From NCBI GenBank assembly GCA_947044405.1, contig CAMRHE010000028.1, positions 7,958,001-8,022,000 of the forward strand: DNA of 64,000 nucleotides, written 5' to 3'. Below are positions 1-64,000 of this stretch, one piece after another. Below the pieces are notes generated by a model. It saw only the letters and a program-made list of their open reading frames with translations, was not told where the DNA came from and did not search any database. Origin of the DNA: Leptodactylus fallax. Taxonomy: Eukaryota > Chordata > Amphibia > Anura > Leptodactylidae. Numbering within the stretch: the stretch's first letter is position 1; each line of letters starts with the position of its first letter. The translations under genes and the position numbers were made by a program.

Positions 1-1499
1 TGCAGACTCCATTGTAATCGTAAAGCCAGATCCCATATGTAGGTCTATCATTGAACATGGAGAGGAGGGAGCCAGGTGTGCATTGTGACCTGGAAGCCCA
101 AAGTTCAACCCGAGCAGGCAGTAACTAAAGAGTCCCCAGGGAAAAAAAAACCTTTAACCATTTCGTTATGGCCACTTGTCTCATGTACTCCAGTCTGACC
201 ACCAGTCCAGAACTCGCTCTCCTGATGTTCAGTGCAGACCAGGTGGGCAGTAAGTACGAATAAGTGAATGGATAACACGGATAATACTTCTAGAATGTTG
301 TAGGGACTTGGCGTCTATATGTATACAAATGAAATTCCATACTGTGGGGGAAAATGGTTTACCACCCCATGGGAGGCCATAAGGACACTGGGGAAGCTTT
401 ACTGGCAAATGCACTAAATGAACAGGTGGTGTGAATTCAGCCAAACGCAACACCCATGGTCCCTATTTTACGTGGCTCCTGGGTAACTTGAATACACCTT
501 TGACTATCACCCGGTCCTCGGTAACTTGATGGCCTCACCTTTTGAGGATAGCGACTTTTAGGATTCTGGTTGGACTGCTGTGACTTCACTTCAGTTCTGG
601 CACCTGCTGTGCACCGCACTTTTATAAAGTAGTATTTTTGTCACGGGTCATGGTATAGGATGCTCCACGCTGGCTCCACTACATGCTCCACTACAGTGTA
701 CGGAGCTGTGTGCGTCCTGGTCCATAGTGTACAGTTTTGGTGTCTGACCCCACCAATCTGTAATTGATGACTTATCCAAAAAATATAACTTCAATGTCTA
801 AATTCCAGAAAACCTCTTAAAACCCCTAAATACAGTGACTCTTGTATGGTGCGTTGCCACAATCTAAAAGCATACTGTACATGACCATATAGTGTACATA
901 AATAATACCGCAATCATCTAATGGTGAGAGATTCTCTACTAGAATCTTTACTCCTAGGGTTGACTACAGGGCCCCATAGAGGTACCACACACTGATGGCA
1001 CAATGTAAAGGCATAAGACCCCTAATATAAGAGCCATAGTGTTGCCACAATGTTTTGATGCTTAGAGGCCGTAGGATTATCGTCCTTATGTATATTCTGG
1101 ATATTACATCAAATCCATCAGGAAACCAGGAGGTATTAATCTGTGTACAGCATTGTGGCATATGTTAGCACTAAATAAACAGCAGGGAATAAGTGAACAA
1201 TTCACTTTATGCCTGAGCTTTGGTAGTCCTGGTGTGAGAGCTGATGTAATCGGCGCACCCGCGCTGTGCGCTGGACCTGCAAGGGCTGATGTAACGTGTA
1301 CAATGCAGAGCAACCTGAGACCGACACGGCCATCTCAGTATCTGTTTGGCTCCTAGTGTCCTAGATAAAATGGCCTAGGTCAGCTAAGATTAGACCCTCA
1401 GCGGGTGGCGTGTGCACTTCAGGTATATAGTTTTGTGTATTACTATTTTGAGGTGAGCTGTGTTTTGGTAGAATAATGCGGAGGTTCCTTGCAGGGCAG
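1..1499. other. No gene recognised (upstream of MARCHF7)
   Basis: I see no coding exon, RNA gene or clear repeat boundary in this stretch. MARCHF7 has an untranslated first exon in other vertebrates, because its start codon here follows a splice acceptor. That exon may lie here or left of the window, but I cannot identify it. Short open frames on both strands show no recognisable protein signature. Confidence 0.5.
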
Positions 1500-1780
1500 C
1501 TGCAGACAAGGCTAGGGCTACTAGGGCACAGGTCAGGTGGCCAAACAAGGACGGTGGGTGCGTGGTTAGTGTTGGAGTCCTGGGATCAAATCTGACAAAG
1601 GACAACATCTGCAGGGAGTTTGTATGTCCCCCTGTGTCTGCATCAGTTTCCTCCCACACCCCAAAGTCTTACTGATAGGGAATTTAGCTTATGAGCCCTA
1701 TTCTTGTTGCAAAACTTGTGGTGACTTTCTGGGACACAGTACAGACAATGTTGGTGCTATAGAAGTGAGAAATGCATGCA
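1500..1780 (+). repeat. tRNA-derived SINE fragment (copy 1)
   Basis: A B-box-like segment (GTCCTGGGATCAAATC) is followed by the body of a dispersed SINE: a stretch on the theme of ACATCTGCAGGGAGTTTG, then TTTCCTCCCACACC, then CTGATAGGGAATTTAG. A second, better preserved copy lies at 37395-37650 with the same blocks in the same order. The body resembles amphibian tRNA-derived SINEs as I know them. Boundaries are approximate and the copy is degraded. Confidence 0.55.
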
Positions 1781-2261
1781 TCACGTAACGAAAGTTACTG
1801 CAACATGTGGATGATAAAAACTGCATCTGCAACGTGTGCCAAATTGTCAGTCTGACCTCTGTGATCGCTGGTGATCAGGTATGCTGGGTGGAAAAAGCAC
1901 AAAGTGGCGGAGTGACTACCCAGCATGCTGGTTACACTTTGTTACAGTATATGACTCTGGTTAGGAGGTATTTCTGGCAGATAATGGTGTGTGGACATCA
2001 TGCTTGTGGGTCCCTTGCTTGGGGCACAATCCTACCAACTCTCAGCAGTCAGAAAGGAACTTTTTTACTTAGGTGACCTATTATGTTATGACCTCTATGT
2101 AACACTACTTCACCTCTGTAACCACAGCCACTTCACCTATGGTCTTAAAGTGGTGGTCTCCAGTGGGATCAGCCATGTTGCAGTTCCTGTCCTGGGTTGC
2201 TTGTGTTTACCCTACAGCACGTGGTGGGGAATGATGTATAATCTGCTCGGCTACGTACAAC
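1781..2261. other. Unannotated spacer
   Basis: No gene or repeat is recognised between the SINE fragment and the minisatellite. The open frames here have no family signature. Confidence 0.4.
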
Positions 2262-3730
2262 CTACATAGTGTCCTATCTGCAGGTTATAGAGCAGGAGGA
2301 GCTGAGCAGATTGTACATAGTGTCCTATCTGCAGGTTAGAGAGCAGGAGGAGCTGAGCAGATTGTACATAGTGTCCTATCTGCAGGTTATAGAGCAGGAG
2401 GAGCTGAGCAGATTGTACATAGTGTCCTATCTGCAGGTTATAGAGCAGGAGGAGTGGAACAGATTGTACATAGTGTCCTATCTGCAGGTTATAGAGCAGG
2501 AGGAGCTGAGCAGATTGTACATAGTGTCCTATCTGCAGGTTATAGAGCAGGAGGAGCTGAGCAGATTGTACATAGTGTCCTATCTGCAGGTTATAGAGCA
2601 GGAGGAGCAGATTGTACATAGTGTCCTATCTGCAGGTTATAGAGCAGGAGGAGCAGATTGTACATAGTGTCCTATCTGCAGGTTATAGAGCAGGAGGAGC
2701 AGATTGTACATAGTGTCCTATCTGCAGGTTATAGAGCAGGAGGAGCAGATTATACATAGTGTCCTATCTGCAGGTTATAGAGCAGGAGGAGCAGATTATA
2801 CATAGTGTCCTATCTGCAGGTTATAGAGCAGGAGGAGCTGAGCAGATTGTACATAGTGTCCTATCTGCAGGTTATAGAGCAGGAGGAGCAGATTGTACAT
2901 AGTGTCCTATCTGCAGGTTATAGAGCAGGAGGAGCAGATTGTACATAGTGTCCTATCTGCAGGTTATAGAGCAGGAGGAGCTGAGCAGATTGTACATAGT
3001 GTCCTATCTGCAGGATATAGAGCAGGAGGAGCTGAGCAGATTGTACATAGTGTCCTATCTGCAGGTTATAGAGCAGGAGGAGCAGATTGTACATAGTGTC
3101 CTATCTGCAGGTTATAGAGCAGGAGGAGCGGAGCAGATTGTACATAGTGTCCTATCTGCAGGTTATAGAGCAGGAGGAGCTGAGCAGATTGTACATAGTG
3201 TCCTATCTGTAGGTTATAGAGCAGGAGGAGCTGAGCAGATTGTACATAGTGTCCTATCTGCAGGTTATAGAGCAGGAGGAGCTGAGCAGATTGTACATAG
3301 TGTCCTATCTGCAGGTTATAGAGCAGGAGGAGCTGAGCAGATTGTACATAGTGTCCTATCTGCAGGTTATAGAGCAGGAGGAGCTGAGCAGATTGTACAT
3401 AGTGTCCTATCTGCAGGTTATAGAGCAGGAGGCGCTGAGCAGATTGTACATAGTGTCCTATCTGCAGGTTATAGAGCAGGAGGAGCTGAGCAGATTGTAC
3501 ATAGTGTCCTATCTGCAGGTTATAGAGCAGGAGGAGCTGAGCAGATTGTACATAGTGTCCTATCTGCAGGTTATAGAGCAGGAGGAGCTGAGCAGATTGT
3601 ACATAGTGTCCTATCTGCAGGTTATAGAGCAGGAGGCGCTGAGCAGATTGTACATAGTGTCCTATCTGCAGGTTATAGAGCAGGAGGAGCTGAGCAGATA
3701 GGACACTATGTACAATATGCAGGTTATAGA
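2262..3730. repeat. Minisatellite, 51-bp and 46-bp units, about 29 copies
   Basis: Units run from ATTGTACATAGTGTCCTATC through TGCAGGTTATAGAGCAGGAG to GAGCTGAGCAG (51 bp). A 46-bp variant lacks the five bases GAGCT and dominates about 2590-2940. Sequence divergence between units is very low (scattered single changes), so the array is recently homogenised. Because 51 is a multiple of three, most frames on both strands stay open and create false ORFs of up to 266 codons. The last unit (about 3692-3714) contains the segment in inverted orientation. It lies just upstream of the first coding exon of MARCHF7. Confidence 0.95.
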
Positions 3731-4008
3731 GTATGAACAGAGCAGATAAGACTATAATCTGCTCCACTCCTCCTACTTTATCCTGCTGCACAGACTGTAG
3801 TGCATTTTTCTTGTACCAGGTACCCATTAAATAACCTATCCCATTATAATACTGTGCGGTGCGCACCTTGCAGCTCTGCTACATCTGTAATTTGTAGACT
3901 ATTGATTGACGTCTTCCAGTTGATGAAGTGACTTGGTTACTCTGCAGGTTGTCAGAAGGAAACTCTCTTGATGAATTAACGTTAAATATTTGTCTTGTAG
4001 GCACAAAA

Positions 4009-4167
4009 ATGGAACCTAAGCCATCAAGATTGCCCCGGCGGATAACCGTTCAGCCTTCCCCATCTTCTCCCATAAGTGCTCGAATGCTGAGAACTGGCAG
4101 ACTAGGCAGCCATAGTGAAACCTATCGCTTGAGAGACAGTTCACTGAGACATGATTCTGACTTTCAG
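4009..4167 (+). CDS. MARCHF7: MARCHF7 coding exon 1 (start codon)
   Basis: The exon starts at 4001 after acceptor TTGTCTTGTAG. The ATG lies 8 nt inside it, so at least one untranslated exon must lie upstream. It encodes 53 residues ([11 protein letters not shown] onward) and ends in phase 0 at donor CAG/GTAAAT. Confidence 0.92.
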
Positions 4168-4994
4168 GTAAATCTGCAGAAACCTTCATGTTTTAGTAAT
4201 TGTCACAGGATAATTGAAACGACTTTAAATCCTGATCCCCAGGACAAGGATCGCATAACTGTAATTTATTAAGGAAGCCGCAGTTGTTCTTAATATTGAG
4301 AATTCCTGGAAGCCTTGCTATGGTGGTTTTGACAAGTGACAGTGCATGGCGGTATATGGTGTTGCTCATCCACTATTTATGTTGCTGCTCTTGTTGCAGT
4401 TGTCTGAGCTCTCAATAAAGCGAACCACTGGCAGAATGAAATCCTGACTGGGTCCCTGGTGACAGGAGCGAGGGTTTACTAGGAAGCGCTGCAGTGTTTC
4501 AGAGAAACCTAGTTTTAAGGGCACATTCACACAGGTGGTATACGCTGTGGATCTTCCAGAGGCCACTTGTGGGCTGAACATCTTCTGTTCAATTCAGTGG
4601 TTCTCATCTACACCATGCTCAAAGTGTCCGCAGTATAGATTGACATGAAATGTTCTCTTTACTGTAAATTCACAGCATGACCGTTTTGAGGGATTTTGGT
4701 CAATATACTTGCAGTTTTCCTTATACATCACATCTGGATGAACCAGATTTGGTTTGAACCTGGTAAGTCTCTCAGTTTGTGTGTAGGGCAGAGATTCTCA
4801 ACACCGGAGTGCCACAACAATATGGAGGTCAAGTGGCCGCACATCCCCTTTTAACTACACAGGTGTGCTTGGGATGCTGGTGTAGTTAAATAGAACGGTT
4901 GAGCAGGATCTATCGATCAGGCATCTGGAGATGCCTTGTGAAGATCTGCTGAATAAAGCAGCAGAGCTCCCAGGAGTATGGATGGGTTAGTGTT

Positions 4995-5037
<43 letters not shown>

Positions 5038-8000
5038 TAGTGCTTTTTTTTTTTGAGGTTTTTTTTGCTGGGTTGAAAGTATAGTATGGTATAGCTTTGA
5101 GGGTGCATTCACACAGTGCAGTTTTGATGTGGTTTTTGGTGAGCTTTTCTAAATTTACAAGTAAAACTAGTTGTTTCAGCTGTAAACTTAAAATCTGTGC
5201 TAAAAAAAAACACATACTGGCATTTTTTTTTTTTTGTCTTCTAGTAATAATTCTTTGGTAAGTGTGTTGGGGAAACTCTTTTGTATAGGGAGAAACCTGT
5301 TGATCAGTCAGGGCAGAGAGAATCTTAGAGACAGACTTCTGAGCTGATCTCTTAAACTGTGCAGCCTTGTCATGCGGGACCCTGTCTAGATTTAAAGGGA
5401 TTCTCCAGGGCGAGTCATTTTATGCTTGCTCTGGGAGTTTTGACCCTGGGTCATGTGATCAGAACCAGCACCCGAGTCACTCTGTCTCCTCTCCTGTGTT
5501 CACATGTGGTTGGTTACCTGTGCTATTGTGGCTGGCTTTACCAGGTAGAATCTGATCTCCTTTTTGGATGAATTTCTGTTCTCTGCTGTGAACACAGGAG
5601 AAGGAGGGAGGAGGCTGAGCCACTGTGGGTGCTGGTTCTGATCATATGCTCTGGGGTCTGAACCAGCCCAGAATCTCCAGTGGGGGATTAAGTGTAAAAA
5701 GATTGGTTTGTATGTCAGTCCCCACCAGCTAGCTGATGGCAGTAGCTGTGGGGCTGTCACTACTCAGTGCAGAGCAAGAAGCAGACAGCTCCATCCACCG
5801 TTTAGTGGCAGTCAGATTACTGCAGCTTGGCATCTGTTCACATGAATAGGAACTGAGTTGCAGTAATTACTGACTGACTCTACACAGTGGATGGAGCAGT
5901 CTGCTTCTAGTTCAGCCCTGCAGCTACTACGGTGGGGACTGACACCCAGCAGCCCAACAAAACCGATGGTCTATCCTAAGCATAGGTCATCAATTACTTT
6001 TGCCCTGCAAACCCCTTGATAAATATGCAGCCCCAACTTCCCGTTTTCTTCTGCCATGCTCACGTCTAAGCTTGGTGCTATCTGGAAGTAAAACTTTGGT
6101 CTTGGTAAAAAAAAATTTTTTTTACTCTGCATCTAGATTAATTTTTGTTTCCACTGACTTGGAAATTTTTGTAGTAGTTTCTAGTTTTCTAGTCCTTTTG
6201 TTAACTTGTTGTGCCCTGAGGCCAGAATGCACACAGGAATGGTTTCTCTTATTGTGTTCTTGGAAAAACAGGTCAGGTAATTGAAAACTGCGACTTTGCA
6301 CCCGATACAGTATTACAGCCCTGAGCTTATGGCCCTCCACAGGCTCCAAAGGATGAATTGGTCTCTCCATCAGTGTGGAACGTTTAAAAGCAATGGCTGT
6401 ACTGAAAGATACCAATTCATGTCATGTAGTCAGTGTCAGGAGCAGATGCCATGTGACCGGCAAGGTAAGGCTCCTTCAAACCTCTTTATTACATCTTCTA
6501 ATTTTCTTCATTACTTTTACTTAGAAATATTTCCATCTTGTTTCTTGAAGAAAATTCTCATGGCTTGTATAACTTTTTTTCTGTGCAGTCCATATATTGC
6601 ACCCCCTTCACCCCACTGTAATATCAGTTTTGCTATTTTGTAAAGTGGTGACGTATTGCTAAGATACTTTATTATCTGAATTCTGGACCCACCTATATTG
6701 AGGAAGGGATTCAAAACTTGCTCCCCGAAACCCAATTCCTGTTCTTGGCTGGTTTGGATGCAGCATGAAGGTAGTGCCAGACTCCTTGTTTTCAGGAGCG
6801 GTGGTAATCCCAGTGCTTAAACACCCACCCTTTGTAAAGGGAGGACCTATCCTAGCAATATGCCAGCACGTTGAGTAAACTTTTGCATCATTTACTTTTC
6901 TTAACTTACAGCACCAGGTATAAAAAAGCCTGAAGCAAATTAGTGGTGTGTACATGGAGACGGCAGCTGGTGGCAATATACCGCCTTTTGGTCCTGAGCT
7001 GCACCTGCATGTAGATGTCAGCTAGTACAAGTAAACATGGGTGACCAAAGTCAAACTGAACTGGAATGATCTACATTAAATGTGCCCATATACACACAGC
7101 ATACATCCTGTAAGGGCAAAGTATTGTGTGTGTAATCCTTGTTATCTCTCCCCGGTAATCATTGGGACTATAACACATCTTAAGTTAGTCATTTTATGGT
7201 CTGTTGATACGACTACAGTTTTTCTCTTCCTTTACACACCATAATTCTAATTACCTTTAAAGAGTATCTGTCTGCTAAATGCACTGTATAAGGGGAAGAT
7301 CAGTGTGAACATGCCTGGTGGTCAGTGTCAACGAGGAGACCACTGTATTCCCCCCACTTCTGCATAGGAAAGGGCATTGGAAGAGTTACAGTGGGGGGAA
7401 AAAGTATTTAGTCAGCCACCAATCGTGCAAGTTCTACCACTTAAAAAGATGAGGCCGGCCTGTAATTGTCATCATAGGTAGACCTCAACTATGAGACAAA
7501 ATGAGAAAACAAATCCAGAAAATCACATTGTCTGTTTTTTTTTGTTTTTTTTTTAAACTCGTTTGATTGAAAATTGCGTATCAGACACAAGAAAAGGAAT
7601 CAAAACATATACATAACATGTTGCGCACTAGAAAACGAGAATTTAAATGTAAATTCACTCAACACACCACATCCCACCTCGCCAGGCCCTCGTCCCACCG
7701 GACCCCACAACTCAGACTCGGTACAGAGAGGATATAATCAGGACATGCACAATACAGTATACATCAGTTATCATGTACAAAACATGCAGTCAATAAGTCA
7801 AAGGTAACAACAAGGATACTCTCCAAAATGAGAAGTCGTGGATACTCCCGGTGTCTCGCACCCCTCACGGCATGAGTAAATGAATGGCAGAACGCAATGA
7901 GGGAGCCGTATATTGGGTTACCGGAGAATTGCACCATGCTCCCCACACCTTATGGAATTTCTGAGGGCACCCTCTCCCTTTATACACAATCTGGTTATAA

Positions 8001-11000
8001 GGAAGAACAGTATTAACAAGTTTCTTCCACTGAGATACTGATGGGGGTTTCGGAGCCATCCATCGCAGTGCGATAGCTTTCCTAGCATAAAATAAAGACT
8101 CCCTCAAAAGGATTCTAACATGGTGTTGCCATAATTCTTCATCTAATACACCGAAAAGGCATATCTCTGGGGTTAATGGTATAGGTTTAGCCAGAACTTC
8201 CGCCAGGAGATCCACGACCCCTTTCCAAAAACATTGTATGATCGGACATTCCCAAATCATATTCCAAAAGTCTGACTGTAGACAAGGGCACCTAAGGCAT
8301 CCTGGGTTGGGCAGACGTCCCATTTTGTAGAGACGGGAAGGTGTCAAGTAACATTGGTGTAGAATATATGTTTGAATCAGTTTGTTGTTAGCTGAAGGTG
8401 ACACATGTTGAGGAGATTCAAGGATGTCTTGAAACATCTCATTTGTGAGAGTTGGGATATTGATGCACCACCGCCGTCAGGGTCGGGGCGTCCAATGTGG
8501 ATATCTTGGCCTGTATCAGATGTGCATATAAAGTAGATATCAAACCCCCAGGGCCCTGTGAGCGAAGTATGCCGATAAGCGGATACTCAGATATATTGTC
8601 CAATCGATCCGGGAACTGAGAAGAGAGTGCATGTCTAATCTGTAGATATCTAAAGAACTGTGTTCTAGGGATGCCATAGGAGGAGCTCAGCGAGTCAAAT
8701 GTTTTAAAAACACCTTGTATATACAGGTCACTGAGAGAGGACACGCCATACTGCGACCAGGCCCGGGCGCCAGGCAGGGCAAATAACGTCGGCAGACCAG
8801 GGTTGTGCCAAAGCGGGGTCTCCGCAGGTATATCAGAATAGGCGGACACCTTTTTCGCCTGACGCCAGACCTGTCCAGCCAGGGTATGGATGGGCAACAA
8901 TCTCCCCCTGAACATGGCCGGGTGTTCCAACACCGGCCACAAATTACGCAAACCCAGGTGGTGAGCCAGATGTGCCTCGGACCCCGGTAGGGAATCAGAT
9001 GAGAGCCACTTCCTAATAAAACGGAGCTGTCCTGCTAGGTAGTAAAGAAACAGATCAGGGAGTGATGTGCCCCCGAGCTGCTTCGGTCGTTGTAGAGATG
9101 ACAACCTAAGCTTAGATCTAGAGTTTCCCCATATAAAGGAGATAATGAGGGAGTCCATTTGTTTAAAAAATCTAAGGGGCACGGACACAGCAGAATTGCT
9201 TATAGCATATAGACATTTGGGTAGTACTATCATTTTAACTAGGTTGATTCTACCAGCCACCTACAAAGGCAGTGTAGCCCAAAGATTAAACTTAACCCTA
9301 AAGTGCGAGATGAGTGGAAAAATGTTCTGTTCCAAAAAACACCTATGGTCCCTAGATATAAAGATGCCCAGATATTTGCAAGTTGAGACTGTAGTCAATC
9401 CACATACCACATTTCCCTCAGCTACACTTGATGCGCGGCCAATATGCATGTATGAGGACTTAGTCCAATTGGTTCGCAGGCCAGAATAATTACCAAATTC
9501 GTCAATTATAGCCATGGCTCTGGGTAGGGACCGGGAGGGGTCGCTCATAAACAGGAGTAAGTCATCGGCATAGAGTGCTGTTCTCTCCTCCCGGGTGCCT
9601 ATCAATATGCCTTTATATATGGGGTCATTCCGAAGCAGTATCGCCAAGGGTTCCACCGCCAAAGCAAACAATAGCGGTGACAATGGACATCCTTGTCTTG
9701 TACCCCTACCCAAAGGAAAGTAGGAAGACAACGTGCCATTAATTGACAGCGCCGCTCTAGGGGAACAGTATAGAAGGGAAATCCAGGTAATAAACCCCTC
9801 TCCAAATCCGTATCCCCGCAACACCTGCAATAGGAAAGGCCATTCGACAGAGTCGAACGCCTTTGTTGCATCTAAAGAAGCCACCGCCCAGTCATGTGAG
9901 GATGATGCCCCAATCTGAGTTATCACCTGAGCCCTTCTAAGATTATCCGATGTGGATTTTCCAGGCATAAAGCCTGTCTGATCCGGATGGACAAGGTCGA
10001 GAACAACAGAATTTAGCCTTTTCGCCAACATTTTAGTAAGGAGTTTATAATCTATATTAAGCAGTGATATAGGCCTATATGAGCCACAGTCCAGCGGATC
10101 CTTGTCAGGCTTAAGTAACAGGATAATGGTGGCGTCATAAAAGGACTCGGGAGACTGTGGCCCACAAAGGCAGCATTGTAACATTCAAGCAACACCGGGA
10201 GAAGCAGGCCCCCATACTGGGCGTAAACCTCCACCGGGATACCGTCCGGACCCGGTGATTTGCCCTTTGCCATATCTGCCAGGGCTCCCGATAGCTCCTC
10301 TAGCGTAAAAGGGGAATCTAAAGATTCACGTTGGTCTTCTGACAATGTAGGAAGGGGGATCAAACCCAAATAGGTAGCAAGCTCTCCATCAGTGACTCTA
10401 AGCTTGGAGAGGTACAACTCACTGTAATACCTATAAAATCTGTCACTAATGGCCAAGCTATTGGACAGTACCTCCCCCGTCTCTGAATGCACTCGTAGTA
10501 TTGCAGGTGAGGCTGTGTTTTGATGTATCAGTTGAGCTAGAAAGCTGCTTGACTGGTTACCGAGTTCGTAAAACTTCTGTTTGCTAAAAAACATAGACCT
10601 ACGTGCCTTGTCATGCAGTATATGCAGATATTGTCTACCCATCTGCAACCATTGGGATCTAGCCTCATCAGTTGGATTAGCCACGTAGGCGGCTTCGAGC
10701 GAGGCACACTGGGTCGCTAAGGTGGTCTCCAACAGCGAGGATTCCCTCTTTACAAAGGAAATGGAGGACTTAATACAACCCCTAAGATATGCCTTCATAG
10801 TCTCCCATAAGAGGAGTGGAGAAGTGTTTGGGGAATTAATGGTCAAAAACGTCTGAAGTTGATCAGGTATTCGATCATGTGGTACAAATAGTTTCAACCA
10901 AAATGGGTGGATTCGCCAACCCTGTCGTGGCTTAGCAGCCGTACTACTGTTTAATTGGACCAACAACGGGGATTGATCAGACACTGCCCTGGGTAAATAG

Positions 11001-14000
11001 GATATGGTCTGCAACAAAGAATATGCTTTAGTATTTCCAAAAGCATGGTCAATCCTGGACAGAGTATGTCTGTTGGCAGAGTGACAGGAAAAGGTGCGGG
11101 CCTCCGGAAACCGGACCCGCCACAAATCCAACCACCCCAATTCACGGATCACTCCGGCCATTGTAGTAGGGCGAGGCAGAGAGGGGGGAACCCGGTTCCG
11201 CAGAGAACCGATCCAAGGCAATATCCATATCTTTGTTAAAGTCACCCAGACATAATGCAATAGCCCCAGGGAATCGGGTCGCAAACTGTGCAGCCTGCTG
11301 GAGCACAGCGAGATCAGACGCCGGTGGCAAATACACACCCAGGATAACATACAGGACAGAGTCAACCCAGGCTTGGACAAAAACGTATCGTCCCTCGGGG
11401 TCCTTTACAATGAGGCCTGGCTCCCACCTGAGTCTACGATGCACCAAAATGGACACCCCCCTGGAATAGGAAGTGTGTGTAGAGTGAGCCGCCCACTGAA
11501 CCCATGGCTTCTGAAGTCGTCTGGAATTGTCTGGAACCAAATGAGTTTCCTGAAGGCATATGAGGTGTGGGTCAGCCCTCCTAATCTGAGAAAAAACCAA
11601 CGACCTCTTTCGTGGGCTGCCCAGGCCCCTCACATTCCAAGATAGTACACTAAAGGACGCCATGGTCGTCTAAGAATGTAATGTAAAAATGGCAGTTCAG
11701 GACCCCAAAAGTGACCCGGCTATGAGTGTGTATTGCGTGGCTGAGTGAGACACAGAGTGGTGTGCAGCAACCTAAGAACAATATACAAACGAAATGAACC
11801 ATTACACCCCTAAAGGGTGTGAAACATCTTGCTGGCATAAACAAACAATATGCGTTAAATTAACCGTGGCTACAATTTACGGGGGAAGAAGTGCACCCAA
11901 AGTGGTTGGTATACGGGGCACTGTCTTAAAGGTATAGATGATCAATAGGCTAGGGGATATACTATTCAACAGAGCCAGGTTCACATGAGTAAGTAGCATA
12001 CACCGGCACCCCGGGGGTCGCCAGCCCAGGTAACTATAAGGCTACAGGATACTATAATAACAGAACCGCACTTTTCATAAAACTACTTATACAATAAACA
12101 AGGACATCCCGTAATACATAAGTCCCTATGTATGGTCCGATCGGACCTCTCACCACACGCCGTCAGGCTCATTGTCTCGGAGATCGAGGTAGAAGAGATA
12201 GCCAGTCCTCCACATCCTTTGGCGAAGTAAAGAATAGGGACCTGCCGTCATGGACGACCCGAAGACGCGCTGGGTAAATCATGGAGTATTGTATAGCCTT
12301 TTCTCTGTCGCCTCTTAACGGCCACAAAGGATGCCCGGGTCTTCTGGAGCGCCGCCGAGAAATCTGGAAACATGGCTACTGCAGCTCCGTTGTACTTAAG
12401 CTCGCCGGCCTGGCGTGCAGCCCGCAGCGCCGTATCTCGATCCGTGCTGTTTATGAGACGGGCCAACAAGGGTCGAGGAGGTGTGCCCTGGGGCGGCGGC
12501 TTAGCCGGAACCCGATGGGCCCGTTCCACTGCAAAGATTGGCGAGAAGTGAGCCTCCGGTAAGACATTTTTCAGCCACCCCTCCACAAAGGCCCGAGGAT
12601 CTTCACCCTCCGCCCGCTCCGGCAGGCCCAGGATACGGAGATTGTTTCGTCGCAATCTATTCTCCAGGTCATCCGCACGCTGTGTCCACAAACTTGCAGC
12701 TCTCTCCAGCTCCTGAAACTTGGCAGGAAGTGGGTTAACAGTGTCTTCTACCTGAGAGACCCGATCCTCCACCTCACACACCCTGCCTCGCAAGGTCTGA
12801 AAGTCCCGGTGGAGCAGGCCCAGGTCGATTTTGACCTCCTCAATTTTCCCGGTCAGCGAGGAAGTGCCGGCATGGATCGCCTCCAGTAGCTGCCCAGTAA
12901 CTTGCTTTAAAGTGGGCTCGGGGTCCTCCTCTGGAAGGGCAGGAGAGGCTGCCTCAAGCGATGATGATGTAGAAGAGGATGCTGCCCTGGAGAACCCCCT
13001 CAGGCGATCAGAGACAGAGGTTGATTGCGGGTGACTCATTTTAGAGAGTCGGCGGCCGCTCTTCCTGCGCTCCGTACGGGTGGATATGTTGGCAGAGGAG
13101 GAGGTGTGATGGTAGCAAGACCGGGCCGGTCCCAGAGGATTATAAACGAGGTCTCTGGCTAATAGCAGTTGCACAGTAGGAGCCTCTATGTCGGGCCACC
13201 AGGGCCAATCAGCCAGCCGAGGACAGACGGTAACTCAACAGTCCAATAGTATCGATGGCAACAGACTCTGGATTATGAGCGATATCACCACGAGAGAGCC
13301 GTCAGCGGAGCAGTGAAATAGACAAATTGCCAGGAGGAACTAAGAAGGGACGGATGGTAACTCAACGATCCAATAGTGCCGGTAGCATCAGTCACTGGAT
13401 TATAAGTAAAGCCTCCAAGAAGGCCAGTAGCGGAGTGATGAAGTACATAGGCTGCCAGGAGGAACTATAGGAGGACATATGGTAACTCAACAGTCCAGTG
13501 GTACATACCGCAGCCTTCACTGGATTATAAGAAAAGCCTCCCAGAAGAGCAGTCAGCGGGGTGACAAACAGGAACTCCAGACTCAGCGCTCCCCCCATCA
13601 GCAGATGGCCGACCCGATCAGGATGAAGATGGCCGCCCACCACGTGGAGAGAGGGGAAACCGCCACCCGGGCGACAGCAGGCTCAGCGGCCTCAGCAGTG
13701 CCCGCACAGCTCCAGGCCGGTCCACCAGCGCAGCCCCACAACGGCAGCTCCAAGCCCCCGCGGCACGGGACAGAGCGGCTCCGGCGGCGCAGGTGAAAGT
13801 GTCCAGCCGCCGGCCATGTGTAGCGGCCACCGACTACCACCCAGCGGAGGAGGATACCGGCAGAACGGGAGTCCCGGGACCAAGAGGAGGGCCCCAAATG
13901 TGCGTTCCTGCGGACGGCTACCCCGGGCACCGGTAAGTCAGGATGTAACTCAGGATAGATGAGCGGCTCTAACCGGAGCTCCGCTCACATGCGACCCTCC

Positions 14001-17000
14001 ATGTTCAGCGCTAGCCACGCCCCCCACATTGTCTGTCTGATTTTTAAAGAATTTATTTGCAAAATTATGGTGGAAAATAAGGATTTGGTCAATAACAAAA
14101 GTTCATCTCAATACTTTGTTATATATCCTTTGTTGGCAATGACAGAGGTCAAACGTTTTCTGTAAGTCTTCACAAGGTTGGCACACACTGTTGCTGGTAT
14201 GTTGGCCCATTCCTTCATGCAGATTTCCTCTAGTGCAGTGATGTTTTGGGGCTGTCGCTGGGCAACACGGACTTTCGACTCCCTCCGAAGGTTTTCTATG
14301 GGGCTGAGATCCACTAGTGTGGCTAGGCCACTCCAGGACCTTGAAATGCTTCTTACGAAGCCGCTCCTTCGTTGCCCTGGCGGTGTGCTTGGGATCATTG
14401 TCATGCTGAAAGACCCAGCCACGTTTCATCTTCAATGCCCTTGCTAATGGAAGGAGGTTTGCACTCAAAATCTCACAATACATGGCCCCATTCATTCTTT
14501 CATGTACACGCATCAGTCGTCCTGGTCCCCTTGCAGAGAAATAGCCCCAAAGCATGATGTTGCCCCCCCCCATGCTTCACAGTAGGTATGGTGTTCTTTG
14601 GATGCAACTCAGCATTCACTCTCCTCCAAACACGACGAGTTGTGTTTCTACCAAACAGTTCTACTTTGGTTTCATCTGACCATATGACATTCTCCCAATA
14701 CTCTTCTGGAACATCCAAATGCTCTCTAGCAAACTTCAGATGGGCCCGGATATGTACTGGCTTAAGCAGGGGACACGTCTGGCACTGCAGGATCTGAGTC
14801 CCTGGCGGTGTAGTGTGTTACTGACGGTAGCCTTTGTTACGTTAGTCCCAGCTTTCTGCAGGTTATTCACTAGGTCCCCCCCGTGTGGTTCTGGGATTTT
14901 TGATCACCGTTCTTGTGATCATTTTGACCCCACGGGGTGAGATCTTGCGTGGAGCCCCTGATGGAGGGAGATTATCAGTGGTCTTGTATGTCTTCCATTT
15001 TCTAATTATTGCTCCCACAGGTGATTTCTTCACACCAAGCTGCTTGACTATTGCAGATTCAGTCTTCCCAGCCTGGTGCAGGGCTACCATTTTGTTTCTG
15101 GTGTCCTTCCACAGCTCTTTGGTCTTCACCATAGTGGAGTTTGGAGTGTGACTGTTTGAGGTTGTGGACAGGTGTCTTTTATACTGATAACAATGTCAAA
15201 CAGGAGCCATTACTACAGGTAATGAGTGGAGGACAGAGGAGCCTCTTAAAGAAGAAGTTACAGGTCTGAGCCAGAAATCTTGCTTGTTTGTAGGTGACCA
15301 AATACTTATTTTCCACCATAATTTGAAAATAAATTCTTAAAAAAAATCAGACAATGTGATATTCTGGATTTGTTTTCTCATTTTGTCTCTCATAGTTGAG
15401 GTCTACCTATGATGCCAATTACAGACCTCTCATCTTTTTACGTGGGAGAACTTGCACAATTGGTGGCTGACTAAATACTTTTTTTTTTTTTTTTTTTTTT
15501 TCCCCACTGTAAGTGTCGAAAGTGAAAGGTGCTGCACATAAAGGGGCCTCCTCCTGGTCACTTGTGAGCACTGCATCAGGTGCATCAAAACATGGATTTA
15601 TCAGATATGTTTACACCGCTCTGGCCCATGTAGTGCGATCAGAGGTCAGAACTGCTGACAATGTTCTTAAAGCAGTGTGGACTCTGCTGTTGCCATTCGC
15701 TAAACTGCACCTACAGGTCACTTTCACTCAGCCAAAATATAGGTATATTTAGCTTCTGTATTGCATCCATACTACCTGGACCTCCTGGGGGTCAACTGAA
15801 CCTAAACCAACCTCACTAAACCACTGAGACTTGTCTGCTTGTAAACCTTCTTTCCTCCTATTGCTTACATTTGGACTTCACAGCTGGTTACAGTCCAGTT
15901 CACTTCCCCCTAAGGTGACTTTGCCTTTATGTATTTTCTATATAACTTGTATTTTCTGAAGGTCTGAATAGTTGCATAATAAGCTTCTAAGCTGCTTGTA
16001 GGTACAGGAGCGGATCGTCGTGCTTCTCATTCCTCTGACAAGAACAACATTTATTTTTGTCAGTTCTGCGAACGACCAAAATAGCGCTCTATGTATAGTC
16101 TTATAGATCAGGTTTTTTGCCCTCCCAACCTGCCAGATGTTGTCACCTTCACCATCCTGATCTTTCTTCCCAACAGTTTTTGTGTAATTGTGCACAGTTC
16201 GATAGTAAGTCTTGTGACTCTTGTTATCCAGGACTCCAGCCCGTTGAGGACTTCAAGCAGAGACTGGTCTTTTCGAGAGAGGGATAGCCTTGAGCATTCT
16301 TGGAAGACTCCTTCTACATACCAGCGATGCTCAGGAACATATGACCTACCTTTATCCGGTAGTTATTTGGCAAACAGGAGCAGAATCGTAAGTGCCTTTT
16401 TGTGTGTCTGTCTGTGTTTTTGTTTTTTCCCAAAAATCTGATGTAATTACAAAATGTGCACTACAAATACATCACGTAGCTGCAGACTCTGCTTTAAAGG
16501 GGTTGTCCAGGCAAAAATGGACAGCCTATTTTTTTTTTTTAAAATATTTTGGCAAAGGTTAAGAGAGAGAGAAAAAAAAAAAAAAATCATACACTCCTTT
16601 CCCTGGTGCCTCCCAGTGCGGTCCAGTCCTCTCGGTCCACTGTTGACTTGTGGCGGAAGTCCCAGCCACGTGACCACTGAGGCCAATCAGCGGCCTCAGC
16701 AAAGGGCATGGGATGTCACTACCTTGACACCAGAGCTCTGGGGACAGGTGAGTATGAGATATAGATATATAACTTTTTTCCTTTCGGCCCATATAAAATA
16801 TGGAACGTTTGCCGGGACAACCTCTTTAAGTAGTGCAGTTAATCATAAGCACAAGGTCCCTTCAGATAATCTAGTGGATTCTTTTCTCCTGAAGCTTTCC
16901 TTTAAGCATAGCTGAGATGTCACCACCTCTGCTTTATAGGTCAGGGAACAATTTACAGTTCATTGATGGAGTGTTGACTTACACAGAAAGATGAGGTTAC

Positions 17001-20000
17001 CTGGTGGATCTTCTCATACTTGTTGTCCCTCCTGATAACCCACCTTGATGTCCTTTATTGTGGTCGGGTTATCAGGAGGAACAATACATGTATGAGAAGA
17101 TAACCTGACCACAATAAGGACGACCTTGCTGGTTATTCATACATGTAGTGTTCCTCCTGAAAACCTGGCTGCAATAAGGAAATCGTGGCTGTGTCCTAAT
17201 GCACCCTTCACTGCAATTACAAATACCCAGAAGGTGTTCCCTCCAGTGTGCCCTGCACTCGATGCGGTATCCGCTCCCTAGCTGTCCTTGCATTGATGGC
17301 TTTAGCATCCAGTCAGGTGACCACTAGAACAAAGAGGGAGGAGTCTACCACTCTGCACATGTAGGGGGCCGCCTCCAGGGCACTTGTGATTGCTGTTCTA
17401 TGGTCATAAATATAATAATTTCTTGATCATGCAAACTAAGACTATTGCCCCAGTTATGGTTGATCGTGATTCTTCTGTACGGCTGATGGCACAATATGGA
17501 CAATTGCAAGTTCAAATTGCGGGCATTCCCTTTAAATAGCTAATACGGCTAATTTGTGGTTGAGGGAAGATGTAGTTATTGGCTTATTTCAGCTGCATCA
17601 GAAGGTAAATTGGTATTGGCGGTCGTCAACACTAGACATATCTGTTGGGTTCGGATTGTTCCTGTCCCTGGCGAATTGTGTATTTGTCCATTTTGTGGTG
17701 AGCCCAGGTTCACGCCATCTGTGTCTAGACTCTGTATTTTCATGACTATATCTGATGTCATACATGTGATTTGCAGTAGACTTGCCTGGACTAACTTAGA
17801 TACCACAAAAACATCTGCTTTGTTAGTGTGAATTGAGATTTCTAATGTCTGACTTTTCTTCAGTCCACAGCAGCCTCATCCTCTCAGCCTTCTTGGTATG
17901 ATCCCTTAGAGAGGTCTCCGAGCACTTACTCAGGATTGCATAGTCAGCAGCAAGACTGGGATTCTAAGAGACCAAAGCTGTCTTATTCTGGACGTACCCC
18001 TCTGTCTGGTGTAAGGAGCACCACTTCAAGCTACACTTCCAGTCCAGGTATTGCAACTTTACAAATAAATGTACTGCCTCTAGAGGGACATATGATGTAC
18101 GTGTGGTATCATTATTAAAGGGGTTGTCTGGGGAGCTTAATTAAACTTTTACTCGGAGTTCTGGGCTGATTCCAATCCCAGGGGGGTCACATAATCAGAA
18201 TCTCCTCTGGGTCGCTCCTGGCAAATCCTCATAGTACAGTTAACTGCATGTGAAAACTGGAGAGGATAGAGGTGGCAGTGACCTGGGAACCCAAGGCTGG
18301 AGCTGGCCCAGAAACCCCCAGGTCAGGTTGAATAAAATGGAAATGGAATGGATAGAAACTCTCTTGACAATCCCTTTTAAGGAGACTTTCCAGATCTTCC
18401 ATATTGATGGCTTATCCTTAGAATATATCAATATGTGATCAGTGGGGGCCAGGAACCCAGGACCCTCACAGTTCAGCTGGTTGAAGAGGCTGCAGTGTTT
18501 GGGTGAGTGCAGCAGCCCCTTTACAGTGCAGTACGTTAGCTCAGCCCTGTTTATTGAATGGGACTGAGCTGTAACTATACTCAATGACTGATTAAATGGG
18601 ACATCCTCGACACCAGGGAAAAGACTGCAGCACGTGAGTGCCTCTTTATACAGCTGATCACTGAGGGTCCCAGGTATTGGACCCCCACTGACCACATACT
18701 GGAAACCTTTCCTAAAGAGCAGCAATCAAGTCCTGGAAAATCCCTTTAAATTAAAGTGCTCTCTAGAGTTAGAGAAACATGGCTACTTTCTTCCAGGTAT
18801 TACATGTCAACAAGTTGTGTATACAGCTCCATTCCGTTGACATTGAGCTGTAGCACCTCACACATCTGTGGATGGATATTGCGCTAAGTTTTTCTAATCC
18901 TGGACAACATCGTTACTGTAAACCCCACCCCGCCTCCAAATTTAAAGGGGTTTGGCTTCCCCAAACTAACTCTTCATACTAATGACCTATCCACTCTGGA
19001 TTAGTTGTTCTAGCAGTCTCCAGGTGCCAGAAGCTGTTAGTGGATGGGAGTGTATACAGCACGGCTCCTATACAAGTAATGGGAGAAGTACAGCAGCCCC
19101 ATCAACTGGATAGTGGTGGTTCTGAGGAATTGCAGCGTTGCTCTTATTACTTGTATAGGAGCAATGCTGCACCTTCCCATCCTATCTTGTGGAAAAATCA
19201 ACTTGGTACCGGACAACCCCTTGGGGCTGGATCCTGCCACATTTTGTGATCTTCAGGCAGCATGTGCTAGACCAGAATCTGAGCACTTGATATTCCAGTA
19301 GGACTGCCTACTGGACTCCTAAGCTCAGAGTGAGCTGAGATTTCAATGGATAAATGACAAGTTATACCGGAGCTCTTTACACAGAACTATATATCCATCT
19401 GCTCAGCACCTCCTGCTAATCTTTAATATTGGCACGTCTCCCAGGCATTGTCAGGCTTTCTAATGGCAATTTACTGAGTATTTTATTACATTTGTAGAAA
19501 AAAATTGCTTGATGTACATTTGTTTAATATGCATCATCCTTAATAGTTTGCTATAACTTTTCAGACACGTCAAGCCGGTATGGGCGTTTTCCGAGGACTT
19601 CTGTGAAGCTTAATGCAGATCTAGTAAGTGAGCGTGAGAGAGAAAGGAGGACGGACACCTCATCGCATGGACTCCTGGATTATGGACATAGAAGCAGTGA
19701 TTCTACACCTTCATGTAAGTGCATGAAAAAAAAATAAAAAAGCTTGTCTTACGGTGAATACTTTTTTTTTATTCCAGGTTTGTGTTGATCTTGCATAGTC
19801 ATTCATGGTTTTTACAGAATTGTTACACAGCTTAATATATAAGCATTGACAGTTTATAGCTATAAATGTCATACACCTGAGACTCCTGTAGTCTTACCGC
19901 TTGACCTACAAACACTTTTTTTTTTTTTTTTTTTTTCTTTTTCTTTTAATGTAGATCTTCAGGATCGAGTTTCTTCATATGCACAAGGCGCAAGACCAAA

Positions 20001-23000
20001 AGAGAATTCACTAAGCACAGTTCGACTTAACACCACACCTATCAGCCGCCAGTTGCCTTCTCAGAGTTCCTCATTGCTCAGAGATTCCAGCAGGAGTTCA
20101 AGATCTGTGACGTCTAGAGACCTGCGCTCCCCACAAAGAGACAGCACCCTGGACTTCCGCCATACTTCTAATAGAAATGAAGGAACCACAAGGACTTCAT
20201 CAGGACGAGTATCCCCTGCTCCAAGGTCCACAAGCGAGCAGAATACGGATACTGAAGGCAGACGTACCACAAGGCACTTGCTTTCTCGCCTTGCTTCTAG
20301 CATGTCTTCCACCTTCTTCTCTAGGCGATCTAGCCAGGATTCTCTAAGTGGAAGGTCAACAGAAGCAGAAGAAGCACATTCAAGTTTACAGAACGCTTCT
20401 CCTCAGCCAGTAGCTACAACACCTGCCATTACAGACACCCCAGAAACTAGGCCTTCAGAACAACCTCAGGGATTTGCCTTTCTTAGACGGCGGCGGTGGG
20501 GCTTGTCGTCCGTGTCTCCAAATCAGAGCTCTGATTCTGATGCTGAAAGTTACAGGTCAGAAGATTCGGAGACCAGGACTTCTGGCTCATGGCTGCCTTC
20601 ATCTTTAAGGAATCGGTGCACACCTCTGTTTTCCAGGAGAAGACGGGAAGGAAGAGAAGAACCGTTCAGAGCCGCATCTACCTCTGATTCTAGTAGGATG
20701 CACAATCTTTTCAGGAGGGCCTCACAAGATGATTCATTAGATGAAGTACACACTGTCCAAGGAGCAGGGGCAGCTGCTGACAACCCTTCCCCACTGTCAC
20801 CGGACTCTCTGAGCGGCAGTGCCCAGGCTGCGTCTCTAGCAGAGTCCCTTTTCAGTCGGAGAAATTCAGGCATATCAGGCATGCTTCCTAACTCCTTTTT
20901 ACATTTCTCAGTGCCAGCATCACTTGGGAGCTCCTTATCAGACAATGTCATGATAACCGTAGACATTGTTCCCTCAGGTAGGACAAGTGATGGACAAGAG
21001 AGTGAAAAGACTGAAAGCTCAAGGGATCCGGAGAAGCTTAAGAAGATTCAAGAAAGGTAAGTGTTAGAAGAGGAAGGGGTAACGCCACTGTATCAAGCTG
21101 CACTAAAGCAGAGGTGTTGGGTCTCCTGTGCACCCTGTAGAATAGTGAGAGCATTGCTTGCTTAGGTTATATAGATTTCTGTGAATTCAGTATTTTTATG
21201 TAATACATGGTGGGAAAGCCTGTGAGTTCTTACCCATACTGTGGACACAGGAATCCTTGACATTTTCCCTCCTGTCAGCATGTGTACAGTTAACATAAAT
21301 TACAACACTAAGGGGCCAATTTATCAATGCTGCTGGCTTCCATGCACACTTGATCCTTGTCTCGCTGGGTGCAGGATCCGTGTACTTCAGTGACTCTCTG
21401 CATAGATTTGTGGCATCCCTTACTCTACAAAACCGGCATAAATTTCTAAACCTGATGAACTCCCAGCCACAACCCTCTTTGAACAAAAATATGTACTTGT
21501 AACATAAATTGCATCCTTCTTTTTTTTTTTTTTTTTTTTTTTTTTTCATGGCTTGTATGCCAGTTTTCTGACACACAAGACATGATAAATCCACCCTTAT
21601 AATCCCTGAGCTGAGGATCTTCCTCTCTCATGCTACTCTCATATTGTGGCATGCTTTTATTGTTGGTGTTTCTAAAAGTATTGAAAACAAGCAAAAACTT
21701 TTGATTTTAATCTCTCCCGTCTTTTTAGCCTTCTCCTGGAGGACTCTGAAGAAGAGGATGGTGACTTGTGTAGAATCTGCCAGACTGGAGTAACCACTCC
21801 AACCAATCCCTTTATCGAGCCATGTAAATGTTCTGGAAGTCTGCAGTATGTTCACCAGGACTGTATGAAGAAATGGCTTCATGCAAAGATCAATTCTGGT
21901 TAGTTCTCAGGGAAAAACATATATAATAGTTAGGCTTATTATTGGTCTGTATGCATGCAGTACTAGGGAGCACATCCCATGAGAATCTTAAAGGGTGTCC
22001 CCATTGTCGTTTATCCCCTGTAGAATAAGGGATAAATGTATTTTGCTAGGGATCTGATCACCGGTACCCCCAGCGGTCACAGTAAGGGGTCCCATGTGGA
22101 TAGGTTTGGTTTTTAACAAAAAATAATGAAATGAATGTTTTGAGCCCATATCTGCAGTATACCAGTTCATAAACGGCCGGTCCTATAGAGTAAGATACTT
22201 CTGTCATATGGTTTGGCATGTCCTCTCCAATAGGTAGCCCACCATTGCTGGACATTGCAGTTCTTCTCCTGCGCATTGCCATTGAGTGATGCAGACTCAT
22301 AGCTCACTTGTAGTAATATAGATACTTGGCCCTAAATCTCTTTATGTAAATTTCAGGTTCTAGTCTTGAAACAATAACCACATGTGAATTATGTAAAGAG
22401 AAGTTGGATTTGAACTTGGAGGATTTTGATATACAGGAACTTTACCGGGCCCATGCCAATGAGAGGGTGAGTATGGGGTGAATGTCTCTTGTTAAAGCGA
22501 ATACAGGTGTGATATTACTGGTAAGTAAAGTGGCGCTACTTTTCTACAGAACTTATACGTATACACTGGGTCCTCCATAGCAGACTTTGCCCTTAATGTG
22601 TTACATGCAGGTTTTTTGCAAACTTGCTGTAGAGATCACCCTGTGCATTGCAAAGGGTGAAAACTTGCTGCACGCTTATCATTTTTACATGCTTTACGCT
22701 GTGGATTTGCAGTGCAGTATCCTACTTTATACCTCACTACTGTGGGTTGTGCACTTGGGCCCACACTTGATAATATCTGGTGCATTTTCAGACTAGCACA
22801 GTGGCTGCTGCTGGATGATCTGGTGCATCTTTAGACTCTCCAGTCTGTTTACACCAACTATCAGTTGGTTCACTTGGCTCCAGAATTTTTTGCAAAAAAA
22901 AAAAAAAAAAAAATGCAATTGTGGAGCACATGTAGAACCTTTTAGTGTGTCAAAAACCCTGTGTATTGGACACTGATCCTATGGATGGGTGAGCAGGGGC

Positions 23001-24724
23001 TGATATCTGGACGCAACACTGATCAGCTGCAGAAAGCTGTATACACCCAGAAGCAGCTCTGCTCCTATTTAAGTGAATGGGAGCAGAGCGGTTGTTCCCC
23101 CAGCACCACTGCTACAGTGTATGGAAGTGTAATGGGGGCGCTGGGGAACTGCAGTGCTGCTTCTGGCTGTCTAACTTGCTTCCAACAGCCATATCAGACT
23201 GATGCAGGGTCCGGGTGACTGACCCCACAGATCAGATCCAGGTAACTTTCCTTCAACTAGGTAATCTGTATACAATTAACAAGTGGTCTTGGACAGCCCC
23301 TTTAGCTATACCCTTTAGCCAATGAAGCCTAGTTTTATGCCAGAATTCAGATCTTTCCACTATTTTTCCCCTGTATAGGGCATTTATTACCTATACAGAA
23401 GATTGGTTATTCTTGGAAACTGTAAATGTTAGAATTGGGTTTGTAGGGCAGTATACCTAGTCTAGCATTGCTGGGGACAATGATCAGGCTTTGGGCTGCC
23501 GCCTGCCATATGATTATGGCCTGTACATTTTGACCCATTCCCCTTTATTCACTGAAGTTCAATCCTATGTATGTCTTCTCCCTGTAACCTGCCACTACTC
23601 TGCTAACCCTTGCACTTTGTTCCCCTTTCTATAGGCTGAATACGAGTTTATAAGCTCTGGTCTCTATCTCGTCGTCTTGCTGCATCTATGTGAACAGCGC
23701 TTTTCTGACATGTTGGGAGCAGCAAATGAAGCAAATACTCGGGTTAGAGTGAGTTCATGAACTACTTCACCCTTATCTTTTCAGTTGTCATGTTAGTAAG
23801 AGTTCCCAAAATTTCAGTGATGGTTTAGAGCTACGTGGCAACTTCAGTCACACAGCATGAAGGTCGCAGCGTGGGATAGTCACAACTCATTGTCACTTTT
23901 ATTACTTTGCAACATGACTAACATCGACCTGACCTGTGGCGACGTGACTGTTCGTAAGTCACATGTGACTTTAACAGCATAGACCCTAATGCAAGCTGCA
24001 TGTCTGGTTGTGTGTGGGTGTTTTTTTTTTGTTTTTGTTTTTGTTTTTTTTTTTTGCACAACATTGAGTTGTGTATTGACCTCTGTCCATAACCAAATGC
24101 ACAACCCTGGGCTGCAGTGCCACGATGACACCATATGGACTACTATGACTTTACATGTGGTAGGGAGGTAAAGTGGGCTGGGTTGGTGTTAAAGGGCTTG
24201 TCTTGGAAACGTAGGACAGATCATCCACATCAGATCAGAATGGATGCAGTTTCCATTAACCCACATATCAGCTGACTGAATGTGACAGCACCAAAAATAG
24301 AAAAGTTGCGTGGCCCAAAATGGTACTGTAACTTTTTCTTCCATTAGATCTGCAGTACCTTCCTGGGCCACTGCATGGCTTACAGATATGTGCAGTTTGT
24401 GGTGCTTGTACAGCTGATCCTCAGGATTGTGAATGAATAACATGTAAAGGCAGGACTGAATGGAGGGATGATGGACAGGGTTTGGGGTGTGATGCTGTGA
24501 GGAAACGTATGTGGCTGACCATTTTTCTATGGCAATGCCCAAATCAAGACATTATTCTGGAACTTGTAAGAGAACTGCCTGAAATAAAAGGCTTAAATAA
24601 CCTAAAGCATCATAGTGATGACTATGGCCATCTGTTAGCATCCATTTTTTACATCAGTTACATGGATTCACTAATCTGATGTTTACATATAAGGTGTATG
24701 ACCCCTTAGGTCCCTTTTGGCCTC

Positions 24725-24757
<33 letters not shown>

Positions 24758-26358
24758 GATGTCACAATATTGTGTATTTGTGGTTTAACAGTTTATGTAC
24801 TTCTGTCTTTTCAGTTCATTAACCTTGCCAGGACCCTTCAAGCACACATGGAAGATCTTGAAAGTAAGTTGCTTGTGATGTGCTGTATATATTCCCCAGG
24901 TACACAAGACAGTGTGTGATAAAGGGCTAAGATTTAGAGTTGTATGTTAGGAAATCTCTTTAAGGGTAAATTCACACGGAAGAATTTGCCTCAGATTTGG
25001 GGGTGGATTTTGTCCCTGAATTGGTGGCAAATTCTGCCCAGATTCTGCCTCCTATTGTTTTCAATGAGGGGCAGAGATCGCAGCTGGTCTCTGAAAAAAT
25101 AAACTTTGTGCTCGATCTTGCCGTATTTGCCAAGGATGATTGAGCTACAGAATTTGTGGCTCAAGACTCCTTTAGGCCCGTTTATCACAATTTCATTGCA
25201 TCTGTATTTGTAAGACAAAATGTGGACTAAAACATAAGAAACTAGAACTGATGAGAGCTGTATTTTTTCCAGCTTCCCACATGCCTGGTTTTTGCTTCTA
25301 GATCCTGCAGAATACTGCCATAAGAATGAAGGTGGTGCCCCACATGGGGTATGTTCACACAGCAGAATCTGAAAACTGCCTCCCATTCATTTCAGGGAGA
25401 AGCAGATGCTGCTTTTCTTTGTCCTCTCTAGCCGATTATAGTGTGGGTATGTCTTAGTTTTGGGGGGTTTTTTGCTAGTGGGAAAGTGTCATGCTCTAGC
25501 TTCAAGTGGATTCTGTCTAATAACTCCCATTGCAGTAAATGAGGAAGAAAATTTCTGCTTGGCTGGTACAGAATGTAAAGATTCAGTGGTCAACCAGAAA
25601 AATTCAGCTTCAAATTCTGCCAAGTGAAGATGCCCTTGATCACAGTATCCAGGTCACTTAATCCGCCAGACTGAGTATTTTCTGACTGGCAGCTGGTCCC
25701 GGCCAAGTGCCGGAGGTAATGCCGCATGCACAGTTCCTGTGCCCGTTGCATATTAGCACCGTACTAATACGCCTCTCAGTGTTATGTTTTCAATCAGTGT
25801 CATAGTAGTACAGTACAGGAAGGGGTTAAATCCCTGACTTAAGGTGAGAATTGCACATTTTTGTGGAAGTTTTTGAGACCAGTGTAAAAGCTTCTAAATT
25901 CCTTAGCATTCTCATCTAATTCTGGTTATTGCTAGTCATTGACTTGGTCCATTGCTGACAACTACAGTGATGTGTTCTCTAGTCCAAGCACTGGTAGGCC
26001 ACACAAGCTTACCCTTAAACAAGAGGGAAGTATAAATGGCGGCCAATGGGTCCTCCTGGATTTCAGATTTACAACCAGGATTCTCTTGACCATATTAATG
26101 TTTTAGCCTTGTCTTCAAGCTCTGGCCTCCATATTCAGTTATACGTAACCTTTCCATTAATTTTTAGACTCTGACTTTGGAGATACTATAGCCTTCCATC
26201 CAGCCAAGAGCGCTGTGTGCTTTGTATTGGCACAACTGGTTTATAGAGTAAATCCAGCAGTTTTTGTATTATATAACTAGCACAACCTTACAAGTTTATT
26301 GTTTTTTTGTTTTTTTTTTTCAGCATCAGAAGATGATTCAGAGGATGAACGGGTGTAA
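4009..26358 (+). CDS. MARCHF7: MARCHF7 (axotrophin), RING-CH E3 ubiquitin ligase, nine coding exons
   Basis: The coding exons are 4009-4167, 17864-18047, 19565-19714, 19955-21056, 21729-21898, 22357-22466, 23635-23748, 24815-24863 and 26324-26358. All junctions are GT-AG, phases are consistent, and the sum is 2073 nt, so 690 residues plus stop. Known MARCHF7 proteins are about 700 residues. The N-terminal three quarters is Ser/Arg-rich and low in complexity. A C4HC3 RING-CH domain follows at about residues 546-601: CRIC, then CKCSG, then HQDC and CELC carry the zinc ligands. The family has no membrane anchor for this member and transfers ubiquitin from E2 enzymes in cytosol and nucleus. The start is the first ATG after the acceptor at 4000 and gives the conserved MEPKPSR beginning. 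No frameshift or stop is seen. The C-terminus ends after an acidic stretch (SEDERV) and is shorter than the mammalian one. Identification is secure; exon joins are by inspection. Confidence 0.95.
4996..5034. repeat. Homopolymer T tract (39 T)
   Basis: An uninterrupted run of T. It may be the reversed poly(A) tail of a decayed retroelement, but no body is recognisable beside it. Confidence 0.85.
5392..5691. repeat. Foldback MITE, TTAA at both ends
   Basis: It starts TTAAAGGGATTCTCCAGGG and ends at a TTAA. Inside are long inverted arms: ATCAGAACCAGCACCCGAGT... near 5458 returns inverted as ...GGGTGCTGGTTCTGAT near 5625, and CTCCTGTGTTCAC near 5490 returns as GTGAACACAGGAG near 5588. The left end fits the T2-type TTAAAGG start; the right end is degraded. 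Confidence 0.55.
7524..7534. repeat. Target-site duplication of the LINE, 3' side
   Basis: CACATTGTCTG, identical to 14025-14035, directly beside the poly(A)-side end of the LINE. Confidence 0.88.
7865..11663 (-). pseudogene. LINE ORF2: apurinic endonuclease and reverse transcriptase, disrupted
   Basis: It begins [16 protein letters not shown] with the endonuclease motifs CLQETH and LGDFN. The reverse transcriptase follows, with [44 protein letters not shown] and the catalytic YADDLLLF (near 9570). Total length is about 1266 codons, normal for L1-type ORF2. Breaks seen: frame changes near 11180, near 10150 and near 8445, and an in-frame TAG at 9261-9263. It would nick DNA and copy the element's RNA by target-primed reverse transcription, but this copy cannot make a full protein. 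Confidence 0.9.
12248..13039 (-). CDS. LINE ORF1 (Transposase_22-type RNA-binding protein)
   Basis: An open frame of 263 codons, with the start chosen at [15 protein letters not shown] (13039). The frame stays open upstream to 13174, but that part reads like 5' UTR. It contains a heptad-like coiled coil (about [17 protein letters not shown] to ERAASL), then [12 protein letters not shown] and a basic C-terminal part ([20 protein letters not shown]), as in L1 ORF1 proteins that trimerise and coat the element RNA. No stop or frameshift is visible, in contrast to ORF2. Confidence 0.85.
   Translation of the reverse strand: MSHPQSTSVSDRLRGFSRAASSSTSSSLEAASPALPEEDPEPTLKQVTGQLLEAIHAGTSSLTGKIEEVKIDLGLLHRDFQTLRGRVCEVEDRVSQVEDTVNPLPAKFQELERAASLWTQRADDLENRLRRNNLRILGLPERAEGEDPRAFVEGWLKNVLPEAHFSPIFAVERAHRVPAKPPPQGTPPRPLLARLINSTDRDTALRAARQAGELKYNGAAVAMFPDFSAALQKTRASFVAVKRRQRKGYTILHDLPSASSGRP
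13229..13600 (-). repeat. About 126-bp tandem repeats in the LINE 5' UTR
   Basis: The word GGTAACTCAAC recurs at 13229, 13356 and 13481, each time followed by similar text with TGGATTATAAG and GCCAGGAGGAACT-like words. So three divergent copies of about 125-127 bp stand upstream of ORF1 on the minus strand. Confidence 0.75.
14025..14035. repeat. Target-site duplication of the LINE, 5' side
   Basis: CACATTGTCTG, followed by an extra TCTG that makes GTCTGTCTGA where the uninterrupted Tc1 repeat reads GTCTGA. Confidence 0.85.
14103..15132 (-). pseudogene. Tc1 transposase, frameshifted
   Basis: The start is recognisable ([14 protein letters not shown], paired helix-turn-helix region). The DDE domain follows with [13 protein letters not shown], then [11 protein letters not shown], and the family ending [11 protein letters not shown]. 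Reading frame changes occur near 14865, near 14560 and near 14320. An intact protein would be about 340 residues and would cut and paste the element at TA. This copy is inactive. Confidence 0.92.
15512..16493. other. MARCHF7 intron 1, middle part
   Basis: No gene or clear repeat boundary recognised. Short open frames are without signature. Confidence 0.4.
16494..16829. mobile_element. T2/Kolobok-type MITE (TTAAAGGGGTTGTCC ends)
   Basis: It starts TTAAAGGGGTTGTCCAGGCA and ends TGCCGGGACAACCTCTTTAA, an imperfect terminal inverted repeat of about 20 bp with TTAA at both edges. 336 bp, no coding capacity. TTAAAGG termini are those described for T2-family MITEs of Xenopus. Confidence 0.75.
16830..17863. 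other. MARCHF7 intron 1, right part
   Basis: Contains an imperfect palindrome (17010-17099). Otherwise nothing is recognised before the exon at 17864. Confidence 0.4.
17010..17099. repeat. Imperfect palindrome with a third partial copy
   Basis: CTTCTCATAC...CCTCCTGATAACCC returns inverted as GGGTTATCAGGAGG...GTATGAGAAG. Arms are about 32 bp. A third degraded copy (TGGTTATTCATACATGTAGT and on) follows at 17130-17165. Confidence 0.7.
17864..18047 (+). CDS. MARCHF7: MARCHF7 coding exon 2
   Basis: Acceptor TTTTCTTCAG, donor CAG/GTATTG, 184 nt, phase 0 to 1. It encodes a Ser-rich segment including [10 protein letters not shown], a motif conserved in MARCHF7 orthologues. The 13.7-kb intron before it holds the Tc1/LINE nest. 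Confidence 0.9.
18115..18380. mobile_element. T2-type MITE in MARCHF7 intron 2
   Basis: It starts TTAAAGGGGTTGTCTGGGG and ends CAATCCCTTTTAA, with TTAA at both edges. It shares its right TTAA with the next element. Confidence 0.55.
18377..18749. mobile_element. Second T2-type MITE, abutting the first
   Basis: Ends TTAAGGAGACTTTCCAG and CTGGAAAATCCCTTTAA form an imperfect inverted repeat. The interior has the dispersed words GATCAGTGGGGGCC and GGACCCCCACTGACC. It sits exactly on the TTAA of its neighbour. Confidence 0.6.
18942..19222. mobile_element. Degraded T2-type MITE
   Basis: It starts TTAAAGGGGTTTGGCTTCCCC. The right end GGTACCGGACAACCCCTT is a partial inverted counterpart without a clear TTAA. 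The interior contains a short inverted duplication (TACAAGTAAT at 19072 against ATTACTTGTA at 19146). Confidence 0.5.
19565..19714 (+). CDS. MARCHF7: MARCHF7 coding exon 3
   Basis: Acceptor TTTTCAG, donor GTAAGT, 150 nt, phase 1 to 1. It encodes a charged region with ERERERRTD and LLDYGHRS, matching the corresponding MARCHF7 region. Confidence 0.9.
19955..21056 (+). CDS. MARCHF7: MARCHF7 coding exon 4 (large Ser/Arg-rich exon)
   Basis: At 1102 nt this is the largest exon. It follows a long polypyrimidine tract and acceptor AATGTAG, and ends at donor GTAAGTG (phase 1 to 2). It encodes about residues 165-532, including [50 protein letters not shown] and [13 protein letters not shown], all hallmarks of MARCHF7. 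Confidence 0.95.
21057..21728. other. MARCHF7 intron 4
   Basis: No gene. A T-rich tract at about 21520-21546 is the only notable feature. Confidence 0.5.
21729..21898 (+). CDS. MARCHF7: MARCHF7 coding exon 5 (RING-CH, first half)
   Basis: It encodes [17 protein letters not shown] and the next zinc ligands CKC and HQDC, so most of the RING-CH domain. 170 nt, phase 2 to 1, acceptor CTTTTTAG, donor G/GTTAGT. Confidence 0.95.
21899..22356. other. MARCHF7 intron 5 with a T2-like end
   Basis: TTAAAGGGTGTCCCCATTG at 21988 looks like the left end of a TTAA MITE. The right end was not identified. Confidence 0.4.
22357..22466 (+). CDS. MARCHF7: MARCHF7 coding exon 6 (RING-CH, last ligands)
   Basis: It encodes the final cysteine pair CELC and the conserved [14 protein letters not shown] segment. 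110 nt, phase 1 to 0, acceptor TTTCAG, donor AGG/GTGAGT. Confidence 0.95.
22467..23634. other. MARCHF7 intron 6 with dispersed repeat sequence
   Basis: About 22965-23300 has the words CACTGATCAGCTGCAG, GGTGACTGACCCCACAGATC and GGACAGCCCCTTTAG typical of the TTAA MITE families elsewhere in this window. No coding sequence. Confidence 0.45.
23635..23748 (+). CDS. MARCHF7: MARCHF7 coding exon 7
   Basis: 114 nt in phase 0 at both ends, acceptor TTTCTATAG, donor GTGAGT. It encodes [19 protein letters not shown] and a following helical stretch, as in other MARCHF7 proteins. Confidence 0.93.
23749..24814. other. MARCHF7 intron 7
   Basis: TTAAAGGGCTTGTCTTGG at 24189 resembles a T2-type left end. A T tract is at 24727-24749. 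No gene is recognised. Confidence 0.4.
24815..24863 (+). CDS. MARCHF7: MARCHF7 coding exon 8
   Basis: A 49-nt exon encoding [16 protein letters not shown], between acceptor CTTTTCAG and donor GTAAGT, phase 0 to 1. The peptide is conserved in the family. Confidence 0.92.
24864..26323. other. MARCHF7 intron 8
   Basis: Contains GGGTAAATTCACACGG-type dispersed repeat pieces near 24963 and 25345. No gene is recognised. Confidence 0.45.
26324..26358 (+). CDS. MARCHF7: MARCHF7 coding exon 9 (stop codon)
   Basis: Acceptor after a T-rich tract. It encodes the acidic end [10 protein letters not shown], and TAA stands at 26356-26358. The 3' UTR follows. Confidence 0.88.
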
Positions 26359-27345
26359 AGAATGGCAAACCTATGACACCTTCAGAATTAGTCCAGTCAC
26401 TTGTGCTTCATTGTTTCTGTTCAGAATATGCCGTGCTTGGCATTTTGGTTGAATCTCACTGTTTTGCCCTCCGTTCACTTGTTGCACTTATAAATTTTCT
26501 AATACCGAATCCTAAAAAAAAAAAAAATCTTTCAAAGACCTAGTTTGGCCTCATGTACGTTTAAATCATATTTTTGCCTTTGCTTTTTTTGTTTGTATGC
26601 TGAAAGCTGTGACTGTCTGCTGCAATGTGTCTTGTTTTGTTTCCTTTTTGTGTTGTAACCTGAACTTCTGCTCTGACCATCTTGATTCAGCCTTGTCACC
26701 TGAACACAGTGGAGGGGGGGCGCTCTTCTGGCTGCACAGCAGTTCACGAGTTTACCTAATCTGTTCATGAACGGCCTCATGCGAGGCACTGAGATACTGA
26801 AACCTCAGTAATATTTGTAGGCCTTGCCAATATTCCGCCTACTAAACTGCCTCTGCTCTGTAAGTAATGAGTACTCTGCAAAGAGTAGCAACTGTGATGT
26901 GCGAATTGGGGGAAGGGGATAAAATATTGACACACTATAAATGTGACTATTAAGGGATGAAGCCCCCACGCCTTATCTTGCAGGCTCTTGTTTTATACAA
27001 TGTTTTGCCTCCAGTATTGACTGTTTAATAAGAGGTTTTGGACAGTCGTTCGTTTTTTTTTTTTTCTTTCCTTTTCATTCATTTTTTTTTTTTTCCTGAT
27101 TTGGTATGAGGCCATTAGTTTGAGGTTGTGACTTAATGACTTTTTTATTTTTTTTTTCCAGATTCAGTATATAGCACATTTTACAAGAGAAAATAAGACT
27201 TTGCAAAAAAAAAAAACATAAATGCTAAAAATTTTAAACACTTGTAATTGCTAAAATTGTAGACCCCTGTATATTCACTTTAAATGCACATTGATGTTTT
27301 AGTTGTACGATAGAACAATAAAGACAATGTATGGATCTTCAGGCT
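26359..27345 (+). other. MARCHF7: MARCHF7 3' UTR
   Basis: About 1 kb of T-rich sequence between the stop and a canonical poly(A) signal. No repeat boundary is seen. The cleavage point is inferred from the signal position. Confidence 0.75.
27317..27322 (+). terminator. MARCHF7: Poly(A) signal AATAAA of MARCHF7
   Basis: This is the AATAAA that best ends the MARCHF7 transcript on the plus strand. Cleavage is expected about 15-25 nt further on. Confidence 0.7.
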
Positions 27346-29004
27346 CTTATTTACTTACTAACACATCATTACTTTAAGGCTAAGGCCCCACTTGGCAAGC
27401 TGCAGCCAAAAAAAACGCTGTGGAAAAGACCGCGGCAGACATGGTTTGTTTTTTTTTTATATGTTTTTTTTTTTAAGCAGGGTTTTTCAGTCTGCAGTTT
27501 TCCTTTGACTTTCTGCCCCTAGTATACCTATACGTAAAACACCAGGGTTTCCGTAGGTATAATTGACATGAGTGTTTTTGAAATCGCAGCATTTCCGCTG
27601 CAGTGTTTGGGTTTTTCTTTTCTGCAATGTGTGGATGGGATCAGCCAAAATCCAAGCCACTTTGCAGCCAATGTAAAGGGGATATTCCAGGGCACTAATA
27701 AAAGGTGGTGTTGGGCTAGGTCATCAGTATCTGATCATTGGAGGTCTAACACCTGGGACCCTCACTGATCAGCTGGTCAGAAACCAGTGTATGGAGCCAG
27801 GAGTAGACAGCTGCTCTATTGCAGCTCATATCCTATTCACTTGACTGAGCGGTGAGCTACAGAGCCATGTCACGTCAGTATACAGTGTAGTCTGCTTCTG
27901 GCTCCATACACTGGGGCAGACAGTCCCAACTGAGCAGACATGTAAAAAATGCACCAGATCCATCCTGATGCGGGTGACCAATCTGGCACACTAAGGCCTA
28001 ATGCACACACAACAGTGTGCAGGTTAAAGCTCTCCAAGAGGGTGTCCAATGGTCCATTCTGTTCCAGTGAACACAGAGCAGGACTTATCCTGCTTCAGGT
28101 CATTGGAGCAGAATGGATCAGAAATCCCTGTAGAAGTGAGTATTTCATCAGTGCATGCCGCTGCAAAGTCTCCACCCCACCCTCTCGGATGGCACACTCT
28201 GATGTATGCATGGGGCTGAAGACGGTCTAGTCTAAGATTATATTACCTATGAGTTGGGTAAGTTTGCATCTTAAACCATTCCCCCCCCCCCCCCCAAAAA
28301 AAAAAAAAAGCCCTAGTCACCTGGGGGCTATCCATGGGGAGGGTTGTTTTGATGCTTGATTCCAATCCAATAGTATGATAGGACCTAATCTATAGTTGTG
28401 ATATCAGAATGAGATGGAAACCCTGCCATAAAATTAACAAATCACAGGAGGCACTTGCATGTCATCTGTGTGATCCAAGTGCCTTCCATTAAAAAATCTG
28501 CACCCTCTAAACCTGGACAATCAGTCGTGTGCATGAGGCCTTAATTTATATTGGGAGCAAATTGCTTCTGAATTGGCGTTTCAATAGTAAATCTGACCCA
28601 CTGCTAAAAACAGCTGATTTGTGAGGGTGCTGGTTATTGGATCCCTGCTGATCTGATATTGATCTATGAAGGATAGGTCATCGATATCTAGGCATGGAGA
28701 CTTGTGGGGGGAAAAAAGACTTATTTTGGTCCATTTTTGCAGATCTAAGGACAATCTTAAAGGGGTTGTCCAATATTGAGACCAATGTTACTCGTATATT
28801 GGGAAACTATACAACTTATTATACATTGTATCAATTCCTCACGGTTTTCTAGATCTCCTTGATGTCATTCATGCTGCTTACTGTCAATGGATAAAAATCA
28901 GCCCATGGTCATGTGATATATACAGTATAGGAGCAAAATTCGATGGTTACCATTGACATCTTATATAATTTCACACCAATGCACAATAAATCAAGCAAGA
29001 ATTC
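27346..29004. other. Intergenic region between the 3' ends of MARCHF7 and CD302
   Basis: No gene. A repeat piece at 27370-27445 (AAGGCCCCACTTGGC...ACGCTGTGG) matches, inverted, the stretch at 41340-41425. Further TTAA-MITE-like sequence stands at 27675-27930 and TTAAAGGGGTTGTCCAATAT at 28757. C and A runs are at 28280-28310. Confidence 0.5.
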
Positions 29005-29026
29005 CAAAAATTTACTAAACATTTTT

Positions 29027-29032
29027 TTTAAT
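29027..29032 (-). terminator. CD302: Possible poly(A) signal ATTAAA of CD302
   Basis: ATTAAA on the minus strand lies about 230 nt beyond the CD302 stop codon. No AATAAA was seen nearer. The assignment is inference. Confidence 0.4.
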
Positions 29033-29260
29033 GTAGTTTATGTAATCTGAGATGATTCTTAAAGTGGCCACTCCTATCAGTGTGCAGTACCGTACATGTC
29101 ACTTCTATAGTCCATAGATCGAATGAATCACAAGTCAAAGAGCTCGTAACAACCAGCTCAGCTTCAATCTTCTAAAATTGCACTGAAAAAGTAAAAGCTA
29201 GCATTTGCTGTATGAGACACATCTGCCACATCACTGCCCATACGTAGTCATGTTATTGTT

Positions 29261-29445
29261 TCAGGCATAGTCTTCTCTTTCCATTGTGTCCACCAGAATA
29301 GCATCATCGCTGTATGGTAGAACCTCCGCCCTGTGTAGTGCACTGGACCAGTTCCTCCTCCTGTGAAGAAATACAACTACGATGGAGAGTACTAGTGCGA
29401 TTATGGTAAATGTCGTGATCAAAGTAATCATCATGGCTTTCTTAT
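29261..29445 (-). CDS. CD302: CD302 exon 6 (transmembrane helix, tail, stop)
   Basis: It follows acceptor TTTTGCAG. It encodes AMMITLITTFTIIALVLSIV (membrane), HRRRNWSSALH and LPYSDDAILVDTMERED, and ends in TGA at 29263-29261. Confidence 0.92.
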
Positions 29446-32400
29446 CTGCAAAACAAACAAATACAAGGCGTGGATCACACGAAGAATCTGCCTAGTAGAG
29501 CGAGTATCCCCATGAGTAGATACACAACAACTTTTATTACTGGTATGGTTGGAAACTTGTGCTCTATGATGAAATACTCAGGTTTATAATGAATGTCACC
29601 CTTTGAATACAGTGAGGGTTCCTCCTCCTCTCAAATTTTCAAGACTGCCATTCTGTATACCAGTCTTGATGATTCCCTGCATCACTGGAAATGTGCTGAA
29701 TGTGACCCTGGGGTGTGTGATGTCAGCCAGAAGACTAGGCAAAGTGTAACTGTTTATTTGTCGCCACTTATACTGTGGGGTCTGAGAAGACCCCAGAACA
29801 TAGTAATAGCGCTCCTGGTTTGCCCTGGACCGAACCTCACAAATATTCGTCAAAACAAATAGCTAGAGATCAGCTGTTCAAAGCGAATATGGAGCTGTGA
29901 GCACCACTTCCACTTCATGGCCTATGTAATGTCATGTTCATTGATTACATGGTCTGTTTCTGCCCCATTCAAGTGATGGGGCATAACTGCAATACCAAGC
30001 ACAGCCACTAAACGATGCATGTGCTTGGCTTTTATAGAAGAGGATGCAGCGCCTGACTAAATACTCTGGTCTCTCCAGTTAGCTGATGTGTGGGGATCCT
30101 GAGCATCAGAACCGCACCGATCTTTAATTCATGAACTACCCTAAATATATTATCAATCCTGTAAGACTGGAAAACACATTTTTTTTTTACAAGGGGACTG
30201 CCTTAAAGGGATTCTATCATTAAAAAAAAAAAATTCGATTAACTAAAATGTTCCGTCGCCATTTTGCGGTGGTCTCGTGTAAGAAGAGGAGTGAAGAGGA
30301 GGAGACGCGTCAGGAGCAGAAGACAGGCGGCGCTGGAAACCTATGATGAGCCTGTGCTTTGAGTACAGGGGGAACGCCTACCTGATCAATAAAGGTAGGT
30401 GAAGAATAGCCTTTCTAAAGGCTATTCTGACGTGCTTTTAGTTAAAAATTGATTTTTTTACTGATAGAATCCCTTTAAGTCTCTGTTGAACTTGGTGGTG
30501 GTGACACATTTTACTTTGCTATTCCTCCACATACCATTATGGGTCAACCAGTTGTCTCATGTTCGGATGCATTTTTGTATATAAATGTATTAAAAGTTAC
30601 AAAAACAGAAACATTGCAGTCTTACCAAATGTGTGGTTTTCTTTTGAAGTAACTATTTGAAAAAAATAAAAATTTCAAGTTATTAATCTATAAATATATG
30701 CCCATAAATTAGTAAAGTTATAGATGGTCACATTACTGCATATACAGCACTGGGAAACACGTAGGGGACTTTATTCTCAGCACCATCATATTTTTAGAGC
30801 CTTTGGAGTCTCTGACACGCTCTTATGGCACTTGAACCGCATTTCCATCTCCAGCATCTTTTTGAAGGGAATGGTTCATCTATTGGATTCTCTAAAGGTG
30901 TGAAGGTTCTCAGCATTATGTTCTCCACTATGCTCTTTGGCCTCTTTGATGTATAGCTTCCTGGTGACAAACTGTGTTTAAATCCACACCGCGGTCATTA
31001 TACATTATGAATTTTATCTACAGCATTTCTCAAAATCTCCTCCAATTTGCTGGTACTGTAAATCCGCACCAAAAAATCCACAGCCTATTTGTCTTGTGTG
31101 GATGAATCCTTATGGTATTTGCCATTAGAAAAAAAATCCCATTGAAATCAAAGAGAACGATATATGGTCAGTAACTTCTCAAACAAATTAGTCTCATTTA
31201 ATAGATCATGTGATTCTTGAACAAAATGTAATGCACTTTATTTAAAAATTTTGCTGTTTTCTGCCTGAAAAATCTCTGTCTCCTTCCTTCCTTATTTGCT
31301 GTTCACTCCCTGTTACTAGGGAAGTTTCCTCTTTAGAAACCAACAGGTTCGAGACAGAACACAGGAAATTGAGGGGGAGGAGCAGGTCTCTCTTCATAGC
31401 CTCTGCATGTTGTCACATAGCTTTACCTTTCTGTACGCTGCACAGAGATGAGTCTGCAGCTTCTCACAGCTCATAATGAGTGTAAAGAGAATATCTACAA
31501 TAAGCAGATTTCCCTATTTCTTCAAATTTATCTTTTTTTTTTTTGTCTGTAACAGGGATCTTTTTAGCTGCATCATAAACTGGATTTGCAGTCCAGAGTC
31601 CCTGGATCTCCTGTTATATGGTCATTTGGGATTTTTTCCGCTATTTGTTTGCTGTTTTATAGTAATGGATGGGGGGGGGCAGACTGCTCTGAATTGTACA
31701 CAGCCCATCCCTCTGAGAGAAATGTAAAATGTGCTGCAGCCATAATGGGGCTATTAGCAAAAAAAACTAATGGGACATCATGAATGAAGGTTGACGGGCA
31801 TCGAGATTGTGAACACCTATAAGTACCTGGGTTTGCTCCTTAATAATAAGCTGGACTGGGCAGATCATATGGAGGCCCTGTACAGGAAGGGCCACAGCAG
31901 GCTCTACCTGCTTAGGAAACTGAGAGCCTTTGGAATCCGGGGGGCACTTCTTAGAACTTTCTTCAACTCGGTAGTGGCATCAGCCATCTTCTTTGGAGTG
32001 GCCTGCTGGGGGAGCAGTATATCAACCAGGGACAGAAATAAACTTGACAAGCTGATTAGAAGGGTCAGCTCTGTCCTGGGGAGCCCCCTGGACCCAGTGC
32101 AGGTGGTGGGTGACAGAAGGATACTGTCCGTGGTGAGCTCCATGCAGAAGAAGAAGTCCCATCCCATGCATGAGACTGTGATCGCGCTGAGCAGTACTGT
32201 CAGTGACCGACTGCTCCACCCTAGGTGTGAGAAGGAGCGCTATCGGAAGTCTTTCCTCCCCACTGCGGTTAGGCTGTACAACCAACACCGACCTAAGCGG
32301 AGATCAATACACACAGAGAACTGAAATATCTCTCTGCCTGTTAAATCCCCCCCCCCCCTCCTCTGCTACGTCCTATCTGTCTGTCTGCTATTAATGTAAT

Positions 32401-35400
32401 GCCTCTCACCTTGGAACATTCCTGTACATGTTGTATTTGTATTTGTATCTGCTTATCTTTGCTGCTGTAACACACTGAATTTCCCCATTGTGGGACTATT
32501 AAAGGACTATTATTATTATACAGTCATAGAACTGACTACCAGCAACACCCTGCACATGTTACAACTATTCAGAAAAACTCAGGTATCCTTTAACTAAAAC
32601 ATTCAGGCATTGCACATAGAAGAGCGCTACTTCCTGTTCCATTATATGTAAATCAGCTGCTGAGAACAGCTGATCGGTGGGGGTGTCGGTTGTTGGACTC
32701 CCTCTGATCTGCTATTGATGATCTATTCTAAGGATAGGTCATCAATATATTTAGCTCAGAAAACCCCTTTAAGTAAACCAACTGTTCTAATATGAAGTGC
32801 TGGGTGCCTTAGCTCCATAAAAATACTCACATTTACATAGGGCTGCTGATTCAGTAGAGCTATCACAGTCAGTGACGTCCCACAGTCCGTTCTGTGTATT
32901 CATTTTTACACAAGTGTTCAAATCAGTGTCGCCTAATTTTTCTTGTCCCCAGTTGAAGAAATTTACTTCGGAGTTGTCAAACCATTTCAGGGAGTTGTCT
33001 GTGATAAGATATAAGGTGAGGTTTATATCCATGTGTGTCACAAATCCTGGACATTTTAAAGGGGACCTTTCACCATCTCCAAAAACTCAAACTTTTTGAC
33101 TCTATCAATATGTTTACCCCGACTGATTCTGGCGAAGTTGAAATTATTTTCTTTAGCCCCCATCATTCCTGAGCAATCATTGCTTTTAGGTTCAGCAGCC
33201 AATATGCTAATTAGCCTCTCTACTGTCAGATGGGCAGTCCTGGGCTGGAACAAATAGTCTGAAACTGCCCACTTGACAGTAGAGAGACGAATTAACATGC
33301 CAGGTGCTGAAACTAACAGCATCCATTGCTCAGAAATGGCACGGGCTAGAGAAAAATTTTCAACTATACCAAAATCATTGGCGCGGCATTTATTGATAGA
33401 GGCAAAAATTTAGAGTCTTGGAGAAAGGTCCTCTTTTTCTATATATAGTGCCAAATATAGGATGAGAGTGGGAAAGATTTACTTGATCTCCCAGTCCAGT
33501 GACCTTTACCTGTCCTTGGCACTAAATATAATGTATATGTTACCGTTAAAGTGCGAAATCAGTGAATGTGCACATTACCTAGGTAATCTGCAGATTAACT
33601 GATTTGCTCCGTTAAAGTGCAGAATCAGGAGTTTACGGCACTTTACCTAGATAATGTGCACATTCACGGCTTGCGGGTTGTTAAAGTCCGGAAGTTTGTT
33701 TACCTCGTAGTCCTGCTGTCCCTACTCCGTCCCCCTCTTCTCCCTCCTTTCGCCAGCAGCGTCTCCGGTCGTCATTTTTTTTCATGTGTCACATTCGCCG
33801 TCGGCTGCCCAGCTCGTAGCACAGCTAAGACGGTTTGCTTTCAAAACCCATTCAACTTGAATGGGCGGGTGTGTGTGTGCACGTGCTTACACCCTCTGCT
33901 CTGTGAAGCAGCCGGCTTTTTTTTTTTTTTTCGGACACAAAGGACTTTGTGTTTCCGCCGAAAAAAGAAAAAAACGGCTTTTCGCAGCGCAGAGGGTGTA
34001 AGCACGCGCACACACACACACACCCGTTTGCTTTCAAAACCCATTCAAGTTGAATGGGTTTTGAAAGCAAACCATCTTCAACCTTGCCCTATACTGTCCC
34101 CGATCCTTGTTTTTTTTTTTGCCGACATTACGTTCGCTGTAAGCCTACACAGCAACGTTAACATGTCGTTATCTGCACTTTAACGAGTGCCTAGTAGGTA
34201 ATGTGCAGATTACCTAGGTAATGTGCAGATTACCTAGGTAATGTCAGAAATGAAAGAAGTTTTCTGCACTTTAACGGATCGCCCTAGTTAATGTGCACAT
34301 TACCTAGTTAATCTGCAGATTAACTGAATTCTGCACTTTAACGGTAACCTATACATCATATAAACCGGGCTATAATACAACCCAATCCATGGTGCAGTGG
34401 TCATGTGTGGTTATATAGGTAACTTACCATCGCTGTCATAAAACATGCCCAGTAACACTTCTGTCGGACCTTTCCATTGAGCTTGAAATGTTTTAACCAG
34501 GAATGAATTCTCCTCCTTTGATCCGATACTTATGATGTTAGCGCCAATATCTGAGGAACACATACAGACATTATGGCATTTATGGCAGAGATTTCGGTGA
34601 CTATTCCATATGCATTGAGTTTGTAAATATCCGTACACATCCTATAAAAACAATCCTATTGAGATGTATGTAACAGATTTACACTAACATAGGGCTGGGA
34701 TTAACCCTGCAATTAAAGGGAGTTTATCAGGTCCAAAATACCTCCCTAACCAGTAATAGGGCCATGTAGGGGTTTGTAATAGAAGTCACAACTTTGTGGC
34801 CACAGACCGATGAAGAGATAATCATCTTTATAAGGATATGCAAATCAGCCTGTAAGTGCACTGGGAGTGGAGCCTAAGTTGCTAGATTTACATACAGACA
34901 GCCACAAGTGCCATGACTTTTTTGGTAATCATTCCCCAGACACTTTCTCTAAGTCTATTTGTAAATGAGACATTGCACGTGCAATTAGATTAGCTTGCTA
35001 GTATCCAGCTAAGGTGTTGCTGGCCATTGATGGCTTCTACTGCGTACCTTGACTTTCTGTCTGACTTTGTCCTGTCTTTTGTCCTACACTTTGCTGTAAT
35101 ACCTGGCTATGACCACGGCCTGTTCCTGACCACTCAGCCTGTGCTGACACTACACGAACTCTGCCTGCCCTGACTCTACACCTGTCCACCAATTACACAT
35201 GTATACTGCCAGTCCTGACCTCCGCCAGTCTTCAGATTCCCTTCTTGCCTGATACACTGATCATGTGGGATCATGTGATACACCATGTCAGACCCTTACC
35301 AACCCCTGTTTGAAGCTTTAGTGAAGAAGGACTGTTCAGTTGAGCCACTTAAATACTGTGGCTGCCTTAGGGTAGCGCCACATGTGTCAGCCCTGAAGCA

Positions 35401-38400
35401 GCTGAGCCGGCAGAAACTGCAGTGATATGCATCCTTACATTTTTAATTGACTAAGAGTCCACATGATTTTTCTGGAAAACAGATCTTTCAACTACAAAGT
35501 TTAGATGACACTTACTTTACCATGACCACATCAATTCCAGATTCCGGATTCCGCCCCCAAATCCACGGCAAATTCCTCCGTGTGAACACACCCTGACACT
35601 AACCTATCTATCTGCAGGGCTGGGGTGATATTCTGGTTCTGGTGACACTAACCTATCTATCTGCAGGGCTGGGGTGATATGCTGGTTCTGGCGACACTAA
35701 CTTATCTATCTGCGGGGCTGGGGTGATATGCTGGTTCTGGTGACACTAACCTATCTATCTGCGGGGCTGGGGTGATATGCTGGGTCTGGTGACCCTAACC
35801 TATCTATCTGCAGGGCTGGGGTGATATGCTGGTTCTGGCGACACTAACCTATCTATCTGCAGTGCTGGGGTGATATGCTGGTTCTGGCGACACTAACCTA
35901 TCTACCTGCAGGGCTGGGTTGATATGCTGGTTCTGGCGACACTAACTTATCTATCTGCAGGGCTGGGGTGATATACTGGTTCTGGTGACACTAACCTATC
36001 TATCTGCAGGGCTGGGGTGATATGCTGGTTCTGGTGACACTAACCTATCTATCTGCAGGGCTGGGGTGATATGCTGGTTCTGGTGACACTTACCTATCTA
36101 TCTGCGGGGCTGGGGTGATATGCTGGGTCTGGTGACCCTAACCTATCTATCTGCAGGGCTGGGGTGATATGCTGGTTCTGGCGACACTAACCTATCTATC
36201 TGCAGTGCTGGGGTGATATGCTGGTTCTGGCGACACTAACCTATCTACCTGCAGGGCTGGGTTGATATGCTGGTTCTGGCGACACTAACTTATCTATCTG
36301 CAGGGCTGGGGTGATATACTGGTTCTGGTGACACTAACCTATCTATCTGCAGGGCTGGGGTGATATGCTGGTTCTGGTGACACTAACCTATCTGCGGGGC
36401 TGGGGTGATATGCTGGTTCTGGTGACACTAACCTATCTATCTGTGGGGCTGGGGTGATATGCTGCGTCTGGTGACCCTAACCTATCTATCTGCAGGGCTG
36501 GGGTGATATGCTGGTTCTGGCGACACTAACCTATCTATCTGCAGTGCTGGGGTGATATGCTGGTTCTGGCGACACTAACCTATCTACCTGCAGGGCTGGG
36601 TTGATATGCTGGTTCTGGCGACACTAACTTATCTATCTGCAGGGCTGGGGTGATATACTGGTTCTGGCGACACTAACCTATCTACCTGCAGGGCTGGGGT
36701 GATATGCTGGTTCTGGTGACACTAACCTATCTATCTGCGGGGCTGGGGTGATATGCTGGGTCTGGTGACACTAACCTATCTATATGCAGGGCTGGGGTGA
36801 TATGCTGGTTCTGGTGACACTAACCTATCTATCTGCGGGGCTGGGGTGATATGCTGGTTCTGGTGACACTAACCTATCTATCTGCAGGGCTGGGGTGATA
36901 TGCTGGTTCTGATAATACTAACCTATCTATCTGCAGGGCTGGGGTGATATGCTGGTTCTGATAATACTAACCTATCTATCTGCAGGGCTGGGGTGATATG
37001 CTGGTTCTGGCGACACTAACCTATCTATCTGCAGGACTGGGGTGATATGCTGGTTCTGGTGACACTAACCTATCTATCTGCAGGGCTGGGGTGATATGCT
37101 GGTTCTGATAATACTAACCTATCTATCTCCAGGGCTGGGGTGATATGCTGGTTCTGATAATACTAACCTATCTATCTGCAGGGCTGGGGTGATATGCTGG
37201 TTCTGGCGACACTAACCTATCTATCTGCAGGACTGGGGTGATATGCTGGGTCTGGTAACACTAACCTATCTATCTGCAGGACTGGGGTGATATGCTGGTT
37301 CTGGCGACACTAACCTATCTATCGAGGAGGCTCAGTTGATATGCTGGTTCTGGTGAAGACTCTCTTTAAGGCAAGAATTGTAACACTGAGTTGGCAGGCA
37401 AGTCACACTGATCCATCTCTAATGAAATGGCTATCCCTTTTGTCTTGTAGAGCTGGTGTCCTGGGTTCAAATCCAACCAAGAACAAGATCTGCAAGGAGT
37501 TTGTGTGTTCTACCTGAGTCTCTGTGGGTTTCCTCCACTGACAAACTGATAGGGAATTTAGATTGTGAGCCCTACTTGGGATAGTGGTGACAATATCTAT
37601 GTAAAGTATTGCGAAATATGATGGCACTAAATAAAACAACAACACTTTTCTGTATTTCAATCATCTGCCAAATGACAATATTTCCTTTTGTATTTACCTT
37701 TGCAGAGTTGTCGAGCAGTTTCAATAGTTAGTGAATTCTTCGCTTTTACACTGACCAACGTATAACAACTTTTGTGAAACTGGACCCATAATGGAGGTGG
37801 ACACACTGTGTATAAGATATGGATAGGATTTATTATAAAAAACCGCATAACAAACATTTGTGATAAATAGCAGAAATAACTAAGATTTTCTATCAGCAAT
37901 AGTATATAAGGACATAGTACACATGGCATAGAGATGGTCCCTGCAGTTGGCTGTGAGTTTTCTGGGCTGGAGGGGCTTGTATATAAAATGTGATAATGGT
38001 AGATCATTACTTAATTCTAGGGGTTTTGTTTTTTGTTTTTTGTTTTTTTTTAAACAAATGTATCTGGTTTTGCCCTGACCGCTGTTCTACCAAATAATTT
38101 GCAACATTTTCACAGGGGATTTGCAAGATTCAGATTAATATTCATTACATTTTGGATTTGGATTTGGAGACTTGGATTTCATACACCAGTCTCGATCCTC
38201 TGCTGGAGTGAAATGCACCTAATCTATTATGTCTCTTCATAAATTATTATTTATGCCATTTTGCATAAATTATATTGAATTTGCCAGGCTTTGGAGGTCT
38301 CGCCCCTTCTGTTAAAGGGATTCTATTATTGGGAAACCCATTTTTCACTAATACCACGTCGGAATAGCCTTTAGAAAGACAATTCTTCTCCTACCTTTAT

Positions 38401-41400
38401 TTTTCTGCTCCGCGTAGCTGCTTCTGAGAATTTTCGTTTTTCTTCTTTATGCAAATGAGTCTTCAGAAAGCACAGGGGCGTTCCCTATGCTCAAAGAAGA
38501 CACTCTTTTGAAGATCCAGCTCCGCCTCTCTCTTCTTCTGCTGACGCCTCTCCGCCGCGTCATCAGCCGCCAAGTCTCTGTTCGGGATTCAAATCCCGCG
38601 CATGCTTAGTCGGTTCTGCCATTTCGCATTGGACAGAGCCCACTGCGCATGTCCAGCTGGCCATTTTCATGTGGATTTGGATCCCGAACAGAGACTCGGT
38701 GGCTGATGACGCGGCGGAGTGGCGATAGCAGAAGAAGTGAGAGGCGGCGCTGGCTCTTCGGAAGAGCGTCTTCTTTGAGCACAGGGTACGCTGCCTGTGC
38801 TTTCTGAAAACTCATTTACATAAAGAAGAAAATTGAATATTCTCAGAAAGGGCTGCACGGAGCAGAAAAATAAAGGTAGGAGAAGAATTGTCTTTCTAAA
38901 GGCTATCGCGACGTGGTGTTATTGAAAAATGGGTTTCCAAATGATAGAATCCCTTTAAGCTTCACCCACACCCTTCCAATAAGAAAAGGCAAAAATGAAC
39001 TTGCACGCACTTTTGTGACTTTTTACACCTGAAAACTAAGGACACCAAAATCCCCATTTATATGCATGGAAATCTGTAGCAACTGGTCTGGTTTTGGTGT
39101 GGATTTTTAAGCCAATTTTTAAAAATACACACTAGAAGTAAACTGACAACTGCGGATTCTAAAATCCACACCATAGGTCAAGTTTCGCACAGGAAAAACA
39201 GTGCAGCATGTGCATGAGACAGTGAAATTCTCATTGACTTCACTGCCAGCAGATTACAATTTGGATTTTCTGCCTTGAAATCCACCCAGAAAATCCATAC
39301 ATTTCCCTGATAGTGTGCATGTCCCCCTATGACTAGTTAATGAGATCAGATCTGGTCATGTGAAAATTGCTTTCATGGACTATATTACATGTGTGAATAT
39401 GGCTCTGCTCCCACTGTGTATCTTCTGCTTTCCATCAGAGGTTCTGTTATGTTTGACAGCAAGAACAGCACAGTCTGCAAAACTATTTCTTCTGTCAAAA
39501 ATATTGGAAAATATACCCCATTAACCAGTCAAAGGAATCTATTTTCAATGGATCTGCCATAGCTATGTCATATTATGAATGGAAGTCACGATACTAATGT
39601 GAACAGAGCCCTATGATGGCCATGCACATTCTCTTTGGCCGTTCTATAAACATGCATGCTTGGCTGTGCTTATTCGGTATGTTTAGAGTGAAACAAGTGG
39701 CTAACAAACACCTGTGGCAACAGCTTACCCTTGCAGAACAAAGGATCTGGCATGTTGATATCCAATATGCCTGATCCTTTCCCCAGATATCTGCCTTTAG
39801 GTGGCATTGAATTTTTATTGTGTCGCTCAAACTTGGCATCTACTGAAATGAACCCAATGTCTATGGGAAAAGTGAGTGATGTTGTTTTTATTTTCTCAAC
39901 ACCTTCCCTGCCCTAGATTTATTTTACTTTAGGACTTGAATATAATAAAAATTTTTCCCCAATATATCAAGTTCAGATCAAACAAGTTTGGTCCAAATTT
40001 TTTTTTTTTGCCCAAACTTCACTATTATTTGCAAATTTGAACTTGCGAAGTTTTCTCATCTTTAGTTTTATTCTTCAATATTTTTTTTTTAATTTTCTTA
40101 GATAATTTTTTTTTTAATGCCATGGCTTTAGCAGCACATTCAATGATTTCTTTAGTTTTCAGTCTTGCACAATGTGAACTTTCCACTAAATTTTTTTCGG
40201 TGCCAGCACATTGTGAAACAGAATGTAAAACAGAATGACCAGCGCACGGGCATTTTGTGTTAGTTTACTGTAAGTATAAATTTAATTTAAAACCCTTGTT
40301 ACTCTGCTCATGTCTTCTAAACCATTAATGGACATACCCTCAAGAGCAGGAGCACCCAAGGAGCTTGTCGAAGACAGCAATGGGCGCGGGCACATACTCT
40401 GTAACTTCTTTCAAAGTCATAATAACTAGAGATTTGTTTCGACAAATATTTGGAAGGTTCGCCCTCTAGTTCGTTTTGGAACAAACTTGTTCGACATGAA
40501 CTGGAAGTATTATATGATACTATGTGCAGCGGCGTAACTAAAGTCTTGTGGGCCCCTTACCTCATCTCTACAGCGAATTTTTGATAGTGATGGTTACGGC
40601 TGCTAAGGAGTTTAATCAACCTTAGTGTGGTCATGGTAATCTGGGGGTCTCCTTGACTTATGGGCCAGATGGAAGCTGCAAACTCAATACTGATGCTAGT
40701 GCTTATGGACCCCCTAAGGCTCCTGGGCCTTGGTGCGACTGCACCCTCTGCACCCCCTCAAGTTACACCCCTGACTATGTGGTCTCCCCAGAATATAGTA
40801 AGTGTAGGCCCAGGGGAGGTGAGTATAAATAGCAAACAGTTATTCTCACCTTGCCTCAGCTCTCCTGGGCATGTTATGCACCCAGGGGTCACCTAGCGTC
40901 ATGATGTTGGCGCGCCCCATGTGACCGCATATGATTGGGCCTTGGCAGAGGGGCAACTGACATCAGCCAGAAGCAAGAAGAGGATGGCAGGACACCGCCA
41001 GATACTGTAAGGAGGCCCAGGAGAAGTGAGGCAAGGTGAATACAGTAGCACAGGGGGGCCCAAGCTGAGCTTTTCCACCAAGGGCCGAGATCCTGTAGTT
41101 AGGCTACTGGCTGTAGCATCTATAGGAGCAATGTCTACCATGGCATTTTACAGTCCCTGCATTACACATTGCAGAAAAACACCCGCAGCAGAAATGCGGC
41201 AATTTCCAAAACTGTTACATTTTTGGAAATTGCAGCATGTCAATTATACCTACAGAAATGCCAGTATTTTTCATATAGGTATAATAGAAGCAGAAAGTCT
41301 GCAGTTTTCCTCTATGGACTTTCTGTGAAAAGCTCTGCAGGAAAAACCATGATACATTTCCGCCACAGTTTTTCCCACAGCGCTTTTTGGCTGTGGCTCG

Positions 41401-41696
41401 CTACGTGGGGCCTTAGCCTTAAGGATATTACACTGAAAGTTCAAATGAGGCAAGGAGATGAGTCCATGGATATGGAGGATACTGTCAATTGGCAAAACTG
41501 AATCCGCAATCTGGTTTATTTATAACATAGTAATAACTTCTAAGGTTGCCATGTGGTATCACTTACCATCTCCTTCTTGTCCGGGTACAGACTGACCAGA
41601 CACACAGCAGACTGCAGAGCACAGACATATAAGAAGTGCAGCCCCTGTGTGTCTAGTACTGACCCCAGCAGTCAGATCAGACAACGTCCTCCTCAT
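29261..41696 (-). CDS. CD302: CD302 (CLEC13A), C-type lectin-like receptor, six coding exons
   Basis: Minus-strand exons in order are 41696-41567, 37805-37698, 34550-34428, 32998-32831, 30652-30626 and 29445-29261. Every intron is GT-AG in phase 1. The sum is 741 nt, so 246 residues plus stop (mammalian CD302 is about 230). A hydrophobic signal region (GAALLICLCSAVCCVSG) is followed by a C-type lectin-like domain at about 45-176, with CPPPLWVQFHKSCY, WKGPTEVLLGMFYD, LKWFDNS and NTCV/DCDS/ALCK supplying the disulphide cysteines. A membrane helix spans about 189-212, then a basic stop-transfer HRRRN and a short tail with LPYSDDAILVD. I do not see the EPN/QPD and WND calcium-site motifs, which fits the family. 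CD302 is an endocytic and adhesion receptor of myeloid cells. It is convergent with MARCHF7, as in mammals. Confidence 0.92.
29446..30202. other. CD302 intron 5, right of exon 6
   Basis: A dispersed repeat piece (CTGTGGGGTCTGAGAAGACCCC near 29772) matches motifs at 58750 and 59270. No gene. Confidence 0.45.
30203..30478. mobile_element. T2-type MITE, 276 bp
   Basis: Ends TTAAAGGGATTCTATCA and TGATAGAATCCCTTTAA form a perfect 17-bp inverted repeat. It shares ends and internal words (AATAAAGGTAGG, TAGCCTTTCTAAAGGCTAT) with the longer element at 38312-38958. Confidence 0.85.
30626..30652 (-). CDS. CD302: CD302 exon 5, 27-nt microexon
   Basis: Acceptor TTTTTTCAAATAG and donor GTAAGACT bracket 27 nt encoding about TSKENHTF. 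Phase 1 at both ends keeps the frame. It supplies the juxtamembrane stalk that mammalian CD302 also has between the last CTLD cysteine and the helix. Skipping it would also keep the frame, so its use is likely but not certain. Confidence 0.7.
30653..31786. other. CD302 intron 4, part without recognised features
   Basis: No gene or defined repeat. A short stretch near 31010-31095 has the AATCCGCACC-type wording of dispersed repeats. Confidence 0.4.
31787..32520 (+). mobile_element. 3' fragment of an L2/CR1-group LINE
   Basis: An open stretch of 177 codons (31791-32324) carries the C-terminal part of a reverse-transcriptase protein: TYKYLGLLLNNKLDWADH, SRLYLLRKLRAFGIRG, SAIFFGVACWGSS, then RYRKSFLPTAVRLYN. 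A 3' UTR follows with CTGAATTTCCCCATTGTGGG and a TTATTATTAT tail, as in L2-like elements that end in short repeats. It is 5'-truncated, as usual for LINE copies, and opposite in strand to CD302. Confidence 0.8.
32831..32998 (-). CDS. CD302: CD302 exon 4 (end of lectin-like domain)
   Basis: 168 nt after acceptor CTTATCACAG, donor GTGAGT. It encodes NSLKWFDNSEVNFFNWG and the last cysteines (NTCV, DCDS, ALCK). Confidence 0.93.
33056..33436. mobile_element. TTAA MITE with GGGGACCTTTC ends
   Basis: The left end TTAAAGGGGACCTTTCACCAT has an inverted counterpart GAGAAAGGTCCTCTTTTT at the right, with a damaged TTAA. The interior has a partly inverted duplication around CTACTGTCAGATGGGCAGT/CTGCCCACTTGACAGTAG. 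Confidence 0.65.
33530..34357. mobile_element. Foldback DNA element made of short palindromes
   Basis: The outer inverted repeat is GTTACCGTTAAAGTGC (33539) against GCACTTTAACGGTAAC (34348), with about 10 further bases of weaker symmetry outside. Subterminal zones are arrays of perfect palindromes: TGTGCACA, ACCTAGGT, TAATCTGCAGATTA and GTAATGTGCACATTAC variants. The core (33840-34075) is a second inverted repeat: TTTCAAAACCCATTCAACTT, a GT/CA run, TTACACCCTCTGC and its inverse, around a T/A-rich centre. No transposase. The 188-codon frame across it is an artefact. Confidence 0.8.
34428..34550 (-). CDS. CD302: CD302 exon 3
   Basis: 123 nt after acceptor TTCCTCAG, donor GTAAGT. It encodes IGANIISIGSKEENSFLV and AQWKGPTEVLLGMFYDSD. 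Confidence 0.93.
34551..35598. other. CD302 intron 2, left part
   Basis: TTAAAGGGAGTTTATCAGG at 34715 looks like another TTAA-MITE end. About 35040-35190 is a CTGACC-rich stretch that resembles decayed LTR sequence, but no boundary is visible. No coding exon. Confidence 0.4.
35599..37325. repeat. Minisatellite, 49-bp unit, about 35 copies, higher-order structure
   Basis: The unit runs CTAACCTATCTATCTGCAGG, GCTGGGGTGATATGCTGGTT, CTGGTGACA. Variant units recur in register. GGTCTGGTGACCC starts at 35782, 36125 and (variant) 36464, spacing 343 and 339 bp, so seven units, the last with a 4-bp deletion. Units ending TTCTGATAAT recur at 36907 and 37103, spacing 196 bp, so four units. The array lies in CD302 intron 2. 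Confidence 0.95.
37395..37650 (+). repeat. tRNA-derived SINE (copy 2)
   Basis: B-box-like GTCCTGGGTTCAAATCC, then ACAAGATCTGCAAGGAGTTT, GGGTTTCCTCC, CTGATAGGGAATTTAGATTG and a 3' part ending GATGGCACTAAATAAAAC. The same block order is seen at 1500-1780. It stands about 50 bp from CD302 exon 2. Confidence 0.7.
37698..37805 (-). CDS. CD302: CD302 exon 2 (start of lectin-like domain)
   Basis: 108 nt after acceptor TTATACACAG, donor GTAAAT. It encodes CPPPLWVQFHKSCYTLV, then TARQLCK. Confidence 0.92.
37806..38311. other. CD302 intron 1, left part
   Basis: No gene or repeat recognised apart from T-rich runs near 38030-38050. Confidence 0.4.
38312..38958. mobile_element. Foldback T2-type MITE, 647 bp
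   Basis: Ends TTAAAGGGATTCTATTATTG and CAAATGATAGAATCCCTTTAA with TTAA at both edges. Almost the whole element is one long imperfect palindrome: GACAATTCTTCTCCTACCTT near 38380 returns as AAGGTAGGAGAAGAATTGTC near 38873, and AGACTCGGTGGCTGATGACG near 38692 pairs with CGTCATCAGCCGCCAAGTCT near 38558. Related to the element at 30203-30478. Confidence 0.88.
38959..41566. other. CD302 intron 1, right part
   Basis: No coding sequence. Contains AATCCACACC-type dispersed repeat pieces (39050-39310), AT-rich stretches (39940-40220), a palindromic element (40841-41042), and at 41340-41425 an inverted copy of the piece at 27370-27445. Confidence 0.5.
40841..41042. repeat. Foldback repeat
   Basis: TATTCTCACCTTGCCTCAGC...TCCTGGGC at the left returns inverted as GCCCAGGAGAAGTGAGGCAAGGTGAATA at the right. 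It is related in design to the palindrome at 58820-59010 (CTCACCTCTCCTGGGC arms). Confidence 0.65.
41567..41696 (-). CDS. CD302: CD302 exon 1 (start and signal peptide)
   Basis: ATG at 41696, 130 nt, donor G/GTAAGT, phase 1. It encodes MRRTLSDLTAG and a hydrophobic segment ending near VCCVSGQS, a plausible signal peptide with a long N-region. Confidence 0.85.
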
Positions 41697-41914
41697 ACCG
41701 GCTGTAGATGTACCCCGTAATCCGGAGCAGAGGAAGAAAAATGCAGCAGAGCCGTCGGAGTTGTCTGGAATCTTTAATCAAATATCAATTGCACAATAAT
41801 GTGAAAAACAACTTCTGCTCCACCATTTCTGTGAGCGATCAGGAAGGAGGGGGACGGGACACAACTACTCACACGCCTGTAAACATTTCTGTTTTAAAGG
41901 GATATTACACATGT

Positions 41915-42267
41915 ACAATGATGCTTGAAAGTTTGTGAACCCTTCAGAATTTTGTTCATGTTTCTGCACAAAAATAAATCAAATTTCACAAAGTTCTAAA
42001 AGAAGACAAATAGACCAAGTCTAATATTTGTGACTGATTTGATTCTTTTATTTATAGAAGAAAATAATCCAATATCACATATGTGAATGGCAAAAGTATT
42101 GTATGTGAACCTTTGTTGTCAGTATCTTGTGTGAAGTAATAACTGTATCTAAATGTTTCCAGTAATTGTTGGTCTGTCCTGCACATCGGCTTGCAGGAAT
42201 TTTTAGTCTTCTATTTCTGACATTTTGGCCCATCCTGAACTTCATCCAGTTCTGGACAACATCTACA
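41915..42267 (-). mobile_element. Tc1/mariner remnant (transposase C-terminus)
   Basis: On the minus strand the piece around 42120-42230 encodes RMGQNV, IPASRCAGQTNNYWKHLDTV, which aligns with the Tc1 C-terminal pattern seen at 14110-14170 (IPATVC...YRKRLTSVI). The plus-strand text CTTGAAAGTTTGTGAACCCTT near 41921 is a Tc1-type terminal sequence. No second end and no catalytic core. Confidence 0.6.
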
Positions 42268-42340
42268 TCAGGGGTGTCAAACTCATTTTCGCTAAAGGCC
42301 ACATCAGCCTTATAATTGTCTTCAAAAGGCCATTAGTAAT
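42268..42340. repeat. Possible hAT-type terminus
   Basis: CAGGGGTGTCAAACTCATTT abuts the Tc1 remnant. The wording is that of the ends of dispersed hAT elements known in vertebrates. The other end was not found. Confidence 0.35.
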
Positions 42341-42944
42341 TTGGAGACTGTATATATATAGCTCTGTGGGTTATGTAGTAATTATTTTTATAGCCTACTG
42401 AAGGCAACCATAAGGCTGATGCTACCATATTGTTAATTAGGACACTATTACCTATGTGTATTATCTCCCCCCTACAGGTAATAGTGTCCCCCCACACATA
42501 AGTAATAGTGTCCTAATTGTCCCCCCACATAGATATTGGTGACCGCCACAGGTAATAGTTCTACCCCACCCCAAATTACATCATATACAGTCCAGGCCAC
42601 ACAACACTGCAGGAATAAATGGTAAGTATTCAATTCACCAAAGCACTGATGTGGAGCCTGGCTGTGCACCTCTTCTATTGTCCTCCCGGGTGTGCACCTC
42701 CTCTATTGTCCACTGGGCAACCCTGTCACCTGCACTATTGTACTGCAAGAGATACCATAGAGCAGGAGACGGCATGGCGCCACATCAGCACTTTGCAGGA
42801 AGAAGAGGTACGTATGAAATTCCCTACACCTGGAGACAGTAGTGTGGTGAGGGCAGTTTAGGGGCCCAGTCGCAAGGGCGACTGCTGCAACCCCTATAGC
42901 TGTTTGTCCAAATAGGATGCAGGCAGATCTAATATAAAATACAA
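42341..42944. other. Spacer with short degenerate tandem repeat
   Basis: About 42430-42560 repeats the theme GGTAATAGTGTCCCCCCACA a few times with changes. Otherwise nothing is recognised. Confidence 0.4.
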
Positions 42945-43124
42945 AAAATAGGCGGCACTCCAAAAGAGTAAGTGAAAAAAGTGAGGGTGTTTATTGCCCC
43001 ATACAGACAAGCAACGTTTCAGCTCAAAGCACCTTTTACAAGCGTGTGTGCATATATATATATAGATATATATATCTATATATATATATATGTGTGTGTG
43101 TGTATATGTATATACACGCACACA
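42945..43124. repeat. Dispersed repeat fragment plus TA/TG microsatellite
   Basis: GGCGGCACTCCAAAAGAG, GTGTTTATTGCCCCATACAG and CAACGTTTCAGCTCAAAGC are words I know from dispersed frog and fish repeats. They run into a TA/TG microsatellite at 43048-43125. Confidence 0.5.
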
Positions 43125-44066
43125 CACAGACAAGCAAAAGGGTAACAAAGTATACAAATTTTTACTTTCAGGCTCCATATCTCACCATCCACTACAGCTT
43201 TGAACATGAGACTACCATCATTTTATAGACCATCATCTTGGCTATTTCATACATAAATATGACTATTGACTATTTAGCATATGATTAGTTATGCAGATTC
43301 TTGTCAGGTAACTACATTGTTACTGTTTTGCTCCTGGTGGTGGAAAAATATTTTTCTTCTTGTATACTACAACTTACAACCTGTTCTCACATCCCCTAAT
43401 AGCTCAGTGTGTTATTAGGTGAATTCCCCAAGCGACAGGTCACCAGTTCAAATCGAGGATCAGCCAAGAATATTGCCAAAATGCATCATGTGAGTGCCAT
43501 GACAGCTGGAAGAATGCAAAATGAAGTCCATCCATCCACTCAAAAGCCAAGAGGTGGATGTCTAGGCAAAATATTGGTGTCTACAAGTCGGCTCATCACA
43601 AGGTCTGTCAGTTCTAGCGTGATAAACATGGCAGTGGAGGTGGCTCGTATGCTTCATAATAGTAAGATCACAGATGTCCATGTGATGCGCGTTACAAAAG
43701 TCTGGAATATTGGCCTGAAAAAACGGTGAAGAAGCCTCGACTTCAATATTGTCATAAGAAGCATTAGCAACAGATTGAGAAATTGAAGGAACTGCCAATT
43801 TTGGTGGAGGAAGCCTGACAATATGGGGTTGTTTCACAGCCAAAGGCATTGGATACTTGACCAGGATTTATGGTGGTCTCAATGCTGAGCTATATGTGAG
43901 TATCCAACCTGAAGCATATGTCGAGATTAGTGAAGAAATGGTTCAATGACAATGAAGTAGAGGTGCTGGTTGATGGTAGTCTCACGTTCCAAGCTGTAGT
44001 GGATGGTGAGATATGGAGCCTGGAAGTTGCAAGTTCAAAACATTGTTACCATTTTGCTTGTCAGTG
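43125..44066 (+). mobile_element. Internally deleted Tc1-type transposon
   Basis: Inverted ends: CACAGACAAGCAAAAGGGTAAC at the left, and at the right GTTACCATTTTGCTTGTCAGTG, followed by TA. Subterminal text also matches inverted (GGCTCCATATCTCACCATCC near 43171 against GGATGGTGAGATATGGAGCC near 44003). Between them lies a broken transposase: GKILVSTSRLITRSV, a shift near 43730, and an AATATGGGGTTGTTTCACAG-type DDE segment near 43821. About 0.94 kb instead of 1.6 kb. Confidence 0.75.
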
Positions 44067-44075
44067 TATTTACTG

Positions 44076-44131
<56 letters not shown>

Positions 44132-44185
44132 TAAATATCCCTAATTATTTATGGCTAATTATTGATATTTACTGAAAATTAGATA

Positions 44186-45790
44186 CAGTGCTGGCCAAAA
44201 GTATTGGCACCCCTGAAATTCTGTCAGATAATACTCAATTTCTTCCAGAAAATGATTGCAATCACAAATGCTTTGGTAATAATATCTTCATTTAATTTGT
44301 CTTCAATGGAAAACCACAAAAAGAATTGTCAAAAAGCCAAATTGGATATAATTCCACACCAAACATAAAAAAGGGGGTGGACAAAAGTATTGGCACCCTT
44401 TGAAAAATCAGGTGATGCTTCTCTAATTTGTGTAATTAACAGCCACTTACCTGTGGCACATAACAGGTGGTGGAAATAACTAAATCACACTTGCAGCCAG
44501 TTGAAATGGATTAAAGTTGACTCAACCTCTGTCCTGTGTCCTTGTGTGTACCACATTGAGCATGGAGAAAAGAAAGAAGACCAAAGAACTGTCTGAGGAC
44601 TTGAGAAGCAAAATTGTGAGGAAGCATGAGCAATCTCAAGGCTACAAGTCCATCTCCAAAGACCTGAATGTTCCTGTGTCTACCGTGTGCAGTGTCATCA
44701 AGAACTTTAAAGCCCATGGCACTGTGGCTAACCTCCCTAGATGTGGACAGAAAAGAAAAATTGACGAGAGATTTCAACAAAAGATTGTGCGGATGGTGGC
44801 TAAAGAACCTCGACTAACATCCAAACAAGTTCTAGCTGCCCTGCAGTCCGAGGGTACAACAGTGTCAACCCATACTATCCGTCGGCGTCTGAATGAAAAG
44901 GGACTCTATGGTAGGATACCCAGGAAGATCCCACTTCTGACCCAGAGACATAAAAAAGCCAGGCTGGAGTTTGCCAAAACTTACCTGAGAAAGCCAAAAA
45001 CTTTTTGGAAGAATGTTCTCTGGTCAGATGAGACAAAAGTAGATCTTTTTGGGAAAAGGCATCAACATAGAGTTTACAGGAAAAAAAAAGAGGCCTTCAA
45101 AGAAAAGAACACGGTTCCTACAGTCAAACATGGCAGAGGTTCCTGATGTTTTGGGGTTGCTTTGCTGCCTCTGGCACTGGACTGCTTGACCGTGTGCATG
45201 GCATTATGAAGTCTGAAGACTACCAACAAATTTTGCAGCATAATGTAGGGCCCAGTGTGAGAAAGCTGGGTCTCCCTCAGAGGTCATGGGTCTTCCAGCA
45301 GGACAATGACCCAAAACACACTTCAAAAAGCACTAGAAAATGGTTTGAGAGAAAGCACTGGAGACTTCTAAAGTGGCCAGCAATGAGTCCAGACCTGAAT
45401 CCCATAGAACACCTGTGGAGAGATCTCAAAATGGCAGTTTGGAGAAGGCAGCCTTCACATCTCAGGGACCTGGAGAAATTCCAGCAGAGCATTGTAAGAA
45501 ACTCATTGATGGTTACCGGAAGCGGTTGTTCGCAGTTATTTTGTCTAAAGGTTGTGCTACCAAGTATTAGGCTGAGGGTGCCAATACTTTTGTCCAGCCC
45601 ATTTTTGGAGTTTTGTGTAAAATGATCAATGATTTGACTTTTTTTTTCATTCTCTTTTGTGTTTTTTCATTGCAAGCAAAATAAATGAAGATATTATTAC
45701 CAAAGCATTTGTGATTGCAATCATTTTCTGGAAGAAATTGAGTATTATCTGACAGAATTGCAGGGGTGCCAATACTTTTGGCCAGCACTG
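44186..45790 (+). mobile_element. Tc1-type transposon, full length, inactive
   Basis: CAGTGCTGGCCAAAAGTATT at 44186 and its reverse complement ending at 45790, each flanked by TA. Inverted repeats of about 150 bp or more: AGATAATACTCAATTTCTTC near 44226 against GAAGAAATTGAGTATTATCT near 45731. 1605 bp, the normal size. Confidence 0.95.
44562..45570 (+). pseudogene. Tc1 transposase with two frameshifts
   Basis: It starts MEKRKKTKELSEDLRSK (helix-turn-helix region). The DDE domain shows VLWSDETKVDLFG, QQDNDPKHTS and SPDLNPIEHLWRD. A frame change sits at about 45143 (after VKHGRGS) and another near 45480. The ending LSKGCATKY is in the third frame. An intact protein would be about 336 residues. 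Confidence 0.92.
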
Positions 45791-46075
45791 TATATATTTA
45801 TGTATTTTTACTGATAACTATGGATATTTATTGATAATTATACATTTTTATGGATTATTATGTATATTTACTGATATATGTACATTAATGCATAATTATT
45901 GATATTTACTGATAATCATGTAAATTTATAGATATTTACCAATATTTATGGAGATTTACAGATAGTTATGTATATTAACAGATAAGTATATTTTTTATGG
46001 ATATTTACTGATAATAATATATATTTATGGATAATTATGGATATTTATTAAGAATTATATATATATTCTACCTTA

Positions 46076-46379
46076 TTAAAAAATAATAATAATACAGAAT
46101 AATAAATGGTAGCGTCATGTAGTACAATTTGTCCCACAAAAATTAAGAGCTCATATGGCTCTGTGAATGCAGGGAGTCCAAAATTAATAATCGAAAATGA
46201 AAACTGCAGCAGGAAGGGGTTAAAAATGGGGAACAGTGGGTTGGGTAAAATTATGAAATGACCAATGAAATTCTGTAAGTGAATGGAGCCACATTGCAAC
46301 CCCAGTGATTCTTTTGAGCCTAAACATCACAACACCCTCGGGGTCACAACACAGCTCCAATAACTTACATTAGTGATGC
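46076..46379. other. Spacer
   Basis: Nothing recognised. Confidence 0.35.
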
Positions 46380-47519
46380 CCCAATCTGAGTCATAGGACA
46401 ATGCGTCAATTTTGGCCATACAATGGGAGTTGCGGCCAAAGTTGTTATGTAGCCCTCGCCTAATACGCCTCCATGTGCGGTGACCAGATGGAAGGTAACG
46501 CTGCAGTTGGGATTGCGGGGTGCAAACAGCGCAGACTTGTCACGGTCTCTGGGCACGAGGGCGCAGCGCTGGTGCTGTCCCACGTTACCACCACTGGTAC
46601 CGGTGATGAGGGGGCTGCACAAATGTTGGTGGTGATTGTTCCCCCGGGGCGCTTCCCCTATACTGTGCCGACTGGTGGTGTTTGGGGCGCCCTGATGTTG
46701 TCGGTGCAGAGTCAGACACAGAAACGGTTGTAAAGTTGAACTTTTACTTCCATGGGTGTGGAGGCACAAATGCTTAAACGGTTTCTTCAATACAAAACAA
46801 CGGGGTACGCCTGGTGACACAGCAAAGTCCTGGGGTGCAGGGTAGACTTGATGAAAGGTGTTCCTAGCCCCTTATACTTCAGTGTTACAGCCCTAAGGTG
46901 CGTCTGGGCTCCTATTTGGCACATAGGAGGATGCCCACCATGATACTAGTACATAATATTCCCCACTCACGTTATGTGGTCCTGATAGCTCAGAGTTTCG
47001 GGGTGCAATAGTCAGGGTGGCAGGATATTCCACAGGTCTGGCCTTGGCCCCTGGATCCTGTGATACTTGCTATGGAGCACGTGTTCCAGAATGTTCTCTC
47101 CACAGTCTCATGCTGACAAGATAATGATGCTTGACTTCCTTCAGGGCGATGGCTAGGCAGACAGGGGACAGGATCTTCTGAATAGCTGGAGTATGTCTGC
47201 TCTCCAACCTTCCTGGGCCTGTCTAGGACTTGAGATTCCTGCACTAAACTCACTGCTTTCTTCACAGGACATCACACTTATCTCCTCACCTCCTCCTCCT
47301 AACACTCCACACTTCTAACCCCTCACATGCAGGACCTTCCTGCAGGGGTGTTACCATGGGGACCCAGTGATCAGCTGACTCCTCCCCTTTTCCCAGGCAA
47401 TGTCCTCCCATTGGACATTTGGTTACTATTCAATCCTATGCGAGGTGTAATGCATGTGTGAGGCTCACTAGGTGGCGCTGTGTTGTGTGAGACTCAGGAC
47501 CCCCTGCTATGTCACACAG
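46380..47519 (-). mobile_element. Possible solo LTR
   Basis: Read on the minus strand the stretch starts TGTGTGACATAGCAGG and, about 750 bp on, has an LTR-like late part: GTAAAAGTTCAACTTTAC followed by AACCGTTTCTGTGTCTGACT. No internal gag or pol is present and I could not find a matching target duplication, so this is a guess from base pattern. A CTCF-like core CACTAGGTGGCGCTG lies at about 47466-47480. Confidence 0.3.
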
Positions 47520-48629
47520 GCTATGAAGCAACAGGAAATAATACAATGCACAGAGATCACCCTCAGCCCAGCCATAGCCAGCTCTGGGATGCCACACATG
47601 CTCCTCCCACACTCTCTAAAATGGAACTGAGTTCGGCCCAGACTTTTGAAATGTGATGCCAACAGCTGTACTTTCCCTCATCAAATTTGCATAATTTCCC
47701 ATGGTGCATTGCTCTTTAAGTTTCCTTAGGTTAAATAGATGTCTCACTGAAGCTATCCATGTATGAGCGCGCAGTGCGCTTTAGAGATTATTTATTCTAT
47801 TTAATGTCTAAGAGGTGGCTTAGTGATGGTCATCTGGTAGTCATCATGTGGGTGCCCTTTTGGGACTCTTCTGATGTCTAGAAGTAGTTGTGTGGCCCTT
47901 AGGCTGCCTGGCCCACCTTTGCTTATGTGGAGGTGGGCACACACTAGCCTATATGGCGGCTGGAGCTAGTTGTGTCCTGACCTCCTTGGTGCCTTTTGGC
48001 CCGGAGAATTGGGGTTTGTTCAGGGGCCCGTTCCCTTTTGGGATGGGTTTGTGATAAATGCATCCCTGTGCATTTTATTTTTTAGTGTTACTGTCCACTT
48101 TATTTATGCACTTGGTCATCATGTGTCTCCTGAGTTAATCAGTCCATAAAATGATCAAGATTTGTCTAAGTATGGGCAGGACCTTGGAGGATGTGTTATA
48201 GGTGGAGCTGTTATCTAGCTACAAGGTGCACCTCAGGAAGGCCATACATGGTGAACTGGGAGGTCTTATCTCATGTACCTCCTTCTCAGTAATAATTTTA
48301 GAATAGATCTACCTCTGGATATTTGGATTTGCATAAGTTCCCATAATGCACTACTGAGGTTCTCTTTAAGTTAAATGAATGTTGCAACAAGGTGGTACCT
48401 GAGAATATTCGCTATCTTAGGTATGTAGTGTCTCTTGTGCTCATGTGGTCAAAGCTGCCATGTATGCCTACTGTTAGAGACTGGCAGTGGTGTATGGTGC
48501 CTGACAGTGATGCCAGTCGTTGCTTATGGGCTCCATGGCTTCTCTGAGTAACCAAAGGTTTTTGCAAAATGTATTTATATATAATAAAGCCTATAAACCA
48601 AAAATCCACTTTTTATATACGTATACGTA

Positions 48630-48666
<37 letters not shown>

Positions 48667-49380
48667 GTATATATAGATATATATATATTTTTGTTTTTTT
48701 TTTGTTTTTTTCAAAAATTTCAGCTGATGACCCCCTGCTCCAACAATCCCTCCACCATGTCTTGACAGGACCAGTTTATAATCCAGCCGGCCAGAGTCTC
48801 CGCCCACCCTTCCAGACCACAGCAGCACAGAGCAAAATGCCACACAAAACGAGATTTTTATTAATTTGATTTATTCTTTTCACCATTCACTAAACTCAGG
48901 GAGAGTTCCTTGCAATGCATTCTGGGAAATTATGCAAATGATGTCCTTTTCTATTGGAGAGAGGTGTAAATTATTCAATATGGCTGCCAGGTAGGCGGTC
49001 CATGTCAGAAAGCAATACCACTCACCACCAGAAGCATGGATTTCTTCTCACCACATACCCTCTGATACACCAGTGTCCCTCGCTGGCCATTGTCCTGTTC
49101 ACCGGCTGGTAACGGTAGCAGAGATCACTGATCGCAGGGATTACTTAAAGGGTCATGTCACTTGTCTATTATGAATAGACTGATCTATAGATTCTTAAGG
49201 GAGATGTTTATATTTAGCATATTTCCAAAAACAGCGCCACGCCTGTCCAGGGGTTGTGCCTAGTATTGTAGCTCTGCTCCATTCATTATAATCGAGCTCC
49301 AAGACCAGACACAACCCATAGACAGGTGGATCTCTGTTTCTGGAATCCTGGACAATCACCGCAAAATTTTTCAAAGTTGT
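47520..49380. other. Repeat-bearing spacer
   Basis: ATTTGCATAATTTCCCATGG near 47685 recurs as TTTGCATAAGTTCCCATAAT near 48329 and inverted as ATTCTGGGAAATTATGCAAA near 48919. The outer pair could be the ends of a decayed 1.25-kb transposon. A TA/TG microsatellite is at 48625-48690. No gene. Confidence 0.45.
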
Positions 49381-50323
49381 TTAACCACTTCCAGACAGCC
49401 CATTGGGTTTTTACGTCTGGAAGGTGGTTGTCTAGTTCTGCAAGGACGTAACGGTACATCCAAGCAGAACTCAGAAGCTGCACAAAATCGTGCAGCTGCT
49501 GAAACGGGGAGCCGGCTGTAACTTCAGTCGGAGCTCCCAGAGAGAAGACAGGGAAGGTTTATTACTGTCCCTGCCTTCCCGATCGCTGCGTACACAGTGC
49601 TCAATGAGCACAGTATACAGCGCTATGGGCGCCGCTATCTTGCAGCTCCCCTCTGACCCGGCAGTCATGTGATTCGCCAGGATCTGAGTCTGTTAGAGCT
49701 GCTGGGTCCTACAGGACCCAGATCAGCTCTATAGTTATGTGTAAGTAATGTGCAGGCGGCTGTATTCCTCCTGCTGTAACTAGGGCTAAATGTGCCAGCC
49801 CCAGTTACAAGGGATCTGATGTACCCAAAGGTCTATTATGACCTCATGGGGACACCATGTAAAAAAAATAAATAAATTGAGAAGTTAAAAAAAAATGTAA
49901 TTAAAATAATTAAAAAAATAATACGCCAATAAAACGCCGTTATTAAAGGCTATAGCTCTACCCCCGACGACACCATATAAAATAAAAATTACCGTAATGG
50001 AGAGGAAAAACTATTTGATAAGGTTTTTTTAGTAGCACTTTGTGTTATTAAATAAAAAAAATGAAAAGTGAAAAACAGACCTGTTTTCCCTCCTGTTTTG
50101 TTTATATTTTCCCAGACATAAAAAAAAAAAATTAAAAAACACATGCAAAAATAAAAACAACATAAAAATAAAGCCCTACGTGTCACCGAAAAAAAGACGC
50201 AGAAATTAGTTGAATAACACAAATGATAAAAATGTTACAGCCCTCAAAACCGCTCATACAAAAAAACCCGAAAATGTGTCTGGTCTGGAAGGGGGGTAAA
50301 GCACCTGGTATGGAAGTGGTTAA
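49381..50323. mobile_element. TTAA-flanked non-autonomous DNA transposon
   Basis: Ends TTAACCACTTCCAGAC and TATGGAAGTGGTTAA are inverted copies with TTAA at both edges. 943 bp. The interior is low in coding content and A-rich at the right. TTAA plus CC ends fit piggyBac-like or Kolobok-like elements; which of the two I cannot say. Confidence 0.7.
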
Positions 50324-50508
50324 ATCTAAAAGTAGAGATACTGACCTTGTGATCTTGTAGAAATGGCGACCCCCTAAATAACTAAATAACGTACTTTTAT
50401 TTTGGAGACAATTTCATCAAATCTAATCCATCTCACTTCACCAAGCTTTCTTAGAGTCCCGATGGACAAATATACCTTCTTTTGTTTTAATACATCCAGT
50501 CACTGGAT
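50324..50508. other. Left flank of the LTR element
   Basis: Short spacer. Its last four bases GGAT (50505-50508) are the target duplication. Confidence 0.6.
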
Positions 50509-51489
50509 TGTAAGAGACAGCCAATGTTGTCCTAAACTTTATTTGTCTGTATAAACTGTTAATGTTGAATGTATTTCTGTGATTCTGTTCCTTTAAGACA
50601 GCAGCCATTGTAATTGTGACATGATGCTGGAGTGAGACCCCCCCCCCCCCCTTTTATGTCAGCCTGCCTGTTCTGCAGACAGAGTGTGAGCAGAGAAGCA
50701 GGAAGTGACGAGACAGAGAGCAGCAGCCATCTTGGCAAGTGTTGTATTGAACTGGTGTGGAGATTTTTCTGTACAGCTAAGCTGTATCTTGGTCCAGAGA
50801 CAAACAGAGTGTAAAGAGACAACAGGACTAGTGAGTCCACGTGAAAGGAACTGTGCTCAGTGGCTGATCAGTGAGACTGACATTGTGACTGTGTATTTGG
50901 ATACCACAGATAGAGACTCGCAGTGCTGTTGATGTACTGGACAGCACCTGCTAAATCCCGGTTTACATCCCAGCTCAGTGTATGGATTCGGCAGGACTGT
51001 CAGTGTGCTGAGTGGAATCTGCTGTTGGATTACATTGCATTCAGTTGGTTTCCCTGTCTGTTAAAGAGGACTTCATTTCTCCCAAGATCCTGATAACCGT
51101 GAGGAGAGGACGCTTCACTATAAAAGAAAGGACCGACTTTGGGCCCCACCGCGCGCTTCTACGGACTGTAAGCGGTCCACCTGGACCACTGGGGAAAAGG
51201 GGGTGCACCCAAATGTGATGTCAGGGTCAGTTAGGGATAGTTTTGAGTATATTGTTCATTCAGTGTCCATACTGCAGAAGTGGACAGAGTAAAAGTAGAA
51301 ACCATTGCAGAATTTGCCTTGAAATTGTTCATGCTATATTGTATATTTTGCTTGTCTTTATCCCTGTCATTTTACCTTCAAATAGCCTTTATTAACTTAT
51401 AGTAAATATATATTCTTTTCTTGAACTACCGCGTGTGCGTTCATTTCTGGTTGCGGAGTCCAAACCACCTGCCTTGCTCTCGGTTCACA
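50509..51489 (+). repeat. 5' LTR (981 bp)
   Basis: TG...CA ends. It matches 56702-57686 base for base as far as I can read, apart from a C tract at 50638-50651 (14 C here; 7 C, T, 10 C in the 3' LTR). It carries the promoter that transcribes the element. Confidence 0.96.
51119..51126 (+). promoter_or_regulatory. TATA box of the 5' LTR
   Basis: TATAAAAG, with transcription expected to start about 30 bp further on, near 51150. The same box stands at 57316-57323 in the 3' LTR. Confidence 0.65.
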
Positions 51490-51492
51490 AAT

Positions 51493-51510
51493 TGGCGTAG
51501 TCGGCAGGAT
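51493..51510 (+). promoter_or_regulatory. Primer-binding site, tRNA-Ser type
   Basis: TGGCGTAGTCGGCAGGAT starts 3 bp after the LTR. It is complementary over 18 bases to the 3' end, with CCA, of vertebrate tRNA-Ser (AGA/TGA group), whose acceptor end reads ATCCTGCCGACTACG plus CCA. Minus-strand DNA synthesis would start here. Confidence 0.85.
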
Positions 51511-51522
51511 CCGCTTACCAGA

Positions 51523-52548
51523 ATGGACGGTGACGCACCCGTTCGGGAGAATGGTGCTGGAGGAAGAATGCCAGCAGGGGCTATAATAAGTCAGTTAGCT
51601 AAATTTGATGGCAATAATATGTCAGTGAGTATGTGGGTGGAACAGATACGAATGATACAGCGAATGTACCAGACCGCACCAGAAGTACTAGTAGATCTAG
51701 CAATATTGACATTACAAGGGGATGCTAAGACCACGGTGATATTGAGGCCATTTGAACAAAGGCAGACATTTGAGCAAGTAGTCCAGATTCTAGAAACCAT
51801 TTATGGAGAAACTGCATTGCTGGGGTCTCTGCAGGCTCGGTTCTTCCAGAGGGTACAACAGGAGAATGAAAGCCTTCCCCAATATGCAAATGCCCTACAA
51901 GAACTGCTCCGAGATATTCAAGTGAAGGAAAGAGGGGGCTCGCCAGCCTTCTGTAACCCTGATCGGACTCTCCGTGATCAGTTTGTCCTGGGGATACGTG
52001 ACGGCAGTTTAACTGTGACTATGCAGGATTTTATACGACGAGAGACTGATGCTAAATTCCATGATGTACAGGTAGAGGCCATCTCCCGTGCCAATAGTAT
52101 GTTCCCGAAGCCCCAGACCGCAGTTGGAGTTACTTTGTCACAGGGGGCTAGTTCTGGCTCAGAGACAGTAGAAAAGGGGACGGTTAAAGAAATTCTCACA
52201 GTAATGCAGAAACTGCAAGAGCAAATGGAACACTTGCACACCCGTTGTGATGAACATTCTATGAAAATTGCAGACTTCCAGAAAACTGGAGGTGAAAGGG
52301 TGAGCCGTCCATACCCAGAAAATCAGAATCACCCACCACCCCACTGGAGGGATGAGGATAGGACCTACCGAAGGGGTCCAAATCAGTTAATGCAGTGCTC
52401 AGGAGAAATCGAAGGGGCTTACCGAAGGGGCCCAAACAGATGGCCAGAACGACGGGAGATACGCTGCTGGGAGTGTGGACGGATGGGCCACGTTGCTGCT
52501 AGATGTCCAGAGCAGCGACAAACTTATGAGAGACCGCCGTTAAACTGA
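51523..52548 (+). CDS. gag: Gag of the Ty3/Gypsy element
   Basis: 341 residues from ATG 51523, the first ATG after the primer-binding site. The frame is open further upstream into the LTR, but that part is not expected to be translated. The N-terminal two thirds is a capsid-like helical region (FDGNNMSVSMWVEQIRMIQ, then LQARFFQRVQQENESLPQYA). The C-terminal part is basic and ends with one CCHC zinc knuckle, CWECGRMGHVAARC, which binds the RNA genome. TGA at 52546-52548 directly follows the heptamer GTTAAAC. No stop or shift within. Confidence 0.93.
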   Translation: MDGDAPVRENGAGGRMPAGAIISQLAKFDGNNMSVSMWVEQIRMIQRMYQTAPEVLVDLAILTLQGDAKTTVILRPFEQRQTFEQVVQILETIYGETALLGSLQARFFQRVQQENESLPQYANALQELLRDIQVKERGGSPAFCNPDRTLRDQFVLGIRDGSLTVTMQDFIRRETDAKFHDVQVEAISRANSMFPKPQTAVGVTLSQGASSGSETVEKGTVKEILTVMQKLQEQMEHLHTRCDEHSMKIADFQKTGGERVSRPYPENQNHPPPHWRDEDRTYRRGPNQLMQCSGEIEGAYRRGPNRWPERREIRCWECGRMGHVAARCPEQRQTYERPPLN

Positions 52549-52586
52549 AGTCCCCTGCTGCTGTAGGGCGTGTAGTAGGGGAGACT
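52539..52586 (+). promoter_or_regulatory. Candidate -1 ribosomal frameshift site
   Basis: GTTAAAC (52539-52545) is in the G_TTA_AAC register of gag, directly before its TGA. It is the type of heptamer known from nidoviruses. The pol frame is the -1 frame and is open from 52530. Downstream, AGTCCCCT (52549-52556) can pair with AGGGGAGACT (52577-52586), leaving one bulged base. A fusion of gag and pol by slippage is inferred. Confidence 0.7.
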
Positions 52587-52598
52587 GACAAGGAGACT

Positions 52599-55500
52599 AT
52601 GTGGGGAGAATGCCCTGATGATGACCTGATCGCTGCAAGTCCTGTCATACAGGTGGAAATGGAGGGTATTCCGGTTACCGGGATGATTGACACGGGTTCC
52701 CAAGTAACGACCTTGAGTAGAGACTGTTATGAACGGTACTTCCAGCAACATGTGAAATATGATCCCCATACATTCGTACGAGTGGTCGCAGCTAACCAGT
52801 TACCAGTTCCAGTCGTGGGAGTGGCCTGGATGAATGTCCGGGTATGTGGCCAAGATCTAGGTAGGAAAGGCATTGTGGTGGTACAGGAGTCACATGAAGT
52901 AAAGGTCCCTGTCATTTTGGGGATGAATGTGTTAAAAGAATTAGATCAGATCCTCTTTGAAAAGAAAGGTCACGGTTATTGGAAAGAAACCACCACCCAT
53001 CGGCCTACTCAAACAGCTTTCCAGCGGCTGATCCGGACATGTGGCTTACAGAAAAGTTCAGATGCACAGCGTCCTCTGGCTCGAATTTCAGTTCCTTTGC
53101 ATACAAAAGTTACACTGCCACCCAGTCGGGAGACAATAGTGTCCATGCCCATAGGCACCTGTCGGAAACTAGAGGGCATAGCTGTGTTGGTAGAACCACT
53201 GCAGGCAGCCGAAGGAGGTGTTGATCCGCTAGTGGCCCGTTCCTTGGCAATAGTTCGCAATGGAAGAGTACCACTTCGATGTGTAAACACTCAGGACCAG
53301 AGTGTGGACCTGACCCCAGGGAGGCTGCTGGCTAACATCTATGTGACTCCGGAGGAAGTAAGGAAAGTAACTCCAATGCAGCTGAAGCCGACTGAAAGGG
53401 ATGAGTGGACCGTAACTGTGTCCATGGGAGAAGATGAGGAACCCACCTCTGAATGGAATGGCCGTGCAATTCGAGAACAGATGAAGATGGATGCAAGTTC
53501 ATGTTCTCTGGAATGGGTGCAGAAGGTAGATGAACTGTTGTGGGAGAACCGAGCCGCCTTTTCACGGTATGCTGAAGATTTTGGATGTACCACAGGGATC
53601 TACCATGAGATTCCCACAGGAGACACCCCTCCAATTAGAGAGCGCTACCGACAAATTCCTCCACAGTTGTATCAGGAAGTAAAAGAACTGTTAGCTAAGA
53701 TGCTACAGGGTGGGATCATCCAAGAAAGCCAGAGTCCCTGGGCAGCTCCTGTGGTGTTAGTAAGAAAAAAAGATGGGTCCATCCGATTTTGCGTAGACTA
53801 TCGGAAGTTAAACGCTTGCACCGTACGAGATTCCTACCCCTTGCCACGGATTGAGGAGTCCCTCTCAGCGCTAGGGAGAGCCCGGTACTTCTCCTCACTA
53901 GATCTGGCTAGTGGGTATTGGCAGGTGCCGATGGCCACAAAAGACAAGGAGAAGACGGCATTCATCTTGCCCATGGGACTATACGAATTTAACCGGATGC
54001 CCTTCGGGTTGACAAATGCACCCGGAACGTTTCAGCGGTTGATGGAGAAATGTCTCGGTGACTTCAACTTTGAGTTCACTCTCATCTACTTGGATGACAT
54101 TATAGTGTATTCTGCGACCTTTGAAGACCATCTCCACCAGTTGGGGCAAGTATTTCGAAGACTGCGGGAACATGGGCTCAAATTGAAACCCAGTAAATGT
54201 CGGTTGTTCCAATCTGAAATTGATTACTTGGGTCACCGCGTATCAGGAGAAGGGGTGAGACCATCAAGAGACAAGATAGCGGCTGTTCAAGATTGGCCAA
54301 TACCGACTACCCTGCGAGAAGTGAGGGCGTTCCTTGGAGTAGCCGGTTACTATCGACGGTTTATTAAGGATTTCGCCAAGGTAGCAGCACCACTTAATGC
54401 TCTCCTACGAGGCACATCCGGTGGTCCAAAGAACCGGTCCGTGAAGTGGGGACTTGAACAGGAACAAGCCTTCCAGGCATTAAAGGATGCACTGACAACA
54501 GCCCCAATCTTGGCATATGCTGATTACCACTTGCCGTTCCAGCTGTATACGGATGCAAGCCTGTATGGTCTTGGAGCAGTGCTTTCCCAGCTTCAGGATG
54601 GCCAGGAGAGGGTCATAGCGTACGGCAGCCGGTCTTTGAGAGATTCTGAAAGAAACCCCGAGAATTATAGTTCATTTAAGTTGGAGCTGTTGGCACTGGT
54701 ATGGGCCATGACCGAGAAATTCTCTGAATATTTGACCGGTGCTGAAGTTTTAGTACTGACTGACAACAACCCACTAGCTCACCTGGAAAATGCCAAGCTC
54801 GGGGCGTTAGAGCAGAGGTGGATAGCCCGAATGACTAAGTTCAATTACCGCATTAAGTATCGGTCCAAGACAGAGAACCAGAATGCTGACGGGCTTTCTA
54901 GGGTAACCGCCCAGACCCCCACAGTAGACGTGGATCATGAGTTGGAGCATGTGGAGGTGCCCGACTTCAGCAGATTTTCACAGGCCTTGGCCGCCGCTAA
55001 TCAGTTTGAGATGGAGGGGACTGAAACGGCTCCTTTCTTTGGTCCCTCACGACAGGAATGGGCACAGATACAACAGACCCATGAGGGGCTGGCACAGATG
55101 ATCAAGTGTGTTGAGAAAGGCCAGAAGCCCTGTAGAGAGGAAAGAGAACGACTGACACGTGAGATATTATCTGTTCTGAGTCAGTGGGAAAAGTTGGAGA
55201 TGAAAAATGGAGTGCTATGCCGAAAGGTCTATTTACCTTCTGAGATCGACATTCGATACCAAATTGTGGTGCCTAGTGAACTGGCTCGCTCCTTGGCAGT
55301 TGAGGCTCATAATAAGAATGGACATTTTGGTCATGAGAAGACCTTTCGTTGGTTACAGCGACTGATTTACTGCCCTGGTCTTCGTCAAATGGTCGAAGAA
55401 GTATGCCGCAGCTGTCGAACTTGTGAGATCCATAAGGCAATAGAACAGAGAGCTCCCCTGCAAACCATCGTGACCCAGGAACCTTTAGAAATCGTCATGA

Positions 55501-56687
55501 TAGACTATCTAATGGTGGGCCCATCCAATAGCGGACACCAGTATTGCCTCGTAATGGTGGATCACTTCACCAAATTTGCGGTGGTAACCGCCACCAAGGA
55601 CCAGACAGCTGAGTCAGCAGCTCGTGCTCTGTGCCAAGATTTCATTCGAGTATATGGGTGCCCTAAACGCATCCACTCCGACCAGGGTGCCTGCTTTGAG
55701 GGACACGTAATGAAAGAAGTTCAACGTATCTACGGGATAAAGAAGTCGCACACGACTCCATACCACCCTCAGGGAAATGGGGCCTGTGAAAGATTCAACA
55801 GAACTCTGCTACAGATGCTGTGGACTCTGGAGGAAGACAAGAAGTTACAGTGGCCTCAGTTCTTGTCTGAAATGGTGTGGGCCTATAACAATCAGGTCCA
55901 TTCTACAACGGGGTACTCTCCTTATACACTTCTCTTTGGGCGGTCTGGGCGAAGTATAGGAGAATTACAGTTGAATGATGTGGATGGGTTCCCTCCGAGG
56001 GATCCAACCTCTTGGGTGCGGGCGCATCGGCAGAGACTTGAGACGATCCATCGATTGGTGCGGCAGCGCCTGCAAGAACATCCCCATCCTGATAAGACCC
56101 CAGTGCAAGAAGCACCATTGCAACCAGGCGACCTGGTGCTAGTTCGTGTCAAGAAACCCCAAGGGAAATTGGAAAGCAGATGGGAGGCTTTGCCGTATCG
56201 TGTTGTTGGCCGCAAGTATGCGAATGGGCCAGTGTACCAGGTCCAGAAAGAAGGAACTGATTGTGTTAGAGTACTTCACCGAAATATGTTGCGCCTGTGT
56301 CATTCTGAAGGGACAAATCACGATGGGCCTGCCAATGTGAATGAGCTCCCACAGTCAGAGAATGGAGGTGCGGAATGGGCCTCCGACGAGGAGGATGATT
56401 GTTGGCCGATCCCTGCTCCTGGGGATGTTCCACCTGTGACTACTGTATCTGCGGCCTGTGCCCCCTCTGGTGCGGAATCCGCTGGTCCTTCTCAGCCCAT
56501 AGCTGCAGCACCCCATAATATACCACCGGTCCTCAGACGGACCACTAGGCCAAATGCTGGTATTCCCCCTGTTCGGTATGCGCAGGATGAGTTTGTTTGT
56601 CCTGCCATACATCGGTATACTACCACTCTGTGCATAAAAGTACAACCCTCTGGATATACAGTCATAGGCAGGGACTGCCAATCTTAA
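52599..56687 (+). CDS. pol: Pol of the Ty3/Gypsy element (protease, RT, RNase H, integrase)
   Basis: 1362 codons from the first ATG of the frame; the frame itself opens at 52530, so translation probably enters by -1 frameshift. Positions count from that ATG. Protease: DTGS at 31-34. Reverse transcriptase: RFCVDYRKLN, then YLDD at 497-500. RNase H: TDAS with D652, then ELLALVW and LTDNNPL. Integrase: zinc domain H904...H...CRSC/C, catalytic D969, D1028 and E1064 (DD35E spacing), and a C-terminal GPY/F-type module (SRWEALPYRVVG, GPVYQV). No chromodomain is seen. The tail after about 1230 is acidic and Pro/Ala-rich. No internal stop or frameshift and all catalytic residues are present. Confidence 0.96.
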   Translation: MWGECPDDDLIAASPVIQVEMEGIPVTGMIDTGSQVTTLSRDCYERYFQQHVKYDPHTFVRVVAANQLPVPVVGVAWMNVRVCGQDLGRKGIVVVQESHEVKVPVILGMNVLKELDQILFEKKGHGYWKETTTHRPTQTAFQRLIRTCGLQKSSDAQRPLARISVPLHTKVTLPPSRETIVSMPIGTCRKLEGIAVLVEPLQAAEGGVDPLVARSLAIVRNGRVPLRCVNTQDQSVDLTPGRLLANIYVTPEEVRKVTPMQLKPTERDEWTVTVSMGEDEEPTSEWNGRAIREQMKMDASSCSLEWVQKVDELLWENRAAFSRYAEDFGCTTGIYHEIPTGDTPPIRERYRQIPPQLYQEVKELLAKMLQGGIIQESQSPWAAPVVLVRKKDGSIRFCVDYRKLNACTVRDSYPLPRIEESLSALGRARYFSSLDLASGYWQVPMATKDKEKTAFILPMGLYEFNRMPFGLTNAPGTFQRLMEKCLGDFNFEFTLIYLDDIIVYSATFEDHLHQLGQVFRRLREHGLKLKPSKCRLFQSEIDYLGHRVSGEGVRPSRDKIAAVQDWPIPTTLREVRAFLGVAGYYRRFIKDFAKVAAPLNALLRGTSGGPKNRSVKWGLEQEQAFQALKDALTTAPILAYADYHLPFQLYTDASLYGLGAVLSQLQDGQERVIAYGSRSLRDSERNPENYSSFKLELLALVWAMTEKFSEYLTGAEVLVLTDNNPLAHLENAKLGALEQRWIARMTKFNYRIKYRSKTENQNADGLSRVTAQTPTVDVDHELEHVEVPDFSRFSQALAAANQFEMEGTETAPFFGPSRQEWAQIQQTHEGLAQMIKCVEKGQKPCREERERLTREILSVLSQWEKLEMKNGVLCRKVYLPSEIDIRYQIVVPSELARSLAVEAHNKNGHFGHEKTFRWLQRLIYCPGLRQMVEEVCRSCRTCEIHKAIEQRAPLQTIVTQEPLEIVMIDYLMVGPSNSGHQYCLVMVDHFTKFAVVTATKDQTAESAARALCQDFIRVYGCPKRIHSDQGACFEGHVMKEVQRIYGIKKSHTTPYHPQGNGACERFNRTLLQMLWTLEEDKKLQWPQFLSEMVWAYNNQVHSTTGYSPYTLLFGRSGRSIGELQLNDVDGFPPRDPTSWVRAHRQRLETIHRLVRQRLQEHPHPDKTPVQEAPLQPGDLVLVRVKKPQGKLESRWEALPYRVVGRKYANGPVYQVQKEGTDCVRVLHRNMLRLCHSEGTNHDGPANVNELPQSENGGAEWASDEEDDCWPIPAPGDVPPVTTVSAACAPSGAESAGPSQPIAAAPHNIPPVLRRTTRPNAGIPPVRYAQDEFVCPAIHRYTTTLCIKVQPSGYTVIGRDCQS

Positions 56688-56701
56688 AGTGGGGGGGAAT
56701 A
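56686..56701 (+). promoter_or_regulatory. Polypurine tract
   Basis: AAAGTGGGGGGGAATA lies directly before the 3' LTR, where plus-strand DNA synthesis would be primed. It overlaps the end of pol by a few bases. Confidence 0.8.
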
Positions 56702-57686
56702 TGTAAGAGACAGCCAATGTTGTCCTAAACTTTATTTGTCTGTATAAACTGTTAATGTTGAATGTATTTCTGTGATTCTGTTCCTTTAAGACAGCAGCCA
56801 TTGTAATTGTGACATGATGCTGGAGTGAGACCCCCCCTCCCCCCCCCCTTTTATGTCAGCCTGCCTGTTCTGCAGACAGAGTGTGAGCAGAGAAGCAGGA
56901 AGTGACGAGACAGAGAGCAGCAGCCATCTTGGCAAGTGTTGTATTGAACTGGTGTGGAGATTTTTCTGTACAGCTAAGCTGTATCTTGGTCCAGAGACAA
57001 ACAGAGTGTAAAGAGACAACAGGACTAGTGAGTCCACGTGAAAGGAACTGTGCTCAGTGGCTGATCAGTGAGACTGACATTGTGACTGTGTATTTGGATA
57101 CCACAGATAGAGACTCGCAGTGCTGTTGATGTACTGGACAGCACCTGCTAAATCCCGGTTTACATCCCAGCTCAGTGTATGGATTCGGCAGGACTGTCAG
57201 TGTGCTGAGTGGAATCTGCTGTTGGATTACATTGCATTCAGTTGGTTTCCCTGTCTGTTAAAGAGGACTTCATTTCTCCCAAGATCCTGATAACCGTGAG
57301 GAGAGGACGCTTCACTATAAAAGAAAGGACCGACTTTGGGCCCCACCGCGCGCTTCTACGGACTGTAAGCGGTCCACCTGGACCACTGGGGAAAAGGGGG
57401 TGCACCCAAATGTGATGTCAGGGTCAGTTAGGGATAGTTTTGAGTATATTGTTCATTCAGTGTCCATACTGCAGAAGTGGACAGAGTAAAAGTAGAAACC
57501 ATTGCAGAATTTGCCTTGAAATTGTTCATGCTATATTGTATATTTTGCTTGTCTTTATCCCTGTCATTTTACCTTCAAATAGCCTTTATTAACTTATAGT
57601 AAATATATATTCTTTTCTTGAACTACCGCGTGTGCGTTCATTTCTGGTTGCGGAGTCCAAACCACCTGCCTTGCTCTCGGTTCACA
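56702..57686 (+). repeat. 3' LTR (985 bp)
   Basis: Copy of the 5' LTR. The 4-bp length difference is fully explained by the C tract at 56831-56848. It is followed by the target duplication GGAT. Confidence 0.96.
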
Positions 57687-57690
57687 GGAT

Positions 57691-58477
57691 GATTAGACTT
57701 ATTTTGCCATTCAGCACTGTATTGGTTGTCATTCGGCTTTTCTAGTGTCCAGAATGGCAAATCCACCTTTGTTATATTTATACAGAAAAGCTGTGACAGT
57801 CTTGGCTACCACAGGGGTTTTCACCAAAAAAAAAATAAAAAATCATTATACAGTGTTAAAGGATTTATTGATGCAATTCAGGACCCCAGAAAAACCAGAT
57901 GACAACCAGTACAGTCTCAGTAACTACTCCCACCAGGGCTTTTACCCAGCTTTATTAGAATCCTGAATGGCAAAATAGTAGAGTGATAGAAAATGCAATG
58001 GCACACAAGTCAGATTTTCCGTTCAGTACTCCAGAAAAGATGGGTAAGCTGGGTGTTACTGCAACCATACTGTCACCCGACTTTTCCAGGAACAGATACA
58101 ATTAAGAATAGAGTTGAGACACCTTTGAAACAGAGCTGCTAATGGAATAAGGGACTGTCACATGAGGTTCCAGAATTTTCCTGTATTTGCAGACAAGTTA
58201 AATCACCTGGGATTCCCGGGAATCTCCTGATTCTCAGGTCCTCTCACCCAGTCACCTGATTTCACACCTCAGTGCAGTGAATACTAATGAGGAGGTTGCC
58301 AGGAGATCCTTTATTAATTTAAAGTTCAGTTTTACAAATTTTTTTCATTAGGTATCTGAGAGAATTGGAACTAAAGACACAGAGTATTTAAAGTGTAACT
58401 AAACTTTCCGACAACTTTGGATTTTCTGTATTATATAAATTGATCTATACAGTATTTTACTGTCCGTACATAATATA
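57691..58477. other. Right flank of the LTR element
   Basis: No gene. The word TTTTGCCATTCAG (57710) and the inverted CTGAATGGCAAAATAG (57963) may be the remains of an inverted-repeat element. Confidence 0.4.
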
Positions 58478-58690
58478 TTGTATATAGAGAGACCTATATA
58501 TAGTATTGTACCATCCTACATAATATATATATATTATCTATATAGTGTTGTACTGACAATATATAATATATTGTATATAGAGAGACCTATATATAGTATT
58601 GTACCATCCTACATAATATATATATATTATCTATATAGTGTTGTACTGACAATATATAATATATTGTATATAGAGAGATCTATATAGTAT
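58478..58690. repeat. 93-bp AT-rich tandem repeat, 2.2 copies
   Basis: TTGTATATAGAGAGACCTAT starts at 58478 and 58571, and a variant (GAGAGATCT) at 58664: spacing 93 bp each time. Confidence 0.88.
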
Positions 58691-59377
58691 AGAGGTTCAC
58701 CCGGCGGTTTCATTCAGACCAAACACGGCTGAACCAAAACTACAATTATACTCTGGGGTAGAAGAGACCCCAGAGTATAATATGCTGAGGCCTAGGGGTG
58801 GTGATCAAACATAAAAAAACAGTCTTACTCACCTCTCCTGGGCTCTGGTGTGACTCCCTGCTGTCTTTGGCGCTTCTGACTGACATCAGGGACAAATGGG
58901 TCACACAGCATTGTGATGGGTCACACAGGCATCAGCGGTCCCTGACGTCAGTCAGAACCGCTGAAGAAGGCAGGGAGTCATGCCAGAGCACAGGAGAGGT
59001 GAGGAAAGTTAGGTTTACATCTGTGTTGGAGTCTCCGCTGCAGATTCTGTCTAAAATCGACGGAGAGAAAAGTCCTGTATGGAGGACTTTTCTTTCTTCC
59101 GATTTCAGTATAAAACTGGCGGAAACCTGACGAACACCTGGTGGACCCCGTTTTAGAATATGGGGTCCATGGGAAACCGCTTTTTTAGTGGACGGGCTCT
59201 CAGTGTTTCGGGAACCTAGTGTAACACTGTTTTTTTATATTCCATCACCTTTCCTGGCCTTCCGCTTATTATACTCTGGAGTCTGAAGAGACCCCAAAGT
59301 ATAATAATAGGAGTTCGGAATCGGACATTTGGTCGAATGAAACTGCAGGTAAAACCTGGCAAATATTGTAATAACCG
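58691..59377. mobile_element. Foldback element with long central palindrome
   Basis: The outer ends are degraded inverted copies (GTTTCATTCAGACCAAACAC against TTTGGTCGAATGAAACTGC). ATTATACTCTGGGG near 58747 matches TATTATACTCTGGAG near 59268. The core 58830-59005 is a palindrome with arms of about 70 bp (CTCACCTCTCCTGGGCTCTG, GTGACTCCCTGC, CTGACTGACATCAGGGAC and inverses). Confidence 0.7.
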
Positions 59378-60859
59378 AACTGAAATAACTTACATGGTTA
59401 GTGCCAGTCTATTATGTTAATGACTAGCCAGGACAATCTATGATGGGATTTAAAGGAATTATCCGGGACTTCAAGACAGGCCATCAATATAAGATCAGTG
59501 GAGGTCTAGCTCGGAGCATCTCTGCTGATCAGGTCTACAAGGAACTAGTCAGGTCTTACATGCCACTGTCACCAAAGCACCTCAACCTGGCAAAAAAAAA
59601 AAAAAAAATCTAACGTGGCCATCACATGACCATCGATAGAAGGCAGGAGGCCTTATCCAAAAACATACATGGGACATGTTTTACTTTAAACCATATAGTG
59701 GAAGAGTGAAGAAATCAAGCGATACCTTTTAGAGGCTGAGTATATTTGATGGTAAGCTTTCGAGAGTACTAGCTCTCTTCTTCAGACATGGTGTTATACC
59801 ATATATTCAGCTCCAAACAATGCTGCAATAATGACAAAGGACGGAGAAAGTCAGAAGATAAACCTTTCCCAGTCTGAGCCATGTTATCAGTCTAGATTAA
59901 AACCTTATTCGTCATAATTCTCCCATAGAATATTCCTGGTCAATCTTAATTCTATCTAACCAGGGTACCCGGCACCAAAAACATCAGTGCTGCCGCACAC
60001 TCCTCATGTAGATTATAATGCCTCGTGAAAGTACCCCAAAAGCTATAACTTGCCCTGAGCCAGGGCAAACACTCCACACTGGTGCAAATAAGTGTAGAAT
60101 TTTGGACAAGAAGTGCAGTTCACGGTGTGGATCATCGAATGTGCTGAATCTTCATTTACCAAGCCATCCACTTCATAGTAAAAGGCAGGGATATTACACC
60201 CACATCATAAGCTTTGGTGATGTTTCAGTCTCAGTCGTCCTTTCTCCAGCCAGATCTGGTATGAAGGGATGTCTAGCATCCTGATAGCGGTAGGAAGTCA
60301 AAAACATATATAAAATCTGATCTACAACACAAAGATTTGGTTGTGGATTTTACTGGGAATTCCAGAGCAAACCAGTGACTGAATACAGAAGGCTACAAAG
60401 ATTATGAGAAATTTGGTGCAATTTGTGCCATCCCATAAAATGATGTATTTAGCCTCAGTACTGATAAATCTCCCTTTACGTCCCCATGGGTGACAAACAA
60501 CAATAGACAGTAGATTTTGTATAAAAACAGGTTTAATGTACATCGGCATTGCATTTCTATAATTCTAGGGCACAGAATGAACTAGTCACAGGCTGAATGT
60601 ATTGTTCTTAGGTATAGACATCTGACATATAAGTTACATATAAGCAGACATTTCCCTTATAAAATCACTGGAAATTTGTTCAAGTTTTACTTTTCCAGTA
60701 ATCTTTCCCAACGGATTCTTAAAGTGAGGATGAAAATCTGATCTGGTTATTCATGCTGAGAACAAGATGCTAAAAGAAGATGAGATATACGAGACAATGT
60801 AAAGTGAACACCAGTTTGTTATTTAAATGGGTCCAAAATTTTGTGCTGATTAATCTGCA
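59378..60859. other. Repeat-bearing spacer
   Basis: TTAAAGGAATTATCCGGGAC at 59451 looks like a T2-type end. 59695-59800 (GATACCTTTTAGAGGCTGAG ... GTAAGCTTTCGAGAGTACTA ... CTCTTCTTCAGACATGG) is a dispersed repeat known in frogs and fish. No gene is recognised, and the 88-codon frame at 60018 has no signature. Confidence 0.45.
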
Positions 60860-61490
60860 AATGACCAAATTCTGTCTGCCTGCAGGTGCCACTAGAGGGA
60901 GCAGAAGAGCTTACTGTATACTGTTTATACATGAGACTCTACTATAGACTGTATACAATCAGCTCATACACTGCCTCTAGTGGTGACAACTAATACACTG
61001 TCCCATTCATTTACTATTTTCATGTGTTACCTCCCCAAAAGGCTGTGTCCAAACAATAGGATTACATTGAAAATAAATCTATATTTTAATTTTCCATATC
61101 TGTCCACTTTATCATACAAATCATGTCTTGCAATATCATCCCCACAACTAACATTATATACATTAGTACATATATAGCATGAGCCAGATTTACCTTTGGG
61201 TGAGACAATATCATAGAGAAATCAGAAATATTTGCAAATAATTCAATGTGACATTTAACATAGTTTGGAGTGTTAGACTGGTCTACCACGATGTCATGTT
61301 GTATTGCAGATAGGGCTATCACTTATATACATTTGTGCACTAATGGTGGTAAAAAGCTCCAAATCATACACAGTTCTAGAGTCAAATGACTACAACCACC
61401 ACTAGAGGGAGCTCTCTATTTTGTTACTAATTTATAAGCTCCAAAGCTCCCCCTAGTGGTGCCTGCAGGCAGCCCAAATGTCTGAAATTA
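60860..61490. repeat. Imperfect inverted repeat with four CTCF-like motifs
   Basis: CTGTCTGCCTGCAGGTGCCA near 60872 returns inverted as TGGTGCCTGCAGGCAGCC near 61457. Cores CCACTAGAGGGAGC (60889, plus), CCACTAGAGGCAG (60971-60983, minus), CCACTAGAGGGAGC (61399, plus) and CCACTAGGGGGAGC (61446-61459, minus) resemble the CTCF consensus. Confidence 0.5.
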
Positions 61491-62622
61491 AAAGTTGTAC
61501 ACAAAGTAACATACAAACAATGTTTTTGTTAAGAAATATAGGTTAAAGTGTTTTACAGATGTATTCCATTGGAGTGGTATTCATGTGCTTTAATGTACTG
61601 GCAGTAGGAGCGTTCATCATTACATACAGATCTGTCTACAATATTAGATGTACAGCGAGAAGTAGAAGGATGAATTTCTGCATAGTGCAAATATAAGCAA
61701 GTTATGGCTTTACGAGTCTTGTGCATTCAGAAGATTAAGGCATTGGGGGTCTTATAGCTGCCCACCAGGAGAAGCCCCTCCAACATCTGTACAAGCTGGA
61801 GGAATTATTATAGACCATTATCACTTAAAGGCGTAGCAGGAGATTAGAATTTAAAATTATCTGAATTTTCTCTTTCCGAAAACTGCACCATTTTAGTCCA
61901 TGGGCTGTGAATTGGATTAAGCTGCAATACCAACTACTACCAACTGGACTAGAGTGGTGCTGTTTATAGGAAAACCCCAAACCCTTTTCTATCATCATAC
62001 AAACCCTTTGATACCCCCTATTATTCAACATACACATCACACCCTGCATCTACTCTATATATTTACAGCAGCTTCAGAACCTTGCCATGTTATTAGCAGT
62101 ACTGTGCAATAATTCTTTAGTTTAGTTTAAACTGTACAAAAAAAGGAAAAAAAAACAAACTATAGACCATGTCCACCTTTGCAACCATTTTTTTACTGCT
62201 ACAATGCATCTAAAATAAAATAAATAAAGCAGCATTGCAGATCTTGATTAAAAAAATCTCCGACTGTACTACAGCTTGTAGATAGACTTATGTCTCCATG
62301 GTAACAGACTACAACTCTGTGTAGTCAGATTCTGAATTCACACTCATTTACCTGTTACCTTTGTTTTAAAAGCATGGTTTTTTTTTTGGTTACCATGGAA
62401 ATGAAAGTCTGCATAGGAACTGTAGACCGGATAAGGTAACATCTTTCTAATGAAGACTACCTGCACAACTGTTTTAATTTTTCATGTTCAGGTGCACAAC
62501 ATGGCCCAGGATTGAATCTACGAGAGGTGTTTTATTCCCATTAAACCAGTAACAGCATCAGATAGGGGACTTAAACACATGTGGCATTGTGGCTGTGCAT
62601 ACAGTTAACACCGCAGATAAAA
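61491..62622. other. No gene recognised
   Basis: No repeat or exon identified. The text looks less repeat-dense than the rest of the right half and could be 3' UTR of a minus-strand gene such as LY75, which follows CD302 in mammals, but nothing here proves it. Confidence 0.35.
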
Positions 62623-62826
62623 ATGAGCTGTCGGTGCCACTATGGCGATACCAAGCCCAGCAAGTGCTATGGCTTTCATCAGTATACCCTGTCCAACACC
62701 TCCTCTGTGGTTTTTAGTAGTGACAAGGATAGTGACATGACAGTAAGCAAAATGCTGGAGCGGTCACCAAAGGTGAAGGTTTGGGCACAGATTACCAATG
62801 AGAACCAGAGCACTTGCCAGGCTTGA
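62623..62826 (+). other. Unrecognised open frame, 67 codons
   Basis: MSCRCHYGDTKPSKCYGFHQ ... KMLERSPKVKVWAQITNENQ. Codon use looks protein-like, but I know no family for it, and no splice signal or promoter is evident. It may be a fragment of a retroposed gene, or chance. Confidence 0.2.
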
Positions 62827-64000
62827 GACCGCCCTGGAGGAACCTGCAAACATCTACAGATGCAATAACCGTCTGTTTTCTCTGCAATGCTAGCTATCTG
62901 CAGCTGTAAAGGTATGTTTCCATGTGTTCAAGCGCCCAACCAGGTGCGGGTATTAGTTGAATAGGCATAAAACACCAGACATCCTCCCTTTAAAAGGAGT
63001 ACAGGATCAGAAAACATTGCAGATGGTTTCAAGAACTTAGTTATGCTTGATGGAGGATCTGACGGCCCAAATTCATGAAGATGTGGCATTATTGGAAACT
63101 ATCAAGATTCTGCTGAATACAAATCCATTATGTTATTAACCTAAAGGCGACCCACGGGCCGACTTCACCCCATTTAAGATTTCAATTTCTCAGTTAATGA
63201 CACCACATCCGCTGGTCGCATGGCTAAGTTGTAGTTCATTCATTTTAATAGGACTAAACTGTAGCAATGCCATGTGACCAATGGACCGAAGAAGAAAGCA
63301 GCCTTGTTATCTAATCCTGCGCAACCCCTTTAATCCCAAGTATTATAAAATTGTAGGCACATTATAAATACTGCACATCTGCCCATTTTAAAGACAATTG
63401 TACGAAATATGCGCGAGCAAGGCTAAACTCCATAATCCCCCAAATTACAGTAAAATTTCCTCCTAATCTGTGCTACTAATAAATTATTCAGATTTACACA
63501 AAAATAAAACTTAACTTCCTTCTGTTGTTACAGTAGCATTAGGAATAAAAAAAAAAAAAAATATATGACATGACACAACCCAAATATATATTCACATGCT
63601 GTAAAATTCCTTTAATCCAGCATTGGTAGGACCTGATTGGTGACGAAGTATCAAACTCTCATACAAAAGAATATACAACTCTGTAAGAATAAGCCTAAAA
63701 TAAAATAAACAAAAAATTCTCTTTAAAAAAAAATAAAATGATATATAATGTTTTTAATCAGAGGAATTCCTCATTTGGGTCTTCCTGGTCAGACTTCTTT
63801 CTGGTCAGACTTGTGGATTATCAAAAACTGGATTAATGGAATTTTACTAACAATGATAAATGTAACCAAAATATCTGCACCTCATGCTCACAAGTATTTC
63901 ATTGGTTGGAGCAGCATTTAGTGCTCCAGGACGGGCCTTCCTACTGTCGTTGAAGAATTCTCTCAAACTGAAGACACCAGGTAGCCCTAGTCTAATGGGC
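62827..64000. other. Right edge, no gene supported
   Basis: TTTAATCCC near 63329 recalls a TTAA-MITE end. On the minus strand about 63968-63840 has an open stretch of about 43 codons after a CTTCAG that could be a splice acceptor (LREFFNDSRKARPG...), ending in TAG. The assignment is open. Confidence 0.3.

Follow-up and report, generated by a model that had tools for sequence, protein, structure and literature searches.

The sequence at positions 50509–57686 of a 64,000 nt stretch of the Leptodactylus fallax genome (the window) raises the question of whether it is a complete Ty3/Gypsy element inserted very recently, as a preliminary description proposed, and of what its sister copies reveal about replication of the family. 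A complete, recently retrotransposed Ty3/Gypsy-type copy belonging to a large young family, taken jointly with the model of priming and strand transfer given below, is the reading to which we assign a probability of roughly 0.85.

The element is complete, and all stranded features given here are on the + strand. Alignment places a 5′ LTR of 981 nt at 50509–51489 and a 3′ LTR of 985 nt at 56702–57686. Both LTRs begin with TG and end with CA, and the 5′ LTR displays a TATA-like sequence, TATAAAAG, near 51120. The primer binding site, TGGCGTAGTCGGCAGGAT, at 51493–51510 can pair with the 3′ terminus, CCA included, of a tRNA-Ser, and a purine-rich tract, GTGGGGGGGAATA, read from the sequence at 56688–56701, precedes the 3′ LTR. 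The perfect 4-bp target duplication reported earlier is present as GGAT at 50505–50508 and 57687–57690 (unstranded); 18 of 22 family copies examined, window copy included, show a perfect duplication of this length. Both coding frames are open, as had been claimed: gag (341 aa, one CCHC knuckle) extends from the ATG at 51523 to a TGA ending at 52548, and pol, read stop-to-stop, occupies 52530–56687, its stop 14 nt from the 3′ LTR. Pfam matches consist of the CCHC knuckle in gag and, in pol, protease, RT, RNase H, H2C2 and integrase core, with domains at residues 17–113, 388–548, 617–748 and 891–1106 in PR-RT-RH-IN order. Rfam gives no match in 50000–58700 and ARAGORN gives no tRNA gene within the window.

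A −1 frameshift at the candidate heptamer G TTA AAC (52539–52545), directly 5′ of the gag TGA, probably connects the gag and pol frames. Gag would be made first, and a −1 slip at the heptamer would produce Gag-Pol. The gag C-terminus, ERPPLN, is kept in a relative with 34% identity. A candidate stimulatory stem lies 5 nt 3′ of the heptamer (52551–52582), with a folding z-score of −3.1 for a 45-nt piece that was picked after 100 nt had given −0.98. As for selection, 26 copies (not independent of one another) were compared with the window copy; pooled, they give a nonsynonymous/synonymous rate ratio of 0.27 in pol and 0.61 in gag. A predicted gag structure was set aside as poor (pLDDT 44).

The LTRs, tRNA primer site, purine tract, CCHC gag, PR-RT-RH-IN pol and short duplication are those of Ty3/Gypsy elements (Metaviridae), whereas the family-specific LTRs, the tRNA-Ser primer and the frameshift candidate set the window element apart. 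The best solved-structure match of pol/RT is the yeast Ty3 Gag-Pol (7q5b, E-value = 5.4e-107, best of 221). The element may belong to the Mag lineage. No chromodomain, as in chromoviruses, is found in pol at the integrase C-terminus (Pfam, E 0.1), and no sense open reading frame of at least 80 aa, as for the env of errantiviruses or retroviruses, lies between pol and the 3′ LTR. Among the matches listed, the best named protein relatives are from frogs; the best frog gypsy proteins (Leptodactylus fuscus, Eleutherodactylus coqui and others) show 81% and 73% identity in RT-RNase H. Frog and fish proteins differ in being species-specific, with fish mostly at 53–63% identity among the matches listed. 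In P0057 (Engraulis), gag and pol share one reading frame, unlike in the window element.

The gag capsid region weakly matches Pfam PNMA (PF14893; 24.5 bits, cut-off 25), and the relatives P0002 (25.1 bits) and P0057 are both above the cut-off. This would be a weak likeness to PNMA genes and to metaviruses with PNMA-like gag, for which an N-terminal RNA-binding domain of roughly 100 residues is described (PMC11011659). Since only about 33 residues precede the PNMA-matched region in the window gag, such a domain seems to be absent.

An alignment of 50509–51489 with 56702–57686 shows 0 substitutions, which, with the intact frames, agrees with the very young age proposed for the insertion. The proposal that the LTRs differ only in a C tract holds, with a small correction: there is a single 4-nt gap (CCCT) at LTR position 134 in this tract, but as the gap contains a T, slippage in the number of C residues alone is not the explanation. 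Other family copies, too, have LTR pairs that differ in the C tract, which thus is no clock. Outside the C tract, 5 of 13 clean LTR pairs in the family, the window pair included, are without substitution, which strengthens the case for recent insertion. Zero substitutions over 981 bp place the window insertion at less than about 0.5–1.5 My (95% bound).

An older insertion, its LTRs made identical by gene conversion or assembly homogenisation, is unlikely. It draws support from homopolymer-like consensus garbage in the LTRs of half of 20 copies picked by RT similarity (10 seen directly), a reason for caution with LTR identity in this assembly, and from copies L011 and L012, where three linked LTR sites, identical in both, are exchanged between 5′ and 3′, as by conversion or assembly mixing. 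Both window LTRs, however, look clean, the frames are open, the duplication is perfect, and zero-substitution LTR pairs occur in other family copies. Blocks of LTR difference in the RT-picked copies were rejected as real substitutions, being garbage of this kind, and the swap of the three sites rules out the L011/L012 differences as an age signal. Assembly damage in LTRs could conceal or create differences. The copy may, as proposed, be active or polymorphic in the population. With 40 of 66 candidates scored, no allelic empty site is found in the assembly, the 99–100% matches being the window copy's own two flanks only; 20 older paralogous repeats (74–82%) in this scored set run across the insertion point without the element.

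Near-identical copies, as anticipated, are found in the same genome, and the family has thousands of members. The exact string of LTR end, primer site and leader has 2,520 occurrences, and a piece of RT gives 351 candidates, of which the 40 scored are all at about 100%. Both gag and pol are open in 19 of 26 fetched copies. Because the first copies sampled were picked on similarity, young ones are favored in the figures for age and open frames. With no substitution in 5 of 13 clean pairs and both frames open in 19 of 26 copies, the idea that the window copy is unusually young or intact was rejected. Judged in 250-nt tiles, it is a recombinant of two subfamilies: group A is closest at 50509–51008 and 56009–56758 and group B at 51509–55758. 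One template switch near 55.76–56.0 kb between two co-packaged RNA types may have produced this mosaic, and would be the reason why U3 differs in ancestry from R-U5.

The primer can be identified from sister copies, some of which bear further tRNA-Ser sequence at the position of the primer site. A search for tRNA-Ser genes by exact match to a 25-nt pattern gave 13 places, 7 in element copies and 6 in tRNA genes or tRNA-like loci. Among these six, ARAGORN makes a clean call only for L054, a tRNA-Ser(TGA) gene whose 3′ end matches the primer binding site. These sequences lead us to infer that tRNA-Ser acts as the primer of reverse transcription. The plus-strand strong-stop DNA would be copied into the primer, normally ending after 18 nt, before A58, and this end would then pair with the primer site copy.

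At 62 genome sites the base that comes after LTR end and primer site is not C, and all of these sites were classified. Fourteen have the normal leader with point changes, 18 carry a junction at 56582 and 7 one at 55735; element junctions also occur at 2 further sites in sense and at 6 in antisense orientation. Nine show a tRNA-Ser extension, with seven different junctions. The remaining 6 run on into sequence that the element does not contain; the transfer model explains them only loosely. Apart from the tRNA-extended junctions, ten junctions with the element agree with the usual 18-nt stop at A58.

Every tRNA-extended junction is compatible with a stop after 35 copied nt of tRNA. The breakpoint is at 35 in L051, and ranges are 33–35 in L052/L053 and L056 (L089 has the L056 junction), 31–37 in L049 and L055, 32–35 in L061 (one mismatch, at nt 30), and 33–35 or 33–43, by tRNA type, in L088 (one mismatch). 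Duplications (CTGA, GTATG, CCTT, GATG, CATG, GTAT) flank six of these insertions. That the copies are a subfamily which inherited a longer primer site, and are not separate errors, is very improbable. The common junctions of L052/L053 and of L056/L089 favor it, and do indicate that some tRNA-extended copies were copied on, but the downstream junctions are of seven kinds, one lying in inverted LTR sequence, and the normal leader follows the extension in none of the copies.

The aberrant junctions have the look of second-strand transfers that short matches guided to a wrong place. At ten stop-18 junctions the matches sum to 36 nt, against a random mean of 0.33 each, and at seven junctions (six tRNA-extended plus L036) to 23, against a mean of 0.72; in neither case did any of 20,000 random sets reach as high. 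All three internal sense CAGGAT sites (52023, 54594, 56582) serve as junctions. Two tRNA-extended junctions (L051 and strict L061) show no match overlap. In one type of error, the 18-nt end would pair with a short match at another place in the element. In the other, copying would pass A58 and end in the variable arm, after 35 nt, and the product would pair by short matches. Products of both types would have been integrated; of those with the 18-nt stop, at least two would have multiplied as non-autonomous deletion forms.

The second stop may be caused either by a modified base, m3C47d, or by tRNA cleavage. C47d has been reported as an m3C site in human tRNA-Ser. In the cleavage explanation the primer would be a tRNA-Ser 3′ fragment, cut in the variable-arm loop, with polymerase run-off at its 5′ end. 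This is possible, if on the doubtful side: the stop sits in the exposed variable-arm loop, the L054 loop reads UUU and has no C for m3C, and 3′ tRNA fragments matching primer sites are described in mammals (PMC7472051), but a germ-cell fragment of exactly this length is required, and is hypothetical.

One of the stop-18 junctions gives rise to a mini-element family, whose 3′ part starts at GCAGGAT (56582–56588). Its 134-nt core has 18 occurrences, L036 and 17 more, and the mini-element measures 2.1 kb. In L036, the one mini-element copy whose flanks were examined, LTRs, primer site and purine tract surround the non-coding 134-nt core, with an ACTA duplication. Mini retrotransposons of the TRIM type have two LTRs, a primer site, a purine tract and no coding core. 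L036 shares these features and is thus TRIM-like, but its family has long LTRs (about 980 nt), and parent and birth junction are visible.

Pulsinelli and Temin reportedly described in 1991 strand-transfer errors leading to deletions in retrovirus vectors. As there, wrongly landed strong-stop DNA would give internal deletions; here, in contrast, the copies are those of a frog element in the germline, the stops on tRNA-Ser lie at two positions, and multiplication followed. Laboratory HIV work suggests that products passing A58 are dead ends. In the literature searched, with incomplete coverage, no account was found of integrated copies that show a stop in the variable arm. The transfer errors themselves are already known from the vectors; the new part is this second stop.

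Our tentative reading, held at somewhat less than even odds, is that germline copies archive the ends of plus-strand strong-stop DNA and record two discrete stops on the tRNA-Ser primer, one at 18 nt, ahead of m1A58, and one at 35 nt, ahead of C47d. Products passing A58 would then be no dead ends but could be rescued by short matches, integrated and sometimes copied on; the repeats could serve as a record of germline tRNA modification, and mini-retrotransposons would be born by one misdirected transfer.

Elements of this kind are tied to frog genome size (PMC12822217). The window element is a clean, young member of its family. The sister copies are more important, as they allow the primer tRNA to be identified from the genome alone and display two stop positions. 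Within a single genome they also show a non-autonomous mini-element together with its parent and the junction at which it arose. Should the second stop prove to be a modified base, a scan for this signal would be possible in any genome that has a young LTR family.

The element at 50509–57686 consists of a 5′ LTR at 50509–51489 (981 nt), gag at 51523–52548, a pol frame at 52530–56687 and a 3′ LTR at 56702–57686 (985 nt). In pol, Pfam recognised every domain expected, arranged as protease, RT, RNase H and integrase. The preliminary description of an intact copy with uninterrupted coding frames, near-identical LTRs and a perfect target duplication is borne out: both frames are open, the aligned LTRs show no substitution and a single 4-nt gap within the C tract, and GGAT stands at both element ends. 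Yeast Ty3 is the nearest solved sequence and no env-sized sense frame was found between pol and the 3′ LTR. The element is an ordinary addition to a known kind.

The joined flanks of the element match only themselves at 99–100%, therefore no second, empty allele was found in the assembly (40 of 66 candidates scored). Among the same scored candidates, 20 rows of an older repeat, with 74–82% similarity to the joined flanks, span the insertion point; therefore the element is inserted into an old repeat. Other features of the window are a Tc1/Sleeping Beauty-like transposase split across two frames (44517–45625), a minus strand non-LTR retrotransposon with broken frames (7865–13174, RT at 9261–10184) and an AT-rich tandem repeat with 2.7 copies of period 93 (58432–58686). 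A 404 aa serine-rich frame at 19846–21060 shows no Pfam domain and presumably resembles the large exon of MARCHF7.

Near-identical copies were found elsewhere in the genome. LTR matches are all about 99–100% (40 of 775 candidates scored) and RT matches all about 100% (40 of 351 scored). A 36-nt string spanning the LTR end, primer site and leader occurs 2,520 times, and the reversed control does not occur. Among 26 fetched copies, gag is open in 23, pol in 21 and both in 19, with the pol of L018, which runs off its contig, scored as not open. The target duplication is 4 bp long in 18 of 22 copies examined, and six of 14 LTR pieces are solo LTRs with perfect duplications.

At the anuran rates of 1e-9 and 3e-9 substitutions/site/year, as quoted in PMC12822217, zero changes in 981 bp give an age ceiling of 1.53 My and 0.51 My, respectively. 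Thirteen clean LTR pairs were compared, a non-random sample because they were chosen for similarity to the window copy. Outside the C tract, five show no substitution (the window copy, L025, L029, L031 and L036) and L030 and L033 show one each; differences in L034 are confined to the first four bases and the C tract, and L011, L012, L013, L022 and L032 display more. Single-base runs fill LTR stretches in many near-identical copies (L010, L014, L018–L021, L023, L024, L026, L028). These runs are an assembly consensus artefact and would mislead LTR dating.

Comparison by 250-nt tiles shows the window copy to be a mosaic of two groups, group A (L029–L032, L034) and group B (12 copies picked by RT). 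It is nearest group A in U3 and over the stretch between about 56.0 kb and the pol end, and nearest group B from gag to about 55.76 kb; in U5, L033 and group B are nearer.

The gag 3′ end reads CCG CCG TTA AAC TGA and is overlapped by the pol frame in −1. The candidate frameshift heptamer, G TTA AAC, fits the X XXY YYZ pattern in its second half and is used by an arterivirus. ERPPLN is kept as the last residues of gag in a relative of 34% gag identity. A candidate stem (52551–52582) begins 5 nt past the heptamer, with a z-score of −3.1 for a 45-nt piece picked after the stem was seen; the piece tried first, 100 nt long, scored −0.98. Against Pfam PNMA the capsid region scores 24.5 bits, slightly below the cut-off of 25, and the relatives P0002 (25.1) and P0057 from Engraulis (32.5) are above it. 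PMC11011659 places PNMA genes beside metaviral gags that have an RNA-binding domain at the N-terminus, whereas the window gag has only about 33 residues before its PNMA match.

A 25-nt pattern for tRNA-Ser genes found 13 places: one clean tRNA-Ser(TGA) gene (L054), five further tRNA-like places and seven element copies. The tRNA-Ser run-on copies are better proof of primer identity than the 18-nt complement, because in these seven the primer site continues into tRNA-Ser sequence.

All 62 places where an exact LTR end plus primer site precedes a non-C base were read. Fourteen keep the normal leader apart from its first base: 10 read T before the usual CG, 3 read A and one has a T inserted. Those 10 T variants may represent slight overruns beyond A58 or simple C-to-T changes. 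Joins to element sequence lie at 56582 (18 places), at 55735 (7) and at 52023 and 54594 (2), and 6 are to antisense sequence; 9 places carry extended tRNA. The other 6 (L083, L090, L092, L108, L117, L128) run into sequence for which no match was found in the element; L083 and L090 resemble each other. These six may reflect transfer to other templates or deletions at a later time. Strand-transfer errors deleting retroviral sequence are known, reportedly from a 1991 paper cited in PMC9278108.

The joins prefer sites that repeat the 3′ end of strong-stop DNA. At ten junctions that fit the normal 18-nt stop the overlaps are 7, 4, 7, 6, 3, 0, 1, 6, 2 and 0, a sum of 36 vs a random mean of 0.33 each, and a total reached by none of 20,000 random sets. 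Each of the three internal sense CAGGAT sites serves as a junction. A second test, on six of the extended junctions together with L036, an 18-nt case entered in both tests, gives a sum of 23 with L061 scored 0 (random mean 0.72; 0 of 20,000 sets).

Stops were counted as nucleotides copied from the tRNA CCA end; the normal stop, 18 nt, lies ahead of A58. According to the review PMC13191261, HIV-1 plus-strand strong-stop DNA stops at m1A58 of tRNA-Lys3 and extends without the methylating enzyme, and working products are solely those ending at m1A58, psi55 or m5U54.

In the extended copies the stop falls at 35 in L051, within 31–37 in L049 and L055, within 33–35 in L052/L053 and in L056 and L089 (same junction), and, with one mismatch, within 33–35 or 33–43 in L088. 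L061 gives 32–35 allowing one mismatch at nt 30, and 29 if read strictly. The sole value common to all seven junctions is 35. The census, whose one requirement was a non-C at nt 19, showed no stop between 22 and 31 except the strict L061 reading. A second stop at 35 nt is thus likely. Nucleotide 36 would copy the central base of the variable-arm loop, a C in L057–L060 which we take to be e2/C47d, and a modified base there is one candidate cause. However, L054, the only gene called cleanly by ARAGORN, has a loop without C, and the end of a cut tRNA fragment would fall at the same place, so either a modified base or a cut primer may account for the second stop.

In L051 a shortened sense LTR is followed by the primer site carrying 35 nt of tRNA and then by an antisense LTR piece whose end coincides exactly with the LTR terminus; GTAT stands on either side. 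This inverted LTR pair hinged by 35 nt of tRNA (L051, L072–L076) resembles strong-stop DNA that folded back and was integrated. Among the extended copies other than L088 and L089, five further insertions show perfect duplications, one of 5 bp; the flanking duplications argue against assembly error as the source of the extended junctions. L052 and L053, 6183 nt apart on one contig, form a tandem LTR-core-LTR-core-LTR in which both cores have one tRNA-extended junction in common and GATG flanks the whole unit. Either unequal LTR exchange or a duplication in the assembly would explain the tandem.

The 56582 join leaves an LTR, the primer site, a 134-nt core including the purine tract, and an LTR. 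Its occurrences lie on 17 contigs, two being 1.1 kb apart in one tandem, and about 14–15 of 17 newly fetched pieces are identical to the first over 110 nt; L109 and L121 differ by one base each and L111 diverges after 80 nt. L036, a mini-element of this form, is flanked by an ACTA duplication, and its LTRs show no substitution. The 55735 form is found on 7 contigs. Both forms appear to have been mobilised with the help of full-length elements.
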